Below, in pieces: positions 1-64,000 of a stretch of DNA of 64,000 nucleotides. The stretch covers positions 62,001-126,000 of the forward strand of contig NZ_AFEJ02000001.1 in the NCBI RefSeq assembly GCF_000238775.2, read 5' to 3'. Positions within the stretch are counted from its first letter, which is position 1. Each line of letters opens with the position of its first letter. The translations under genes were made by a program, and so were the position numbers. The notes beneath the pieces were generated by a model. That model worked only from the letters and a program-made list of their open reading frames with translations, did no database searches and had not been told where the DNA came from. The stretch is from Acaryochloris sp. CCMEE 5410 (lineage in GTDB: Bacteria > Cyanobacteriota > Cyanobacteriia > Thermosynechococcales > Thermosynechococcaceae).

Positions 1-156
1 TTAGATTCATCATCCTTCCCCTGGCAGAGCTACTCACTCCAGCATACCCTTATGATTTGAGATGCCCTCACGTCTAGAAATTTTGCTTCTCAGGCAGAAT
101 AACTTGCAAAAAGAGAATATTGAAGCTGAACCCATAAAATTATTACTAATTTAGGG
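1..156. other. Left-edge intergenic stretch
   Basis: No open frame of useful length enters from the left edge. The minus-strand frame that starts with TAA at position 1 meets another stop two codons further on. The stretch lies downstream of the minus-strand hybrid kinase, and I see no clear terminator hairpin in it. Confidence 0.5.
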
Positions 157-2232
157 TCATTGTACTGAGGTCCCCACCAGCGGCTCAATTAACTGAATGA
201 TGATATCAAACCGAAAATTTTCTGAAAGGGACAGCAATTGTTTGCGAATTACCTCATGTTCTGTCGGTAATTCGGCTAATAGATTGGCGGTGCGGTTAGG
301 GTCAAGGCTCAAAGCCGCATCATAAAGATACTGAAGTTGGTCACTCTCAATGAACTCTAGCTGTTCTGAAGTCAGGGGAGACAACGTTTCAGGCTGTGGA
401 GGACCCTCACCATCGTAGAGATATTCAACCCCTAAATGTAGGGCCAGTTTCTCAAAGATCTCGGATTCTTGAAACGGTTTACGGACAAAGTCATCAAAGC
501 CTAAGGCCAACGCTTTTTCTTTATCTTCTTCAAAGGCAAAGGCTGTGAGTGCAACAATCACTGGAGTGGGTGCGGAATGATTTGCTTTAATCTGCTCCGT
601 CGTCTCATAGCCATCCTGCCCTTCCATACGAATATCCATCCAAATTAGATGAGGATGCCAATCTAGCCACTTCGAAACAGCGGCCTCTCCACTATAGACA
701 GCCTGAACTTCAAATCCCACCATACTCAGCAGCTTAGTCAGGAAACTACAGTTATCAGGCTGATCATCCACAATTAAAATTCGATAGACTGGCTGATTAG
801 GAGCCAGACCGGTTACCTTCGCTTTTTCGACTAGGGATTTCTTTCCACAAGCCTGAGCCCGCTCCACGGGCACCGAAAATTTAAAGCAACTGCCAGCACC
901 TAGGGAACTGGAAACAGACAAATTCCCCCCCATCAAAGATACAAATTGATGGCTGATTGCCAACCCCAAGCCTGTCCCTTCATCCACGACGCTTCGGGCC
1001 TGTTCTCCTTGTATAAAAGGGTGAAAAATATGCTCTAACTCGCTCACTGAGATGCCAGGGCCAGAATCTCGAACTTCAAAATTTAGCCAGTAGTGAGGGG
1101 TGAGAGGAAGATAAGGTTCCTCATTTAGCTTTGACTCAACAGTGGTTTGATGAATTCGAAAGGTGATATGCCCCTGCTCAGTAAACTTAATGGCATTGCT
1201 CAACAGATTCATTAGAACTTGGCGAAGCTTACCTTCATCTGTGCGTACATAATGGGGCAAGTCTGATCCCCATTCCAACTGATAATCCAGGCCTTTATGT
1301 TGAGCTTTGGTCGTCCAAATATCTTTTAGCGTTTTCAGTAATTCATGAAAATTAAATGTATCAATGTTTAGAACCACCTGTCCTGAGTCAATGCGGGATA
1401 AATCCAAAACGTCATTAATCAGTGCCAACAAGTGTTTGCCACAGCGATTAATGGTTTCTAATTCTTTGGTAAAGGACTGGAGCTGAGGTTCTCGGGCTAG
1501 CAATTGGGTATAGCCCAACACTGCATTCAGAGGGGTCCGCAACTCGTGGCTCATATTCCCCAAGAAAACGCTTTTGGCCTGATTTGCTTTGACCGCCTGC
1601 TGCTTAGCAATCGTTAAAGCCTGGTTTTGAGCAATCAGTTCTTGCTGTTGTCGTTCAATTTGTTGGTTCGCGACGATTTGTTGACTGTAGAGGGTGTCCA
1701 ACTCTTTGTTTGTTGCATCTAAAGTCACTAAATCTCGATAGGAGCGCAAGGTTGTAATTACGGTTGTGAGTAACCGCTGTCGCGTGAGATCGATTTTTAA
1801 ACGGTAGTCATTGATATCGTAATCCCTGATCACATCTAGTTCAGGCGCTTCACCGGGTTGCCCCGTCCTCAAAATAATTCGGATAATCTGATTATTTAAA
1901 GTCTTGCGAACATACTTCACCAGCTCTAGACCTGCTTGACTGGTTTCCATCACAACATCCAGGAGTAGCAAAGCAATATCAGGATGGTCGTGCAAAACTG
2001 TTTTTGCCTCAGCCCCTGAATAGGCAGACAGCAAATTCAACGGTCTATGTTCAAATTCAAAGGAACCACAAGCAAGAATAGTTGCTTCATGAACCTCTGG
2101 ATCATCATCAACAATCAGGACTTTCCACGCAGGCAAAATAGAAGCGTTGGCTTGTTCGATGCATTCACTCGGGTCGTCTTCAATTACAAAGATAGGTGCA
2201 TCAGGCATGAGGCTATCATCTGGATTGTACAT
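157..2232 (-). CDS. Hybrid sensor histidine kinase with two receiver domains
   Basis: Cytoplasmic signalling protein of 691 residues with no membrane segment. Order seen: an N-terminal receiver (about 37-165, acidic pocket VDDD, phospho-acceptor Asp92), a Gln-rich coiled coil (about 170-215), HisKA with His229 in NMSHELRTP, a HATPase with the N box around Asn346 and the GTGLGLA box near 420, then a second receiver (about 483-605, Asp533 in WMDIRM) and an 85-residue tail. The first receiver resembles those that precede kinase modules in cyanobacterial RR-HK-RR hybrids, so the input is probably phosphorylation by another kinase rather than a ligand. The phosphorelay order is family inference. 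The start is supported by AGGGAA just ahead of the ATG. It is monocistronic as far as can be seen, and its partner is unknown. Confidence 0.9.
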   Translation of the reverse strand: MYNPDDSLMPDAPIFVIEDDPSECIEQANASILPAWKVLIVDDDPEVHEATILACGSFEFEHRPLNLLSAYSGAEAKTVLHDHPDIALLLLDVVMETSQAGLELVKYVRKTLNNQIIRIILRTGQPGEAPELDVIRDYDINDYRLKIDLTRQRLLTTVITTLRSYRDLVTLDATNKELDTLYSQQIVANQQIERQQQELIAQNQALTIAKQQAVKANQAKSVFLGNMSHELRTPLNAVLGYTQLLAREPQLQSFTKELETINRCGKHLLALINDVLDLSRIDSGQVVLNIDTFNFHELLKTLKDIWTTKAQHKGLDYQLEWGSDLPHYVRTDEGKLRQVLMNLLSNAIKFTEQGHITFRIHQTTVESKLNEEPYLPLTPHYWLNFEVRDSGPGISVSELEHIFHPFIQGEQARSVVDEGTGLGLAISHQFVSLMGGNLSVSSSLGAGSCFKFSVPVERAQACGKKSLVEKAKVTGLAPNQPVYRILIVDDQPDNCSFLTKLLSMVGFEVQAVYSGEAAVSKWLDWHPHLIWMDIRMEGQDGYETTEQIKANHSAPTPVIVALTAFAFEEDKEKALALGFDDFVRKPFQESEIFEKLALHLGVEYLYDGEGPPQPETLSPLTSEQLEFIESDQLQYLYDAALSLDPNRTANLLAELPTEHEVIRKQLLSLSENFRFDIIIQLIEPLVGTSVQ

Positions 2233-2644
2233 TTCCCTGAACCAATCACCTGCACGTTAGTTGGACCATATAGCACCAACACTCTCATGGAAATAAAATA
2301 AGACAGATTAGAAGTAGCTTTAGCTGAGAAAGAAAGTTGTTAAACTCACTTGGGGCGAATCTATTATTCCCAATATCTATCTGATTCTACCGTAATCACA
2401 AAAAAGGATATATTTAACACCAAATAGGGCGCAAAACGTTAACTTTATCAACAATTCAACCTTCATCTATCAGAGCTATGCATTTAGCTTATTTTTTATC
2501 CGTCAAACTATGCATTGATGGAGAAAATAATTGATCAATCTAGTCTGTCTACTACGTCATAATAGGGTGTGATTTTAATCCCATTCATGTCTTATTTGTA
2601 TGAGTAATGAAATGAACCCTGTAATGAGTGCGTTCATAATGGTT

Positions 2645-2664
2645 TGAGTCACCATAATGACTCA
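2645..2664. promoter_or_regulatory. Perfect inverted repeat TGAGTCA-N6-TGACTCA in a 540-bp intergenic region
   Basis: Positions 2645-2651 and 2658-2664 are exact reverse complements around a 6-base spacer. The repeat lies between the divergent hybrid kinase (start 2232) and the hypothetical gene at 2772, about 107 bp upstream of the latter. The size and spacing suit a dimeric regulator, but no cognate factor can be named. The rest of 2233-2771 is AT-rich and shows no gene. Confidence 0.3.
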
Positions 2665-2771
2665 TTTGATGTGTTTGATACTCACCTCAACTCGAAGTGA
2701 CTGAAACGTACACTTTGGCTGAATAATGGGCATCCTAAGTAAGGAAGATAAGTCACAGGGCAATATTCAGT

Positions 2772-3200
2772 ATGTTGCTAATTGATCAGGTAGACCTGGA
2801 AGCAAGAGGAATTACATGCCAAGGGGTTACCGAATTTGTTTTTTTAGATAAATGTTTTCAGAAGGGACAAACCTTTGAAAACTCCCAGCGGGAAAGGGCC
2901 ATTGCTTCCTGTCGTCAAATGCTGGACGATGGTTTGATGAGCTTAATTGTAAATTATCAAAGCCATTTCACAATTTGGGTGGAATCTGAGCAGTCGCCAT
3001 CTCCCTGTACATCTTCGTCGGCCACGCAGTCCTCCCATCCGAATGAGGCAGAAACCAATTCAGCAGATTGGAGTTACAAGCAAATCATGACCAAGCTCAA
3101 TGAGCCGATTAACATGAAAACGGTGATGGCTAAATTGAATGAGCCCCTCAGCTTCAAGTCAATTTTTTCCAAAGCTGAAAAAAAACAATCTTCGGATTAA
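2772..3200 (+). CDS. Hypothetical protein, 142 aa, with a duplicated C-terminal motif
   Basis: I do not recognise the family. The first 75 residues look folded (mixed hydrophobic and charged, two Cys). Residues 76-100 are Ser/Thr/Pro-rich and probably a linker. The last 35 residues contain two copies of a short motif, MTKLNEP and MAKLNEP, each followed by xxxKxxxxK, which may be a repeated interaction peptide. There is no signal peptide or membrane helix, so it is probably cytoplasmic. The gene stands alone and converges on the ABC binding-protein gene. The start at 2772 lacks a strong Shine-Dalgarno sequence; an AAGGAAG lies about 25 bases upstream, too far to be decisive. Confidence 0.6.
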   Translation: MLLIDQVDLEARGITCQGVTEFVFLDKCFQKGQTFENSQRERAIASCRQMLDDGLMSLIVNYQSHFTIWVESEQSPSPCTSSSATQSSHPNEAETNSADWSYKQIMTKLNEPINMKTVMAKLNEPLSFKSIFSKAEKKQSSD

Positions 3201-3231
3201 ATTATTGGGCTAGGCAATTATAGGGACGACA

Positions 3232-3271
3232 CCATAGTGACAAAAGACTTGATCTTCTTCTATCACTATGG
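3232..3271. terminator. Hairpin between convergent genes
   Basis: CCATAGTGA (3232-3240) and TCACTATGG (3263-3271) form a perfect 9-bp stem over a 22-base loop, 32 bp after the hypothetical gene and 32 bp after the ABC binding-protein stop. Placement between two convergent stops suggests a bidirectional terminator. No U tract follows on either strand, so this is a moderate call. Confidence 0.4.
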
Positions 3272-3302
3272 CTGAAAAAAACGGTTAGATTATCAGGATT
3301 GA

Positions 3303-4613
3303 TTATTCAGACGGTTGTACCTGGCCGATGACATTGAGTTTGCCATCCTCTTTAACGGTCCAAACATCATAGACCCCTAAGACATCTCCATTCTCATCAA
3401 TATCGACGTTGCCACTAGCTCCTTGATAGTTGATCTCCTCACCTTTTTCTAGGAGTTTTAAGGCCTCACAAACATCAGTCGTTTCAGTTCCAGGGCCGTT
3501 AGCAACATCACGAAGCTTGGCTGCGATCGCATCTCCGGAATTGGACTTGGCGGCTTGGGCTGCCAGTAGTACCAGGGCAGTGGCATCCCAACTCTGAGGA
3601 ACATAGGCCGGGGGGGCTTCATTCTTTTTAGACTTCCATAGCTCTGTCAACGACTCTAGCGCGGTTCCATTAGCACCGGGGACGGTTCCAATCGCTTTGG
3701 TAATAATAAATTTGCCATCACTGGTTTTACCCACTTGGCCAGCAAATTCATCAGACTTAACTCCATCCGTGAGCATCACCTGTACCCCTTCCATCAATCC
3801 TTGCTCATAGGCTGACTTTAAGAGTAGTGCTCCGGTTTCTGGATAGAGAATGGCCACCACAGCATCAGGTTTATTAGCAAAAGCTGCTGCAGCCTCTGTA
3901 TCGAAGGTGGTTGCTTTGGGATCGTAACGGGTCGGTTTGGCTTCGTTGAGAATCGTACCCCCTAGCTTTTTGAAAGACTTGATAAATTCTTGTTCAAAGC
4001 TGACGCCATAGTCGTTATTGATAGCGACAGTAGAGACTTTCTGAAATCCTCTTTCCTGGGCCAACTTTGCTAAGGCTCGGGCTTGGTAGGTATCTGGTGG
4101 AGCCGTTCGTGCCCAATATTGGGTTTCACCGGACTTAAAATCGCCTTTCTGGGCACGATCCGTAAATTCTGTGCTGGTACTGCCAGGAGAGATGAGCAGA
4201 ACTTTGTTGCGAACCGCCACATCAACTGCTGCTTGGGAGACGCTACTGGCAAAGGACCCAACCACTGCAGACACTTTTTTTACCTCTACCAGGTTGGTCA
4301 TGGCCTGGCTGCCCTTAGTCGGATCGGTTTCATCGTCTTCAGACGTTAGCTCAACGGGCTTGCCATTCACGCCACCACAGGCATTTACGGTTTCCACCAG
4401 CAAAGGTACCGTATCAATCATTGGTACACCTAATGGTGCCAAGTCTCCTGTTGAGGGTAGTAGAGAGCCAATTTTTAAGCCCTCATCTTCTCCTGATCCG
4501 GGAGCATTGCCGCCGACTTGACAGGCACTTAACAATAAAACAGAGGCTAAAGCGGTAAACCGACGCAGTTGGCGAGGGTTTAGGGCTTGAAACAGTGCTT
4601 TTGGGTTATTCAT
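3303..4613 (-). CDS. ABC transporter substrate-binding lipoprotein, branched-chain amino acid/amide type
   Basis: 436 residues. A positively charged N terminus and hydrophobic stretch end in the lipobox LLSAC, giving lipidation at Cys31 and anchoring at the periplasmic face. The body follows the Leu/Ile/Val-binding (Peripla_BP_6) fold: KIGSLLPSTGDLAPLG at the first strand, then VVGSFASSVSQAA and the ISPGSTS ligand loop, with a two-lobe pattern to the end. The family captures branched-chain amino acids, urea or amides for HAAT-type ABC importers, and the substrate cannot be told here. No permease or ATPase gene is adjacent, so it must work with a transporter encoded elsewhere. GAGGATC about 12 bases upstream of the ATG supports the start. 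Confidence 0.88.
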   Translation of the reverse strand: MNNPKALFQALNPRQLRRFTALASVLLLSACQVGGNAPGSGEDEGLKIGSLLPSTGDLAPLGVPMIDTVPLLVETVNACGGVNGKPVELTSEDDETDPTKGSQAMTNLVEVKKVSAVVGSFASSVSQAAVDVAVRNKVLLISPGSTSTEFTDRAQKGDFKSGETQYWARTAPPDTYQARALAKLAQERGFQKVSTVAINNDYGVSFEQEFIKSFKKLGGTILNEAKPTRYDPKATTFDTEAAAAFANKPDAVVAILYPETGALLLKSAYEQGLMEGVQVMLTDGVKSDEFAGQVGKTSDGKFIITKAIGTVPGANGTALESLTELWKSKKNEAPPAYVPQSWDATALVLLAAQAAKSNSGDAIAAKLRDVANGPGTETTDVCEALKLLEKGEEINYQGASGNVDIDENGDVLGVYDVWTVKEDGKLNVIGQVQPSE

Positions 4614-4810
4614 GATGTATTCTTTTGATCCTCACCCGGTAGAGTCTTTCCGTTATCAATCGAATGGTATATCGCTAATGACGTTAAGTCTAAATTAAAT
4701 CAGCAAATGCAATGGATTTGGGTAAAAGGGATGGATACCGGGGTGGGGTATGTATCCTCCAATTTTGCGATTACTGGAGCATCCCCAAAGAATCTTCTAC
4801 CGGTTGGGCA

Positions 4811-6094
4811 ATGGTTTTTATTCTTTTTGTCAGTGGACTAGCGTTTTATTTAGCCTGGAATTTAGGGGCCAATGATGTCGCGAACGCCATGGGGACATCG
4901 GTGGGTTCCAAAGCGGTTACCCTACGACAGGCTCTGGTGATTGCTGGGATACTTGAATTTACTGGGGCTATTGTGTTTGGCCGCCAGGTCATTCAAACTC
5001 TGACCCGCGGGGTGGTAGATGCCCAAGCCTTCGCTAACATGCCTCAAACCTTGAGTTTAGGCATGATGTCGGTGTTGATGACCTGTGGCCTATGGCTACA
5101 GATCGCCACTTGGCGAGGCTGGCCCGTGGCCTCTTCCCATGCCACCATTGGGGCGCTAGCGGGATTCAGTCTCGTGGCTCTGGGGCCATCGGCGGTGCAG
5201 TGGTCCATGTTGGGGATTATTTCTTTATCTTGGCTACTAACACCTGTTATCAGTGGAGGGATAGCAGCCTTAATCTACCGCCTTATCTCCCAAGGAATTC
5301 TGCAGTCACCGAATCCCCTTTCCCGCCTGAATGAATGGATTCCCTGGTTGAGTGCGGGCCTAGTCAGTATTTTTGGTGTGATTGTACTGCCTCAAGTCAC
5401 CCATCCCCTTTACCAAGTGTTGCAAGCGCGTTGGCACTGGCAACTACCTGAGCAAGATCTTGCGATCGCAATGGGTCTCGCAGCAATCTTGACCCTATCG
5501 ACCTGGAGTTGGAATAAACTCGATCGGTCTGCTGATTCCTACAATTCTTCTGATTCCTTCAACCTAGAGACTGACGCAGCCACGGTCGAAAGCCAATTGG
5601 CCCTTTTTCAAGTCTGTAGTGCCTGCTTTGTCGCCTTTGCCCATGGTTCCAATGATGTCGGCAATGCAGTGGCTCCCCTGGTCGTCATCACAGCTATTTT
5701 TGCGACTCAAGCCATACCCACTGCCGGAGCAGTGGTTCCCCTGTGGATCATGATTTTGGGTGGACTGGGGATTGTGGCAGGATTAGCGGTCTCAGGGAAA
5801 AACGTAATGGCTACCGTTGGCGAAAAAATTATTCCCCTGCAGCCCAGTAGTGGTTTTTGTGCTGAATTGGCCGCAGCCACAACGATTCTTCTCGCGTCTC
5901 GATGGGGACTGCCTGTCTCTACGACCCATGCTTTAGTCGGTGGTGTGATGGGTATCGGCTTATCGCAACGGGGACAGACTATTCAGTGGGCTACCCTGAG
6001 GCAAATTGCTGGGGCTTGGGGCCTCACGTTACCGATTTGTATGGGGATAGGAGCACTTTTGTTCTCTGGACTACAGTTCCTCACCGGATTGTAG
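4811..6094 (+). CDS. Inorganic phosphate permease, PiT family
   Basis: Integral membrane transporter that moves phosphate (as metal-phosphate or with H+/Na+, by family). The two signature repeats are present: LGANDVANAMGTSVGSKA near the N terminus and HGSNDVGNAVAPL in the second half, both in hydrophobic segments, with about ten predicted helices and a central polar loop (NSSDSFNLETD). The frame is open from 4712, but the extra 33 residues have no family character and no membrane segment, so I place the start at the internal ATG at 4811, giving 427 aa. It is divergent from the ABC binding-protein gene across about 200 bp. No Pho-box pattern was recognised there. Confidence 0.85.
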   Translation: MVFILFVSGLAFYLAWNLGANDVANAMGTSVGSKAVTLRQALVIAGILEFTGAIVFGRQVIQTLTRGVVDAQAFANMPQTLSLGMMSVLMTCGLWLQIATWRGWPVASSHATIGALAGFSLVALGPSAVQWSMLGIISLSWLLTPVISGGIAALIYRLISQGILQSPNPLSRLNEWIPWLSAGLVSIFGVIVLPQVTHPLYQVLQARWHWQLPEQDLAIAMGLAAILTLSTWSWNKLDRSADSYNSSDSFNLETDAATVESQLALFQVCSACFVAFAHGSNDVGNAVAPLVVITAIFATQAIPTAGAVVPLWIMILGGLGIVAGLAVSGKNVMATVGEKIIPLQPSSGFCAELAAATTILLASRWGLPVSTTHALVGGVMGIGLSQRGQTIQWATLRQIAGAWGLTLPICMGIGALLFSGLQFLTGL

Positions 6095-6644
6095 CCGGAA
6101 TGTGCTCCTCAGAAATGGATGATAGGTCTCCTCTATTCTCAGATTTAAAGTGGGGCAATCTTCTCCCGGATATGGACCTGAGTGTTAGCAATCACTGTTC
6201 CTAGGAAGACGCTCCATTCATATTTAATCTGAGAAATATATGTACTTATGTTGCTGCGATAAGAATATTATAAAAATTATTGCAAGTAGTTGATTTAATT
6301 GCTAGCTTGTGCATGTAGTGAAAAGCACCTCATGTTGAATATGTTGTCCACCGTGAAAAGGATGCAAAATGTAGTGTTCAGCACAAGCTAAATTATCTTG
6401 TGCTTACCTCAACCTTGAGGAGTCGATTGGATGCTTCAAGGAAAAATGGCCATTAGTTTTGCATTTTTGTAACTATATTTCTCAGAAAAGATTTTAATTT
6501 TTTTTACCTCGCTTTTTGAGGTCTATTAACAAATTTTCATCTCAAGTCATTCACTCACCTATTCTGTCGAGCGCTTTCAAGGATAGGACTGCAGTGAATG
6601 AACGAAATGCCCCATTCGTTGACCATTGTGTCGGGAGGTATCCC
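6095..6644. other. AT-rich intergenic region with a small hairpin
   Basis: No gene was seen. AGCACAAG (6380-6387) and CTTGTGCT (6397-6404) form a perfect 8-bp stem with a 9-base loop. A second tiny hairpin, CCTCAA/TTGAGG, follows within 15 bases. Neither is followed by a U tract. The frame upstream of the SDR is open from 6516, but that extension is not SDR-like. Confidence 0.35.
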
Positions 6645-7451
6645 ATGAAAATACAAGGAAAAACTGCACTGATTACAGGTGCATCCCGAGGGATTGGCCG
6701 TGCGATCGCACAAGAATTAGCCCAGCAAGGAATAGAAAAGGTTATCCTAGTTGCTCGAAATCAAGCCCGCTTACAGGAAGTCGCCACAGAAATAGAAGCC
6801 ATCGGCACCCAGGCGGTTGTTCTTCCCCTGGATCTGACTCAAACGGTAGAGGTGAATATCGCCATTGCCCAGACTTGGAAGCAACATGGCCCCATCCACT
6901 TACTCGTGAACTGTGCTGGGGTGGCTCATCAGGCCCCTTTCCTGCAAACTAAGCTTCCCAAGGTACAGGAAGAGCTGTCTCTGAATCTCATGGGCATTTA
7001 CAGCATGACTCAGGTCTTGGCGCGACGAATGGCCAGTAAAAAAGAAGGACGAATTGTGAACGTTTCGAGTTTGATGGGGAAAATCGGTGCCCCAACCATG
7101 GCCACCTACTCCGCCACCAAATTTGCAATTTTGGGCTTTACCCAAGCTCTGCGCACGGAGCTGGCTGCTCACAATATTAAAGTCACAGCCTTGTTGCCAT
7201 CTCTCACAGAAACAGATATGACTCGCAATACCCAACGGTTTCGCTGGGTTGCAGCAATGACGCCCGAAAAAGTGGCTAAGGTCTTAGTCAACAGTCTGGC
7301 AAAGGAATCTCCCGAAATTCTAGTGGGTTGGCAAAGCCATTTAGCTGTTTTGGGTAACCGATTTGCCCCCAGACTTTTGGAATGGTGGCTTCAATTCACC
7401 GCACCTCGGTCTGCACAACCTAAGAAGTCCATCTGGAGTCGAGGGTATTAA
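6645..7451 (+). CDS. Short-chain dehydrogenase/reductase
   Basis: Cytoplasmic NAD(P)H-dependent oxidoreductase of 268 aa, normal for classical SDRs. It shows the cofactor loop TGASRGIG near residue 13, NCAG around 90, a Ser in NVSSLMGKIG and the catalytic pair in YSATK. The Arg after TGAS and the following VARN favour NADP(H) over NAD (family rule). Sequence style resembles ketoacyl-reductase-like and YqjQ-type SDRs; the substrate is unknown. The start at 6645 is chosen because GGGAGG sits 6 bases upstream and the fold begins immediately (MKIQGKTALITG). The 43-residue open extension from 6516 is not SDR-like. The gene stands alone, followed by a hairpin. Confidence 0.88.
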   Translation: MKIQGKTALITGASRGIGRAIAQELAQQGIEKVILVARNQARLQEVATEIEAIGTQAVVLPLDLTQTVEVNIAIAQTWKQHGPIHLLVNCAGVAHQAPFLQTKLPKVQEELSLNLMGIYSMTQVLARRMASKKEGRIVNVSSLMGKIGAPTMATYSATKFAILGFTQALRTELAAHNIKVTALLPSLTETDMTRNTQRFRWVAAMTPEKVAKVLVNSLAKESPEILVGWQSHLAVLGNRFAPRLLEWWLQFTAPRSAQPKKSIWSRGY

Positions 7452-7458
7452 TGTTTGG

Positions 7459-7492
7459 AGCCAGTGGGAAGCAATATTATTTCCCGCTGGCT
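7459..7492 (+). terminator. Terminator-like hairpin after the SDR gene
   Basis: AGCCAGTGGGAA (7459-7470) pairs with TTCCCGCTGGCT (7481-7492), 12 bp with one wobble pair and a 10-base loop, starting 7 bases after the SDR stop codon. No U tract follows, which is common for cyanobacterial 3' hairpins. Confidence 0.45.
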
Positions 7493-7814
7493 AATGCCTG
7501 CAGACTTTTGAGTTCCCTGGGGCCATCTACTGCAAACTCAGTCTTCATTGCAAGCTAATCTCAAAAAGATATTGCCAATATTCGTATCGCCTGAATGGCA
7601 CCGTGCTCACTGGAGAAATCTAGCTTAAAGGGTGCAATTCAGGTCAAAATCCTCAGGATTAACAAATGCCAAAATCAGGAGATGAACACCTATAGAGATG
7701 TTCAGAAATTAAATCCACATAATTCATAAATCGAATTGTAAATTTGCGAACATATATAAATCAGCAACCCTCGGTACTCTGATAGTTACGGGAAGTTTCT
7801 ATGGTCCAGATTAG
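7493..7814. other. Intergenic region upstream of the kinase gene
   Basis: No open frame or RNA gene was recognised in these 322 bases. It presumably holds the promoter of the Ser/Thr kinase gene; no convincing -10/-35 pair was chosen. Confidence 0.4.
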
Positions 7815-9635
7815 ATGGTCTATTGTCTGAACCCGGATTGCCAGAAACCAGTCAATCCCAATCTCAATCAACAGTGCCAATGTTGTGGGAGATCTCTTAA
7901 TTTACTGCGGCATCGATATAAGATTCTCGAACCTTTAGGCCAGGGAGGATTTGGGAAAACCTATTTAGCTGAAGATATTGATAACTTCAATGACCTTTGT
8001 GTGGTCAAGCAGTTGATTTGCCCAACCCAAGATCAACATGTAGAAAAGAAGCTACAGCTCTTTTTACGGGAAGCACGGCAGCTTCAGAAGCTCAAACAGA
8101 ACCCGCAAGTTCCGAGTTTACTCGCTTATTTTGAGGACAATCAACATCCCTATTTAGTTCAAGAATTTGTGGATGGCCAAAATCTGCAAGAGGAGCTAGA
8201 GCAAGACGGTATTTTTAATGAGGATAAAATCCACCATCTACTGCTGGATCTCCTCCCTATTCTGCAGGATATTCATGAGCAAAATATCATTCACCGAGAT
8301 CTTAAACCCGTCAACATTATGCGACGGTATGCTGATCAACATTTAGTTCTGATCGATTTCGGGATTGCTAAACAAGATAGTTTTTCAAAACTGATGCAAT
8401 CTGGCACCATTCTAGGCACCGAAGGGTTTGCTCCTTTGGAGCAATTTATCGATGGCAAAGTCTGCCCCGCTAGTGACCTATTCAGTTTAGGCGTTTGTTG
8501 CTTTAATTTATTGACAGGCATATACCCGGATCATCTCAAGCACCTCCAAGGCTATGCCTGGGTGAAAGAATGGCAAAACCATTTACCCCAACCCATCAGC
8601 CAAGAGTTAGCCACCATTATTGACAAATTATTGCGTATCAAACTATGCGATCGCTTTGCCTCTGCCGATGAGGTTCTAGCCGCCTTAGCTACAGTCTCAC
8701 CCAAGGGTGGAGGTAATGATTTAACCTTTCCCACAACCAACTGGCCCACAGCTATTTCCACCTACATTTCCCCTCGGTACAGGCAAAGTAGGGTGTCTCT
8801 TCTCTCTTCTGCTTTAAAGCCCTTTAGTTATGAGGGGCTGGAAGTGGATCCACAGGGAAAATTTATTAATCGCACCCAATATCTGGGTCAGCGGTTCTTA
8901 GAAGACCTAGGAAATGACGTCATCGAAATGGTTGCAATTCCGGCAGGGCAGTTTTGGATGGGATCTGCAGACCATGATCCCCAACGATATGGTGATGAAG
9001 GTCCACAGCATAAGGTTTCGATTGCCCCGTTTTACTTGGGTAGGGTATTGATCACCCAAGCCCAATGGCAACAAATTATGGGCAGTAACCCATCTTCCTT
9101 TCAAGACCCTAAACGTCCCGTAGAACAAGTGTCTTGGATAGACGTGGTGGAATTTTGTCAGCGTCTCTCCCATCGAACTGGGCGACCCTATCGATTACCC
9201 AGTGAAGCTGAATGGGAATATGCTTGTCGGGCCGGGACAACCACTCCTTTTCAATTTGGAGCCAGCATCACCTCCGATCTCGCCAATTTTGATAGCAATC
9301 AAGCCCATGATTCTGGTCCCCAGGGACAGTATCGAAAACAGACGACGGAAGTGGGGTGTTTCCCCGCTAATGGGTTTGGGCTCTATGACATGGCTGGCAA
9401 CCTGTGGGAATGGTGTCAAGATACTTGGCACAGCAGCTATCACAATGCCCCGAATAATGGCAGTGCTTGGGAGGAAGACGATAGTTCCTATCGGGTTCTG
9501 CGGGGTGGTGCTTGGATCTATTCCGCCCGGTACTGTCGATCCGCTGCTCGATACTATGTCTCCCAGGACTGCAGCAATTTCTATATTGGCTTTCGAATTG
9601 CCCTGTCGACCCTAGCCCCTGAAGGAGTGGCCTAG
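7815..9635 (+). CDS. Ser/Thr protein kinase fused to a formylglycine-generating-enzyme-like domain
   Basis: 606 residues in three parts. Residues 1-28 form a Cys-rich zinc ribbon (CLNPDC then CQCCG). The Hanks-type kinase (about 35-295) has the Gly loop GQGGFGKT, Lys65, catalytic HRDLKPVN (Asp162) and DFG at 181-183. A linker of about 70 residues precedes a SUMF1/FGE-sulfatase fold (about 365-600: AIPAGQFWMGS, RLPSEAEWEYACRAGT, GLYDMAGNLWEWCQD, VLRGGAWIYS, GFRIA). The kinase looks active because all core residues are present. In FGE-like domains catalysis needs a Cys pair at the C-terminal end; here Cys residues lie near RYCRSAARYY and SQDCSN, so an oxidase role is not excluded, but in kinase fusions the domain is usually taken as a sensor or binding module. 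There is no membrane helix. Confidence 0.88.
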   Translation: MVYCLNPDCQKPVNPNLNQQCQCCGRSLNLLRHRYKILEPLGQGGFGKTYLAEDIDNFNDLCVVKQLICPTQDQHVEKKLQLFLREARQLQKLKQNPQVPSLLAYFEDNQHPYLVQEFVDGQNLQEELEQDGIFNEDKIHHLLLDLLPILQDIHEQNIIHRDLKPVNIMRRYADQHLVLIDFGIAKQDSFSKLMQSGTILGTEGFAPLEQFIDGKVCPASDLFSLGVCCFNLLTGIYPDHLKHLQGYAWVKEWQNHLPQPISQELATIIDKLLRIKLCDRFASADEVLAALATVSPKGGGNDLTFPTTNWPTAISTYISPRYRQSRVSLLSSALKPFSYEGLEVDPQGKFINRTQYLGQRFLEDLGNDVIEMVAIPAGQFWMGSADHDPQRYGDEGPQHKVSIAPFYLGRVLITQAQWQQIMGSNPSSFQDPKRPVEQVSWIDVVEFCQRLSHRTGRPYRLPSEAEWEYACRAGTTTPFQFGASITSDLANFDSNQAHDSGPQGQYRKQTTEVGCFPANGFGLYDMAGNLWEWCQDTWHSSYHNAPNNGSAWEEDDSSYRVLRGGAWIYSARYCRSAARYYVSQDCSNFYIGFRIALSTLAPEGVA

Positions 9636-9745
9636 ATAGCCATCCCCCTGGACATTCGTGGATTTGATTTCCTTGAATTTGCATTAAAACCTACGGTTAA
9701 TTTAGTTTCTTCGTAGGAGAATTTAGATTGACTAGAGTTAAAGCT

Positions 9746-9751
9746 TATAAT
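9746..9751 (+). promoter_or_regulatory. Candidate -10 box (TATAAT) upstream of gltB
   Basis: A consensus TATAAT lies 81 bp ahead of the chosen gltB ATG. TTGACT at 9728-9733 is only 12 bases upstream, too close for a standard -35, so this may be an activator-dependent promoter. I looked for an NtcA site (GTA-N8-TAC) and saw none. Confidence 0.3.
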
Positions 9752-9831
9752 GCTGGTCTCAGGATTCTTTCCCTTAGGCTGTGGATAAGCGGCCTAGTCC
9801 AGTTACAGTTCGAACCTTCAGATCACCCAAT

Positions 9832-12800
9832 ATGAACAGCAATACCACTCCTGCCCACCAAGGTCTCTACGATCCACAATTTGAGCATGATGCCTGTGGG
9901 TTGGGGTTTGTCGTTCATCAGTTGGGTCAAAAATCCCATGACATTATTGAACAGGCCCTGACCATTTTGGTGAATCTGGATCACCGGGGAGCCTGTGGCT
10001 GTGAAACCAATACGGGTGATGGCGCGGGCCTGCTGATGCAGATCCCCCATGGTTTTTTCCAGAAAGAAGCAGCTCGCTTGGGATTTGAGCTGCCAGAACC
10101 CGGACAGTATGGGGTCGGGATGATCTACGCATCCCCCGATGCCCAAGAGCGGCAAGCCAGTCGCCGTGCCTTTGAGCAGGTTGCTACCCAAGAAGGCCAC
10201 AAGGTCCTGGGTTGGCGAGACGTACCCACGGATAATTCCTCCTTGGGTAACACGGCTAAGGCCAGCGAGCCCTTTATGGAGCAGGTCTTTATCCAATCCA
10301 GTCCTGATGTGAAGGATGATATGGCCTTTGAGCGCAAGCTGTATGTGCTGCGCAAGCTGTCCCACAATGCCATTCGCCCCACCGGCATTGATGGACATTG
10401 GTACATTTCCAGCATGTCCTCCCGCACTATCGTCTATAAGGGCATGTTGATGCCGATTCAGGTGGGGCAGTATTATCCCGACCTCCATGATCCAGATATG
10501 GAATCGGCCTTGGGATTGGTGCACTCGCGATTTAGCACTAATACCTTCCCCAGCTGGGACCGGGCTCACCCCTATCGCTACATTGCCCACAACGGCGAAA
10601 TCAATACCATGCGGGGCAATATCAACTGGATGCTAGCTCGCCAGTCCATGTTTGAGTCAGAGCTATTCGGCGAGGATATGGCTAAAGTTCAGCCCGTGAT
10701 TAACGTGGATGGCAGTGACTCCACCATTTTCGATAACACCCTAGAGATGCTGTTCTTGGCGGGACGCTCCCTTCCCCATGCCGCCATGATGATGATTCCC
10801 GAACCTTGGACGGCCCATGAGTCCATGAGTGCCCAGAAAAAAGCCTTTTATAAGTACCATTCCTGCTTGATGGAGCCCTGGGATGGTCCTGCGTCCATCT
10901 CCTTTACCGATGGCACCATGATTGGGGCGGTTTTGGACCGGAATGGCTTGCGGCCCTCTCGCTATTACGTCACCAAAGATAACTTGGTAATTATGGCCTC
11001 AGAAGCTGGGGTATTGCCCATTGAGCCGGAGCGAGTGGCGAAGAAAGGCCGCCTCACTCCTGGACGGATGTTTGTGGTGGATATGGCGGCAGGACGGATT
11101 ATTTCCGATCAGGAACTCAAAGATCAGATTATTTCTGAGCATCCTTATCAGGACTGGTTGGATCAACAGATGGTGAGTGTTGATCAGCTCCCTGCAGCAG
11201 ACGCTGCTCCCGAATATGATGCTGAAACTGTTCTGCAGCGGCAGATGGCCTTTGGCTACACCTTTGAAGAATTGCGAATGCTAATTGCCCCAATGGCCAA
11301 TAACGGGGTAGAGGCGATTGGGGCCATGGGAACGGATACCCCCCTAGCGGTGCTTTCTAATAAACCGAAGCTGCTGTACAACTATTTCCAGCAATTGTTT
11401 GCCCAGGTGACCAATCCCCCGATTGACTCGATTCGGGAAGCAATTATCACTTCTCCTGAGACTACTATTGGCTCTGAGCGTAATCTACTCAAACCTGAAC
11501 CAGAAAGCTGTCATCTTCTAGAACTCAAAACGCCCCTCCTTACTAATGCGGAGCTGGCCAAAATTAAAGCCCTGAATGGCGATCCGTTTAAGTCGGTGAC
11601 CCTGCCAATTTTATTTGATCCCAATGCTGGGGTGCAGGGCTTAGAAGCGGCCATGAAGGGCATTTGTCAGCAGGCAGACGATGCGATCGCAAACGGTACC
11701 AGTCTGATCGTATTGAGCGATCGCAACTTGGATCATGACCATGCTCCTATCCCTGCCTTATTGGCTGTCTCTGGTCTTCATCACCATTTAATTCGGGAAG
11801 GAACTCGGACTCGGGTAGGTCTGGTGTTGGAGTCCGGTGAACCCCGTGAAGTTCATCATTATGCGGTTCTGATTGGCTATGGCTGTGGTGCCATCAATCC
11901 CTATGTTGCCTTTGAAACCATTCACGACATGATTCACCAGGGGCTGATGGTGAATATTGATCCGAAAACGGCCTGTAAGAACTACATCAAAGCCGCCACT
12001 AAAGGCGTGATTAAAGTAGCGTCCAAGATCGGAATTTCCACCATTCAAAGCTATCGCGGCGCTCAAATATTTGAAGCCATTGGCCTGAATAAATCAGTAG
12101 TGGACAAATACTTTAGCTGGACGGCCTCTCGCATTGAAGGGGCAGATTTAGAAGTCCTGGCAGAAGAAGCGATTCAACGCCATCGCCATGCCTTCCCTGA
12201 GCGCGATGTGGAAGTCCATACCCTGGATGTGGGAGGGGAATATCAATGGCGCAAAGAAGGGGAAGCCCATTTATTTAGCCCCCAGGTGATTCATACCCTG
12301 CAGCAAGCCACCCGTGCCGGGGACTTTGACCTGTTTAAGAAATACTCAGCCTTGGTAAATGAGCAGAATGAGCAGCTCTTTACCCTACGTGGTCTACTGG
12401 AGTTTAAAGATCGCCAACCCATCCCCATCGAGGAAGTTGAACCAATTGAGGAAATTACCAAGCGGTTTAAGACCGGAGCCATGAGCTACGGCTCCATCTC
12501 CAAAGAAGCCCATGAGTCTTTAGCCATTGCCATGAACCGTGTGGGTGGCAAGTCTAATACCGGGGAAGGCGGTGAAGACCCGGAACGCTTTACCTGGACG
12601 AATGACCAGGGCGACTCTAAAAATAGCGCCATTAAACAGGTGGCTTCCGGCCGCTTCGGCGTTACCAGCCTCTATCTATCTCAGGCCAAGGAAATTCAAA
12701 TCAAAATGGCTCAGGGGGCTAAGCCAGGTGAAGGCGGTCAGCTGCCAGGGCGTAAGGTCTATCCCTGGATTGCCAAGGTGCGCCACTCCACGCCGGGGGT

Positions 12801-14421
12801 GGGTCTGATTTCTCCCCCACCCCACCACGATATCTACTCCATTGAGGACTTGGCAGAGCTGATTCACGACCTTAAAAACGCCAATCGAAGTGCCCGCATC
12901 AACGTCAAGCTCGTCTCAGAAGTGGGCGTGGGCACCATCGCCGCTGGGGTCGCTAAAGCCCATGCGGACGTGGTACTTGTTTCTGGTTTTGACGGGGGCA
13001 CGGGAGCCTCACCCCAAACCTCCATTAAACATGCCGGACTGCCCTGGGAGCTAGGGATTGCCGAAACCCATCAAACCCTAGTGCTGAATAATCTACGTAG
13101 CCGAATTGTGGTAGAAACGGATGGTCAGCTAAAGACAGGCCGAGATATTGTGATTGCCGCTCTCTTGGGAGCGGAGGAATTTGGTTTCTCCACTGCCCCC
13201 CTGGTTAGTCTTGGCTGCATTATGATGCGCGTTTGCCACCTCAACACCTGCCCCGTGGGCGTCGCCACCCAAGACCCACAGTTGCGGGAGAAATTCTCGG
13301 GTGATCCTGCCTACACCGTTAACTTTATGAAGTTTATAGCCCAGGAAGTGCGGGAACTGATGGCCCAACTGGGATTCCGAACCCTAAATGAGATGGTGGG
13401 CCGTTCAGATGTCTTAGAACCGCGCCGCGCTATCAATCACTGGAAAGCCAAGGGATTGGACTTCTCTAAGATTCTCTATCAGCCGGATGTCTCTGACGAT
13501 ATCGGTCGTTACTGTCAGATTCCCCAGGATCATGGTCTAGAAAAGTCCCTGGATATGACTACCTTGCTGGATCTGTGCCAGCCTGCCATTGAGAAAGGCG
13601 AGCAGGTCAAAGCCACCCTGCCCATTAAAAACATTAATCGGGCGGTGGGGACTATACTCGGCAACGAAATCACCAAACGCCATTGGGAAGGACTGCCTGA
13701 AAACACGGTTCACCTCCATTTCCAGGGTAGTGCGGGACAAAGCTTTGGCGCCTTTGTGCCTCCTGGTGTCACCCTGGAGCTAGAAGGCGACGCCAATGAC
13801 TACTTTGGCAAGGGCCTGAGTGGCGGCAAGATTATGCTTTATCCACCTAAGGAATCAACCTTTGTGGCCGAAGAAAATATTATCGTTGGCAATGTCGCCT
13901 TCTATGGGGCCACCAGCGGTGAAGCCTATATTCGTGGCATTGCGGGAGAGCGCTTCTGCGTGCGGAATTCTGGGGTGCGAGCAGTTGTGGAAGCCGTTGG
14001 CGACCATGCTTGTGAATATATGACGGGCGGTCAAGCCGTGATCCTTGGACCTACGGGTCGTAATTTTGCTGCTGGAATGAGCGGTGGAGTAGCCTATGTC
14101 CTGGATGAGGCTGGAGATTTTGCGACCCGATGCAATACGGAAATGGTGGGTCTAGAGTCCCTGGAAGATCCTGAAGATATCAAGGATCTGAAGGAGGTGA
14201 TTCAGCGCCATGTGGACTATACCCAGAGTGAGAAGGGGGCTAGGGTCCTCGCGGATTGGGAGGCGATGGTCCCTAAGTTTGTGAAGGTAATGCCTCGGGA
14301 TTATAAGCGGGTATTGCAGGCGATACAGACTGCGATCGAGGATGGCTTGAGTGGGGATGACGCCTTGTCAGCCGCCTTTGAGCAAAACGCTAAAGATGTT
14401 GCCAGAATTGGGGGGAGTTAA
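9832..14421 (+). CDS. gltB: Glutamate synthase large subunit, NAD(P)H type
   Basis: Transfers the amide of glutamine to 2-oxoglutarate to give two glutamates (GS-GOGAT nitrogen assimilation, cytoplasm). 1529 aa from the ATG at 9832; the frame is open from a GTG at 9781. After a short propeptide, the class II amidotransferase nucleophile Cys sits in [10 protein letters not shown]. The central domain, the FMN barrel ([28 protein letters not shown]), the 3Fe-4S cysteines ([15 protein letters not shown]) and the C-terminal beta-helix (SAGQSFGAF) all follow in order. Between [10 protein letters not shown] and [15 protein letters not shown] only a few residues are present. Ferredoxin-dependent enzymes carry a loop of about 25 residues there, so this is the pyridine-nucleotide GltB, not GlsF. 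The GltD small subunit is not nearby, as in other cyanobacteria with unlinked gltB/gltD. Confidence 0.9.
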
Positions 14422-14517
14422 TACTCTTCAAGCAAAGTGATGAGTAAAGTGGTTCCCACTGATTTGCCAATACTTCGAAACTACTCTAGAAATCTAGGCA
14501 TTATCAGTTAATGGGAT

Positions 14518-15105
14518 TTAAGTATTTCTGCTGAAAATAATGTTTAACTTTAACTCAAAATCTGGCAAAGTCTCTCCACCTGAGAGGGTTTTAGGGTTGT
14601 GCAACACTTCAACCATTCGATTAGGACGATAGATTTCTACCCGGAGCGTTTTGGGATTGATTAACCATCCCAAAGAGCAGCCATTATCAAGATATTCCTG
14701 CATCTTGGCCTGCAAAACTTCTATATCATCTGTTTCTGAAGCTAATTCCAACACAAAGTCAGGGCAAATAGGAGCAAACCCCATACGCTGCTCTGGCGTC
14801 AAAGCATCCCACCGTTCTTGCTTCACCCAGGCTGTATCGGGCGCACGAGTATTGCCATTGGGTAGCTTAAAACCCGTAGAAGAATCAAACACCATGCCCA
14901 GCTTTTTACGCCGGTTCCAAATCCCTAAGTCAATGGTAAATTCTGCATTGCGGTTTCCCCCCTCACTTCCAGTTGGTGACATGATAATCACTTCTCCTTG
15001 GGCAGTCCGTTCCATGCGCAGATCAGGATTGGCACGGACCAATTCCAAAAATTGCTCATCGGTTACGTACAGAGTTTGGGGGATTTTAACGGGGACATTG
15101 ACCAT
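14518..15105 (-). CDS. Uma2 family putative endonuclease (DUF820)
   Basis: 195 aa, the usual length for this family, which is greatly expanded in cyanobacteria. The PD-(D/E)XK core is visible: a Glu in GNRNAEF, APDTAWV, then PDFVLELASETD (Asp and Glu-x-Ala/Lys strand) and the LGWLINPKTLRVEIYRP region. Function is inferred nuclease activity; the cellular role is unknown. The gene stands alone, with its start facing the decayed HigB gene about 90 bp away. Confidence 0.85.
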   Translation of the reverse strand: MVNVPVKIPQTLYVTDEQFLELVRANPDLRMERTAQGEVIIMSPTGSEGGNRNAEFTIDLGIWNRRKKLGMVFDSSTGFKLPNGNTRAPDTAWVKQERWDALTPEQRMGFAPICPDFVLELASETDDIEVLQAKMQEYLDNGCSLGWLINPKTLRVEIYRPNRMVEVLHNPKTLSGGETLPDFELKLNIIFSRNT

Positions 15106-15194
15106 TATTCTAGATGCCAGTAAGGTAGGCTCTATTTTTAGTTTTAAGCTTAAACTTGAGGATTAGGACGTTGTATTACGTTTCATAACATTAA

Positions 15195-15485
15195 TTCGTA
15201 ATTGCACAAACACAGCATGGACTGGTTGATGCCGATTTGGGTGGCGTCATCAAACAGCGTATCGCTCGAAAAGGGCAAGGCAAATCAGGGGGGTAACGCA
15301 CCATTATCTTTTTTCAAGAAGGAGATAAATCCTTTTTTATGTATGGGTTTGCCAAGAATGAACGCGACAATATTACCCAGGACGAGTTAGCCGCTTTCAA
15401 AAAAGCAGCAAAAGAGTATCTTTCACTTACTGAAGCTCAAATAGCCACATTACTTGATAACCAAGCCATGACAGAGGTGATGTGA
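15195..15485 (+). pseudogene. Decayed RelE/HigB-type toxin gene
   Basis: Read in one frame, the segment gives DADLGGVIKQRIARKGQGKS, then GG, a TAA at 15294-15296, then RTIIFF, GDKSFF and YGFAKNERDNIT and on to a natural stop at 15483. Family members have GGYRT at the break, so the TAA is a Tyr codon turned nonsense (TAC/TAT to TAA). The N-terminal 30 or so residues are also missing: an in-frame stop lies at 15192. The stop overlaps the antitoxin ATG (TGATG), the classic coupling of this toxin-antitoxin type. The toxin is therefore very probably dead. The alternative, restart at an ATG after the stop, would leave only a C-terminal fragment. Confidence 0.8.
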
Positions 15486-15808
15486 TGAGTAAACCCACAC
15501 AATACAAGTCAGATGCCTTTGCGGCTATTCACGAATCAATGGAAGCCCTGCACCAAATCGGTGCCATTAGCAAAACAACCATGCGTGAGTTTGACGAAAC
15601 TTGCCTCACACCTATTCAGCCGATGTCTCCTGATGATATTCGAGCTTTGCGAGAGCATGAACATGCCTCGCAACCTGTGTTTGCCCACTACCTCAATGTT
15701 TCTAGCAATCAAGTCTCTGATTGGGAGAGAGGTGTTAAAAAACAAAGTGGTGCGGCCATGCGCCTTTTGACGATTGTAGACAAGAAAGGACTACATGCGA
15801 TCGCATAA
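15485..15808 (+). CDS. HigA/YiaG-like HTH antitoxin
   Basis: 107 aa with a C-terminal helix-turn-helix (residues about 55-95: DDIRALREHEHASQPVFAHY, then NVSSNQVSDWERGVKK, AAMRLL), typical of antitoxins encoded downstream of RelE/HigB-type toxins. By family it binds its own operator and neutralises the toxin. The toxin gene just upstream is broken, so this is a solitary, still-open antitoxin. The start ATG overlaps the toxin stop by one base; an in-frame GTG one codon earlier is possible. It is intact, which suggests either recent toxin loss or a kept regulatory or cross-neutralising role. Confidence 0.82.
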   Translation: MSKPTQYKSDAFAAIHESMEALHQIGAISKTTMREFDETCLTPIQPMSPDDIRALREHEHASQPVFAHYLNVSSNQVSDWERGVKKQSGAAMRLLTIVDKKGLHAIA

Positions 15809-15941
15809 ATAAACGCTGCCAAAAAACAGACAACCCAGTTTGAGAATAGAATGCTCAAACCTCCAACTCCAATTTCTCACATCCACTCCGCCTTGCTAGT
15901 GACCGTAAGAACATTTCTACCGATTTGGATTTAAATACTGA

Positions 15942-16043
15942 ATTATCGATTTCAAGCCTGAAGAATTCGCTGTCAGTAAGAACAACTATTTCATTCTTGA
16001 AATTGATAAATACGATTCCGTGATTTCTCTGTTCAATTCCTAG
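15942..16043 (+). other. Possible coding remnant
   Basis: A stop-free run of 33 codons without a start reads as protein-like sequence (DFKPEEF, NNYFILEIDKYDSVI) before a TAG. It may be the tail of a lost gene between the antitoxin and the next small gene. The family is not recognised, and chance openness cannot be excluded. Confidence 0.25.
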
Positions 16044-16055
16044 AGAAATGATCAG

Positions 16056-16316
16056 ATGATGCTAGTGGACAAATCCTCACAGACACAGATGATGTTGACA
16101 GAAATATTAGCCGAAGCTTTAGCCGTGACTTCCGATAACTTGCTCTTGGCAAAATTAATGTTTGATTGTGCGAGTGAAGCGACGGATGAACTCAGCTTAG
16201 AAGCCAGACAAAGATTAGGACTCGTTCAAGCTGGGCTTTCGTTGGCATTTGAAGGCTTGGAATGCGATGAGTTACAGGAATTGATCCAGCAGGCGGATAT
16301 TTATTGCGAACTTTAA
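16056..16316 (+). CDS. Small acidic hypothetical protein, 86 aa
   Basis: Mostly helical by composition (Leu/Ala/Glu rich: LTEILAEALAVTSDNLLLAK, LSLEARQRLGLVQAGLSLAF), acidic, with no membrane segment and three Cys. I do not recognise the family. Two adjacent ATGs (16056, 16059) could both start it. It converges on cupS. Codon pattern and helical periodicity argue for a real gene. Confidence 0.5.
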   Translation: MMLVDKSSQTQMMLTEILAEALAVTSDNLLLAKLMFDCASEATDELSLEARQRLGLVQAGLSLAFEGLECDELQELIQQADIYCEL

Positions 16317-16378
16317 GGGTACGCCTTTTTACCAAGACCTGATGAAAAGGAGTTGTGATGCTTAAAAGTGGTCTTCGG

Positions 16379-16780
16379 CTACCCCATCAGTAGAACTCGA
16401 TCTAATACATGGATGATGCCATTATCCGCTTCAATATCAGCGGCGATCACCGTGGCATTTTTCACTTCAAATTTCTCAGCGGCTCGGATGGGAATAGGGG
16501 AACCTTCCACGGAGACCACTGACTCTAGCTCTTGTAGATCCGCCTGAGTGAGCTTGCCAGGGACGACATGAAACGTCAAAATTCGGCTGAGTTGGGGGAT
16601 ATTTTGCAGCAAGGTGTGGATAGTGCCGTCAGGGAGCTGGGCAAAGGCATCATTCACCGGGGCAAAAACCGTGAAGGGACCCGGACTCTTTAAGGTGTCC
16701 ACTAAATCCGCTGCCTGTACGGCTGCAACCAACGTCGAAAAGTCATCAGACCCAACCGCAATATCAACAATATCCGCCAT
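16379..16780 (-). CDS. cupS: CupS, fasciclin-fold subunit of the CO2-uptake NDH-1MS complex
   Basis: A single FAS1 domain of 133 aa ([60 protein letters not shown]). It has no signal peptide, as for cyanobacterial CupS, which sits on the cytoplasmic side of the thylakoid NDH-1MS complex with NdhD3, NdhF3 and CupA. Identity rests on the fold plus its place as last gene of ndhF3-ndhD3-cupA-cupS; alone it would be called only a fasciclin-domain protein. The start at 16780 is chosen because AAAGGAG lies 9 bases upstream; the frame is open eight codons further. Confidence 0.88.
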
Positions 16781-16859
16781 TATTCGAAACTCCTTTAACC
16801 GCAAATTTCAATAAATTTAGCAGTCAATGACTGCTGAGAAGGGATGAAACACACAAGGC

Positions 16860-18155
16860 CTAGCGATAGTCTTGGCGTTGAATATCCATTAACCGAGCTT
16901 CAGGGCGCTTAAACCGATCCAGTTGGGATTCAAAGAAGTCGCGATTGGCCTGTAGATGTTGAGGATCTTCATCATCCAGGGGATAGAGGAGTGCCTGGCG
17001 AAGAGCCTGAATCACGGCTGAAGTGACGCAATACATGGACCGCTGAAAGGTAACCCCCAGTTGAATCAGCGTATCGTCCTCGCCTCGGCAATATTGTTGG
17101 TAATAGTCCACCAAGTAGGGAGGAAGAAAATGGAGCATATCCTGCATCAGCAGTGTAGGCGGGATACCAGCCGAGCCAACGGGAAACACATCGGCATAGA
17201 GAATACCGTAGTGGAAGTCTTCTTGGTTTTCTGGAACCTGTTTGGCTTGGGCATTGTAGGATTTCGTGCCTCGAAAAGGAGAGGTGCGATAGAACACCGC
17301 TTCCACATAAGGAAGGGCTGCTTCATAGAGCCACATAAACCCTTTGGATTTGGGGATAATTTCGTAGCACTCACCCCGAATATAGACATGGTGATAAATG
17401 GGACGACCTGCGATCGCAAAGATGCCATTGACCAAAAAGTTCATTGCTTCTGGCACCGACGTCAACTTGCCTTCATCGTAGAGATCCGACATCTCGAAAA
17501 AGACAGGAGCCATCACTTCCCAGAACAGACCCAAGTTGGAGTAGTAGGATAGCTGCCGCACCTGCTCTATAAACATATCGGGAAACAGCTTATACAGCCC
17601 CAGCATGACTGGGTTGCCTTTGAAGTAAACCTTAATCGCCCGATCGGCATTGGCGACATACTCATCCGTATCCAAATAGGGGTCAAACTGACCTCCCATA
17701 TTGCGATGCCAGAACATGGCCCGCATACAGGCTTCCGCAAATTCCATATTGATGCGGTCATGCCACAGGTGATGCAGTAGCTTAGGCAGTTTACGCTTGA
17801 CCTCACCCTTTTCCATAAATTCCAGCAATTCTGGATGAGCGGTGGCCTCGCCTCGCCAGATCCGCAAATCGGCATCATCCCCGGCATAGTGATTGTGCAG
17901 ATCCAGGTACTCTTTGGGTAAGAAATACTTGAAAAAAGGCAACGGCTCTAAGAATACCTGCTCAGCGATATAGAGCAAGTTGCGCCAGTAAAAATCCATC
18001 GGCACGGCATAGGCTTTGTAAATCCCGATAATCTGCTTAAGGTTTTCTGGCGTATCCGGTAGCATCGCCCCACCCGCTTCCAGGCGATGAATAATATCAG
18101 CGAATTGATGCTGGGAAGGAGGGAGTTTGGTTGGTGTCGAAGTCGGGGCACTCAT
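16860..18155 (-). CDS. cupA: CupA (ChpY), CO2 hydration protein
   Basis: 431 aa, normal length. Cyanobacteria-specific protein that, with NdhD3/NdhF3, converts CO2 to bicarbonate at the thylakoid NDH-1MS complex (family knowledge: carbonic-anhydrase-like Zn site). Visible family stretches include IYKAYAVPMDFYWRNLLYIA, LDLHNHYAG, HHLWHDRINMEFAEACMRAM and GQFDPYLDTDEYV; the His/Cys-rich stretches are the likely metal region. It is third in the operon, 48 bp after ndhD3 and 79 bp before cupS. It is the high-affinity, low-CO2-inducible type, judged from the NdhD3/NdhF3 partners and CupS. Confidence 0.92.
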   Translation of the reverse strand: MSAPTSTPTKLPPSQHQFADIIHRLEAGGAMLPDTPENLKQIIGIYKAYAVPMDFYWRNLLYIAEQVFLEPLPFFKYFLPKEYLDLHNHYAGDDADLRIWRGEATAHPELLEFMEKGEVKRKLPKLLHHLWHDRINMEFAEACMRAMFWHRNMGGQFDPYLDTDEYVANADRAIKVYFKGNPVMLGLYKLFPDMFIEQVRQLSYYSNLGLFWEVMAPVFFEMSDLYDEGKLTSVPEAMNFLVNGIFAIAGRPIYHHVYIRGECYEIIPKSKGFMWLYEAALPYVEAVFYRTSPFRGTKSYNAQAKQVPENQEDFHYGILYADVFPVGSAGIPPTLLMQDMLHFLPPYLVDYYQQYCRGEDDTLIQLGVTFQRSMYCVTSAVIQALRQALLYPLDDEDPQHLQANRDFFESQLDRFKRPEARLMDIQRQDYR

Positions 18156-18203
18156 AGGAATTGCGGATGACTAACAATAAATTAAGAGGGAAAGAGGGGT
18201 GGA

Positions 18204-19751
18204 CTAACTGAGGGAGGAAGAATCCCCAGTACTTAGCAGAGTGGGCGTCGGCTCAACTTCAACCATAAAGGTTTTAGGGGTCGGTGTAGAGAGGTGAGCT
18301 TCAGCGAGGAGTGCCGCTGTTGTCGGTTCACTCCAACGCACCAACCAAGACGGTTGCAGCCCCAAAAAGATGATCAGCACTGTCAACACTAGGGCTGGAA
18401 CGCGCTCATTCCATTGCACCTGTGGGTAATAGGCCGTGCTACTATCGAGGCGACCAAAACAGGTTCGGTTCAGCAAAATGACGAAATAGACCGCCGTCAA
18501 TCCTGTTCCCACCACGCTCAATAGGGTCTGAATTGGGAAGGCAGTATAGCTGCCTTGGAATACCAAAAATTCAGCGATAAAGCCCACCAGTCCGGGAATT
18601 CCAGCACTGGCCATCCCCGCAAGCACCAGGAGGGCGCTGACTAAGGGCAGCCCCCGCACCGGGTTCATCAAGCCATTGAGCACGTCTAACTCTCGTGTCC
18701 CTACCTTGGTCTCAATCAGTCCGACCAGGTGGAACAGCAACGCCAAAATTAACCCGTGGGCAAACATTTGGGAAATGGCACCCACCACGCTCAGTTCAGT
18801 ATGGGCTGCTGCTGCCAGGAGAATATAGCCCATATGCCCCACGGAGCTGTAGGCCACCATCCGCTTGATGTCTTTTTGTGCGATCGCAGTCAAGGCACCA
18901 TACAGCACACTCACCACTCCCCAAGTCGCCAAAACGGGCGATAAGGTTTGCCAAGCATCGGGGAAGAGGGGCATACAGAATCGGAAGATTCCGTAGGTGC
19001 CCAGTTTAGCCAGCACGCCCCCTAGCAAAATAGCCACGGGCGTAGAAGCCGCCACATAAGTATCAGGCAGCCAGGTATGCAAGGGGACCAGGGGAGTTTT
19101 AATCCCAAATCCCAGTAGCAACAGAATCAGGACCCCATACTGAAGATTGATCGGTAAATCCTGACCGAGTAAAACCTCGTAAGAAAAACTGCTGGCCTCA
19201 CTAAACCAAATCACCCCTAAGAAGCCCGCTAAAATCAGGCCCCCAGAGGTGGCAGTGTAGAGCAAAAACTTAGTGGCTGCACTGCCCTGTTGGGCGCTGC
19301 CCCATATGGAAATCAGCAGGTAAAACGGAATCAGCTCGATTTCGTAAAAGAGGAAGAACAGCAGCAAATTTTGAGCTAGAAACGCCCCCGCAACCCCGCC
19401 GTTGATCAGCAAAATCAGGGCGTAAAACAAACGAGGTCGTTTGGTTTCAACGCGGCTGCTATAAATCGCAATCCAGCTGAGCAGGCTATTGAGGACGATT
19501 AAAGGGAGTGATAATCCATCTACCCCCAGTTGGTAGTCCAATCCCAAATCCGTTAGCCAAGACCGAGTCTCTTGAAACTGAAGGGCATTGTTACCCAAAT
19601 CAAATTGAGTCCCCACAGCTAACGTTAAGACCAGGATTGCCCCCGATAGCAAGAGGGCGGCCAGACGAACCTTACGACCCGTGACTTGCTGAGGCAGCAG
19701 GGCAATAATGATGGCGGCAATACAGGGAAACCAAATTAGTACACTGAGCAT
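18204..19751 (-). CDS. ndhD3: NdhD3, proton-translocating subunit of NDH-1MS
   Basis: Antiporter-like NDH-1 subunit with about 14 transmembrane helices. It shows FLFYEIELIPFYLLISIWG, the Lys/His-bearing helix KTPLVPLHTWLPDTYVAA and AYSSVGHMGYILLAAA, all conserved in NuoM/NdhD. The ATG at 19751 gives 515 aa and begins at the first helix (MLSVLIWFPC); the frame is open 15 codons further to a TTG at 19796, which has no ribosome site. The D3 rather than D1/D2 assignment rests on the operon with ndhF3, cupA and cupS. It follows ndhF3 by about 70 bp. Confidence 0.9.
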   Translation of the reverse strand: MLSVLIWFPCIAAIIIALLPQQVTGRKVRLAALLLSGAILVLTLAVGTQFDLGNNALQFQETRSWLTDLGLDYQLGVDGLSLPLIVLNSLLSWIAIYSSRVETKRPRLFYALILLINGGVAGAFLAQNLLLFFLFYEIELIPFYLLISIWGSAQQGSAATKFLLYTATSGGLILAGFLGVIWFSEASSFSYEVLLGQDLPINLQYGVLILLLLGFGIKTPLVPLHTWLPDTYVAASTPVAILLGGVLAKLGTYGIFRFCMPLFPDAWQTLSPVLATWGVVSVLYGALTAIAQKDIKRMVAYSSVGHMGYILLAAAAHTELSVVGAISQMFAHGLILALLFHLVGLIETKVGTRELDVLNGLMNPVRGLPLVSALLVLAGMASAGIPGLVGFIAEFLVFQGSYTAFPIQTLLSVVGTGLTAVYFVILLNRTCFGRLDSSTAYYPQVQWNERVPALVLTVLIIFLGLQPSWLVRWSEPTTAALLAEAHLSTPTPKTFMVEVEPTPTLLSTGDSSSLS

Positions 19752-19823
19752 GAAAATTTCAGGTATTAAAAAAGACGGCAGGAGGAGTGAGAGCAAACAG
19801 AAGCAGAGGAATCAGTTGCAGGC

Positions 19824-21659
19824 TTAAAGCAAAGACCGCAGTAGCAGCAGTGTAAGAACGAACACCCCAGTGATAATGGTCAACAGATAGAACTGGGTTT
19901 GCCCGATATTTCCATATTTCAGGACTTCACCAGTGGTGACAGAGGTACGGGCAATCCAGTTCACAACCCCATCTACCACTTTGCGATCCAGCCAATCCGT
20001 TAGACGAGAAATCCCATCAACGCCAGAAACAATGCTGGAGCGATAGAGGGTCGGGGTGTACATATCGAAGGCAAAGAAGTCTTGAACCGAGGTCCAAGGC
20101 AAGCGAACCGGTTTGGGAAAACGGTTACCCACATAAATCAACGCCCCTAGACCACAACCCATCAAGCTAGACGCAGCCAGCAAAAACCCAGCTTCATGGT
20201 TCAAAACCGACCAGTGGGGGAGAAGTTCCAGTTTTTGCAGAATGATCGGCAAATGCAATGTTGTACCCGCGAGGATGGTGGTCGGTAAGGTGATGGACCA
20301 TAGATTTTCTGGAGATCGTACCGTCATTTGCTGACGCTCTCCGGCAAAGATCAAACCAAATTCTCGGATAATGCTAAATCCCGTTAAGGCATTGACGAGC
20401 AATACGACCCCAACGAGGACTGGATGCTGAGTCCATAGCCCATCGATTAACTCTAAAAGTGCCCAAAACGTACCGAAGGGCGGTAAAGCGACCAAGCCTA
20501 CCGTTCCCACCAGATAGCTCAGACCAGAGATGGGTCGACGGCTCCATAAGCCCCCCATCTGAGTCAGGTCTTGGGTGATGGCGTTGAGAATAATTGACCC
20601 TGTACTCATAATCAGCAGGGACATAGATAGGGCATAGGTCAGCATCAACAGCAGCGCTGCATTGAGCTGTTGGGTCCCGACGGCGATAAATATCAGCCCC
20701 ATATAGACACTGGCGGAGTAGGATAAGGCCCGCTTGATATCAATTTGTGCGATCGCAATCAAGGTACCGCCAATCGCCGTAATCGCCCCCACCGCAATCA
20801 TGGTGGTTAAGGCAATGGGTGAAAGGCTAATTACTGGAGATAGCTTTAGGATCACCCAAGCTCCAGTCGATACCACCACGGAATTCCGCAGAATCGTTCC
20901 AGGGACAGGACCTTCCATAGCTTCATCCAGCCAGAGGTGCAGGGGAAATTGAGCACATTTGCCCATGGGACCTGCTACCAGACCTAGGCCCAACCAAGTC
21001 ATAACTGTCGGGTTAACCTGGGCCGTTTGCGCCCAAATCGCCATTTCCCGATAATCCCAAGTTCCTGCCAAAGGGAAGATAGCCAGCACTCCCATCAACA
21101 GGAATAAATCTCCGACCCGCTTGGTGAGAAAGGCATCCCGAGCCCCCGTGACCACCAGGGATTGGTTAAACCAAGTCCCCACAATTAAGTAAGTGGCCAG
21201 GGTCAAAATTTCAAGAATAATGTAGCTAAAGAATAGGGAGTTGCAGAGGACCAGGGAACACATCCCCGTTTCAAATAATGCCAGCAGGGCAAAGAAGCGC
21301 GCCCACCCCCAATCCATTTCCAGATAACCAATGGCATAGAATTGCGTCAGCAAGTTAAGGCTCGTAATAACAATGCCTGCCCCCAGGGTGATAGAGGAAA
21401 TTTCTAAGGGGATATCGAGGGTCAGCCCCGACACTTCCAACCAGGTGATATTGATGTACTGAGGGGGCTGGTTCCAAAAACTGGGGAAGGTGACCACGCC
21501 ATGCAAAAAGGCACAGAAGGTCGTGACAATATTGACGTAACCGGCGGGACGAGGCCCTGTCCGACGAATGATCGAGGGCGTCCACAGGAGGGAAATCACC
21601 ATGCCGATCAGAGGATAGCAAGGGATAAACCAAGCTGTTTGGATTAAAAACTGCAGCAC
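19824..21659 (-). CDS. ndhF3: NdhF3, proton-translocating subunit of NDH-1MS
   Basis: 611 aa, shorter than NdhF1, as expected for the NdhF3/F4 group. Polytopic throughout, with the conserved segments EILTLATYLIVGTWFNQSL, LVAGPMGKCAQFPLHLWLDEAMEGPVPG (split here for length) and ALSYSASVYMGLIFIA of the NuoL/NdhF family, plus C-terminal helices ending in LLTIITGVFVLTLLLLRSLL. First gene of the CO2-uptake operon. The 246-bp upstream region contains three TATATAG repeats. No ccmR/ndhR LysR regulator gene is adjacent, unlike the arrangement in some cyanobacteria. Confidence 0.9.
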   Translation of the reverse strand: MLQFLIQTAWFIPCYPLIGMVISLLWTPSIIRRTGPRPAGYVNIVTTFCAFLHGVVTFPSFWNQPPQYINITWLEVSGLTLDIPLEISSITLGAGIVITSLNLLTQFYAIGYLEMDWGWARFFALLALFETGMCSLVLCNSLFFSYIILEILTLATYLIVGTWFNQSLVVTGARDAFLTKRVGDLFLLMGVLAIFPLAGTWDYREMAIWAQTAQVNPTVMTWLGLGLVAGPMGKCAQFPLHLWLDEAMEGPVPGTILRNSVVVSTGAWVILKLSPVISLSPIALTTMIAVGAITAIGGTLIAIAQIDIKRALSYSASVYMGLIFIAVGTQQLNAALLLMLTYALSMSLLIMSTGSIILNAITQDLTQMGGLWSRRPISGLSYLVGTVGLVALPPFGTFWALLELIDGLWTQHPVLVGVVLLVNALTGFSIIREFGLIFAGERQQMTVRSPENLWSITLPTTILAGTTLHLPIILQKLELLPHWSVLNHEAGFLLAASSLMGCGLGALIYVGNRFPKPVRLPWTSVQDFFAFDMYTPTLYRSSIVSGVDGISRLTDWLDRKVVDGVVNWIARTSVTTGEVLKYGNIGQTQFYLLTIITGVFVLTLLLLRSLL

Positions 21660-21687
21660 AACTGATTCCAGAGCTAAAAGAAAAACT

Positions 21688-21742
21688 TATATAGACTTAA
21701 ATCTACGTTTATATAGAAATAAGTATATGAATATCTATATAG
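21688..21742 (-). promoter_or_regulatory. Three TATATAG repeats upstream of the CO2-uptake operon
   Basis: TATATAG occurs at 21688, 21710 and 21736 (start-to-start 22 and 26 bases), 29-83 bp ahead of the ndhF3 ATG in a very AT-rich stretch. The two-turn spacing on one DNA face suggests binding by a regulator such as a LysR type (CcmR/NdhR is the known one in other cyanobacteria), or overlapping -10-like elements. Both readings are inference. Confidence 0.4.
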
Positions 21743-21905
21743 TAATTCTGTAACATAACTTCAAAAAAATCAAACATCTTTTTCTATCGGCTGAGTTTTT
21801 CTACTCAAAGGGTTACTGTCCTCCTTTGGATAGACCAGATCGGATCAATCGAAGTGGAATTGATCTTCAGAAAAATGATCTTGAGAAAGAAAAAAAGATG
21901 ACTCG

Positions 21906-23396
21906 TTAGACAACCGTTCCAAACTGTGAAGAGATGGGAAGCGTAATCGTGAAAGTAGAGCCCCTACCCGGCTGACTCTCCACGTCAATTTTACCTCGGT
22001 GGGCTTTGGTGAAGGCTTTAACAATGGCAAGACCTAACCCTGAGCCGTCGGACTGACGTTTACCCAATCGAGCAAACCGATCAAATATGCGGAGCTGTTC
22101 TTCTAGGGTCATACCTTCGCCGTTATCTTTGACCCAAAAAATAACCTGGGAAAACGTTTGCTTACAGCCCAATTCAATCGTGCCAGAGGCTGGAGTATGC
22201 TGAGTGGCATTCCTCAGTAAATTCAGCAGCGCTCCGGTTAATCGCTGGCGATCGCCCATCATGGAGCTAGAGCAGTTCAACTGCAGTTGCCAGTCTCGAT
22301 CAGCCAAGGCTTGTGCTTTGGTGAACAGTTCGTCCATAAACTGGTTTAAATCGATCATTTCGTATTGAAGAAAATCAGGACGCTCTGATTTGGTCAGGGC
22401 AATCATGTCATTGACTAATCGGCCCATCCGATCTAGTTCATCGAGAACCAGCTCAATGGTTTCCTCCTGTTCCTTGGGGTCATCTCCCATCAGTTCTAGA
22501 TGGCCGCGAACAATGGTAATCGGGGTTCGAAGTTCATGACCCGCATCATTCACAAAGCGTCGCTGGCTGTTAAAGCTGTCCTGAAGTCGATCCATCATGG
22601 CATTAAAGACTCTGGCTAAATCAGCCAATTCCCCTGAGCCTTCTGTTGATAATCGTTGAGTTAAATCGGATTCGTTGATGGAGCGGGCTGCGATCGCAAG
22701 TTCTCGCACCGGCTTGAGTAACCGCCCTGTCACAAACCAGGCCAACAGCAGGGAGATTACAACGACGGCTCCCTCAATCAAAACAAAGGTATATACACTG
22801 GTTAAAGCTTCGTTCTGTTCACCAGCCGTAGCATGGGCAAGGACCATCACACCCAGCTGTTCACTGTCCACGATGAGTGGTTCAGCTTTATAGATAATGG
22901 TGCCAATTTCAGGTAGATCTGTCGGTTCCTCTCCCCGTTCAAATTGGGTTGAACTCTCCCATTTTTCATAGAGGTCTGACCCTGGACGCATGGGCTTGAG
23001 TAACCGAGGTGGATTCGCGCGGTAAAAGTCTCCACCAATAATAAAAATAAAAAAATTGTCGTCTTCTGGGAGTTGATTGGCTAAGAAATCATCGGCGAAC
23101 CTCTCCAAATCTTCCACAGATTGATTCGGCTGGCGTTCCCAGTTCATATAGGATTCATGAAAAACTTCTTGTGCTTCAATCAAATCATTTCGAACCCGTA
23201 GGGAAACCTGATTGGTAATGAGCGATTTATAGAGCGGTATGGCAAGCCCCGTGAATATCCCCAATAGCGAAATGTACAGCAACAGAATACGCGTCCGAGT
23301 TTGACGAAAGAACCGTCTGATCACTGAGCGCTGTCGCCGTCCCAAGGGGGAACGTTTGGAGTCAATCACGAAAGGTCCTCTTGATGATCGAGCCAT
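21906..23396 (-). CDS. Membrane sensor histidine kinase with HAMP
   Basis: 496 aa. Two membrane helices (about 36-56 and 203-223) frame a 145-residue extracytoplasmic sensor. HAMP (about 224-276) is followed by HisKA with His287 in NDAGHELRTP, then HATPase with LLNLLRNATQHT, NGEGM and the GSGLGLAIVKAF box. It resembles OmpR-partner kinases in cyanobacteria. The ATG follows the porin stop by one base, so the two are co-transcribed and probably translationally coupled. No response regulator is adjacent; the nearest are the two OmpR-type receivers at 37.1-38.2 kb, which share an upstream motif with this operon. Confidence 0.92.
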   Translation of the reverse strand: MARSSRGPFVIDSKRSPLGRRQRSVIRRFFRQTRTRILLLYISLLGIFTGLAIPLYKSLITNQVSLRVRNDLIEAQEVFHESYMNWERQPNQSVEDLERFADDFLANQLPEDDNFFIFIIGGDFYRANPPRLLKPMRPGSDLYEKWESSTQFERGEEPTDLPEIGTIIYKAEPLIVDSEQLGVMVLAHATAGEQNEALTSVYTFVLIEGAVVVISLLLAWFVTGRLLKPVRELAIAARSINESDLTQRLSTEGSGELADLARVFNAMMDRLQDSFNSQRRFVNDAGHELRTPITIVRGHLELMGDDPKEQEETIELVLDELDRMGRLVNDMIALTKSERPDFLQYEMIDLNQFMDELFTKAQALADRDWQLQLNCSSSMMGDRQRLTGALLNLLRNATQHTPASGTIELGCKQTFSQVIFWVKDNGEGMTLEEQLRIFDRFARLGKRQSDGSGLGLAIVKAFTKAHRGKIDVESQPGRGSTFTITLPISSQFGTVV

Positions 23397-23397
23397 T

Positions 23398-24669
23398 TTA
23401 AAAACGAAACAGGGTGCGTAGGGTCCCCACCACGATGGGGGACTGATTGGGATCTGGAGCCGTAATCACAACTATGCCAGGCGTAAGGGTAATATGCTCA
23501 TTCAACTGAACCTGATAAAACACTTCTAAATGCCAGGCAGGCTGAGCATCTGAAGATACGTGAGGTGGGCGGCCGATAATCAATCCCCCCAAGGTGCGAT
23601 CGCGGAATAAATTCTTATATCCCAGTGTAAAGGCCCAATTGAAGATGTCAGCTTGGAGCTGGTTCGGCAGATCCGTCGCTGTAGCTCGGGTATATCCCGT
23701 CCAACCCGATAGGGTCAGTTGTTGACTGATTGTAGCCGTCCCTTGCAGCCCCACGGAATGGGAATTGATCGCATCGCTTTGATCCAAAAATGGATCGTTG
23801 GCCTGCTGACTGCCGGTGCCTGTATCCAATCCGTTTAGGCCATAGGTGTAGAGCAATCCGAAGCGAATAGAATCAGCCGGTTCCAGGGTGACTTGAGCAA
23901 AGGCAATGGATTCTTCATTAGAAAACACATCCTGATTATCCCCGAGATATCCCAAACTGATATTAATGCGGTCGTTAAAGTTATGGGACAACCCAATCCC
24001 CGTACTTCCCCCCTGGCGATACAGAGGATTACGCTGACCAAAGCGAGAAATTGCCCCCCGACTACTGCTACTAAAGAGGGGATTTAAGGGATCAGCAATA
24101 TCGCTAATCGAACCCCCAATTGCTTGGACAAAGACTTCTGTATCCTCTCCCACTGGGAATTGGTAGTCCAGACGACTCAGGGAAACTTGATATTGATCTG
24201 CTCCCTGAATCGATAACCGGGCCAGATCTGTGTCAAACACATCATCGAGTTCAACAACGTTGGCCGTTTGTAGCCGTAGGCGGAATCGATCCTCTCCTGA
24301 AAAACTGGTTTCAATATTGAGACGAATACGACTACCAAAACTAGGTTCGTTGGCATTTTTAGACTTTTGACGATCACCGGCTGCCTGAATCCATGAAAAG
24401 ACGGCTTCACCACTGAATTCAGTGCTAGAAATTGAGTCAGTTGACTCATCTGAATCTGAGATTAACGGTTCTTCGGGTAACTCTGGCCCAGAGCTTTCCC
24501 AATCTTCAAGCTGCCAAACAGGAATAACGGGTTCCTCAAGTCGCTGCGACTCCGGTACACGGATTGAGGTAGGAGCTGTTTCCGCGAGGGCACTGGGGGA
24601 TTTTAGCACCATACCACTCACGACTCCGAAGAACCCACTCCACATCAATAATCGAGTCAAGCCAAACAC
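23398..24669 (-). CDS. Cyanobacterial outer-membrane porin-like protein lacking an SLH domain
   Basis: A signal-peptide-like segment (LLMWSGFFGVVSGMVLKS, then SALA before E) precedes an acidic Ser-rich linker and a beta-barrel-type body with alternating aromatic strands (FGSRIRLNIETSF, FRLRLQTANVVEL, GIGLSHNFNDRINISLGYLG). It ends in LRTLFRF, a C-terminal Phe as in outer-membrane barrels. It matches the cyanobacterial OprB/iron-uptake porin group, but the N-terminal SLH domain usual there is missing. The start is uncertain: the frame is open to a TTG at 24762 that would overlap the upstream gene. I prefer the GTG at 24669, which keeps Arg before the hydrophobic core and follows a GAGGGAGGG run; an ATG at 24645 is the alternative. 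Confidence 0.75.
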   Translation of the reverse strand: MFGLTRLLMWSGFFGVVSGMVLKSPSALAETAPTSIRVPESQRLEEPVIPVWQLEDWESSGPELPEEPLISDSDESTDSISSTEFSGEAVFSWIQAAGDRQKSKNANEPSFGSRIRLNIETSFSGEDRFRLRLQTANVVELDDVFDTDLARLSIQGADQYQVSLSRLDYQFPVGEDTEVFVQAIGGSISDIADPLNPLFSSSSRGAISRFGQRNPLYRQGGSTGIGLSHNFNDRINISLGYLGDNQDVFSNEESIAFAQVTLEPADSIRFGLLYTYGLNGLDTGTGSQQANDPFLDQSDAINSHSVGLQGTATISQQLTLSGWTGYTRATATDLPNQLQADIFNWAFTLGYKNLFRDRTLGGLIIGRPPHVSSDAQPAWHLEVFYQVQLNEHITLTPGIVVITAPDPNQSPIVVGTLRTLFRF

Positions 24670-24712
24670 CGGAAATTGGGAACCTGGCCCTCCCTCTAAC
24701 TGATTGACACCC

Positions 24713-25852
24713 CTAGGATGCACAGGCAAAGATACCTTGTTGAAATAAGGCTGGACCAGCAAAATTTATCGTTTGCAGAATGGGTGCGGGTTGAGACGTT
24801 GGACAGTGAACAACGCTGACTCGGCCAGCTAGCTGTGGCAATTGCAGCACTTGCTCTGCCCCCATAATCTGGCTGATCATCTGTTGCAATAGGTGGGACG
24901 GTGCGACCAACACTCCCGTCATCATGCTCTGTTCTGAGGGATGGCGTTGGTTGAGGGTCCTTAGCCACAGGTGATGAAAGTCAGAACAATGGGTATGCAG
25001 TTGAACCGTTTGGGGGTGTTCGGACAAAATAGCTTTGCTCAGTGCCTCAGCTGGATCCCCTTGACTGACGCTAAAGCTCAAATCTTGAGGGCTTAGTAAA
25101 GTCCGCAGGGATTCCACGGTCTGATAACGATGCTCTTCACTCGGCACCAGTAACAACCGTAGTCCCTGTTTGCCTGCTTTTAGCTTGGGAAGCGCTTCTC
25201 CCAGATGACTGGTATCATTCATGGCTTCTAGGTGGGCTGGTTGACCTTGCCCAGGGAAGCGCAATATGCTGATGCCGCAATTGGATTGCTGCAAGGCTTG
25301 AAAATGGTGGCAGGACAGTCCCAGGGCAGTTCCTATCAGGGCGCGAATCGTCCCCCCATGACTGACGACTAATAGGGTTTGTCCAGAATGCCGCGGTAAA
25401 ATCTGTTGCCAAAACTGATGAGCTTGATCATAGAGATCTTGAACCGGGCGGCGAACCCCTTGAGGTCCAGCCATTTCAAATAGATGGGGATGTTCCATCC
25501 AGCAGTGGTAGTCTGTAGCCATCGTTTCCCGGACATATTGGTAGGGGAGTCCTGCCCAACCGGGAAGATCCACTTCTTTAAGATTGGGGTGAGTTTTTAT
25601 GGGTACTGAACGGTGCAAGGCAGACTGGATCCCTTGAGCCGTTTGCTGGGTTCGCTGTAACGGACTGGTATAAATGGCAGAAAAAGCAGTCTCACGAAGC
25701 ACGAGACCCGTTTGATGAGCATCTGCAAGCCCCTTCGCGGTTAGAACGGATTCGTCGCTGGCCCCTTGATACCGACCTTGGTCGTTAAACGTACTCCGAC
25801 CGTGGCGAAGGAGGATGACCCGAGTCGGTGCAGGGGTTTGAGTGTTGATCAT
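24713..25852 (-). CDS. Histidine phosphatase (phosphoglycerate-mutase-like), two-part
   Basis: 379 aa from the ATG at 25852. The N-terminal half is a complete histidine phosphatase: RVILLRHGRSTFNDQGRYQG (catalytic His17), LQRTQQTAQGI, EVDLPGWAGL and a second His in VVSHGGTIRAL. The C-terminal 190 residues look like a degenerate alpha/beta partner domain without the RHG motif (LRLLLVPSEEHRY, VQLHTHCSDFHHLWL). Substrate unknown; the family includes sugar-phosphate and phosphoglycerate phosphatases. The start is fixed by GGAGG 10 bases upstream and by spacing of 19 bp after the glycosyltransferase stop. It lies in an operon with GT2, porin and sensor kinase. Confidence 0.85.
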   Translation of the reverse strand: MINTQTPAPTRVILLRHGRSTFNDQGRYQGASDESVLTAKGLADAHQTGLVLRETAFSAIYTSPLQRTQQTAQGIQSALHRSVPIKTHPNLKEVDLPGWAGLPYQYVRETMATDYHCWMEHPHLFEMAGPQGVRRPVQDLYDQAHQFWQQILPRHSGQTLLVVSHGGTIRALIGTALGLSCHHFQALQQSNCGISILRFPGQGQPAHLEAMNDTSHLGEALPKLKAGKQGLRLLLVPSEEHRYQTVESLRTLLSPQDLSFSVSQGDPAEALSKAILSEHPQTVQLHTHCSDFHHLWLRTLNQRHPSEQSMMTGVLVAPSHLLQQMISQIMGAEQVLQLPQLAGRVSVVHCPTSQPAPILQTINFAGPALFQQGIFACAS

Positions 25853-25871
25853 CTTTTCTAGACCTCCAAGA

Positions 25872-26948
25872 CTAAACCGTTTTGCTAAATTGAGCTTGCC
25901 TAAGGCGGCGGGCATAGCGATTAAACCAGAAGTGATTTAAAGGACGCTCTAAGGCAATCAACCGCTTTTCCAACCAAGGATTGCCCTTGCCCAGGGTTAA
26001 GAATCGGACAACTGGCTTGATTAACAGCTCGTGGCGACGACTGCCTAATCCGGCATAGCGTTTCGTAAAGTATTTGTCTTCAGCCAGATTCCACTTTTGG
26101 CGTAGATGGTCCAAACTGGCTCGGTCCCAAGCATCACTCCAACGCAACATAAAGTAGGGCAGATCCGACCATTTAAAGTCGGGCAGTTTTAATTGCCCAA
26201 ACCAGGCCATCAGTCCAGCTTTGTTAGAGGCCAGCCCCAGGGTATCTGTGGTGACGATCGCCTCCCGTTCACTGTAGATGCGTCCTCCTGCCTGAGTGAC
26301 CATAAAGCAGAAGTCGATATGTTCGCGGGTTGCCAACATGCCTTCATCTAGCAAGCCGATGGTGGAAAAGATGTCTCTACGAACCAGCATGCAGTGGAAC
26401 TCTACATAGTCACACTGAGTTCGTTGGAGTTGATCTGACACATCTGCGATCGCACGTCCGGTCAAATAGGCCGACTGTTTAATCCGGCGACGGGTCTGAC
26501 CATCCTTTACTTCTGTTTTGATATAAGATTTGCCCCCAGCGTTATGAATCACCTGATGGGCCGGGTTGCCAATACAAGTCAAGGGACCAACTACTGTGGC
26601 ATTCGTTTCTTCCGCACAGTTAACTAACTGGGTTAACCACCCCCGCTTGACGATCACGTCATTCTCAATAAAGACCACATAGTCGCTATCCGTATGATCA
26701 AGTACATACCGCAACCCCACATTTCGAGCTTGGTTGGGGGAAATATAGTGGTCTGTGGTTAAAAGGGTGAACGACTGTTTTTGGGATTTTTCTTGCAGAT
26801 AGGTCTGTACGGAGGCCGGGGAACACACATCCACAAACACTAAGTCGAAGGGATAATCCGTATTGGCATAGATGCTTTCTAAAGACGTTTGAGTATAGCT
26901 AAACCGCTCTCTGGGACCTACAACAAGGGTGACTTTAGGTGGTTTCAT
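25872..26948 (-). CDS. Glycosyltransferase family 2-like protein
   Basis: 358 aa with a GT-A fold: VTLVVGPRERFSYTQTSLES, FDLVFVDVCSP, NQARNVGLRYVL and the divalent-metal motif YVVFIENDVIV (an EN-D variant of DxD), then FHCMLVRRDIF and GLLDEGM. A basic C-terminal region may tether it to the membrane surface. The acceptor and sugar are unknown. It is a paralogue of the protein at 28666-29841 (shared CAEETNATVV/CTEETGATVV, YFMLRWSDAW, QKWNL). The start at 26948 follows a strong GGAGGAG. First gene of the operon leading to the phosphatase, porin and kinase; a CATGAGAA motif lies 222 bp upstream. Confidence 0.85.
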   Translation of the reverse strand: MKPPKVTLVVGPRERFSYTQTSLESIYANTDYPFDLVFVDVCSPASVQTYLQEKSQKQSFTLLTTDHYISPNQARNVGLRYVLDHTDSDYVVFIENDVIVKRGWLTQLVNCAEETNATVVGPLTCIGNPAHQVIHNAGGKSYIKTEVKDGQTRRRIKQSAYLTGRAIADVSDQLQRTQCDYVEFHCMLVRRDIFSTIGLLDEGMLATREHIDFCFMVTQAGGRIYSEREAIVTTDTLGLASNKAGLMAWFGQLKLPDFKWSDLPYFMLRWSDAWDRASLDHLRQKWNLAEDKYFTKRYAGLGSRRHELLIKPVVRFLTLGKGNPWLEKRLIALERPLNHFWFNRYARRLRQAQFSKTV

Positions 26949-27169
26949 AGTCTCCTCCAAGGAGTGATGGCTTATGTAGAGATAAAGCATTCCTTCCCCG
27001 AGCAACCCTCAATTAGCTTTTGCGAGAATTATGCAAATGGCTGGAGCTGGGGACTTTCAGATGGATTCAGTTCAATGGGGATGAGAGGGAAAGGTGAGCG
27101 TTATTCAGAACTCGTGTTGTTCTTTAGGGTTTATTCTTCAATTTGTCTTTCAAGGAAACGTGAAAGTGC

Positions 27170-27191
27170 CATGAGAAAACTTTCATCTTGA
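27170..27191 (-). promoter_or_regulatory. CATGAGAA motif, 14-bp periodic, upstream of the GT2-phosphatase-porin-kinase operon
   Basis: CATGAGAA (27170) and CATCTTGA (27184) begin exactly 14 bp apart. The second half also forms CTTTCATC-TT-GATGAGAG, a near-perfect inverted repeat at 27180-27197. The same octamer occurs at 36960, 36974 and 37525. The site sits between the aldo/keto reductase stop and the GT2 start, so it can only serve the GT2 operon on this strand. Confidence 0.45.
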
Positions 27192-27205
27192 TGAGAGCAT
27201 TGACT

Positions 27206-28150
27206 TTAAGCGGCAACTGGTAATTTGGTCAGACGAACCAATCGTTCTCGTTCTGCTGAAGACAAGCAAATATTTCCTGTTGCTGCATTTGCTTGGGCTT
27301 GTTCAGGTGACTTTGCACCTGGTATTGCAACGGGCGATACCGGGTGAGAAATAACGTATTGCAAAGCTGGGGTGACCATCTCGGATCCAGGCTGCAACGC
27401 TGTTTTAAGTTGTTCAACCTTGGCTAACTTACGGTCAAGCTTGGCTTTAGTGCGATCGCTGTCATACCATTCCGATCTCACCGTATCCGTAAAGACGGTC
27501 TGGGAAGAATATTTCCCCGAAAGCAGCCCTTTATGCAAAGGACCTCGGGCCAGTACGCCAATGCCATGTTCTTGGCAATAGGGTAGAAACTCTTTCTCTG
27601 GATTGCGGCTCAGTAGGGAATAGTCCACTTCGACCACGCTACAGGTATGGTTGACGTTGAATCGTTTCAGGACATCCAACCGATCCGTGGAAATGCCGTA
27701 GGCACGGATGGTTCCTTCGGCTTTCAGTCGTTCAAACCTCTCTAAATAAACACTCGGGTCTTCAATTTTGCCTTCATGACAAAGCATGACATCAATATAG
27801 TCAGTCTTTAATCGATACAGGGAGGCATGGGTACAAAGCCGCACCATGTCCACAGTGGTCATGGGAACCGTCTGACCACTACGGCGACCCCATCGTCCAA
27901 TTTTGGTGACCACATGAACTTGGTCCCGAATCCCGTGGAGCGCTTTTCCCAACCGTTCTTCTGATAGTCCAGCTGGAATACCGTAGGATTCAGCGGTATC
28001 AAAGATATTGACACCATTGTCGAAGGCACTACGGACAGTGGCTAAGGCAGTGGCTTCATCAATTTGCCCCCACTGATTGCCGATGTTCCATGTGCCCATA
28101 CCAATGGCAGAGACTTGTAGATTGGTGTTGCCTAATTTTCGATAGAGCAT
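27206..28150 (-). CDS. Aldo/keto reductase
   Basis: 314 aa TIM-barrel NADPH-dependent oxidoreductase. The catalytic tetrad is visible: Asp in NIFDTAESYG (with Tyr four residues on), Lys in VTKIGRWG and His in VMLCHEG. The cofactor segment is SPVAIPGAKSPEQAQ near the C terminus. Substrate not predictable; members close in style reduce sugar or aliphatic aldehydes. It lies between two GT2 genes on the same strand, so a role in sugar modification is possible but unproven. Confidence 0.87.
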   Translation of the reverse strand: MLYRKLGNTNLQVSAIGMGTWNIGNQWGQIDEATALATVRSAFDNGVNIFDTAESYGIPAGLSEERLGKALHGIRDQVHVVTKIGRWGRRSGQTVPMTTVDMVRLCTHASLYRLKTDYIDVMLCHEGKIEDPSVYLERFERLKAEGTIRAYGISTDRLDVLKRFNVNHTCSVVEVDYSLLSRNPEKEFLPYCQEHGIGVLARGPLHKGLLSGKYSSQTVFTDTVRSEWYDSDRTKAKLDRKLAKVEQLKTALQPGSEMVTPALQYVISHPVSPVAIPGAKSPEQAQANAATGNICLSSAERERLVRLTKLPVAA

Positions 28151-28459
28151 ATTCGTTAATCCTTGGATTTGTGAGGTTGAAACTGAAAATGGGTTGCTTG
28201 TAAAAAATGCTCAAGTAGAACTGATGCAAAGCAATAGTTGTTCGAAATTTTGCAGCCTTCTTATGCTGCATTCAAACCTACTAGTCCCCAATTCTGCGGT
28301 GAGAAAACTGGATTCTGTTATTTCCCTTCTAAGATGGGGACCAGTGCAAGAATTGTGTTGAGCCAATCTAGACAGAAGTCGTGGCTTAATTTATTGAATC
28401 GATACCAAACCAAAATTTATTTAAAGAGGGAATTCACGCCAGTTTTTGTAAACGAGTCA

Positions 28460-28669
28460 ATGGAGCGTCCGATGCAAATTGTTGAAGCTGTATTTGATGG
28501 AGAAGTATTTCTTCCTGATGCTCCCCTAAATCTGCAAGAAGGGGCGCGGGTTCGAATTACAGTTGAATTAATTGAGAAACCTCAGATAAATGAATCTCCT
28601 TCGTTTCTTAAAACAGCTCAATCTCTGCAATTAGAAGGGCCATCGAACTGGTCCGAACAAATCAATTAA
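28460..28669 (+). CDS. AF2212/DUF104-family antitoxin-like protein
   Basis: 69 aa from the ATG at 28460, or 65 from the ATG at 28472. The N-terminal motif MQIVEAVFDGEVFLPDAPLN, followed by LQEGARVRITVE, is diagnostic of the DUF104 small beta-barrel proteins usually paired with a PIN-domain toxin. No PIN gene follows: the stop codon overlaps the stop of the convergent GT2 gene by 4 bp. So this is an orphan antitoxin or a stand-alone regulator. The longer open frame from 28238 has no family character. Confidence 0.75.
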   Translation: MERPMQIVEAVFDGEVFLPDAPLNLQEGARVRITVELIEKPQINESPSFLKTAQSLQLEGPSNWSEQIN

Positions 28670-29841
28670 TGTTGCATTAACGAGTGATTCCCACTTTCAT
28701 CAGATAGAGATTGCTGTCTTATTTCAGCATTACTCCCTGTTTGGGGGAGTAACTTCGAGATATCGTTGTTGGGATGTCGAAAGCCAGATATCCGCTGGGC
28801 ATTAGCCAAACGATTGGCATGGCGCTTAGAGAACCAGCGATTGAACCGTTTCTCTAGATTAAAGAGCTGTTGCTCAATCCACCGGGTTACGGGTTTGCCA
28901 AGAAAAGCGAACTTTTTAGCAATGGGTCGAATTAGCACTTTGCGTCGTCGTTGTCCCAATTTCTGATACCGTTTCTGAAAATAACTGCTCTCTTGCAGCC
29001 CCCATTTTTGCTGGTAATGGAGGAGATTACTGAGTTCCCAAGCATCACTCCAGCGCAGCATAAAGTAGGGTATGTCGCTCCACTGCAAGGCCGGGGCAGG
29101 TGGATGGGTTAAGAAGGTAACGACGGAGTCTGGTTCCAGGTAAATCAGTCCACCCGCACGGGTGACCATCATGCAGAAATCGAGGTACTCTTTCGTGCAG
29201 GAAAAGCCTTCGTCTAATGGGCCAACTCGATCAAAGATAGCCGTCCGCACCAACATGGCATGAAACTCTACAAAGCCTGTCGGTTGGCGATAAAGCTGAT
29301 CGCAGACTTCGGCAAGGGGCTGATTCTGATAGGGAGTGCGTTCTTGAATTTTCCATCCCCCTGTATGGTCCAGGGTGCCAGAAGGATTGAGTTCACCTCG
29401 GGCAAAGGCACTGTAGGCAGCTGGTGCCATATAGGTGCCCCCCGCACAGTGGACGATGGTATGGACAGGGCGATACTGGCAGACTAAGGATCCGACTACA
29501 GTGGCTCCTGTTTCCTCTGTACAGTTCACTAATCTCTCCAGCCAGCCCGATGTAAAAACGACATCGTTATCAACAAAGACCACATAGGGGGTTGTGACGT
29601 ACTGGAGTCCCAAATTTCGGGCTTGATTTGGAGACAAGTAGGTCTCTGATCGAACGACTTGAAACCGGCGAAGCAGAGATTGAAATTCAAGATTCTGTCG
29701 AAGTTTATGAGGAGAGTTATTGTCTACATAAATCAACTTGAAAGGGACAAAGGTATTTTCGAAAAGGCTTTCTAGAGATTCACGGGCAAACTGAAACCGT
29801 TCTCGGGGAACGACAATTATCGTGACATTAGGGTTTGACAT
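28666..29841 (-). CDS. Glycosyltransferase family 2-like protein, paralogue of the 25.9-kb gene
   Basis: 391 aa from the ATG at 29841 (frame open to 29958 without family sequence). It shows VTIIVVPRERFQFARESLES, FKLIYVDNNSP, NQARNLGLQYV, a DND metal motif in YVVFVDNDVVF, EFHAMLVRTAIFDRVGPLDE, then the shared YFMLRWSDAW block and a basic C-terminal region. DND here against END in the paralogue suggests different donors or a diverged pair. It probably acts on a cytoplasmic lipid- or surface-linked glycan. Downstream of the ABC exporter gene by about 150 bp. Confidence 0.85.
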   Translation of the reverse strand: MSNPNVTIIVVPRERFQFARESLESLFENTFVPFKLIYVDNNSPHKLRQNLEFQSLLRRFQVVRSETYLSPNQARNLGLQYVTTPYVVFVDNDVVFTSGWLERLVNCTEETGATVVGSLVCQYRPVHTIVHCAGGTYMAPAAYSAFARGELNPSGTLDHTGGWKIQERTPYQNQPLAEVCDQLYRQPTGFVEFHAMLVRTAIFDRVGPLDEGFSCTKEYLDFCMMVTRAGGLIYLEPDSVVTFLTHPPAPALQWSDIPYFMLRWSDAWELSNLLHYQQKWGLQESSYFQKRYQKLGQRRRKVLIRPIAKKFAFLGKPVTRWIEQQLFNLEKRFNRWFSKRHANRLANAQRISGFRHPNNDISKLLPQTGSNAEIRQQSLSDESGNHSLMQH

Positions 29842-29990
29842 GGGTATAACCTTGAAATCGATGGGATGTAGCTGTTGAGGATCTCCCCTTTTGAGAGGAA
29901 GCAGTGGTAAGCGAATCGGAATTCTAATGACCCACCCCGCCCTGCGGGTATCCTTCACAGGAGGGAAGAGTTCGATTTTGACGAAAGTCT

Positions 29991-31826
29991 TTAGGCGGAG
30001 AGAGTCTTAGGGGACAGAGTTGGTTGTTCAGGGTAGATGGCTGACTGGAGTTGGAAGAGGGCTGCGTAATGTTGGCCTTGGTGCATCAGCTCCTGGTGGG
30101 TTCCTTGTTCTAGGACTTGTCCAGCTTCGACATAGAGAATTTTGTCAAAGTCTTTGGAAACACTCAGGTCATGGGTGATCAATAGGGTCGTGCTGCCTTG
30201 AGTCAGGCGTTTAAGGGCTTGATTGACGGCTTGCTCACTTTTATTGTCTAGACCCACCGTGGGTTCATCGAGAATAACGATAGGGGCTTTGCGGATGGCG
30301 GCGCGTGCGATCGCAACCCGTTGCCGCTGTCCTCCCGATAAAGTAGCTCCGCGTTCACTCATGAGGGTTTTGTAACCATTGGGTAAATCCATGATGAACT
30401 CATGGGCATTGGCCAGCTTGGCAGCCCGACGCACCTCTGCATCTGTGGCACCCAGGGAACCATAGGCAATATTGTCGCGAATTGAGGTGCCAAACAAAAT
30501 ACTGTCTTGGAGAACAATGCTGATCTGGTTCCGCAAAGAGTCCAGTTGATACCGCCGCAGATCTTGGCCATCAATCAAAATTCGGCCGGAATGGGGGTCG
30601 TAGAGACGAAGCAGTAAACTGACGAGGGTTGATTTACCACTGCCCGAGGGACCGACAAGAGCAACTCTTTGACCCGGTTTCACCTCAAAACTGAGGTTTT
30701 GGAGGGTATCCTGATTGTCTTGATAGGCAAAGCTGACATCTTCAAACTGAATAGAGCCTTGGAAAGGGGAAGCTGCGATCGCATCTTTGGCATTACGCAC
30801 TTCTGGCTCTACATTGAGTAGGTCTATAATCCGTTCTGCAGATACGATACCGCGAGAGATTTTAGCCATTTGTTTCGCCAGTTCCCGCGTGGGTTTAAAG
30901 GCCGTTTTGAGATAGGTAATAAAGACCAACAGATCCCCTGGAGACGCCTTTCCCTGCTGAACCAAATACACACCTCGCCACAATACCAATGCGGTGGCTA
31001 TGGCAACCAAGATCTCAGCCGTCCGTTTAAGGCCTGCCGAAAACTGTTGGGTGCGGGCACTTTCTTCTAAACTCTTGCGGTTGTCATGGACAAAGAGTTG
31101 CTCTAATACTCGCTCTAAGGATAGGGCCTGGACAACCTTGATGGCACCAATGGACTCTGCAGCCGTTGCTGCCATTGCACTTTCACGACGACGTTGCCGC
31201 TGGGAAATTTTGCGAATGCGCTGAGTAATACTGACCGTTGAGAACATAAAAACCGGCAGCACCGCCAAGGCAATTAACGCCAATTCCCAATCCATCCAGA
31301 ACATCACCCCAACCATGCAGAATAGGGTAAAAATATTGATGAGTAAGGGCAGGGCATGGTTGATAATCACATCCCGTAGGCGATCCATATCGCTGGTGAT
31401 GCGGGTGAGTAAGTCTCCACTTTTAGCTTGGTAATGAAAGGCTAAGGATAGCCTTTGGAGATGACGATAGAGCTGACTGCGAATATCAGAAATCATTCGG
31501 CTCGCGGCTACTGATAGACTGACCAAGCTGATATAGGCAGACATGGCACTCAGTCCTGCCACTCCAACAATCGACAAGGCCAAAATCAAAATCAAAACGG
31601 AGGGATTAACCTCTCCCAGAACAGGAAGGTCCGTACTATTGGCATCGGGAAGCAATACATAGTCAAAGATCAGCTTGAGGGGCCAGGGACTGAGTAGGCG
31701 GGCCAACACCTCGATCACTAAACCGATAATGGCAACTGAAAGTAGGGCTTTTTCTTGACGGATCTGGGGCCAAAACTGGTGAATCACTTTGCCCAGACCT
31801 GGAAATATTTGGATAGGTTGAGTCAT
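29991..31826 (-). CDS. ABC exporter, fused membrane and ATPase domains (MsbA/PglK-like)
   Basis: 611 aa half-transporter acting as a homodimer. N-terminal six-helix domain (about 25-310), then a nucleotide-binding domain with Walker A GPSGSGKST, Q loop, signature LSGGQRQRVAIARA, Walker B IVILDEP and the H loop LLITHDLS. The family exports lipids, lipid-linked oligosaccharides or peptides. Embedded in a glycosyltransferase cluster, a lipid-linked glycan is the likeliest cargo (inference from context). It follows the GT4 gene by 49 bp. Confidence 0.9.
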   Translation of the reverse strand: MTQPIQIFPGLGKVIHQFWPQIRQEKALLSVAIIGLVIEVLARLLSPWPLKLIFDYVLLPDANSTDLPVLGEVNPSVLILILALSIVGVAGLSAMSAYISLVSLSVAASRMISDIRSQLYRHLQRLSLAFHYQAKSGDLLTRITSDMDRLRDVIINHALPLLINIFTLFCMVGVMFWMDWELALIALAVLPVFMFSTVSITQRIRKISQRQRRRESAMAATAAESIGAIKVVQALSLERVLEQLFVHDNRKSLEESARTQQFSAGLKRTAEILVAIATALVLWRGVYLVQQGKASPGDLLVFITYLKTAFKPTRELAKQMAKISRGIVSAERIIDLLNVEPEVRNAKDAIAASPFQGSIQFEDVSFAYQDNQDTLQNLSFEVKPGQRVALVGPSGSGKSTLVSLLLRLYDPHSGRILIDGQDLRRYQLDSLRNQISIVLQDSILFGTSIRDNIAYGSLGATDAEVRRAAKLANAHEFIMDLPNGYKTLMSERGATLSGGQRQRVAIARAAIRKAPIVILDEPTVGLDNKSEQAVNQALKRLTQGSTTLLITHDLSVSKDFDKILYVEAGQVLEQGTHQELMHQGQHYAALFQLQSAIYPEQPTLSPKTLSA

Positions 31827-31875
31827 ACTGGCTCACTCCGAACGGTTGTGGCGGAAGGGGGATGGAATAGGCACC

Positions 31876-33093
31876 TTAGACGAGTGAAAGCGTTTTAGGC
31901 GCAGCAGTCCCCAAAACTTGTTCGTAGACTTGTTGCCATTGACGTTGTTCAACCGATGGGGCCATTTTCTGGAGGACGGTTTCCCTCGCAGCTAATCCGA
32001 GTCGTTCGCGGAGTTGGGGCTGGGTTATCAGAGATTGCAGGGCTTGGGCTAACGCATCGCTATCAGCTGGACTGACCACCAAACCATTAACGTTATCTTC
32101 CAGAATTTCGCCAATGGCATCGACGTGGGTTCCAACCACTGCTTTAGCCGCTAGCATCGCTTCTAATAAGGCATTGGGGCAGCCATCATGCAAGGATGGT
32201 ATAGAAAAAATATCCATATAAGGCAGATAGGCTAAGGCTTCTTTACGGCTAACTTTGCCAGTAATCACAATCTGCTCGGCTAATCCGCTGTCCTCAATCA
32301 CTTGCAGCCAATATTCACGCTCTTTGGCAACGAAATCACCCACAAATAGCAGGGTTGATGGGGTTTTGAGTGCTAGAGATTGGCAGGCATCTAGCAAATA
32401 TTCCAAACCTTTCTTGTCCCGGAAACTGCCAACAGAGCCAATGACGGTTCCCTGCAGTTTGTTGGCTAGTGCGGGCTGAGATAAATTGCTGAAATCGAGA
32501 GGTGCGATCGCATTCCAAAACGCCGATGATTTAGCCCGAATACTAGGGACTAAAGCGCAAGCCCGCTGCATTAAATCTCTGCTCACAAAGGTGGTCCAAG
32601 CAGAATTTTCTAGAGTCCATGTAATTTGGCTGAACTGTTGAGGACTAAAGGCATGCTTGTGCAGATCCGCGCCTCGCACGCTGTTAATAACAGGAATTCC
32701 GGCCTCTTGTCCTAATAACGTCGTTAGGAACCCCATTTCGTTAATAAAAAAGGCATGGAGGGCATCAAACTGATATTGCCGCTGCAACAGCTGAAGCTGT
32801 CCGTATAGATCGCAGAAATAGTCTTGTTCCTTCGCCTGGGTTGACCGGACAGCGGGCTGCAAGCGGTGAACAGTCACCCCATCTTGCTGAGTGGTTCGAC
32901 AGCTAGGACGTTGGAATTCTCCCGCTGCAGCTTGGGCACGCTGTTCGCGGAATACAGCCCGAAAAACTGCAACATGGACGTCAAATCCCAGCTCGATCAA
33001 CATATGGGAAATGCGTAGAACTGACTCGCCCACACCGCCAATATCAGGTGGGAATTCCAGAGCAGTGATACAAATCTTGCGTTTCATAATCAT
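31876..33093 (-). CDS. Glycosyltransferase family 4
   Basis: 405 aa GT-B retaining transferase. N-terminal acceptor domain with the glycine loop PPDIGGVGESVLRI; C-terminal donor domain with IGSVGSFRDKKGLEYLLDAC and the E-x7-E signature around SLHDGCPNALLEAMLAAKAV. Sugar and acceptor unknown. Two ATGs are available. The second (33087) has better spacing (9 bases) from AGGAG; the first (33093) has only 3. It follows the COG4671-like gene by about 20 bp, so it is co-transcribed. Confidence 0.9.
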   Translation of the reverse strand: MIMKRKICITALEFPPDIGGVGESVLRISHMLIELGFDVHVAVFRAVFREQRAQAAAGEFQRPSCRTTQQDGVTVHRLQPAVRSTQAKEQDYFCDLYGQLQLLQRQYQFDALHAFFINEMGFLTTLLGQEAGIPVINSVRGADLHKHAFSPQQFSQITWTLENSAWTTFVSRDLMQRACALVPSIRAKSSAFWNAIAPLDFSNLSQPALANKLQGTVIGSVGSFRDKKGLEYLLDACQSLALKTPSTLLFVGDFVAKEREYWLQVIEDSGLAEQIVITGKVSRKEALAYLPYMDIFSIPSLHDGCPNALLEAMLAAKAVVGTHVDAIGEILEDNVNGLVVSPADSDALAQALQSLITQPQLRERLGLAARETVLQKMAPSVEQRQWQQVYEQVLGTAAPKTLSLV

Positions 33094-33112
33094 GTTCTCC
33101 TAACGGGTCTAT

Positions 33113-34279
33113 TTACCGAGCAAGGGCAACCGTCTGATTACAAAGCTGGCGCAAGCGCTTGGCCGTGTTTTCAGAACCCTTGAGATTAATGGCATGAGAT
33201 GGCTTAGCCGTATGTAAGTGTTGGAGGATGGAATGGGCCAAAGCTGAGGGGGAAAGCTGGTCAGGGGACAACACATCAACGGCCCCCAGTTGGGCCAGTC
33301 GGGAGGCCCGAAGCCATTGCTCATCCGCTTGGTCTGGGGAAGGGGAAGGCAGGATCAGAGACCGAACCTGGGTACTCAACACATTCATGGTGGTGTTGTA
33401 TCCCCCCAAGCTGATAGATAGATCGGCCCCATAGAGGTAATCCATTAAATTCGGAGTAAACCGTTGCAGGGTGATGTTGGGCTGAGAAGAGGTTAAAGTC
33501 TTAAGGGAATGGAACTCCGACTCCGACATAAATGGGCCGGCAAAAGCATAGATCCGATGAGGAATAGTCTGGTGCAGAAGGGGACCCACCTCACCAATAG
33601 CCTTTAGCAAAGAATAACCGTATCGCCCTCCTCCCACGCTGGCGACAATCCGAGGGGACTTTAGATCCTGTTGCACAGACGAAGTGGCTAGAGATTGGGC
33701 GACATACCCGGTGTAAAAGACTTCGCAAGTCAGGGCATGGGCGGAGGGGAAGCAAGTGTCTAGGGATTGGAGATTGCGATCGCAATGGCAAAGCACTAAA
33801 TCATAGAACTGCCGAATTTGATCTAGAATCCGAGTCTGCTTTCGAGCCAACCCCTTTTCACTCATGGATTGGGTCATGATCAGATCTCTGAGACTGCAGA
33901 CCACTTTGACTTGAGCTGCTTTAGCGCGCTCTAGTAAGGGCAGCAATTCGAACGCCATCTTGTACTTACTAAAGGGGAAGCACTCAGTAATCACACAGTC
34001 CGGCTGGAATTGTTCGAATAGGCCAAGAAGTCTTTGTCGACGAGCGATCTTTACTGATTCAACTGATTGATTCAGGGCAATCAATTCACCTGCTTCTTCC
34101 CAAAGAGCAGGGAGATAGACCACCTCCACGCCATCAGGAATTTCAAACTGATCAATGGGCTCTCCACCAATCACCAGACAAACCTGAAAGCCTGGAACTA
34201 AACTACGAATAATTTCAGTACTGCGGACTAGGTGGCCCATTCCGGCCAAATACTGGCAGTAAAATAAGATCTTCTTCAT
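33113..34279 (-). CDS. MurG/COG4671-like GT-B glycosyltransferase, copy 3
   Basis: 388 aa. N-terminal ILFYCQYLAGMGHLVRSTEI (nucleotide-sugar-enzyme GHLxR loop), VVCSLRDLIMTQ, then the donor domain with VASVGGGRYGYSLL and the signature DLSISLGGYNTTMNVLST. Predicted inverting transferase using a UDP-sugar at the cytoplasmic membrane face. One of three tandem paralogues; closest to the next gene upstream (shared FPFxxxxxxFELxPL, TGYVAQ, GYNTTMN). It follows that gene by 17 bp. Confidence 0.82.
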   Translation of the reverse strand: MKKILFYCQYLAGMGHLVRSTEIIRSLVPGFQVCLVIGGEPIDQFEIPDGVEVVYLPALWEEAGELIALNQSVESVKIARRQRLLGLFEQFQPDCVITECFPFSKYKMAFELLPLLERAKAAQVKVVCSLRDLIMTQSMSEKGLARKQTRILDQIRQFYDLVLCHCDRNLQSLDTCFPSAHALTCEVFYTGYVAQSLATSSVQQDLKSPRIVASVGGGRYGYSLLKAIGEVGPLLHQTIPHRIYAFAGPFMSESEFHSLKTLTSSQPNITLQRFTPNLMDYLYGADLSISLGGYNTTMNVLSTQVRSLILPSPSPDQADEQWLRASRLAQLGAVDVLSPDQLSPSALAHSILQHLHTAKPSHAINLKGSENTAKRLRQLCNQTVALAR

Positions 34280-34296
34280 CTGACTTCCTCAGGCGA

Positions 34297-35481
34297 TTAA
34301 GCCGCGACAGCGGGATGGTTGTCATAAGCAAGGGATCGTACTTGCTGAGCCGTTTTCTGTACCCCATCCAGATCAAATCGAGTGGATTGAGGCTTTGAAT
34401 TCAGAGCTCTTTCTACCCGTTGAGCTAGACGTTCAGGGGCTACATCAACTTTTTGCAGCATCTGAGCCACCCCAAGCTCGTCTAATCGGCGGACTCGTAT
34501 CGTTTGTTCTTGATCGTCGTTGCCTGTAAAGGGCAACATTAAGGCATTCACCCCCGTGGTCAAAATATTCATCGTGGTGTTGTACCCCGACATGCTGACT
34601 GAGAGATCCGCCTGCTCCATATAGGCGAGTAGGTTGGGAGTATAGCGGTGAATATGTAGGTTATGACAGTCTCGGCCTGCCTGTTTTAATTGCCAAAACA
34701 CTGACTCAGGAATAAAAGGTCCCGCAAACATCTGAATATGGTGGGGAATGCGCGTTGACAAGTATTCCGCTGCACCGACCATTCCCCTCAGCAACTCATG
34801 CCCAAATCGACCACCCCCCACACTGACGAGTATCATGGGAGACTGTCGGCTCAAGGCCCATCGATCCACCAATGTCAGTCGATTATTTTCGGGTTGTTGG
34901 GCCACATAACCCGTATAGTGAACCTCACAATTGAGATCCTCAACCCGAGAGAAGCTGTCTTCCAGGGGATGTAAACTGGGGTCTCCATGAATCAGCAACT
35001 GATCAAAGTATTGATTCATCAGTCGGCAAATTTTAGCTTCATGGCGGGCTTGGTCTTGCTTGGTCACCACGATATCGCGCAGACTGCAGACCACTTTGGT
35101 GCCATTGGCCTTAGCAGCTTCCATTAGCGGAATCAACTCAAAAGAAAACCGCCGTCGGCCAAAGGGGAAGAGTTCCACCATCAGCACATCAGGTTGAAAA
35201 GTTGCTATTTGGTTAAGAAGTAAGTGTTTACGAGTTTCCTGAACAACTTCCAAGCTCACGGATTGATCCACCGGACGCAACTCACGAAACTCGATGTCGG
35301 TCTTGATTGCTGGCAAATTGACAACAGTGACGCCATTGGGAACCTGGTAATTCTGAATCACTTCCCCCCCATTGATAAAGCAAATCTCAAAGTCTTCCAC
35401 TAGGCCCCGCACAATTTCCATGCTGCGGATCAGGTGACCCATGCCTAGAATGTGTTGGCAATAAAACATCAATTTTTTCAT
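34297..35481 (-). CDS. MurG/COG4671-like GT-B glycosyltransferase, copy 2
   Basis: 394 aa with the same architecture as its neighbours: LMFYCQHILGMGHLIRSMEI, VVCSLRDIVVTKQDQ, VHYTGYVAQ, LVSVGGGRFGHELL and DLSVSMSGYNTTMNILTTG, then ERLAQRVERAL. The first Gly of the GGYNT motif is Ser here, which may be neutral. It lies 41 bp after copy 1 and 17 bp before copy 3. Triplication suggests successive additions of similar sugars or dosage; which one is not visible. Confidence 0.82.
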   Translation of the reverse strand: MKKLMFYCQHILGMGHLIRSMEIVRGLVEDFEICFINGGEVIQNYQVPNGVTVVNLPAIKTDIEFRELRPVDQSVSLEVVQETRKHLLLNQIATFQPDVLMVELFPFGRRRFSFELIPLMEAAKANGTKVVCSLRDIVVTKQDQARHEAKICRLMNQYFDQLLIHGDPSLHPLEDSFSRVEDLNCEVHYTGYVAQQPENNRLTLVDRWALSRQSPMILVSVGGGRFGHELLRGMVGAAEYLSTRIPHHIQMFAGPFIPESVFWQLKQAGRDCHNLHIHRYTPNLLAYMEQADLSVSMSGYNTTMNILTTGVNALMLPFTGNDDQEQTIRVRRLDELGVAQMLQKVDVAPERLAQRVERALNSKPQSTRFDLDGVQKTAQQVRSLAYDNHPAVAA

Positions 35482-35522
35482 AACTAATATCCAGAATTTG
35501 AATTACAGAAAAGTAGCTGCCC

Positions 35523-36722
35523 TTAAGCCAAAGCCGGTTCTCGAGCAGGGGGGCGAAGGAACAAGTTGGATAACTGATTCGCAATATTTGGTAGACCCTT
35601 GAAATCGAGTTCTAAAGAAGGGGTTGCTCGATCCTCTAGTTGGGCGATGACCGCTTGCATTAAGGTCTTAGGCTGAAGATGATTGGGGTGAATCGCCCGA
35701 ATCAATCCGTTGTGCATAAACCGTTCTGCCCGAATCAGCTGTTCCTGGGAAGGGGTAATTCGAGGAACCACAACTGTACGTTTGTCCAGAGCTAAGATTT
35801 CAGTCAGGGTGTTGTATCCTCCCATAGAGACAACAGCATCAGCAGCATCTAAATAACCAATTAGATTGTCCGTAAATGCTTGAACTTCGACACCAGAAAA
35901 TTGCAAGGCTTGTGTTTGGATATCCTGCTGCTGGGATAAGGGCATCTCTGGACCGCAGAGAATAACGCTTCGAACCTTCACCTGATTTGGAAGGTATTTC
36001 AATCCTGCGAGGTAAGCTTTCACCAAGGGATAACCATCTTCTCCTCCACCTGGAGTCACTACCACCAACTTCTCTGAAGGCTTTATCCGCAGGAACCAGC
36101 GCAGTTCCATTCGATTGAGCCCTTGAGGCGATTTACGAATATAGCCGCAATAGTGAACCTTTTTCACAATCGGTAATGGGAATTGGTACTCTTGAGCAAC
36201 ATCAAATAACTCGGCCATTCCCACCACTAGGACTTGGTCATACCAGGATTGGATCGCCTGGTAATATCCCTGTCGTTTCCATTCGCCAATTGTTTTTGCA
36301 GGACTATCCAGAATATCTCTAAGGAGTAGTACTTTTTGGGTTTTTGGCTGGTGAGTTTCAAGATGTTCTAGGGTGCTCAGTAACTCCTTTTGAATCCCAT
36401 AGGGCTTTTTGTCAACAAGCAACACATCTGGTTTGAAGTGCAGCGCTGCTGAATGAATTAAGTGGGAACGCCACTTTAGAGTTTCTTCTAACTCAGTTCC
36501 CAAGTATTTTGCGAATAAAGTTCCTGACTGTCCTCGATTAAGGCAAGGAAGTTTGATGTAATCCAAGCCTTTAGGTAGCCGAAAGGCTTGCAGCATCGGT
36601 GAACCAGACACCAGTAAAATCGATAGGTCTGTTTGGTCCTTCAGCAGGTATTCACAGATAGAAAGCATTCTGCGGAGATTGCCAAGACCGAATGCGTCAT
36701 GAGAGTAAACCATCAGTCTCAT
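35523..36722 (-). CDS. MurG/COG4671-like GT-B glycosyltransferase, copy 1
   Basis: 399 aa, the most diverged of the three: MVYSHDAFGLGNLRRMLSIC in place of the GMGHLxR loop, VLLLRDILDSP, VHYCGYIRKSP, VVTPGGGEDGYPLV and AVVSMGGYNTLTEILAL. Likely a glycosyltransferase with a different donor or acceptor. It is the first intact gene of the run that continues through copies 2 and 3, GT4 and the ABC exporter, all with short gaps. About 45 bp upstream ends the 32-codon remnant of a UDP-glucose dehydrogenase gene, and further up lies the 14-bp repeat array. Confidence 0.82.
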   Translation of the reverse strand: MRLMVYSHDAFGLGNLRRMLSICEYLLKDQTDLSILLVSGSPMLQAFRLPKGLDYIKLPCLNRGQSGTLFAKYLGTELEETLKWRSHLIHSAALHFKPDVLLVDKKPYGIQKELLSTLEHLETHQPKTQKVLLLRDILDSPAKTIGEWKRQGYYQAIQSWYDQVLVVGMAELFDVAQEYQFPLPIVKKVHYCGYIRKSPQGLNRMELRWFLRIKPSEKLVVVTPGGGEDGYPLVKAYLAGLKYLPNQVKVRSVILCGPEMPLSQQQDIQTQALQFSGVEVQAFTDNLIGYLDAADAVVSMGGYNTLTEILALDKRTVVVPRITPSQEQLIRAERFMHNGLIRAIHPNHLQPKTLMQAVIAQLEDRATPSLELDFKGLPNIANQLSNLFLRPPAREPALA

Positions 36723-36768
36723 TGAACGGTCCTCAAAGAATTAGGTCAGTCGATGCAAGGGAATATAG

Positions 36769-36867
36769 TTAAATTGTTTGAAGTTGACGGTCTGATTTAA
36801 CCTTTGGTAGGGCTGGAGTTGGACGCCCTATTCCCACATATCCAGTACCGATTACACAAACTTTCAT
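36769..36867 (-). pseudogene. N-terminal remnant of a UDP-glucose 6-dehydrogenase gene
   Basis: The 32-codon frame begins MKVCVIGTGYVG, the Rossmann start of UDP-glucose/GDP-mannose dehydrogenases, then switches to unrelated sequence (IGRPTPALPK) and stops. AGGAGAGG sits 10 bases ahead of the ATG, so the original translation signal is preserved. The simplest reading is a deletion that removed the rest of the gene and joined its leader to the GT-B cluster. The short peptide may still be translated as a leader. The identification rests on only 12 residues, though these are distinctive. Confidence 0.6.
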
Positions 36868-36945
36868 AAATAATGAACCTCTCCTAACTGCGCTGCTCAG
36901 TTATCTACACCCTGACAAGGAGGAGTTAAGGTTCAATGAAACTAA

Positions 36946-36995
36946 TGTGAGAAAGGGTTCATGAGAACAGTTTCATGAGAAAGCTTTCATAGAAA
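36946..36995 (-). promoter_or_regulatory. Four in-phase 14-bp repeats (CATGAGAA type) upstream of the GT-B cluster
   Basis: Units begin at 36946 (TGTGAGAA), 36960 (CATGAGAA), 36974 (CATGAGAA) and 36988 (CATAGAAA), exactly 14 bp apart; the last three are preceded by TT or TTT. They lie 79-128 bp upstream of the ugd-remnant ATG, where an activator would bind. Tandem repeats of this kind are typical of cooperative binding by OmpR-type dimers (which usually use 10-11 bp periods, so 14 is unusual). The receiver gene just upstream carries the same octamer in its own promoter region. Confidence 0.55.
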
Positions 36996-37073
36996 GCGTT
37001 TTAAGGGTTGGGTAATACAGCAACACCTCAACGTCTCACTGTTTTGAAGAACAAGAATAGATTGACAGATTTA

Positions 37074-37427
37074 TTAATCGGTGAGATGTCGCTGAATCGT
37101 TTCTATTAATTCAGAGAATTGAAATGGCTTACTGATAAAATCTGTGGCTCCAGAAGCCAAAGCCAACTCATCTTGATCCACAAAAGCAGTAATTACAATA
37201 ATCGGAACCTTTAATCCCCGTTGGCGTAAGGTTTGGAGTACAGTCCAACCACTGATAACAGGTAGTCCCAAATCCAACAACACAACATCAAACGCTTCCA
37301 GGTTGGCTTGGTCCAATGCCTGCTGACCATCAGTCACCAATGTCGATTGATAGCCATGCTTGAGTAGTCCCTTTTCTACGAAACGGGCTATGCGCTCTTC
37401 ATCTTCAACCAGGAGAACCCGCTTCAT
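37074..37427 (-). CDS. Receiver-only response regulator
   Basis: 117 aa, a single CheY-like domain: LLVEDEERIARFVEKGLLKH, phospho-acceptor Asp52 in LLDLGLP, VIVITAF and SKPFQFSELIE with the conserved Lys. No output domain. It is clearly a paralogue of the receiver of the next gene upstream (EDE-RIA-F-EKGL--HGY, Asp52, LDLGLP), so it probably arose by duplication with loss of the DNA-binding half. It could act as a phosphate sink, a competitor, or a relay for a kinase. Start at 37427; the frame is open 17 codons further without receiver sequence. Confidence 0.88.
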   Translation of the reverse strand: MKRVLLVEDEERIARFVEKGLLKHGYQSTLVTDGQQALDQANLEAFDVVLLDLGLPVISGWTVLQTLRQRGLKVPIIVITAFVDQDELALASGATDFISKPFQFSELIETIQRHLTD

Positions 37428-37524
37428 ATGGAATAGAAGTGATGCGTCAGTACCAATACTCCCTTTAGGCCGAAGCACTACAAAGTGTATTTATATGAAG
37501 CTAGCTCAAACAGCCCTTAAGGAA

Positions 37525-37542
37525 CATGAGAATCTTCTCATG
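37525..37542. promoter_or_regulatory. Perfect palindrome CATGAGAA-TC-TTCTCATG
   Basis: Eight-base arms, exactly complementary, with a 2-base spacer, located 98 bp upstream of the receiver-only gene and between it and the OmpR-type gene stop. The arm is the same octamer that forms the tandem array at 36960-36995 and the site at 27170. It fits a dimer operator, possibly autoregulation by the neighbouring OmpR-type regulator (inference). Confidence 0.5.
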
Positions 37543-37555
37543 CAGTAAGTTGACT

Positions 37556-38224
37556 CTAAGTCTTTAACCGATACCCAACCCCACGAACGGTCTCAATAAG
37601 TGAGTTGCCGAGCTTCTTGCGCAAATAGCCAACGTAAACATCAACGATATTGGAACCAGGATCGTAGTCATATCCCCAGACCCGATCCAAGAGTTGCTGC
37701 CGACTGAGGACCTGCCCAGGGTGCCGGAAAAATGTTTCTGCCAGAATAAATTCTCTGGCTGGCAGTTCGATCCATTGATCATCCACTTTGGCCTTACGAG
37801 TACGCAGATCTAAAACCACATTATGGGCTGTCATTGTCATCGCCTCAGGAGGAGTGCCACTAGACACTGTTCTCAGACGAACTCTAACCCTTGCCAATAG
37901 CTCTTCAAACCGGAACGGCTTTGTCATGTAGTCGTCCGCTCCTCCTTCAAGTCCAGAGATTTTATCTTGAATATCATCTCTGGCGGTCAAAATGATGACA
38001 GGGAGTACAGAACCTTGACCTCTCAAATCAGCTAAAACTTCTAGCCCATCTCTACCGGGTAATCCCAAATCTAGTATCAGTAGCTCAAACCCATCACTTA
38101 AAGCGAAGGATAAGGCTTCATGGGCATTTCCTACCGTAGTCGTAGCGTATCCGTGGCTCTTTAAACCTTTTTCTATAAAGGATGCAATTCTAGGTTCATC
38201 CTCTGCGATCAGAATATGTGCCAT
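37556..38224 (-). CDS. OmpR/PhoB-family response regulator
   Basis: 222 aa. Receiver (1-120: ILIAEDEPRIASFIEKGLKS, Asp52 in LDLGLPGRDG, MTKPFRFEELLARV) joined to a winged-helix DNA-binding domain (about 130-222: LDLRTRKAKV, LPAREFILAETFFRHPGQVL, DPGSNIVDVYVGYLRKKL, IETVRGVGYRL). It is a transcription factor activated by phosphorylation. No kinase gene is adjacent; the orphan membrane kinase at 21.9-23.4 kb is a candidate partner because its operon and the next receiver gene share an upstream octamer. Start at 38224; the open frame extends eight codons further. Confidence 0.92.
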   Translation of the reverse strand: MAHILIAEDEPRIASFIEKGLKSHGYATTTVGNAHEALSFALSDGFELLILDLGLPGRDGLEVLADLRGQGSVLPVIILTARDDIQDKISGLEGGADDYMTKPFRFEELLARVRVRLRTVSSGTPPEAMTMTAHNVVLDLRTRKAKVDDQWIELPAREFILAETFFRHPGQVLSRQQLLDRVWGYDYDPGSNIVDVYVGYLRKKLGNSLIETVRGVGYRLKT

Positions 38225-38382
38225 CGATAGTGGGCAGTTGTTTAACAATGACTACTTCTTAGACGATCATAATCACTGATACAGTTCCTCGACAATAAAG
38301 CCTGCTAATTTCTTTTTTCCAAAACCTGACAGTTACAATTATGAATATCAATAAAATCTTGAAAAAGATGAGCCAATTGCCA

Positions 38383-38661
38383 TCATCTAAGAATTTCAAA
38401 CGCTCGAAATTTCCCTAAAGATTCTTCATCAACATCAACCTTACTGACCTCTGCCGCAGGAGGTCCTTGTTTAAACCACTCAATTAGTTTATCCACTTGG
38501 GTGCGCTCTCCTTCCGCCATGGCTTCAACGCGCCCATCTGGCAAATTTCGGACCCATCCTACTAGTCCTAGGGACTGGGCTTTAGCTCTTGTACTGTAAC
38601 GAAAACCCACCCCTTGGACCTTTCCTGAAATCACTGCTTTAAGGCAAATTATATTTGACAT
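38383..38661 (-). CDS. acyP: Acylphosphatase
   Basis: 92 aa, exactly family size. Both active-site segments are present: GKVQGVGFRYSTRAKA (phosphate-binding loop with catalytic Arg) and GWVRNLPDGRVEAMAEG (catalytic Asn). It hydrolyses acyl phosphates in the cytoplasm. Monocistronic, ending about 160 bp before the OmpR-type regulator gene starts. Confidence 0.93.
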   Translation of the reverse strand: MSNIICLKAVISGKVQGVGFRYSTRAKAQSLGLVGWVRNLPDGRVEAMAEGERTQVDKLIEWFKQGPPAAEVSKVDVDEESLGKFRAFEILR

Positions 38662-39304
38662 AATCGATTAGCAAATCCTTTAGATCACCACCAAAATAAA
38701 TAATAGAAAAGAGTGGTACCCCATACTCAAAATATTGGCATCTAGCGATGAATACAGAAAAATTAAAAACAGTTCCAGTAGAAAAATAGTTAATTGATAA
38801 TGAATGTCAATTGTTTAAGGTGATGTAAACATGGCTCAGTACTGCTGTAGCCCGTACAATACAATCTAAATCTGTTGAAAACGTCATAATTCAGTGTTAT
38901 AACGGCTTAAGTGCTAAAAAAAACACAATATTTGTAGCTTTTTGGTTCATTTACGTATTGAAATCGATTATAAAAGAGCTATCTTTCCCAGGTTCTCAAA
39001 TACATAATTCCTAGGAAAAGGAGCTAGCTATCACTATTCCGATTATAGGCAGTCGTTGTTTCAGACGTGTAGCAGAGTTATCTATCTTTGGTTAAGGGCT
39101 TTTTAATTGAGAATCTTTCTAACTAATTTAAGTTGATTTAGGGCTAATAATAAAGTTAATAGTAAAAAAAATGTCTTAACAGCGTAATATCTTTACCAAA
39201 CACTGACATCTATATAGAAATGTGCACGAGTTTATATTTTTCTCCAAGAGAAAAAAAGTCAGCGCGGTTTATGTAATATTACTCACTGTTGGAATCTACT
39301 CTAA
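38662..39304. other. 643-bp AT-rich intergenic region
   Basis: Separates the divergent acylphosphatase and WecG-type genes. No open frame with coding character, no tRNA-like sequence and no CATGAGAA octamer was seen. It is unusually long for this window and probably contains the promoter of the transferase gene; a small RNA cannot be excluded. Confidence 0.4.
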
Positions 39305-40114
39305 ATGCAATCTGAAGCATCCGTTCTAGAACAAAATACTCTTGTGAAAGAACTCCCTCGCATTGATATCATTGGCTCCCGAGTAACGGCAGCTTCTTTT
39401 GATGTCCTAAATGAGGTGATTTTAGATTGGGCCAAACAACGACTCAGCAAATGTATTTGTGTTGCCAACACGCATATGTTGGTAGAAGCGCACCGAAGAC
39501 CCAGTTTTGGCGAAATAGTTCAACAAGCTGATGTTGTGACCCCCGATGGCATGCCCTTGGTTTGGATGCTGAGAATATTGGGAGCTAAAAACCAAGATAG
39601 AGTTGCTGGACTTGATCTTCTACAAGACCTTTGCTGCAAAGCAGAGAAGGAAAAAGTTAGCGTCTATTTTTTGGGATCCATGGATCTCATTCTCCAAAAA
39701 ATGAGAACCCGTTTACAGGTGGAGTATCCTGATTTAGTAATCGCTGATATGGAGCCTTTACCGTTTAGACCGCTCACCGCAGAAGAGGATGACGCTTTAA
39801 TTCAACGGGTTAATGCTAGTGGGGCTGGCCTTGTAATGATTGCCCTTGGATGCCCCAAGCAGGAATGTTGGATGGCAGCTCATAAAGACCAAATTAATGC
39901 AGTTATGATTGGTCTTGGAGGCGCGTTTCCAGTCTATGCAGGTATACATCGCCGAGCAAGCGGCTGGGTCAGGCACATGGGAATGGAGTGGTTTTACCGA
40001 CTTATCCAAGAACCTAAAAGATTATGGAAACGTTATGCTTCATCCATACCCGTATTCATATACTTAGCTATCAAGCAGCTATGTTATCGGTTTGCCAGTT
40101 TAGCTTTTAAGTAA
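39305..40114 (+). CDS. WecG/TagA/CpsF family glycosyltransferase (GT26)
   Basis: 269 aa, normal for the family. Motifs: NTHMLVEAHRRPSFGEIV, VTPDGMPLVWM (catalytic Asp), VYFLGS, MIALGCPKQECWM, GLGGAFPVYAGIHRRAS and GMEWFYRLIQEPKRLWKRY. The enzyme adds an N-acetylmannosamine-type or related sugar to a lipid-linked acceptor at the inner face of the membrane. It fits with the glycan cluster to its left although transcribed on the opposite strand. The IS66 element inserted 154 bp after its stop, leaving it intact. Confidence 0.9.
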   Translation: MQSEASVLEQNTLVKELPRIDIIGSRVTAASFDVLNEVILDWAKQRLSKCICVANTHMLVEAHRRPSFGEIVQQADVVTPDGMPLVWMLRILGAKNQDRVAGLDLLQDLCCKAEKEKVSVYFLGSMDLILQKMRTRLQVEYPDLVIADMEPLPFRPLTAEEDDALIQRVNASGAGLVMIALGCPKQECWMAAHKDQINAVMIGLGGAFPVYAGIHRRASGWVRHMGMEWFYRLIQEPKRLWKRYASSIPVFIYLAIKQLCYRFASLAFK

Positions 40115-40504
40115 TTTGGTGATACCAATTCATTTTCCCCAATCAAAAAAATGCTTGATTAGAATTCTATTCAAGTTTGCATGTCTCTCTTGGCATTGGA
40201 TAACAGTTTTACTGGCCCTTACCATTGCCTATCACTGAATGCAGTGATTCAGTTTCTTAAAACCGGTCGTTACTGCCCAGGCTGAAGCACTGGTCTAACA
40301 GGATTGTCAGCAAAAATACTTTTGAGTGCATCCAGTACAGGGATATCTTGCTTTCTCAAAGTTGAAATATAACCGCGAATGCGGCAGAACTGCTGGGCAC
40401 CTGCCAAGGAGCGAAAACATCCCGATATCTTCTGCTTCAACTTCATCATGCGGATATCGCGCTCAGCCTGATTGTTATCAAAAGGCACCTGAAAATCATA
40501 CATA

Positions 40505-42199
40505 GGGTTTGCTGAAAAAGTAAATTGAGCTAATTCCTGGCATCAAATCGTACAATCAACCCAGTTGTGACGGCCAGGGCCATATTCCTTCACTGGCCCT
40601 AGAAAAGCCCCAAGGCAGCCCTGGCAGCTCCATAACGCTTTCCAACACCAGCAATCCCACCCAAAAATGAATGATAAAAGGTGGCGGAGCCACCGCTCTA
40701 GATTCATCACCAAGAACGTGATAGCAATCGCACTAGCAGCCGTATCCGCTAACTTCGCCATCACTCGATTCAAGCCAAATCTTCGCTTGGCCTGCCCAAA
40801 CTTGCCCTCAATTTGGACTCTCACCTTTTCGTCCTCCCGTGCTTGTTGCTTGAGTTGGCCCTGCACCTGGGGGTCTTGTTGAGGTCTTCCTAACGGTGGT
40901 CCACTCAATCGGATACCTCGAGCTTTACACCATCGTCGATTAGCTCGGGTTCGATAGATTTGGTCGGCATGGACTGAGAGAGGATAATGGCCAAAGCGAC
41001 GATGAAAAGCTTCCACTTGATATTGAAGATGCTGGGATTCATTGAACGCATCCCAGCTTAAACGTTCCAGAAACACACATCCGTTGACACAACTGAGGGA
41101 TAGCTTGGCCCCAAACTCAACAGGTACTCCAGCTTTGCCTCGGACCATCGGTCGGACATGAGGCTGAGTGAGGCTGACAATACGGTCATCTACTCGACGC
41201 ACGTGCTGTTGATACATCCACTCTTGCTGTCGAAAGACTTCATGAATCACCAGCAACAGACGGTACTGTCGCCGGGACAGTCGGGACAGAGACGCTCCTA
41301 AAGCTATCAATCCATCAATGTGGGCTAGATTCCGACGCACATAGCCCAACTGCTGACGAATCCCTTTACGAATCAGCTTGCGACTCGGTTGACGTTTCTT
41401 GGCAATGGCCAGATAAGCTTTGCGGGCCTTTTGGCGGTAGGTGCGAGGTTTGCCCTTGAGAGACAGCATGACTTGAGCATATAAAGCATCAAGGATGGCT
41501 TCACTCGCTTTGCGGGCATCATTGAGCAGATCTAAGTCTGTCGGATAGCGAATATCGGCTGGCGCACAGGTCGCGTCTATCAACAATTGGCCCTGGTTGG
41601 GAGGGGCAGGAGGCTCATCTTCGTCATCTTCAGGAGAAGGAGATGACTCAGGGGACATCACAACAGGAGAACCCTCAGATGCGAGCACTGATTCCACGAC
41701 TGCGTCGTTGACTTGAGTCAGCAGCTCTAGATTCAACCGTTGGCGAAAGTGAACCAGCATGGAGGCATCAAACGGAGCACTCTCTCGATATTCACTAAAA
41801 CCCAGAAAGTACTGCAAGTAGGGGTTCTCTCGAATCTGTTCTACGGTCTCTGCATCGGATACACCCAGTTTCTCTTTGATGATTAAGGTCCCTAAGGCCA
41901 CACGAAAGGGTTTGGCAGGTGCCCCATGGTCTGACTGAATTGCTCTGCATACTCTGACTCAAAGCTCTCCCAAGGAATCAGCTCGGCGAGTTTGACCCAG
42001 CGATTCTCTTCTGATAGTTTGCCTCCGAAGGGCAAGTAGAAGTTCTTAAAGGACAGTTGACCGGGGGATGGGCGACGATACATTGGGGTGCATGTGCAAA
42101 GGTTTTGAGTATTTTGAACGATTTTCCTTGCACTTCTCAAGGGCGCTCAACACTTGGATACACTGCAAATATTCAACCTTAGACTTTCGAAGCAAGCCC
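40505..42199. mobile_element. IS5/IS1182-like element inside IS66
   Basis: 1695 bp. Imperfect terminal inverted repeats (GGGTTTGCTGAAAAAGT at 40505 against GGGCTTGCTTCGAAAGT at the other end). A 6-bp duplication TACATA at 40499-40504 and 42200-42205 marks the insertion into the IS66 transposase gene. Family assignment is from the transposase; a 6-bp duplication is not typical of classical IS5. Confidence 0.87.
40543..42083 (-). pseudogene. IS5/IS1182-like transposase, one-base frameshift
   Basis: The N-terminal part (from 42083, MYRRPSPGQLSFKNFYLPFG) runs to a TMGHLPNPF stop. The rest (ALGTLIIKEKLGVSD, DUF772-type; IDATCAPADIRYPTDLDLLN, VNGCVFLERLSWDAFNES, HADQIYRTRANRRW, GKFGQAKRRFGLNRVMAKL) is in the -1 frame. 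The break is at a G4 run on the coding strand (41922-41925); five Gs would give TMGAPAKPFRVALG without interruption. Either a decayed gene or a -1 slippage site. DDE residues of the second part look present. Confidence 0.82.
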
Positions 42200-43557
42200 T
42201 ACATAAACGCCAAGACAGCAGCTTGGTGCTTTCGAAGTCGGTCGAGCAAGTTTTTGGGTGTACTCTGCTTCTGCTTGCCTCGTTTCTTGGGTGCATTTTC
42301 ATCGACGGTTGGCATTGGATTATGCTTGAATCCATCGGCTAACACTTGGCGATACCGCTGCTCAAACGCCTCGACTTGTCTCGCATCGAGAACGCTTAAG
42401 TGTTCAGCTTTTGCCCGCTCTACCTCAGCTTTGATATCTAGCAGCAGTGAGATCATCTCCTCAGCCCAAGGTTGTTTGTAGCGTTCAACAATAAATCGGA
42501 GTTCGCGCAAATGATGGGCATTGCATAAGCTATGCGTACAACCATAGCGGGCATAGCTCTTCCAACCATCATGAATACTCGTGCCCGTAAAGTTTGGCAG
42601 AATATCCATTTCGTCCATCGCTGCTGTGCCGCGTTTGGCATGGACAAAGTAGTAGGTTAATCCACTCGTACAAGCGACATGCAGCCACCACAACTTGCTG
42701 TTGACTCGTAACCCCGTCTCGTCAAAATGTCCCACAGCTGCTTGCTCAATAGCGTCTTTGATCTGGGCTTCAATCGGTTCTAATTGCTGGGCACAGGTTG
42801 TACGGGTGTTGCACAGGGTTCCTTCAGAAACCTGACAACCCAAGAGGTCTTTAAGCAGTTCACGGGTGCGCTCAAACGGCAACAGTTGAGCCTCCATCAA
42901 ATACACCATCAAGCCTTTGAGATTACTGCCATACTGAACCACATTGGTGACATCGCTGGGGAATTTACCCCGGTTCAAGGTTTGACAGTGCTCACAATAT
43001 TTGACTTCTGCTTGATGCTCGATGACCTGTAATGACAAGGAGGGCAGCTCATGAACCTGGCGCAGTTCATACTCAAGGACGGCGACCTCTGTTAACGAGG
43101 CACCACAGCCTTGACATTGAGTGACTGGATGTAACACTACGGCATCGACGGTTTCACGCCATTCCAAGGTACTACCGGGATGGCCTTTTGACCCCCACTT
43201 TTACGCTTACTCTTACCCCGTAGACTTTTGGTCCGCTTCCCAAAGCCATCGCTTGAGGGTGGTTTACTACTGTTCCGACTATCTTGCCAAGATGCTCTTC
43301 TAGTCGCTCTATCCGTTTAATAAGAAGGGTGACCAGCTCAACAACTGCATCCTCTCCTTGATGGTAGATTGCTCGAATATCAGATTCACTAATTTTCTGG
43401 TCAGAGACTTTCTTGTTCAACGAATGAGTACGGATTGACTGCTGGTGTGCTTAAAACATAGTCTCAGATAGAGTTATACCTTCATTCTCAACACAATGAT
43501 TTAAGCCTGGGCAGTAACAACCGGTCTAAGTGAGGACTTCCTCTTGATCGTCCCCCA

Positions 43558-46500
43558 TTATTGACTTGTAAACATTAGTGTTCTGATTTTCCACGGGGCT
43601 ACGACATTTGGGCGATCCATCTCATAATTCGTTTCTAATAAATCAATAGTTTGTTTGAAATGGAGGTTCAAATCGTTCGTGACTGTCAATGGTGCTTCTT
43701 CTCCATGACATTCATAACAACGCATCACCCAGGCTTTAGGCTGATCCTCGGATCTCTTTAAGGCCATCAGCACTAAATTATCTGTCCCTAGCGATAGGAA
43801 CTGATTCTGAAGCAGTCGTCCCTGCTTTTTTTGATCTAATGGAATCAACGTCCGGAGAGGGCGATTGATTTCATATCCCTTGTGGGTGGTTCGGGCTGTT
43901 TGCCAGGAACCTGCATGGGGGTAAATGGCATAGGTAAATTGATGATGACCGCGATCGCATCCTGGATCCGGCCAATTCGGACTGCGTAATAGCGTCAACC
44001 GCAGTTGGTCAGGTTTAGCATCGTAACCATACTTACAGTCATTCAAGATGCTCACACCCGCTGTACCATTAGCTTCTGTTAAGTCAGCCCATTGCAAGGC
44101 TGGCACTTCCCACTTTGCCTGTTCTCTATCGGTTAGTTGAATATTTGGCAAAGTAGGTCGCTGAATCGCACCACAGGGAATTTCGTAGGTGGCAGAGTCA
44201 GACGATATTGTGAGGGGGAACGCCGTTTTGACCAGTACTTGGCTCTCTTGCCAATCTACTGTAGTTTCAATTTTGAGTAATGGTGCATCCGTATCTAGCA
44301 CATAGTCCTGGCAAAATTGGGATTGACCAAACTGAAGTTTAACCCGCAATCGCTGCTGTAGGGGACCTTGACTCAACCATTGAATGGATTGCAAGGTTGC
44401 TCCCGGTAGTCGCTTGTTCTCGTAACTAGGGTCTATGTTCCAAGCATCCCAATATTGGCCTTTGTCGGTGAAGAACTGGAGTTGATTCCCTGGGCCAGAC
44501 AACATTTGGCGTTGGGTTGCTTTGTCATAAATTTGAGCTAGCTCTCCAGTTGATTCAATAACTTGCACCTGTAAATAGTCATTTTCCAAGATCCAATTTT
44601 TAGGTGCAATGTCGGGTTGAACAGGTTTAGCACTTTCTAACGGAGATAACCAATAGAGCTGATACCCCACTGAAGGCACTGCAGCTATAAACCCTAAGGC
44701 GTTAGGTTGATTGGGGTGGTGCTGAACGGGCTGCGTTTCTCCCTCAATGGTGGAAATTTGCCATCGTTTCTGAGCATCGGGCAGTTCTACCCACACTAAT
44801 TCAGAGCGGGGCCAGTTCAGAGAATTAAACACAATAATGGGAAGGCTATCTGAGGTGGGAGCCTGAGGAATGTCAATCGCGCTTGCGATCTCATCCAACG
44901 CGATATGCAAATGTTCGGTTGCGGTCTGTTTGGCTGATTCCCAATCCCGATTTGCATCCACGAAAACTTGGGGGATTGAAGACCCTGGCAAAATATCGTG
45001 GAACTGGTTAAACAAGACCTTCTTCCAGGCTTGTTCTAGGTCATCTTTGGGATAGGGATGATCAAGGATGAGGGTTGCGATCGCATTCCACAATTCAGCC
45101 TCGTAAAGCAGTTTTTCGCAATCGCGGTTGTAGCGTTTTTGATCAGCATGGCTGGTGTAACACCCCCGATGCAATTCTAGGTAGAGTTCATCATCCCAAA
45201 CGGGGACCTGTTGAATCTGAGTTTCCACCTGTTGGCAGAAGCGTTCAGCCGTGGTTGGTTGGAGCTTTGGGAACAGGGGAGATTGCTGCCACTGACGAGC
45301 CACTTCCAGCATGTCGCGGGTTGGACCCCCACCATGATCACCAACCCCCGGCAACCATAGACAGTCTTGCACTCCCGTTGCCAATTCCCATCCCTGGGCA
45401 TAAGTTCCCATTTTGACGGGGTAAATCTGCTCTCCAATGGGAGGCAACATAATGCTGAAAATTTCAGTACCATCTGGCGATCGCCACTGAAATACTTCAT
45501 GGGGGAACTCCGTGGTATCGTTCCAACGCAGTTTCTGGGTTAAGAAATAGTCAATGCCACTCTGCTTTAAAATTTGGGGGAGCTGCCAGCAGAATCCAAA
45601 ACTATCAGGAAGCCAAGCTGTTTTGCTGATGCAGCCGAATTTTTCTTGGGTATATTTTTGCCCATAAAGAACTTGACGGACCAAGGATTCGCCACTAATC
45701 AAGTTTAATTCCGGTTCTACCCATAGCCCGGCAGCTATCTCCCATGTGCCTTTATCGACTTGTGCTTGAATTTGAGCAAACAGGTCTGGACGGTTTTGCT
45801 CAAACCAAGCATAAAGGGCTGGAGAGGAATGGCAGAAAATAAGTTCTGGGAAATCTGCTTGTAAATTCAGAACCGACTTGAATGTTCGTTCTGCGGCTTC
45901 CCAGGTTTCTGCTACGGGCCAGAGCCACGCTAAATCCAAATGGGCATGACCAATCCAGTTGATTTGGCGCTGCTGTAACCAGGTTTTCCAAGGAGAAAGA
46001 TGTTGATAAAGTTGGTTCAAACTAAGGCTAAATGCTTCAGGATCATCGACCTGGGACCAGTTGATGGCGGTAATGGCTTTATTTAGAGAGGCTGATGCTT
46101 CTGGCGCAAATTTTGTGAGATAACCTTGTAATACAGCCAATTCATCGGCGACTTTACCTGGATCAAGAAGAGGAGGTGAGGGTTCGTATATCAGTTGAGA
46201 GCCCACTAATGCACCCGGATCATGACCAGGGCTAACCAGTCGAAGGGCAACCGTAATTTCCTCCCCAGGTTGAGCCGCAGAACTCAAAACAATCCGAGCC
46301 GTACAGTCGTATAAATCTCCTGCTTGGACCAACGCTCCGTTGACAAAAATTTCGGCTTGTTCTGCCCACCAAGTCAGAGCCAGCCTCAGTTTACAGTCTT
46401 TTAGAGGGTAGCGAAAATGATCATTGGGAATGGAGATAACCTGTCCCAGCCACAGCACTAAACGACCTTGGGGCCAGTCAACATGCTTCCTAGCATTTAA

Positions 46501-46683
46501 CTGTCTCGGAGACCATGTTTGCCAAGTCTGTGGATTAAAACCTTTTTCGACAGGCAGATCATCTAAACAAGCTTGCCAATTGCCTTGAATATTCAACTGA
46601 GTCAGCTGACGTAGTTTCAACATCGCAGAATCAACAAGGTTCTCCTGCTCAAGGTTCTGTTCTGGAGTGGATTTTGACTGCAT
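43558..46683 (-). CDS. Alpha-mannosidase, glycoside hydrolase family 38
   Basis: 1041 aa, typical for GH38 class II enzymes. An N-terminal beta domain (about 40-150) precedes the catalytic domain with the zinc site WIGHAHLDLAWLWP (His248, Asp250) and the nucleophile region TAWLPDSFGFCWQLP (Asp360), then TQKLRWNDTTEFP, GVGDHGGGPTRDM and a C-terminal beta-sandwich with HQFTYAIYPH. It hydrolyses alpha-mannosides; no signal peptide, so a cytoplasmic role in glycan turnover is likely. Monocistronic, starting about 200 bp from ISAs1 copy A and ending 32 bp from the IS66 duplication, so both insertions narrowly missed it. Confidence 0.92.
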   Translation of the reverse strand: MQSKSTPEQNLEQENLVDSAMLKLRQLTQLNIQGNWQACLDDLPVEKGFNPQTWQTWSPRQLNARKHVDWPQGRLVLWLGQVISIPNDHFRYPLKDCKLRLALTWWAEQAEIFVNGALVQAGDLYDCTARIVLSSAAQPGEEITVALRLVSPGHDPGALVGSQLIYEPSPPLLDPGKVADELAVLQGYLTKFAPEASASLNKAITAINWSQVDDPEAFSLSLNQLYQHLSPWKTWLQQRQINWIGHAHLDLAWLWPVAETWEAAERTFKSVLNLQADFPELIFCHSSPALYAWFEQNRPDLFAQIQAQVDKGTWEIAAGLWVEPELNLISGESLVRQVLYGQKYTQEKFGCISKTAWLPDSFGFCWQLPQILKQSGIDYFLTQKLRWNDTTEFPHEVFQWRSPDGTEIFSIMLPPIGEQIYPVKMGTYAQGWELATGVQDCLWLPGVGDHGGGPTRDMLEVARQWQQSPLFPKLQPTTAERFCQQVETQIQQVPVWDDELYLELHRGCYTSHADQKRYNRDCEKLLYEAELWNAIATLILDHPYPKDDLEQAWKKVLFNQFHDILPGSSIPQVFVDANRDWESAKQTATEHLHIALDEIASAIDIPQAPTSDSLPIIVFNSLNWPRSELVWVELPDAQKRWQISTIEGETQPVQHHPNQPNALGFIAAVPSVGYQLYWLSPLESAKPVQPDIAPKNWILENDYLQVQVIESTGELAQIYDKATQRQMLSGPGNQLQFFTDKGQYWDAWNIDPSYENKRLPGATLQSIQWLSQGPLQQRLRVKLQFGQSQFCQDYVLDTDAPLLKIETTVDWQESQVLVKTAFPLTISSDSATYEIPCGAIQRPTLPNIQLTDREQAKWEVPALQWADLTEANGTAGVSILNDCKYGYDAKPDQLRLTLLRSPNWPDPGCDRGHHQFTYAIYPHAGSWQTARTTHKGYEINRPLRTLIPLDQKKQGRLLQNQFLSLGTDNLVLMALKRSEDQPKAWVMRCYECHGEEAPLTVTNDLNLHFKQTIDLLETNYEMDRPNVVAPWKIRTLMFTSQ

Positions 46684-46889
46684 ATGCTATGCCATTGAGA
46701 CAGCGCGTAACCCGGAGAATACCAAAGATCTCTCTTTAGTCATTCAGCAGTATAGAACCCATTTATGATCTTGCATGAGTTATAAAGATTCGAAAATGCT
46801 AGACATTACCAGGTTGTCTGATTGAGATGGCCCCCATTTTCTCTCAAGAATCAGATAATTCAGGCAGCTTACCCTGGTACCAGGCAATG

Positions 46890-48052
46890 CAGGGTTGTTT
46901 TACGTTCCTCCTAGAAAAAATAGGATGGTTCTACTGACCAACAGTAGAGAGACCGATGAGCCATCTAATCGATACTTTGAAGCAAGTCCCGGATTTCCGC
47001 AGTGCCCATGGCCGTATTCATCCGTTATGGCTGCTGTTGCTATTGATGGTGATGGGCATGCTTGCTGGATATCAAGGGTACCGTCCGTTAGAAACCTTTG
47101 TGAGCGATTATCGCCAGCCTTTAAGTGAGCTATTGGGGCTTGAGAGCCTCGAAGTTCCGTCTCACTGTACCTTTCGTCGAGTGATGAAGGGGCTTGACTT
47201 CCAAGCGTTGAGCCACCAATTTGAAGCATGGATGCTCTCGAAAGCCCAGACTCACTCTCCCGATAATTATGCAGCCTCCATTGATGGCAAACGGATTCGT
47301 CAGGGGCTGACAGATGCCAAGGGGAAGCAGCGTTTGTAGGGTTGGTGAGTTTATTTGCGGTGGAAGCAGGCATCACCCTCAAGCTCGAAGCCCTCACTCA
47401 GGAGGATAATAGCGAAATCAAAGTCGTCCAGGCTTTGTTGGAAACCCTTCAACTCGATGGCTTGCTGATTACCATGGATGCCTTACACGCCCAAAAAACA
47501 CTTGAGAAGATTGTGGCCTCGGGTAACGACTATCTTGTGGCGGTCAAATCCAATCAGGGAAGACTTTACGACCACCTCCAGACTTACTTTGAGTGTCTTA
47601 AACCCATGGCTGAGCACATCCACTCCGCCCAAAGTAGAGGACGAGATGAACATCGGTGTATACAGGTTTATGAGCCTGTCGGCATAGCCTTACAGGAATG
47701 GGAGGCAATTCGCTCTGTGCTTTGTGTCCAACGATGGGGCACTCGCAAAGGAAAGGAGTATCACAATACGGCCTATTACATCAGTTCAGCTGCCACCTCA
47801 CCCCAGCATTGGCAATCTCTGGTCCGAGAACATTGGGGCATTGAAAATCGGTTGCATTGGCCGAAGGATGTTGTTTTGGCGAAGATGATTATCGACTCGA
47901 AGATGAACAAGCACTGCTCAATTGGTCAGTGCTTAGAACTATTGGGATTAATATCCTGCGGCTAAACGACTATCAATCCCTCAAAACCGCGATGACTAAG
48001 CTGGCTAATCGGGTCGATATTATTTTTTCGCTGCTAACTTAAAACAGCCCTG
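46890..48052. mobile_element. ISAs1-family element, copy A
   Basis: 1163 bp. Ends CAGGGTTGTTTTA (left) and its counterpart CAGGGCTGTTTTA (right, minus strand). A 10-bp target duplication CCAGGCAATG at 46880-46889 and 48053-48062 defines both borders. Inserted in the intergenic space upstream of the mannosidase gene. Confidence 0.9.
46956..48042 (+). pseudogene. ISAs1 transposase, copy A, two frameshifts
   Basis: Frame 1: MSHLIDTLKQVPDFRSAHGR through VPSHCTFRRVMKGLDF and ASIDGKRIRQGL to TAG at 47337. Frame 2: LVSLFAVEAGITLKLEALTQ through ITMDALHAQKTLEKIV, REHWGIENRLHWPKDVV. Frame 3: FGEDDYRLEDEQALLNWSVL to 48042. The first break lies at a G4 run (47321-47324) and is shared with copy B; the second is a lost T in a T4 run (47874-47877; copy B has T5). 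DDE domain residues are otherwise retained. Confidence 0.87.
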
Positions 48053-48211
48053 CCAGGCAATGCGCTTTCGATGGCCAGAAAGCTAGAAAAACAGCTCAGT
48101 GTCAATCAAGGTTTGTGAAGATGAAACTGGGATTTTAGCTACAGCCATAAAGAAATTTAAAGAAGATATATTTTAAATTGAATGTGATAATTGTTGCCTG
48201 CCAACTCTCAG

Positions 48212-49105
48212 CTAATGATTGGCTCGGTATTTCTGTTCTAAATACTCAATCTGCTGGGAAAAATCTGAGAGTTTCTGATTTAAATCAACTGGTACTTTGG
48301 CGGTTGATTGAATCTCTGGGATACTCGTATCTACAAGACTTTTGGCAAGCAAATAGTACTCGATCAGTTCACTCAAAATGTGATACCTTTTCTCAAAATA
48401 GTGGCGTTTTTTTTGAAGTGTTGACAGGGCATTTCTTTTAGATATGTGATCTTCAGCGTAGGGCTGTAACTGATGAGTTACACGGTATAAGCTTGAAAAC
48501 TCAGTACGTAACTGGCGGAAACGCTGGCCCCAATTATCACTCTTTCTGAGCAGCTGCTGAACTAAGAGTAATCGATCGCGGAGTTCAACATTTTTTTCTT
48601 CTCCTCGATAGATTTTATTGATTGTTATTGCAATTGCAAGACTACATAGAATTGCAGCAACAATAATTACATTAATGGCTCCTTTCAACACTATACCTAT
48701 TAAGAAGATTAGAATCCCAGTTGCCATTGCTCCTTGCAACTGAAATCTACAGATTTGCCGACGAGGGTGAATCAAAAGCATAGTGCTCACGGCATTCATT
48801 TCTATCAGTAATATAGGAATGAGTCTCCCAATACCTTTAAGGGGAGTTAGTACAACAATCGATGTACCAATACCGATTAGCGTTTCCAGTTCAACTGTTT
48901 TAATAGATCCATTCTGTAGGTGAATTCGAGCGTGATAGATGACTCGATGATCGTTGCTATACCCTAGCCAAGCTCCAACTACAGCCCCTGCAGAGACAAG
49001 ATAGCTTGAATGGCAATGAGAACATAGCACTGAGCATTTTCGTAACGACTGTTTATCGTTGGGTATATACAAAAAACGCTTACAGGTTGGGCAGTTAATT
49101 TTCAT
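48212..49105 (-). CDS. Hypothetical membrane protein with an N-terminal zinc ribbon
   Basis: 297 aa. The first 35 residues carry cysteine pairs (INCPTCKRF, LCSHCHSS), a zinc-finger-like module. Residues about 37-110 form a beta-rich stretch (VGAWLGYSNDHRVIYHARIH). Two hydrophobic helices follow (about 128-165). The C-terminal 120 residues are charged and helical, probably a coiled coil (LLLVQQLLRKSDNWGQRFRQ, LNQKLSDFSQQIEYLEQKYR). The family is not recognised. GGAATAAGG precedes the ATG. No linked gene on the same strand nearby. Confidence 0.7.
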   Translation of the reverse strand: MKINCPTCKRFLYIPNDKQSLRKCSVLCSHCHSSYLVSAGAVVGAWLGYSNDHRVIYHARIHLQNGSIKTVELETLIGIGTSIVVLTPLKGIGRLIPILLIEMNAVSTMLLIHPRRQICRFQLQGAMATGILIFLIGIVLKGAINVIIVAAILCSLAIAITINKIYRGEEKNVELRDRLLLVQQLLRKSDNWGQRFRQLRTEFSSLYRVTHQLQPYAEDHISKRNALSTLQKKRHYFEKRYHILSELIEYYLLAKSLVDTSIPEIQSTAKVPVDLNQKLSDFSQQIEYLEQKYRANH

Positions 49106-49391
49106 CCTTATTCCAGACGGATGACAAGTTACCCTACCGAGACATTTGAATTAAAAGGCTTCTAGGTTAGGCCATTCAAGGATACTATCGTGTCTAGAAG
49201 GCTGTAAATTATTTTGTGAGTGTGGTTTAAACCATATTCACCTTATGACTATAAAAGATGCATTTTTGCTTTCACCATCCCCATACAAGCTCAGAAATCT
49301 TATATTGAATTCTGGCTGATAACCCTCACTAAAATGTAACTAATAAAGTAGATTTCCTGTTTTATCGCACTCAAATTGGAGGAAATTGAAT

Positions 49392-49423
49392 AAAAAAAGG
49401 CACCTCTAGAAGTTAGAGATGCC
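49392..49423 (-). terminator. Rho-independent terminator of the DUF3365-type gene
   Basis: Read on the minus strand: GGCATCTCTA, loop ACTTC, TAGAGGTGCC, then seven Ts (49392-49398 on + are As). The stem is 10 bp with one wobble pair. It lies about 100 bp after the sensor stop codon, which is an ideal layout. Confidence 0.8.
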
Positions 49424-49526
49424 TATGTATTCCATTATGGAAACAACATAGTATTCGCAATCGTTTTCTATAAAGCTAACTGAAGCACTAGCTGGTACCC
49501 AGTATCGATGGCTAAGGAACGGTTGA

Positions 49527-50432
49527 TTAGTCCTTTTTCTTTCTCAAGCGATTGGTTGCAGAAACTAGGCTTCGACGCATTAGTTCGACCGCCTTTGCCA
49601 ACTCTCCAATCTCGTCTGTTCGACTCGATTTGATCTCTTGCTCTAAGACACCGCCACTCACTTCACGAGCAAGACGAGAAATATGAGTAACGGGTTTGAT
49701 AATAAAGCGCTGAATCAACTGATCCATCAGGATAAAAATACCTGAGAACAATCCAGTCAAGACCACAAAAGCAACCAAGCTGCGTTGAAAAACTAGGGAT
49801 TTAACGTCTTGTAGAGGTACACCTACAACGCTGACGCCAACAACTTGTCCAGAGGTATAACCATAACCCGTACCCGCTTTATATAAATCTGTGATTTCTT
49901 TAGGGGCTGTCGAGGCCGTGCCATGGCACTTTAAGCAAGAATCTTTGCTGACAGAAGGTCGAGAGGAAACAAGATAGTTATTCCCTTCAATTTTGCCTTC
50001 CCGAATTAAGTCCTTTAAATCTCGATCTTTCCGGAATGTTTCTAAGATTTCTTCTTCTAAGGGTTGCGGTAAGTTATCAGGGTTTAAGGGATTATCAGAA
50101 GCTACTTTAATATAGTAGTCTGGCTGTACTTTTAAAAAATGACCTGATACCTTTTTTGTCGCAACTGTTGAAGATACAGCCGGAGGGTGGAAAATTTGTT
50201 TTTCTAGTAAGGGCGGACGAACATCCTCAGCAATAAAAGTTCTAAGGGACTTAACCATATCAACCATTAAGCCAAGTTCTTTATTTGCAGTGGCATGGAC
50301 TTCCTTATTTGTCCAAACACCAATGACAGGAAGCATAATGAAAAGAGTTAGCAGATATAGGCTGATCAATATTTGCCTAAATCTCCAGAGAAGGCTCTTC
50401 TTCGATGCAACATCTTCAACTGTATTGACCAC
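49527..50432 (-). CDS. DUF3365 (Tll0287-like) heme-binding sensor with HAMP domain
   Basis: 301 aa. One membrane helix near the N terminus (about 18-40), an extracytoplasmic DUF3365 domain (about 45-210) with a CLKCH heme c motif at 166-170, a second helix (217-239), then a cytoplasmic HAMP (240-292: IKPVTHISRLAREVSGGVLE, TDEIGELAKAVELM). It ends there with no kinase, cyclase or methyl-accepting domain. It is therefore likely to be a redox or ligand sensor that passes its signal to a separate protein. The DUF4388-like gene 500 bp upstream on the same strand is a possible partner by position only. Its own terminator suggests a monocistronic unit. Confidence 0.85.
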   Translation of the reverse strand: MVNTVEDVASKKSLLWRFRQILISLYLLTLFIMLPVIGVWTNKEVHATANKELGLMVDMVKSLRTFIAEDVRPPLLEKQIFHPPAVSSTVATKKVSGHFLKVQPDYYIKVASDNPLNPDNLPQPLEEEILETFRKDRDLKDLIREGKIEGNNYLVSSRPSVSKDSCLKCHGTASTAPKEITDLYKAGTGYGYTSGQVVGVSVVGVPLQDVKSLVFQRSLVAFVVLTGLFSGIFILMDQLIQRFIIKPVTHISRLAREVSGGVLEQEIKSSRTDEIGELAKAVELMRRSLVSATNRLRKKKD

Positions 50433-50931
50433 CTTGCTTTGCTCCTATTTGTCAAAGTATTGAATAAACAAAGAATGCTTAGCATATCTAAGCAATACAC
50501 TGAATGTATAGTGCCCTACCTAAGGAAAATATCGCACATAAAAGTAATCTTTTTCTACAATATTTGGTAAAATATAAGAGCAAATTTTATTAGAAATATT
50601 CTACGAAAATTAATTAATAAAACGAAACGTACAATAATGCTTAAGAGATTACTATTTAGTCCCTTATGCTATCGTGCTAAAGTCTAGGATTCTGATGCTC
50701 CTGAATGAAGCTTTAGGATAATTTCTACTTAAAATAATCTTGTGAATGAAAAAAAATAAATAACACTTGGCAAGTAGTTATAGATTGATTTCTTCTCAGA
50801 ATTATTCCAAACTTTTGTAAAAGAGCTACAGTTTGCAACGACTATATGGGATTGTTTGCCAAAGCAGTATGAACATGTTTCCTCATCACTAGAAGAAAAA
50901 ATTCTGATAATGGGAAAGCTATAAAGACTTC
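50433..50931. other. 499-bp AT-rich intergenic region
   Basis: No gene or clear hairpin was recognised. Presumably it includes the promoter of the DUF3365-type gene. Confidence 0.4.
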
Positions 50932-51651
50932 TTAATTCTGGACGAGAATAATACCGTTCATCTGCTCTTTAATTACGCTTATGAACTGCTTCTGATACTC
51001 TTCTTCATCAATCTCATTGATTAAGATTTCAATGAAAATGGCTAAATCTCTCCGATCTTTCAATAAGCTGATTTCAGCATAAGCATCATCATATATAAGC
51101 CCAGAAATAGGCCCCACTGCTTGCTGTAAGGCAGACTTTATCGTAGGTATCGTTGAATGTGGAATTTCAGTATATTTTGGCTCAACTGGAGTTACTAAAC
51201 CTGACTGTGCAACGGTTACAGGAGATGCATTCGATTCTTGATTCGATTCTTTATGGCCGTTAACTTCAAGGGCAATATTCTCAGGACTTGGAGCTAATGA
51301 GGCTGTTCCATTAAGTTCACGGGGTTTGAGTGAAGCCTGATATTCCTCTAGTGACTTTGGCAGTTTGATACATAACTTTTGTAAGATTTCACTCGTTTCT
51401 GGTAGTACTCGATGAGTTTTGGAATGTTCTAGAGAATGCTTGCGCACAACAAAACTCTCAACTTCCATGCCAAGAACGGCGTTCAATGCGTTTGTACCAG
51501 ACAGTGAGCCATAGCGAATATACGAGATTTCACCTTCTTTCACAGAAACCATCGCAGTATGCTTATCTTTGGTCGAGATAAGATATGTTATGTCTGTTTT
51601 CTCATTAATGTTCCGTAATAGTTGAAGAACTAGATTTAGATATTCATCCAT
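50932..51651 (-). CDS. Hypothetical regulatory protein, possibly DUF4388-like
   Basis: 239 aa, soluble. The N-terminal 70 residues (LNLVLQLLRNINEKTDITYL, then VKEGEISYIRYGSLSGTNAL) resemble the DUF4388/PATAN-like modules found in cyanobacterial signalling proteins, where a small-ligand-free effector binds receivers. The middle is Ser/Asn-rich and disordered. The C-terminal 75 residues (IKSALQQAVGPISGLIYDDA, FIEILINEIDEEEYQKQF) form a helical domain seen at the end of similar proteins. It may be an adapter in type IV pili or phototaxis signalling by analogy, but nothing here proves that. Confidence 0.55.
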   Translation of the reverse strand: MDEYLNLVLQLLRNINEKTDITYLISTKDKHTAMVSVKEGEISYIRYGSLSGTNALNAVLGMEVESFVVRKHSLEHSKTHRVLPETSEILQKLCIKLPKSLEEYQASLKPRELNGTASLAPSPENIALEVNGHKESNQESNASPVTVAQSGLVTPVEPKYTEIPHSTIPTIKSALQQAVGPISGLIYDDAYAEISLLKDRRDLAIFIEILINEIDEEEYQKQFISVIKEQMNGIILVQN

Positions 51652-51922
51652 GCTAAATATGAATGTCGATTAAGCCATTAACAAATTGTGTTCACACTCA
51701 GTTGATGCAATGCAAGATATTTGTAGTAATTTTTCAAATATTTACTTTAAGAAAAATTCGTAACACCTCAAAGGCAGTAGTGCAACATTGCTATTTCGAT
51801 AGTCTCCGAGCAAAGGGTAATAAATCTCAACCGGGGCAATCGATATTTTCAGGGGTAGTGGATACCTCTAATATGCCCATTTTTTTTGCTATCTACAATA
51901 TAATCAAGGATCAAATCAACGC

Positions 51923-51968
51923 TTAACATTGCTATTCGTTCAAATTCTTGAATGAATAGCAATGTTAA
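51923..51968. repeat. 46-nt near-perfect hairpin
   Basis: TTAACATTGCTATTC (51923-51937) is exactly complementary to GAATAGCAATGTTAA (51954-51968). The inner GTTCAA/TTGAAT pairs as well with one wobble, leaving a 4-base loop (ATTC). No U tract follows on either strand. It lies in a 680-bp region without a convincing gene (51652-52335), about 270 bp upstream of the DUF4388-like gene start. It could be a processed small RNA, a palindromic repeat element or an unusual terminator. Confidence 0.6.
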
Positions 51969-52335
51969 ATCTAAAGATAATTACCTCGTTTGGCATGGAT
52001 CTGTGAATAGGCTCTCAATCAACAATTAATCGCTTGTAGAAGGTGATTGTAGGCTTTTATCTGGGGTTAGTACTCTTTTTAACTAGTTTTTTTATCAAGA
52101 TGATAATAATCTAATGAACATCGGCTTTAGTTTAAATTTATATATTTAAGCTCAACTTCACTAATGCTAAATAAATGAGGCCAAAATGATTGTTTCCGTG
52201 GATCCCAATTATACTCGAACAGCCAGACTTCCAACTGCCGAGGTTTCAAGTATTGTCTTTCACTTCATGTTGGTTGACTAAACAGAATGAGTAATACTGA
52301 AGTAGGGCTGTTTACATTATCCCTCTGGGGAAGAC

Positions 52336-52849
52336 TCACTCAATTAACGTCTCAATTTTCTCAATACTTTTCTCAGACATTTTGGCTTTCTTTAAGGCTA
52401 GTTGTAATGTCTGCCAATTTTGCCGTGTTGGATTTGCGATCGCAGTTTCTAACTGCCCCAACCAAACCAGTTCATTGGGCGCAACCGGCCAATCTTTTTG
52501 GCCTAGAGCAAATCCTAAATCTCAATGCTGATCTATGCCTTACCCACAAGTCCTGAAGTACTTACCAGCAAAAGACTTGAGGTGAGCTAACCCCCCTTAT
52601 TCTTTGCCCCAGAGAATGCCTAGTGGGCACGGCGAGGAGGTTGAACCCCTATTCTGTCGTTGACGATGCTGTGGAAAAGGCCAATCTACGGGATATTGAA
52701 ACATTTGTCTTAGCACCAAAAATGCTTCTGCATATGCGTTTAATCCACTTGTGGGTAAGGCATAGTTGACTAGAAACACTGGTGCAACTAGTTAGAGATA
52801 ATAAGCCCAAGCCAATCCATAATTTCAAAATAGCTTTTTGGTTGTTCAT
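52336..52849 (-). pseudogene. Small lipoprotein gene interrupted by a MITE
   Basis: From the ATG at 52847-52849 the frame gives MNNQKAILKLWIGLGLLSLT, then SC, a typical lipoprotein signal with lipobox LTSC, followed by TSVSSQ. There a 227-bp inverted-repeat element intervenes. On its far side the same frame continues (DLGFALGQKDWPVAPNELVW, LETAIANPTRQNWQTLQLAL, KSIEKIETLIE) to a stop at 52336-52338. Excising the element plus one TA restores the frame exactly. One TGA remains three codons after the junction (52522-52524), a further inactivating change or a mutated Arg codon. The ancestral protein would have been about 95 aa, family unknown. Confidence 0.7.
52536..52762. mobile_element. 227-bp MITE with TA target duplication
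   Basis: Ends TGCCTTACCCACAAGT in perfect inverted orientation (with the flanking TA the match is TATGCCTTACCCACAAGT at 52534-52551 and 52747-52764). TA flanks both ends. It has no transposase capacity; the short frames inside are not protein-like. TA duplication points to mobilisation by an IS630/Tc1-mariner-type transposase, but its ends differ from those of the IS630-like copies in this window (TACCAAATCCGA), so the parent must be another element. Confidence 0.75.
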
Positions 52850-52970
52850 CTCTAATCCCAGATTGTTGTCTGGGACTAGGGTGCCCATCAGAAAGGAATA
52901 TTCTGTAGATTATCCTTTGGCAACCATTGCACACTTAGAGGATACAGAGAGCATTAGTTTCCAGAAAGAA

Positions 52971-52991
52971 CCCCGGCAGGAGAGGCCGGGG
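52971..52991 (-). terminator. GC-rich hairpin
   Basis: CCCCGGC (52971-52977) pairs with GCCGGGG (52985-52991) over a 7-base loop. On the minus strand it is followed by TTCTTTCT. It is isolated in AT-rich sequence ahead of the lipoprotein remnant, so it may be the terminator of a lost upstream gene. Confidence 0.35.
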
Positions 52992-53173
52992 GTGGGATGA
53001 GTGACGGTTCTCTATCGAAACAGATGTAAGGTCTAGGAAGGGTGATTTGAAAATTGGAACCACAGGTTTTAGTTGGCGCTATCATAGCCCCCTCATTTAT
53101 CGAAATCTGTAAAATTGAGTACTTGGCCAATTTCCGTTAGGATTTCTTCAAGAAAACAGTCTTCCTCCGTCCT

Positions 53174-54088
53174 ATGCCCCGATTTGATACCTACCGATTG
53201 CGCATGACAGCTGAGGAAAATCAAGGCTGGAGACGGCTTATCCGTCGTCTTTTTCCGCTGACTGAACGAGTTGAATTTCAACCTCGTACTGCCTATTACG
53301 ACACTGGAGAACAACTGCAATGGACGCCGACACAAGAATTGCAGGAGGATGTATTGGAGCAAGTGATTGTGCCCAGTCTTTCGAGCAATTTGCGCTGGTT
53401 TTTCTATAGCCTCCAGCCTACGCCTCAGGTATTGAACCTTTTAGTCCATCAAGTCTCCCCCCATACGAGTGATCAATGGGGATGTCCACCGATTCCGAAG
53501 TTGTATCGGCAGGGAGATGCACTAATGGAATGGGATCACAACTGTTTTTGGCTGAAGTTGACAGAACAGGAAGCCCAAACGCTCTATGCTACAGGGATAC
53601 CTGTAAGCGGTCCCTACACCCATCGTCGTCAATATCATCTTGAGTTACAGGATCTGGAAGCAGATTGGTTGACGTTACTAGATTTTTGTATCCCTAAAGC
53701 TGATCACGTTATGTTTCAGGCGGACCCAGTTAAGATCTCTGCCCAGGATCAAACGGATGAGAAGATTTGGCAATGGTCTCCATCTGCTGAATTACAGGTT
53801 GAAGGGAGCTGTTCTAAAGATGGAAAGACCTGGACCTTTCCGCTTACCTCAACGGTAGAAGCATTTTTACGATCAAACGATTGTCTAGGGGAATGGCATT
53901 TGGGCAATAAACTGCCAGAAGATCCTTGCTTGCTGGCTGGGAATGAACAGATATTAATCACCGTTAGTCATGAAGAGCTGATATGGGTAAGGTTGCTGGA
54001 ATCAGAGTTTCAAGCGCTAAAAGCATCAGAACTGGGAATGCTATTCCCTTATCCAGACTGTGAGACTTCGACTGGAATGAACTGTTGA
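53174..54088 (+). CDS. Hypothetical protein, 304 aa
   Basis: Soluble and rich in Trp and acidic residues. Begins MPRFDTYRLRMTAEENQGWR; further stretches include VPSLSSNLRWFFYSLQPTPQ, MEWDHNCFWLKLTEQEAQTL and HVMFQADPVKISAQDQ, with two possibly repeated halves each ending in a beta-rich segment. No signal peptide or helix bundle. I do not recognise the family. The frame is long, open and shows normal codon use. It stands alone; ISAs1 copy B inserted about 150 bp after its stop. Confidence 0.7.
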   Translation: MPRFDTYRLRMTAEENQGWRRLIRRLFPLTERVEFQPRTAYYDTGEQLQWTPTQELQEDVLEQVIVPSLSSNLRWFFYSLQPTPQVLNLLVHQVSPHTSDQWGCPPIPKLYRQGDALMEWDHNCFWLKLTEQEAQTLYATGIPVSGPYTHRRQYHLELQDLEADWLTLLDFCIPKADHVMFQADPVKISAQDQTDEKIWQWSPSAELQVEGSCSKDGKTWTFPLTSTVEAFLRSNDCLGEWHLGNKLPEDPCLLAGNEQILITVSHEELIWVRLLESEFQALKASELGMLFPYPDCETSTGMNC

Positions 54089-55140
54089 TAGGTTGTTAAA
54101 CTCTGAAAATCCTGATTGCCCCTCAATGTCATTGCAGTAAACGGAACCTGTGGTTGATGTTAATGTACTGCTAATAAAGTCGAGCAATTCTTTTATCCTT
54201 AGCATTTATTAACTCTGGCCAATATTTATTAGACGTTGGACTGAGGGCAGGGCTGTTTTAAGTTAGCAGCGAAAAAATAATATCGACCCGATTAGCAAGC
54301 TTAGTCATCGCGGTTTTGAGGGATTGATAGTCGTTTAGCCGCAGGATATTAATCCCAATAGTTCTAAGCACTGACCAATTGAGCAGTGCTTGTTCATCTT
54401 CGAGTCGATAATCATCTTCGCCAAAAACAACATCCTTCGGCCAATGCAACCGATTTTCAATGCCCCAATGTTCTCGGACCAGAGATTGCCAATGATGGGG
54501 TGAGGTGGCAGCTGAACTGATGTAATAGGCGGTATTGTGATACTCCTTTCCTTTGCGAGTACCCCATCGTTGGACACAAAGTACAGAGCGAATTGCTGTC
54601 CATTCTTGTAGGGCTATGCCGACAGGCTCATAAACCTGTATACACCGATGTTCATCTCGTCCTCTACTTTGGGCGGAGTGGATGTGCTCAGCCATGGGTT
54701 TAAGACACTCAAAGTAAGTCTGGAGGTGGTCGTAAAGTCTTCCCTGGTTGGATTTGACCGCCACGAGATAGTCATTACCCGAGGCCACAATCTTCTCAAG
54801 TGTTTTTTTGGGCGTGTAAGGCATCCATGGTAATCAGTAAGCCATCGAGTTGAAGGGTTTCCAACAGTGCCTGCACGACTTTGATTTCGCTATTATCCTC
54901 CTGAGTGAGGGCTTCGAGCTTGAGGGTGATGCCTGCTTCCACCGCAAATAAACTCACCAAGCCCACAAACGCTGCTTCCCCTTGGCATCTGTCAGCCCCT
55001 GACGAATCCGTTTGCCATCAATGGAGGCTGCATAATTATCGGGAGAGTGAGTCTGGGCTTTCGAGAGCATCCATGCTTCAAATTGGTGGCTCAACGCGTG
55101 GAAGTCAAGCCCCTTCATCACTCGACGAAAGGTACAGTGA

Positions 55141-56284
55141 TACCAAATCCGATTTATATAACTCCGATATAATGCATAATTAGAGAATGCCAAGAAAACT
55201 ATATCTCAAACCCCATTTTTCGCCTGACGAGCTGAAGTCTCATTACCGAGCCAGCCAAGACCCAGTAGAATCGCGCCGCTGGCATCTACTATGGCTCGTC
55301 AGTGAGCAAACAACCCTGACTCAAGCAGCCCAAGTGGTCGGTCTCAACTACGATTACGCTCGAGAAATCGTCAGGGAGTATAACCACAATGGCGCCCATG
55401 GGTTACGCAACCGACGCAAGATAAGCGACCTCATCAATCTCGCAGTCTTCTGACTCAAGACCAATGTGCACAATTGTTGACTCGTCTACAAACCCCACCC
55501 GCCGACGGTGGTCTATGGAACGGACCTAAAGTAGCCCAGGTCATCGCTCAGATGACCGGAGTCGAGAAGGTGTGGCCCCAACGCGGTTGGGACTATCTCA
55601 AGCGATTGGAGCAGTCCTTGCAATGCCCACGTCCTCATCATCGTAAAGGTGAACCAGAGGCCCAAGCCGCTTTTAAAAAACTGCCTGAGTACAAAGCAGA
55701 ATTGGAGCGACGCTACCCTAATGCTCAGGTCGAAGTTTGGTCTTTTGATGAACATCGTTTAGGCCTTAAACCCATTATTCGAAAGATTTGGGCACCTGTG
55801 GGTCAGCGTCCAATTGCTGAGGTGGACCATCGCTATGAATGGACCTATCTGTATGGATTCGTTCATCCCGCAACTGGCAATACCGAATGGTTCATTCTGC
55901 CTCGGGTCAATGGAGAATGGTTTAATCAAGCCCTACAAAGCTTTGCTCAGCAAGTTGGAGCGGGAAAGCACAAACAGATTCTTCTCGTTCTCGATGGAGC
56001 CGGATGGCATACCTGTAAGAATCGGGTGGTGCCACCTGGCATTCATCTGAAGGTTTTACCCCCCTATTCTCCAGAGCTACAGCCCGCTGAACGGTTGTGG
56101 CGGCTAGCGGACGAACCACTGGCCAATCGGTGTTTTGAGACCCTGGATGACCTCGAAGATGTTCTCGAGCAGCGCTGTCGAACTTTAATGACCATGCAAT
56201 CGGACATTAAAGCTCTAACGCAGTACCATTGGTGGCCAGCTTGACAGATGAGATATTTCGGGGGTTAATGAGTCGGATTTGGTA
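55141..56284. mobile_element. IS630-like element, copy 1, inside ISAs1 copy B
   Basis: 1144 bp with terminal inverted repeats TACCAAATCCGA. TGA is duplicated at 55138-55140 and 56285-56287. Comparison with the uninterrupted ISAs1 copy A (CAGTGAGACGG) shows that TGA, not TA, is the duplicated target. Confidence 0.88.
55187..56244 (+). pseudogene. IS630-family transposase, copy 1, frameshifted
   Basis: HTH part MPRKLYLKPHFSPDELKSHY through VGLNYDYAREIVREYNHNGA, then a frameshift at 55418 (GCAAG; copy 2 has GCAAAG) giving a stop at 55453. The DDE part reads on from LLTRLQTPPADGGLWNGPKV through VWSFDEHRLGLKPIIRKIWA, LLVLDGAGWHTCKN and LPPYSPELQPAERLW, the D-D-E core of the Tc1/mariner-IS630 superfamily. 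Repairing the single A restores about 350 residues. Confidence 0.88.
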
Positions 56285-56977
56285 TGAGACGGAACTTCAA
56301 GGCTCTCAAGTCCCAATAGCTCACTTAAAGGCTGGCGATAATCGCTCGTAAAGGTTTCTAAGGGGCGATATCCCTGGTATCCAGCAAGCATACCCATCAC
56401 CATCAACAGCAACAGAAGCCATAACGGATGAGTACGGCCATGGGCACTGCGGAAATCCGGGACTTGCTTCAAAGTATCGATTAGATGGCTCATCGGTCTC
56501 TCTACTGTTGGTCAGTAGAACCATCCTATTTTTTCTAGGAGTAACGTAAAACAACCCTGGGACTGAGGGTAGAAATGCAAAGCACAATATTATGATTCTT
56601 CTGGCAAAATTGCCTCTAGATAAGGTTCAATATAGTTGCGACCCTGTTCAAGATAGTAGGGAGTAAAAAGGGACTCAAACTCTTGAGCTACGACCTGTGT
56701 GGCGGATTCTAGCCGCTGGCGGCCATAGACCAAGAATTGTGCTGCGGACGAAGCATAGTATTCTCGCTCCGCACCCTCAATATGCTTTTTAAAGGCAGCA
56801 TGATAGAGCTCGCGGACCTCATTCATCAGCTGTTCAATCGGGGGTGAGAAGTGAATAGAGTCTCCACTGGGGAGATCGATTTGCTTGGCTAGAATAAATC
56901 CAATCACGGTTCTCATACATTCACGGGTCTGGTCTACCGAAAGGCACTGTGGGTCTTGTCGGCGAAATCCCCATTGA

Positions 56978-58123
56978 TACCAAATCCGACTCATTAACCC
57001 CCGAAATATCTTATCTGTCAAGCTGGCCACCAATGGTAGTGAGTGAGAGCTTGAATGTCTGATTGCATTGTCATTAAAGTTCGACAGCGCTGCTCGAGCA
57101 CATCTTCCAACTCATCCAGGGTCTCAAAGCATCGATTGGCCAGTGGTTCATCCGCTAGCCGCCACAACCGTTCAGCGGGCTGTAGCTCTGGAGAATAGGG
57201 GGGTAAAACCTTCAGATGAATGCCTTTAGGTACCACCAGATTTTTACAGGTATGCCATCCGGCTCCATCGAGAACGAGAAGAATCTGTTTGTGCTTTCCC
57301 GCTCCAACTTGCTGAGCAAAGCTTTGTAGGGCTTGATTAAACCATTCTCCATTGACCCGAGGCAGAATGAACCATTCGGTATTGCCAGTTGCGGGATGAA
57401 CGAATCCATACAGATAGGTCCATTCATAGCGATGGTCCACCTCAGCAATTGGACGCTGACCCACAGGCGCCCAAATCTTTCGAATAATGGGTTTAAGGCC
57501 TAAACGATGTTCATCCAAGGACCAAACTTCGACCTGAGCATTAGGGTAGCGTCGCTCCAATTCTGCTTTGTACTTAGGCAGTTTTTTTAAAAGCGGCTTG
57601 GGCCTCTGGTTCACCTTTACGGTGGTGAGGACGTGGGCATTGCAGGGACTGCTCCAATCGCTTGAGATAGTCCCAACCGCGTTGGGGCCAAACCTTATCG
57701 ACTCCTGTCATCTGAGCGATGACCTGGGCTACTTTGGGGCCGTTCCATAGACCACCGTCGGCGGGTGGGGTTTGTAGACGAGTCAACAATTGTGCACATT
57801 GGTCTTGAGTCAGAAGACTGCGAGATTGATGAGGTCGCTTATCTTTGCGTCGGTTGCGTAACCCATGGGCGCCATTGTGGTTATACTCCCTGACGATTTC
57901 TCGAGCGTAATCGTAGTTGAGACCGACCACTTGGGCTGCTTGAGTTAGCGTTGTTTGCTCACTGACGAGCCACAGCAGATGCCAGCGGCGCGATTCTACT
58001 GGGTCTTGGCTGGCTCGATAATGAGACTTCAGCTCGTCAGGCGAAAAATGGGGTTCGAGATATAGTTTTCTTGGCATTCTCTAATTATGCATTATATCGG
58101 AGTTATATAAATCGGATTTGGTA
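56978..58123. mobile_element. IS630-like element, copy 2
   Basis: 1146 bp, opposite in orientation to copy 1, with the same ends (TACCAAATCCGA) and again a TGA duplication (56975-56977 and 58124-58126). Nearly identical in sequence to copy 1. Confidence 0.88.
57018..58077 (-). pseudogene. IS630-family transposase, copy 2, frameshifted
   Basis: Reads MPRKLYLEPHFSPDELKSHY through NRRKDKRPHQSRSLLTQDQC to AAFKKTA and stops. An extra A in a run (T7 at 57582-57588 on +; copy 1 has six) shifts the frame, and LPKYKAELERRYPNAQVEVW onward continues to HYHWWPA at 57018. So copy 2 is intact where copy 1 is broken and the reverse. A -1/+1 slippage on A7 could in principle yield some full-length enzyme. 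Confidence 0.88.
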
Positions 58124-58380
58124 TGAGTGCAACCATTGGTGACTTCCAGTACTCGCAATAGGGCCAGTTTATCTAGCTCTTTGGAATCGAACCGTTCTAA
58201 GGCCAAAATATGATGCTCAACCCGGTGCTGAAAACTGGCAAAATCAGCCTCAAAATATTGTCTGAGCTCCTTGATTTGGGACAGTTTCTGCCAGTTGGGC
58301 AACATGATGGTATTACCTCTATTGTTGCTAACAGTTTAGAGGAGCCCCCCATAAAAGACTGGGTTGTAATTATTCGTGAA

Positions 58381-60843
58381 CTAAAACTGAGGCGGCAATT
58401 CTGCTGGTGGTGGCGAATTGCGATCGCGGGGTACGGGTTGAATACCGCCGGGTGGATCGGGTAAAGGCGGAGCAGGTGCTGCCGCTGCGTTGGGATCTAC
58501 CCCAGGGGTTACCGCTGGAGGAGTTGAATTATTCGCCTCAGCACTTGCGGGGGCATCGGGCGCTTGAGCCACTGGAGCAGGAGGTGCCACGGTTTCAATC
58601 ACCACGGATCGATTTTGTTGTTCGCCTTTGGCATTCGTGACTTGCAGGGTTAGGGTTTGGGTGGCAGAGGTGGGGCCAAATGATAAATTTGCCTTGCCCT
58701 GGAGAGGAACAGTCCCTGGGGCAGGCAGTAAATTGACCTTAGTATTTTTACTCCCTTTAACCTTCCAGGATACCTTCACGATCAACGGCGTTTGATCTTT
58801 GAGGGCAAACACATATTTCGGTTTTGCAATCTGGCCATTAATTTTGAATTCCTGGATTTGTACTGGCCCAGGCTGAATCTGGATCGGCTCGGTTTTTTGA
58901 ATAATCGGAGATGGCTCTGCAGGCGGATTGGCCTGGGTTGGTTTCGGGTCGACTTTGAGCTCAAAGGTATAGGTCCCAGCGTCTTGAACCCCGGTTGGTA
59001 CATTCAGACAAACTAGGGTTTGGACGTCCAAACGACAATTTTTTTGTAAGGACTGGGGAATACCTTGAGTGAAGTCAAATATTTTGGGAGCTGTGACTGG
59101 TGCATTATCTGCTCCCCGACTAATTAGTGTCACTTTGGTCCCTTTGATCTGGGTGATTTTCCAGTTCAGAAAAATCCCTGATGGTCCCTTTGGGGGAACC
59201 TGACCAATAGGTTCTGTATAGGTGGTCTTTGTAGATTCAAATTGTTGAATTTGAGGGGGAGGGAAGGGTTGAACCACAATTGCCTCTGTTTTGGCCGCAA
59301 TGGGTTGAGGGACGCCCTCGGGTTGAGGGGAGAGAGACAGCTCAAATCGATAGGTGCCCGGTTTTCGTGCATCCGTCGGCACCTGCTGACACCGCAGGAC
59401 CTCAGTTAGGGTACAAAAATGGCTAAGGTCTGAGGGCATTCCCTTTTGGAAATCGTAGACAAAGGGACCACTCATCACGACCCCGTCAGGAGAAACTCCT
59501 TTCAGTTGAAGCTGCTTGAATTTCTGAGGATTTTTTATGGTCCAGTTCAGTTCAATGGGACGACCATCGGCCTCTTTGAGAGTGTAGGTTGCTGGGGCAA
59601 AGCTGATAATCTCGGCTCGGGCTGGGGGACGGGTCAGTAACCACCATACGAGTAAGGCAATCCCAACTAAGGTGCCAAACAGGGTCAAAATAACCAGCAA
59701 TAATTGCCACCAAGGTCGAGGTTCCCAAATCAATGCTCCTTGAAAGCGATTATTGGCAAGGGGGAGTTGCTGGGCATCTTCCAACTCCAGGGCAAAGTTG
59801 AGGGGGCGACCATAAAAGGGGCGCTTCCACCATTTGGTGGGCTGAACTTCTAAGCTGACCTTGGTCGAGGCATGGGGTAATAAATGGATTTGGGTGGGGT
59901 TAAGGGTATAGTCGCAGAGTTCTTCCGCGTCTAGATTTTGGACCTGTAAATTGAGGGTTCGTGGGGTATTCCCAGCATTGTGGAGTCGCAGTTCAAACCA
60001 TCCGGACTGGCTCTTGACTTGGCTGACCAGGGAAATGAGCTCGATATCAACCTGGTAAATCGGTAAAACTTGTAAATAAACCGCTTCCAACAACACCAGT
60101 TCCGGGTTATTCATGGAAAACAGGCGGATGGTGGGGGTATAAATGCCTGCATCCGTACCTAGGGGCGGCTGAATCAATACCTGAATTTGACCCGTATCCC
60201 CTGGGTTGAGTTCAAGGGCTTCACTGGCAATCACAACGCCGGTCTGGGGTCCTTCTGGATAAATAATCTTGACCCATTCGGCAGGCAGGTCTGGACAGAT
60301 GAGGCGGAATCGATCGACGCGATCGCATCGGTTATCCACCAGTACCGTTAAGGCCAACGCATCTCCAGCTTGTAAAGACAGGGGAGACTCGGACGTGGTG
60401 GTTGGGGTGATGCCTAAAACCGGATTGCTAACTTCTGCCGTTTCCCGGATGTAGGACAGCACCTGTAGCCGAGCCGGATAGCGGATCGGCGTCTCTTCTG
60501 GGTAATGTTTGGGGGCATCAATCGCTAAGGTATAGGGATAAAAGCCCGGTAGGGTTTCCGTTGGCACCTGAATGCGGAAGAACACCTCGCTACTTTCGCC
60601 TGGGTTTAGGGCCAGACTTTCGCGGGAGGAGGTACACCATTGGCTGACGATATCCGTGGGGTCCGTGATATCGATATGGATAATGGCACTGTGAATTCCA
60701 TCGTTGGTGACGGTCACACTCAGCTCGAAAATTTCCCCCGCCTGAATGGCGACATCGCCGGAGGGGTTGCGGATAATGCCCAAGGGATTACCCACTTTCT
60801 GGGCTTGCAGGCCAATTTGATCAACATGGGTGAGGTCTGTCAT
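58381..60843 (-). CDS. Large membrane protein with Ig-like repeats (COG1470-type) and Pro/Ala-rich tail
   Basis: 820 aa. Residues 1-370 contain three or four Ig/CARDB-like beta repeats (FELSVTVTNDGIHSAIIHID, ALNPGESSEVFFRIQVPTET, LELNPGDTGQIQVLIQPPLG, FELRLHNAGNTPRTLNLQVQ). One strong helix follows (about 379-403, WWQLLLVILTLFGTLVGIAL). Residues 410-745 hold three further repeats of about 105 residues, each with an ELNWTIKN/LNWKITQI/KVSWKVKG core and a GTYRFEL/GTYTFEL strand with a Cys pair between. The last 75 residues are Pro/Ala-rich. No signal peptide. The gene follows the Ig-WD40 gene by 16 bp, so they are co-expressed and probably form one complex. Function unknown. Confidence 0.8.
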   Translation of the reverse strand: MTDLTHVDQIGLQAQKVGNPLGIIRNPSGDVAIQAGEIFELSVTVTNDGIHSAIIHIDITDPTDIVSQWCTSSRESLALNPGESSEVFFRIQVPTETLPGFYPYTLAIDAPKHYPEETPIRYPARLQVLSYIRETAEVSNPVLGITPTTTSESPLSLQAGDALALTVLVDNRCDRVDRFRLICPDLPAEWVKIIYPEGPQTGVVIASEALELNPGDTGQIQVLIQPPLGTDAGIYTPTIRLFSMNNPELVLLEAVYLQVLPIYQVDIELISLVSQVKSQSGWFELRLHNAGNTPRTLNLQVQNLDAEELCDYTLNPTQIHLLPHASTKVSLEVQPTKWWKRPFYGRPLNFALELEDAQQLPLANNRFQGALIWEPRPWWQLLLVILTLFGTLVGIALLVWWLLTRPPARAEIISFAPATYTLKEADGRPIELNWTIKNPQKFKQLQLKGVSPDGVVMSGPFVYDFQKGMPSDLSHFCTLTEVLRCQQVPTDARKPGTYRFELSLSPQPEGVPQPIAAKTEAIVVQPFPPPQIQQFESTKTTYTEPIGQVPPKGPSGIFLNWKITQIKGTKVTLISRGADNAPVTAPKIFDFTQGIPQSLQKNCRLDVQTLVCLNVPTGVQDAGTYTFELKVDPKPTQANPPAEPSPIIQKTEPIQIQPGPVQIQEFKINGQIAKPKYVFALKDQTPLIVKVSWKVKGSKNTKVNLLPAPGTVPLQGKANLSFGPTSATQTLTLQVTNAKGEQQNRSVVIETVAPPAPVAQAPDAPASAEANNSTPPAVTPGVDPNAAAAPAPPLPDPPGGIQPVPRDRNSPPPAELPPQF

Positions 60844-60859
60844 GAGCTTGAATCATCCA

Positions 60860-63103
60860 TTAGGGTTTGCCACAGGGGAGAGTTTGTCGCTGTATTCGGG
60901 CCTGAACGTCTTTGACCGTGGTCGAAAATAGACGCACTTGTGTATCATCGCTGCCGCTCAGCACGAGGATCTTGCCACCAATCACCTTCAGGTCCACACT
61001 GTTGATGCGATCGGAGGAGCGGGGATGCAGAATATTTTGAAAGAAGTTTGCCATGCTAACGGTAGAGGGTTCGTAGAGTTCAATCCCCTCTCGGAATTCA
61101 GGATCTCGTTGACCATTGGGCAACAAGGGCCACAGCATGACCCGACCATCATCACCACCGCTGGCTAGGTAACAGCCATCGTCACTCATAGACACGGATC
61201 GCACGGGCTGTATAGCCTCACTATGGGACCAGATTTCAGGCTTTAAGGTTTTGCAGGTGGTCGAATCCTGAAGGCAGGGGGCTAAATTCCACAGGGTAAT
61301 ATTGCCTTGGGTATCTGCGGTAGTCAGGAGCGTTGGCGTATCACGAGCTGTATCAATGCTTTGAATATAGTCGCGGTTGGTGCCTGATTCGGGATAGATA
61401 AGGGGCTCTAGGGCTTGTTTGGACTGCCAATTCCATAAGACCAGTTGATTTTGTTGACCTGCGATCGCAAGCCACTGATCAGGATTCCCCAACAGCACTG
61501 AATCGTAGATGGCGAAAGGCATTTTTTGCTCTTTGAAGATTTTGCGCTGTTGAGCCGTCCTCTGGGTTGCCCAGGCAACAATCGTGCCACTGCCATGACT
61601 ACTGAACAAATAGCGAGAGTCTTGACTAAACTCCACATCCAAAACGCGATCAGCTTTTTCGTAGCTAAAGGTTTGCAGCGGATCTGTATGATCCGTATTT
61701 AAATCCCATAACTGAATTTGGCCATTTTCCAGACCCACCGCCACCAAATCGTTATTGACAGGGCGATAGGTAATTACACGAATGGCTTTTTGCTGCTGAG
61801 CCAATTGTTGGCCCCGCTGAATAATATTTTCCAAGTAGGGGAAAGCCCACCAAGCGCTGAGCCCTTGAACACTCCAACGAATCGCCGTCGTATCGTTAGA
61901 ACTGGACACAGCCTGATCCGCAATACCGTTAAAGGCGACGGAGGTCACGGCCCCCCGATGACCATAATTGCGGTTGTATTGATTAAAGGGAGAAATCCAC
62001 CATAGCCATACCCCGCCGACCAAAGCCATTAAAATCACGAGCCACAACGGGATCCGAGGTTTAACTTTTAGCAGGAGAACATGGGTTTCATCGCGACTAT
62101 CAATGCGTTCGACATTTGACCAAACGGCCTCTACATGCAAGGTATGTTGCTTGGAAAAGCCCAACCAGTGGCGATCAGCTTCAGCAATTAACGACAGTTT
62201 GCCAGAATCCCCCAATCCCAACTTGATATTGTCTGGCATCACCTCAAAGGTGCAGTGAGAGGGTGGATCGACGATCTCTGCTTTCGCATGTTGATATAGG
62301 TTACTGTTATTTTTAAATTGCAATTCATAGATAACCGGAGGAGATTGCCAAAACTTCAATTGAAACTGCTCTGGAATGCAATGTTCCTCAGGCTGGGCCT
62401 GAAAGGCCACAAAACCTAAGGGATCAATTTTCAAATGTCCTTCAATTTGAGTGGGCGGCCCATAGGCATGACTCGCCTCAACCTGGAACCGATAGCCATG
62501 ACTGGGAGCCTGCACTGGATCAGCAGGTACTTTACAGTTAAAGGTGGTTTGCACCCGCCCTCCAGGAGCCAGTTTTACGGTTTGCTCGTTGCCTTCCGGG
62601 AACCAACTGGCATCAATGCCTTGGAGACTGACGGTTGCAGTCGTTTTTAACTGACTGGGGTTATTGACCCATACCGGAATTTGAATTTCCTCTCCCGGAT
62701 CAGCATCAAAATCTTCAACGGGTAAATTTAGCCCCAAGGGCACTGCCCCTGTTCCTTGCGCCAGAGTGAGCTTTAGAGACTCCCGTTCTTCTTCCTGTAG
62801 TTCAATAGAAAAAACCCTTACGGCTAGGCTCATTAAGCCCACAAACCCTGGCACGGGACTATCGGTGATCTCAATTTGGAATTGGGTCGTATCTCCAGGA
62901 GGATTTTTACTACTAATGTCTGGTGAAACGTGATACCACTTGTGCCCAGCTAGATGATTGGTCCCTGCCGCTGAGACCTCAAGCTGGAAACTAGCATACC
63001 GATCGCTGTGATTGACCACCTCCACGGCAAAGGCTGAGGGAGGACCTCCAGGGGTAAAGGCCAACTGCTTGGGTAATACTTGGGTGGCAAGCTGCTTTTC
63101 CAT
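60860..63103 (-). CDS. Membrane protein: Ig-like repeats, one helix, C-terminal WD40 propeller
   Basis: 747 aa. Residues 1-345 show Ig-like repeats of the same style as the next gene (PPSAFAVEVVNHSDRYASFQ, EIQIPVWVNNPSQLKTTATV, YELQFKNNSNLYQHAKAEIV). A helix (about 351-371, IPLWLVILMALVGGVWLWWI) separates them from about seven WD40-type blades (GHRGAVTSVAFNGIADQAVS, VAVGLENGQIQLWDL, TADTQGNITLWNLAP, YLASGGDDGRVMLWPL, VLSGSDDTQVRLFSTTV). WD40 domains scaffold complexes. Basic residues on the N side (KVKPR) favour N-in/C-out, a weak prediction. It starts 3 bp from the cyclic-nucleotide-binding-fold gene stop. Confidence 0.82.
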   Translation of the reverse strand: MEKQLATQVLPKQLAFTPGGPPSAFAVEVVNHSDRYASFQLEVSAAGTNHLAGHKWYHVSPDISSKNPPGDTTQFQIEITDSPVPGFVGLMSLAVRVFSIELQEEERESLKLTLAQGTGAVPLGLNLPVEDFDADPGEEIQIPVWVNNPSQLKTTATVSLQGIDASWFPEGNEQTVKLAPGGRVQTTFNCKVPADPVQAPSHGYRFQVEASHAYGPPTQIEGHLKIDPLGFVAFQAQPEEHCIPEQFQLKFWQSPPVIYELQFKNNSNLYQHAKAEIVDPPSHCTFEVMPDNIKLGLGDSGKLSLIAEADRHWLGFSKQHTLHVEAVWSNVERIDSRDETHVLLLKVKPRIPLWLVILMALVGGVWLWWISPFNQYNRNYGHRGAVTSVAFNGIADQAVSSSNDTTAIRWSVQGLSAWWAFPYLENIIQRGQQLAQQQKAIRVITYRPVNNDLVAVGLENGQIQLWDLNTDHTDPLQTFSYEKADRVLDVEFSQDSRYLFSSHGSGTIVAWATQRTAQQRKIFKEQKMPFAIYDSVLLGNPDQWLAIAGQQNQLVLWNWQSKQALEPLIYPESGTNRDYIQSIDTARDTPTLLTTADTQGNITLWNLAPCLQDSTTCKTLKPEIWSHSEAIQPVRSVSMSDDGCYLASGGDDGRVMLWPLLPNGQRDPEFREGIELYEPSTVSMANFFQNILHPRSSDRINSVDLKVIGGKILVLSGSDDTQVRLFSTTVKDVQARIQRQTLPCGKP

Positions 63104-63106
63104 AGT

Positions 63107-64000
63107 CTAGATAGGGGGTAACTGAGATTGCAGTCGGTCTCGAATCCAGTTCAGACTTGAGATTTGATGTCCCTGCCATTCAGGTTTTCGTTGCCATAAA
63201 ACATTGGCCGTTATATTCACTAAATGGGGATAGCGTTTGAGCAGCTTCAGCAGATCAGACGTTTCGACAATAAATAAGCTGGTTTGGTAAAACGTTTGCC
63301 CTTGAACGGGGGGAAGATCATCGAACAGCAAGCTGAGATCCCCCCAACAATTCCCCGCCGTCAAGGTGATGTTTTGATCGGGGAATTGAAGGCCGCCGAA
63401 GATCACGAAATAGACTTTGCCGGATTCGGGTATCAAGGATTCTTCTGCAGCTAGGTTTTGGCGATAGCCTCGATCTAAAAGCTGCTGGAACTCGATTTCA
63501 GGCCAATTTTGAAAATAATCTACCTGTCTAAGAATGTCGGCGAGTTGCGTATGGCGTTGCAGGAGGCGGTTACCCAATTGAGGAAATTGGCGCAGTAGCC
63601 GCTGAAAAGCCTGATCTTCAATCACAAAAAGCGTGGTTTGTTCAACCGCCAGGATGGTATTTTGGCGGGCAACCCCAGACAGTAAAGCCGTTTCACCAAA
63701 TGCATCCCCGGAAACCCATTTATTTCCTTGTCGTTCAGGATGATCCATCTGGGACTGAATCACCCCGTTGAGAATGATATAAAATACTTGACCCAGCTCT
63801 CCTGCTCGAAAGATCACTTCTCCCGGCTCGTACTGGCGCTGATAGCCACAAGCGATTAAATCTTGAAGTTGATTTTCCGAAAAGTCCTGGAGAAAATCTA
63901 CACTTTGCAAACACCGGAGTAGATCTAAATCCTGAGATTGTCCCAGTTGTTGCCGGACTTGGCGCGATTTTGCTAAAAGCTCGTGGGTATAGGGGATCTG
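63107..64000 (-). CDS. Tandem cyclic-nucleotide-binding-fold (Crp-like) protein, 5' end beyond window
   Basis: The frame is open to the window edge, so the start lies outside; at least 297 codons are visible. After a helical stretch (YTHELLAKSRQVRQQLGQ) the first cNMP fold is clear (EPGEVIFRAGELGQVFYIIL, GDAFGETALLSGVARQNTIL, LFVIEDQAFQRLLRQFPQLG). The Arg in GExALLSGxxR is near the phosphate-binding position, so binding of a cyclic nucleotide is plausible. The second fold (about the last 130 residues: GYRQNLAAEESLIPESGKVY, NCWGDLSLLFDDLPPV) lacks the GE/Arg signature and is probably non-binding. No DNA-binding domain. First visible gene of the operon with the Ig-WD40 and Ig proteins. Confidence 0.85.
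   Translation of the reverse strand, partial: QIPYTHELLAKSRQVRQQLGQSQDLDLLRCLQSVDFLQDFSENQLQDLIACGYQRQYEPGEVIFRAGELGQVFYIILNGVIQSQMDHPERQGNKWVSGDAFGETALLSGVARQNTILAVEQTTLFVIEDQAFQRLLRQFPQLGNRLLQRHTQLADILRQVDYFQNWPEIEFQQLLDRGYRQNLAAEESLIPESGKVYFVIFGGLQFPDQNITLTAGNCWGDLSLLFDDLPPVQGQTFYQTSLFIVETSDLLKLLKRYPHLVNITANVLWQRKPEWQGHQISSLNWIRDRLQSQLPPI

Follow-up and report, generated by a model that had tools for sequence, protein, structure and literature searches.

A putative receptor and two Ig-domain membrane proteins encoded at the end of a contractile injection system baseplate operon in Acaryochloris

Three closely spaced genes occupy the right-hand end of a 64,000-nucleotide stretch of the Acaryochloris sp. 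CCMEE 5410 genome (contig NZ_AFEJ02000001.1, positions 62,001 to 126,000; hereafter the window), and they raise the question of which system they belong to and what they might do in it. They encode a protein with cyclic-nucleotide-binding (cNMP) folds and two membrane proteins with Ig-like repeats, one of them also with a WD40 propeller; the tight spacing originally described for them was borne out, with gaps of 3 bp between the cNMP and WD40 genes and 16 bp between the WD40 and Ig genes. The window ends inside the cNMP gene, whose complete form has 577 codons (window-equivalent 63107-64840, positions 8107-9840 of the extended locus L002). Upstream of it, beyond the window, lie four genes for gp25, baseplate J (TIGR02243), a Cis12-like protein (TIGR02242) and a Cis13-like protein, which identify the locus as a contractile injection system (CIS) baseplate operon. 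Its genes run in the order gp25, baseplate J, Cis12-like wedge, Cis13-like, HAMP-cNMP receptor, Ig-TM-WD40 and Ig-TM-Ig, all seven ORFs are open, and we assign the three genes to the tail end of this operon. The original prediction had offered, as a speculative option, that the genes assist an injection machine with its core further to the right, and this was essentially correct.

Table 1. Features of the locus in window coordinates (strand given for each)
Feature	Position	Strand	Remarks
Last part of interrupted fourth ORF	56590..57033	-	family match absent
IS630-type element inside fourth ORF	57018..58077	-	two transposase ORFs
First part of fourth ORF	58135..58306 (approximate)	-	IS-cut
Ig-TM-Ig ORF	58381-60843	-	820 aa, disordered Pro/Ala tail
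TM helix of Ig protein	59632..59715	-	aa 377-404
Ig-TM-WD40 ORF	60860-63103	-	747 aa
Seven-bladed WD40 propeller	60899..61966	-	aa about 380-735; Pfam WD40
TM helix of WD40 protein	61985..62059	-	aa 349-373
cNMP gene, within window	63107..64000	-	C-terminal 297 codons
Second, degenerate cNMP fold	63215..63481	-	aa about 454-542; hhalign 97%
First cNMP domain	63587..63838	-	aa 335-418; pocket motif AFGETALLSGVARQNT

The sheath encoded in this genome matched that of Streptomyces (8bky/9gtp, 6e-114) far better than Anabaena All3325 (3e-50). The baseplate J and Cis12-like proteins matched 9gtp (1e-112 and 2.6e-7, respectively), and neither matched an Anabaena chain among the solved structures. We place the machine in the type IId CIS lineage on these comparisons, the placement being a best match among solved structures and not a position in a tree with reference subtypes. 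The genes of the machine are spread over three loci: the baseplate operon, a locus on C2 with the sheath, tubes, ATPase, a DUF4255-like protein and an eCIS_core cargo candidate, and a region (C1:417-428k) with a CIS5-like tube, a CIS_tube protein and VgrG. The ORFs for the sheath, the tube and VgrG are open. The AAA ATPase was assigned by family match, as was eCIS_core (9.7e-32), the assignment of DUF4255 in Acaryochloris rests on similarity to other loci, and a PAAR tip was found in relatives. Since the core genes are unlinked, one joint particle is assumed. The genome encodes the eCIS-type sheath, inner tube, spike, gp25, baseplate J and Cis12-type wedge, and by sheath and baseplate we assign the lineage to the eCIS. 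The closest solved system for the sheath, baseplate J and the Cis12-like protein is CIS-Sc of Streptomyces coelicolor (type IId; PDB 9gtp, 8bky), which shares with the Acaryochloris machine the tubes, the LysM/CIS_tube protein, VgrG, gp25, baseplate J, Cis12, the ATPase and DUF4255. However, where the Acaryochloris operon continues with the Cis13-like protein, the HAMP receptor and two single-TM proteins with three Ig domains each, Streptomyces has CisA (Sco4242).

The two membrane proteins had been described as single-helix proteins of Ig-like repeats, one with a WD40 propeller and the other with a Pro/Ala tail, and the AlphaFold models and TM prediction agree with this description. The WD40 protein consists of three Ig domains, one predicted TM helix and a seven-bladed propeller, for which Foldseek returned 7bie, also a seven-bladed propeller (TM-score 0.87 by target length). 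The Ig protein consists of three Ig domains, one predicted TM helix, three further Ig-like domains and the disordered tail; in Foldseek its model hit nothing but generic Ig strings, for example in axoneme and macroglobulin chains, with low TM-scores, and neither the Ig protein nor the Cis13-like protein drew a useful match from the PDB. Matches to NEW3 and S-layer families would suggest a surface-layer protein or glycosidase, an assignment that was rejected given the generic nature of the Ig fold and the CIS context. The two proteins have homologous Ig-TM halves (99.5% over 343 columns), and the Cis12-like wedge carries an Ig domain homologous to the WD40 and Ig proteins (93 and 96%). Homology of the Ig-TM half also extends to Ig-Ig-TM proteins with variable ends from Streptomyces CIS clusters (hmmsearch 1e-11 to 1e-13, hhalign 97%), the comparison having been made with relatives in plasmid-borne clusters (L179, L180, L184) and not with Sco4256 itself. 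The set had been said to match no named system; that statement no longer holds, given the type IId lineage and these Streptomyces relatives. Alignments of 28 WD40-protein sequences (A2) and of the Ig protein (A3) showed that the WD40 protein is conserved and that conservation of the C-terminal WD40 and Ig ends is roughly equal to that of the Ig part, which is not the pattern of typical, variable effectors. In Deinococcus, the protein encoded directly after the Cis12-like gene has the architecture kinase-FHA-Ig-TM-beta repeats, which therefore places the Ig domain with the kinase, in the cytoplasm. The topology proposed below follows this fusion, as charge statistics flanking the TM helices gave a divided picture, leaning towards N-in for the WD40 proteins and in the opposite direction for the Ig proteins.

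The cNMP gene had been read as encoding a tandem Crp-fold protein without a DNA-binding domain. The two cNMP folds and the missing HTH stand, but the complete product is predicted to be a transmembrane receptor rather than a soluble protein, with the architecture TM, sensor, TM, putative HAMP and two cNMP folds. Pfam matches were cNMP_binding (1.9e-17) and a weak HAMP below the cut-off (0.0016); a Pfam-type family search of the complete protein returned no HTH domain. An assignment as a Crp/Fnr regulator was thus rejected in view of the missing HTH, the two predicted TM helices and the weak HAMP match. The phosphate-binding cassette G-E...R-(T/S) is canonical in relatives of the receptor (FFGELSLLLGIPRTAT); the Acaryochloris copy, FGETALLSGVARQNT, keeps G-E and R and has lost T, which alters the pocket, and the second fold is without the pocket arginine at the expected place. 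The sensor domain had no family match, nor did single-sequence hhalign match it to Tll0287 or dCache. Relatives carry in this slot dCache/Cache or Tll0287 domains with HAMP, mostly above the cut-off, a cNMP domain being present in some and absent from many; as many as three such receptors stand in tandem, and more than half of the loci with a WD40 gene lack a sensor gene at this position. In its predicted sensor, HAMP and cNMP modules this receptor resembles Cache-HAMP chemoreceptors and Crp-family cNMP proteins, but it differs from them in having no methyl-accepting, kinase or HTH output and in combining HAMP with cNMP in a protein encoded by a CIS operon.

The gene set is not a chance association, as the same order was found across cyanobacteria. 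The Cis13-like protein is present in 83 of the 291 genomes of the class, 79 of which also have a sheath gene, and a match to the Ig protein was found in 80 of these 83 genomes as against 20 of the 208 others. A WD40 gene lies downstream of the Cis13-like gene in 71 loci, in 59 of which the Ig gene lies downstream as well; the original prediction, which would have failed had the genes proved unlinked in other genomes, was thus not refuted. The WD40/Ig pair usually occurs as one copy each beside the baseplate genes; in three unlinked loci the Ig gene, the WD40 gene or both adjoin the CIS ATPase. Loci split over the genome are common in relatives that retain all parts, and some distant paralogues of the Ig protein (L163-L169) are found away from any CIS gene.

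With slightly better than even confidence, we read the three genes as the membrane end of a type IId-like CIS baseplate operon, encoding a docking and sensing complex. The three proteins probably tie the machine to the membrane and bring it under the control of an environmental and a cyclic-nucleotide signal; the original idea of a membrane complex under cyclic-nucleotide control is plausible as a hypothesis. The two bitopic proteins would hold their three Ig domains in the cytoplasm, within reach of the wedge with its homologous Ig domain, and direct their WD40 and Ig-like ends to the periplasm or thylakoid lumen, docking the particle at the membrane in the role of CisA in Streptomyces or of tail fibres elsewhere. 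The HAMP-cNMP receptor could respond to a ligand outside and to a cyclic nucleotide in the cytoplasm, and a conformational change relayed to the docked baseplate would then make firing, or the licence for it, dependent on the environment and the state of the cell. A bolder form of this model, which we hold only tentatively and regard as doubtful, would define a class of membrane-docked, receptor-gated type IId CIS in cyanobacteria, in which a Cache/HAMP(/cNMP) receptor licenses firing directly through the Ig-TM-WD40/Ig-TM-Ig pair, itself meeting the wedge by Ig-Ig contact. Ig folds are generic, which calls for caution about contact with the baseplate. Caution also applies to gating by cyclic nucleotides, given the sensor-less loci, the sensors without cNMP and the altered pocket described above.

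Membrane proteins needed for or linked to a CIS have precedents in CisA (PMC12237407) and Hbor_38620 (PMC11566945). CisA, compared here by its description, is also bitopic, encoded just after the baseplate genes and needed for firing, but it is published with an unstructured N-terminus and a substrate-binding-like C-terminus, with no Ig or WD40 domain described. Hbor_38620 is a conserved putative membrane protein of a haloarchaeal T6SS-like CIS with membrane-bound particles, but has six TM helices plus a small domain in the cytoplasm, with no Ig, WD40 or sensor domain described. The open-access literature that we searched yielded no account of this WD40 protein, nor of HAMP/cNMP receptors encoded in CIS clusters, although Sco4256-like homologues in cyanobacteria are on record. 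The locus touches the question of how intracellular CIS are recruited to the membrane and what signals their firing, for which the published membrane links that we found are CisA in Streptomyces, the putative archaeal anchor and the tCIS extensions of Anabaena. Here a sensor lies in the baseplate operon itself, recurs across cyanobacteria and has a recognisable ligand-binding domain in most relatives. Alongside it stand two conserved bitopic proteins that have a domain in common with the wedge, so the module supplies concrete candidates for the receptor, the signal and the dock; if the model is true, the trigger of CIS firing would become testable.

The anchor reading must be weighed against what is published on the Streptomyces single-TM Ig relatives, which are regarded as effectors (PMC10066040). 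Sco4256-4258 have one TM helix and are toxic when present in E. coli, and strains that lack them have empty tubes and no longer show CIS-linked death (PMC10066040); homologues have been reported in filamentous cyanobacteria (PMC10020575). By predicted architecture the Acaryochloris proteins are Sco4256-like, with an Ig-like N-terminus (published as pilus-chaperone-like), one TM helix, a variable C-terminus and a link to CIS. They might then be cargo, or membrane toxins linked to cargo, that are set free when the machine fires and kill or remodel the cell, with the HAMP-cNMP receptor as a separate regulator, and the homology of the Streptomyces Ig-Ig-TM proteins to the Ig-TM half favours this. 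They differ, however, in having three Ig domains where the Streptomyces proteins have about two, in their WD40 or triple-Ig C-termini and in forming a conserved pair within the baseplate operon. The even conservation of their ends and their single copies beside the baseplate genes argue against effectors, as does the separate eCIS_core (DUF4157) cargo candidate in the genome, and a membrane protein of 85 kDa with a folded seven-bladed propeller would not be expected to fit a CIS tube. We consider an effector role unlikely, although it is the main competitor of docking and sensing.

Anabaena provides another cyanobacterial CIS expected to meet a membrane, the thylakoid-anchored tCIS (PDB 7b5h; PMC8894136), and the membrane proteins found here could be its Cis12, Cis13 and Cis19 anchors under other names. 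That system belongs to another sheath lineage and is anchored through Cis12 and Cis13 extensions and a Cis19 crown, whereas the Acaryochloris Cis12-like and Cis13-like proteins have no predicted TM helix; membership in the tCIS family was rejected on the sheath and baseplate comparisons given above, and an anchor of this type is very improbable. It is also improbable, if less so, that the module is a decaying remnant with its core elsewhere and its function lost in this strain, as the IS-split fourth ORF, the crowding of IS elements on the left and the three separate loci might suggest: no ORF of the operon, nor those of the sheath, tube and VgrG, is closed, relatives that keep all parts often have them at split loci, and the split ORF lies outside the conserved module. 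A membrane signalling complex unrelated to CIS, merely located after baseplate genes, would account for the distant paralogues L163-L169, but we give it almost no credence in the face of the co-occurrence with the Cis13-like protein, the conserved order, the unlinked copies next to the CIS ATPase and the homologues inside Streptomyces CIS clusters.

A fourth gene of 188 codons, split by an IS, had also been described. A real non-transposase ORF downstream of the Ig gene is indeed split by an IS630-type element, but the intact 188-aa ORF (54258-54824) is not that gene and was rejected as a transposase (PF01609). The split ORF had no Pfam match and no relative among the loci compared with it. 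The left side of the window is crowded with IS elements.

Reading beyond the window end placed genes for gp25, baseplate J, a Cis12-like wedge and a Cis13-like protein of a contractile injection system (CIS) upstream of those for the cNMP-fold receptor, the Ig-TM-WD40 protein and the Ig-TM-Ig protein, which bears out the suggestion in the original prediction of accessory genes of an injection machine with its core to the right. As judged from sequence, the gene set is a CIS baseplate operon, the three genes forming its 3′ part; the gaps of 3 and 16 bp claimed for them were confirmed by the ORF coordinates, and the cluster is bounded by ndhM on the opposite strand.

Features of the CIS genes, their relatives and neighbours (L-numbers, loci read; C1 and C2, contigs of the Acaryochloris genome; other positions, window)
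Feature	Position	Strand	Basis or remark
cNMP receptor	63107 onward, past window end	-	ORF reading
Ig-TM-WD40	60860-63103	-	ORF reading
Ig-TM-Ig	58381-60843	-	ORF reading
Cis13-like, 460 aa	upstream	same	NF053767 (N-terminal part), DUF4159 (further on)
Cis12-like wedge, 351 aa	upstream of three genes	same	TIGR02242/Tail_P2_I
Baseplate J	upstream of three genes	same	TIGR02243, 2.6e-198
gp25	upstream of three genes	same	match 9.2e-20
Sheath, three tube-like genes, AAA ATPase, DUF4255-like gene, eCIS_core protein	C2:201-221k
CIS5-like tube, 2474-aa protein, CIS_tube protein, VgrG	C1:417-428k
2474-aa protein	L012 2433-9857 (C1:419433-426857)		between CIS5-like tube and CIS_tube genes
731-aa protein	L010 17046-19241		downstream of CIS tube genes; weak kinase-like N-terminus, periplasmic-binding-protein-like domain
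Streptomyces CIS-cluster Ig-TM relatives	L180 1549-2907; L179 4834-6513; L184 39969-41363		L180 annotated 'hydrolytic protein'
Deinococcus CIS-cluster proteins, about 1600 aa	L181 23074-27897; L185 25788-30566		Ser/Thr kinase + FHA; in L181 fused to same Ig-TM module, directly after Cis12-like gene
FHA, PP2C, Ser/Thr kinase genes by cyanobacterial CIS genes	L066 5333-5908; L063 2868-5220; L170 4047-6014; L183 8783-11618
Second Ig-TM family, about 775 aa	L163 8118-10445 (C1:2599118-2601445); L164; L165		own genome and same-genus relatives
Nested IS cluster	54258-58077		DDE_Tnp_1 element, two IS630-type copies; short ORF with no family match split by one
Intact transposase-like gene, 365 aa	L003 7730-8827, right of window		IS630 type by eye
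Three similar tandem genes (388, 394, 399 aa)	33113-36722	-	MurG-type glycosyltransferase-like by eye

The remaining machine genes lie elsewhere in the 8.09-Mb genome, from which the window takes in bases 62001-126000 of contig 1. The sheath was closest to that of the Streptomyces CIS (6e-114; Anabaena All3325, 3e-50), and baseplate J to 9gtp, the structure of the Streptomyces coelicolor CIS (PMC12237407). The 2474-aa protein, without a match in the Pfam search, occupies a slot held in relatives by variable proteins of 270-1100 aa, and is an unusually large candidate for a tape-measure protein or for cargo. The machine itself is of an established type, and earlier work mentions homologues of Sco4256 in cyanobacteria; since no description of the baseplate-operon receptor, the WD40 partner or the three-Ig pair was found in the open-access literature, we regard the set as a new form within that type.

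At the sequence level, the genes were shown to belong to the CIS operon lineage and to be conserved with the CIS. Among 291 genomes belonging to the class, 83 encode a strong match to the Cis13-like protein; the sheath occurred in 79 of these compared with 48 of the 208 others, and an Ig-protein match in 80 compared with 20 (Fisher tests, kinship of genomes ignored). The module also recurs in a same-genus genome. Among 121 loci examined (8 pairs being duplicates), the WD40 gene lay downstream on the same strand in 71, and 59 of these also held the Ig gene, which does not bear out the refuting case of unlinked genes; the WD40-to-Ig gap was short, with frequent overlap, and a sensor gene preceded the WD40 gene, after the Cis13-like gene, in 30 of the 71. 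The other 50 had no WD40 gene, with at least 4 kb of room in 43. In three of the loci read in which the pair was unlinked (L170, L171, L176), the Ig gene had the CIS ATPase gene close by. The correlation of pairwise distances was 0.98 between the WD40 and Ig proteins and 0.94-0.96 between either of them and baseplate J, values that shared descent alone would raise. The second Ig-TM family had no recognised CIS gene nearby (L163-L165).

In addition to a transmembrane receptor, the set comprises two bitopic proteins that are homologous to each other and share a domain with the wedge. The WD40 protein was modelled as three Ig domains, a TM helix and a propeller matching seven-bladed structures (mean pLDDT 86.7), and the Ig protein as three Ig domains before and three Ig-like domains after its TM helix, followed by a disordered tail (82.0). 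The three-Ig-TM half of one is homologous to that of the other (99.5% over 343 columns); both are matched, at 93 and 96%, by the N-terminal domain that the Cis12-like wedge carries. This half is also matched by Streptomyces CIS-cluster proteins (1e-11 to 1e-13; hhalign 97% for L180), whose layout is the one published for Sco4256-4258 (PMC10066040, PMC10020575).

Deinococcus actinosclerus encodes a kinase-FHA-Ig-TM-beta-repeat protein directly after its Cis12-like gene. Since the kinase domain depends on ATP, which is cytoplasmic, this fusion should have its Ig side in the cytoplasm, and by homology we infer the same for the Acaryochloris proteins. From the cytoplasm, the Ig sides of the bitopic proteins would dock to the baseplate, and firing would be gated by a signal. 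The main rival, that the Ig-TM proteins are effectors, is serious because their published Streptomyces relatives behave as such; the conserved C-termini and the propeller size argue against it, although neither is decisive.

In a signal-gated machine, the receptor would be the input. The complete protein (577 aa) has TM helices at 21-41 and 169-192 around a loop of ~128 residues, a weak HAMP match at 190-250, a cNMP domain at 335-418 and a degenerate second cNMP fold at about 454-542. The two folds of the predicted tandem Crp-fold protein thus stood, within a transmembrane receptor of which only the C-terminal half had been visible in the window. Ten fully read relatives in the slot were TM-sensor-TM-HAMP proteins (dCache in 8, Tll0287 in 1, none recognised in 1), four of them also with cNMP; some loci carry two or three sensors in tandem. 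The cNMP pocket motif is canonical (FFGELSLLLGIPRTATV) in most cNMP-bearing relatives and partly altered in the Acaryochloris receptor. FHA, PP2C and Ser/Thr kinase genes adjoin several loci, hinting that phospho-signalling may also be involved and recalling the threonine-phosphorylation control of T6SS.
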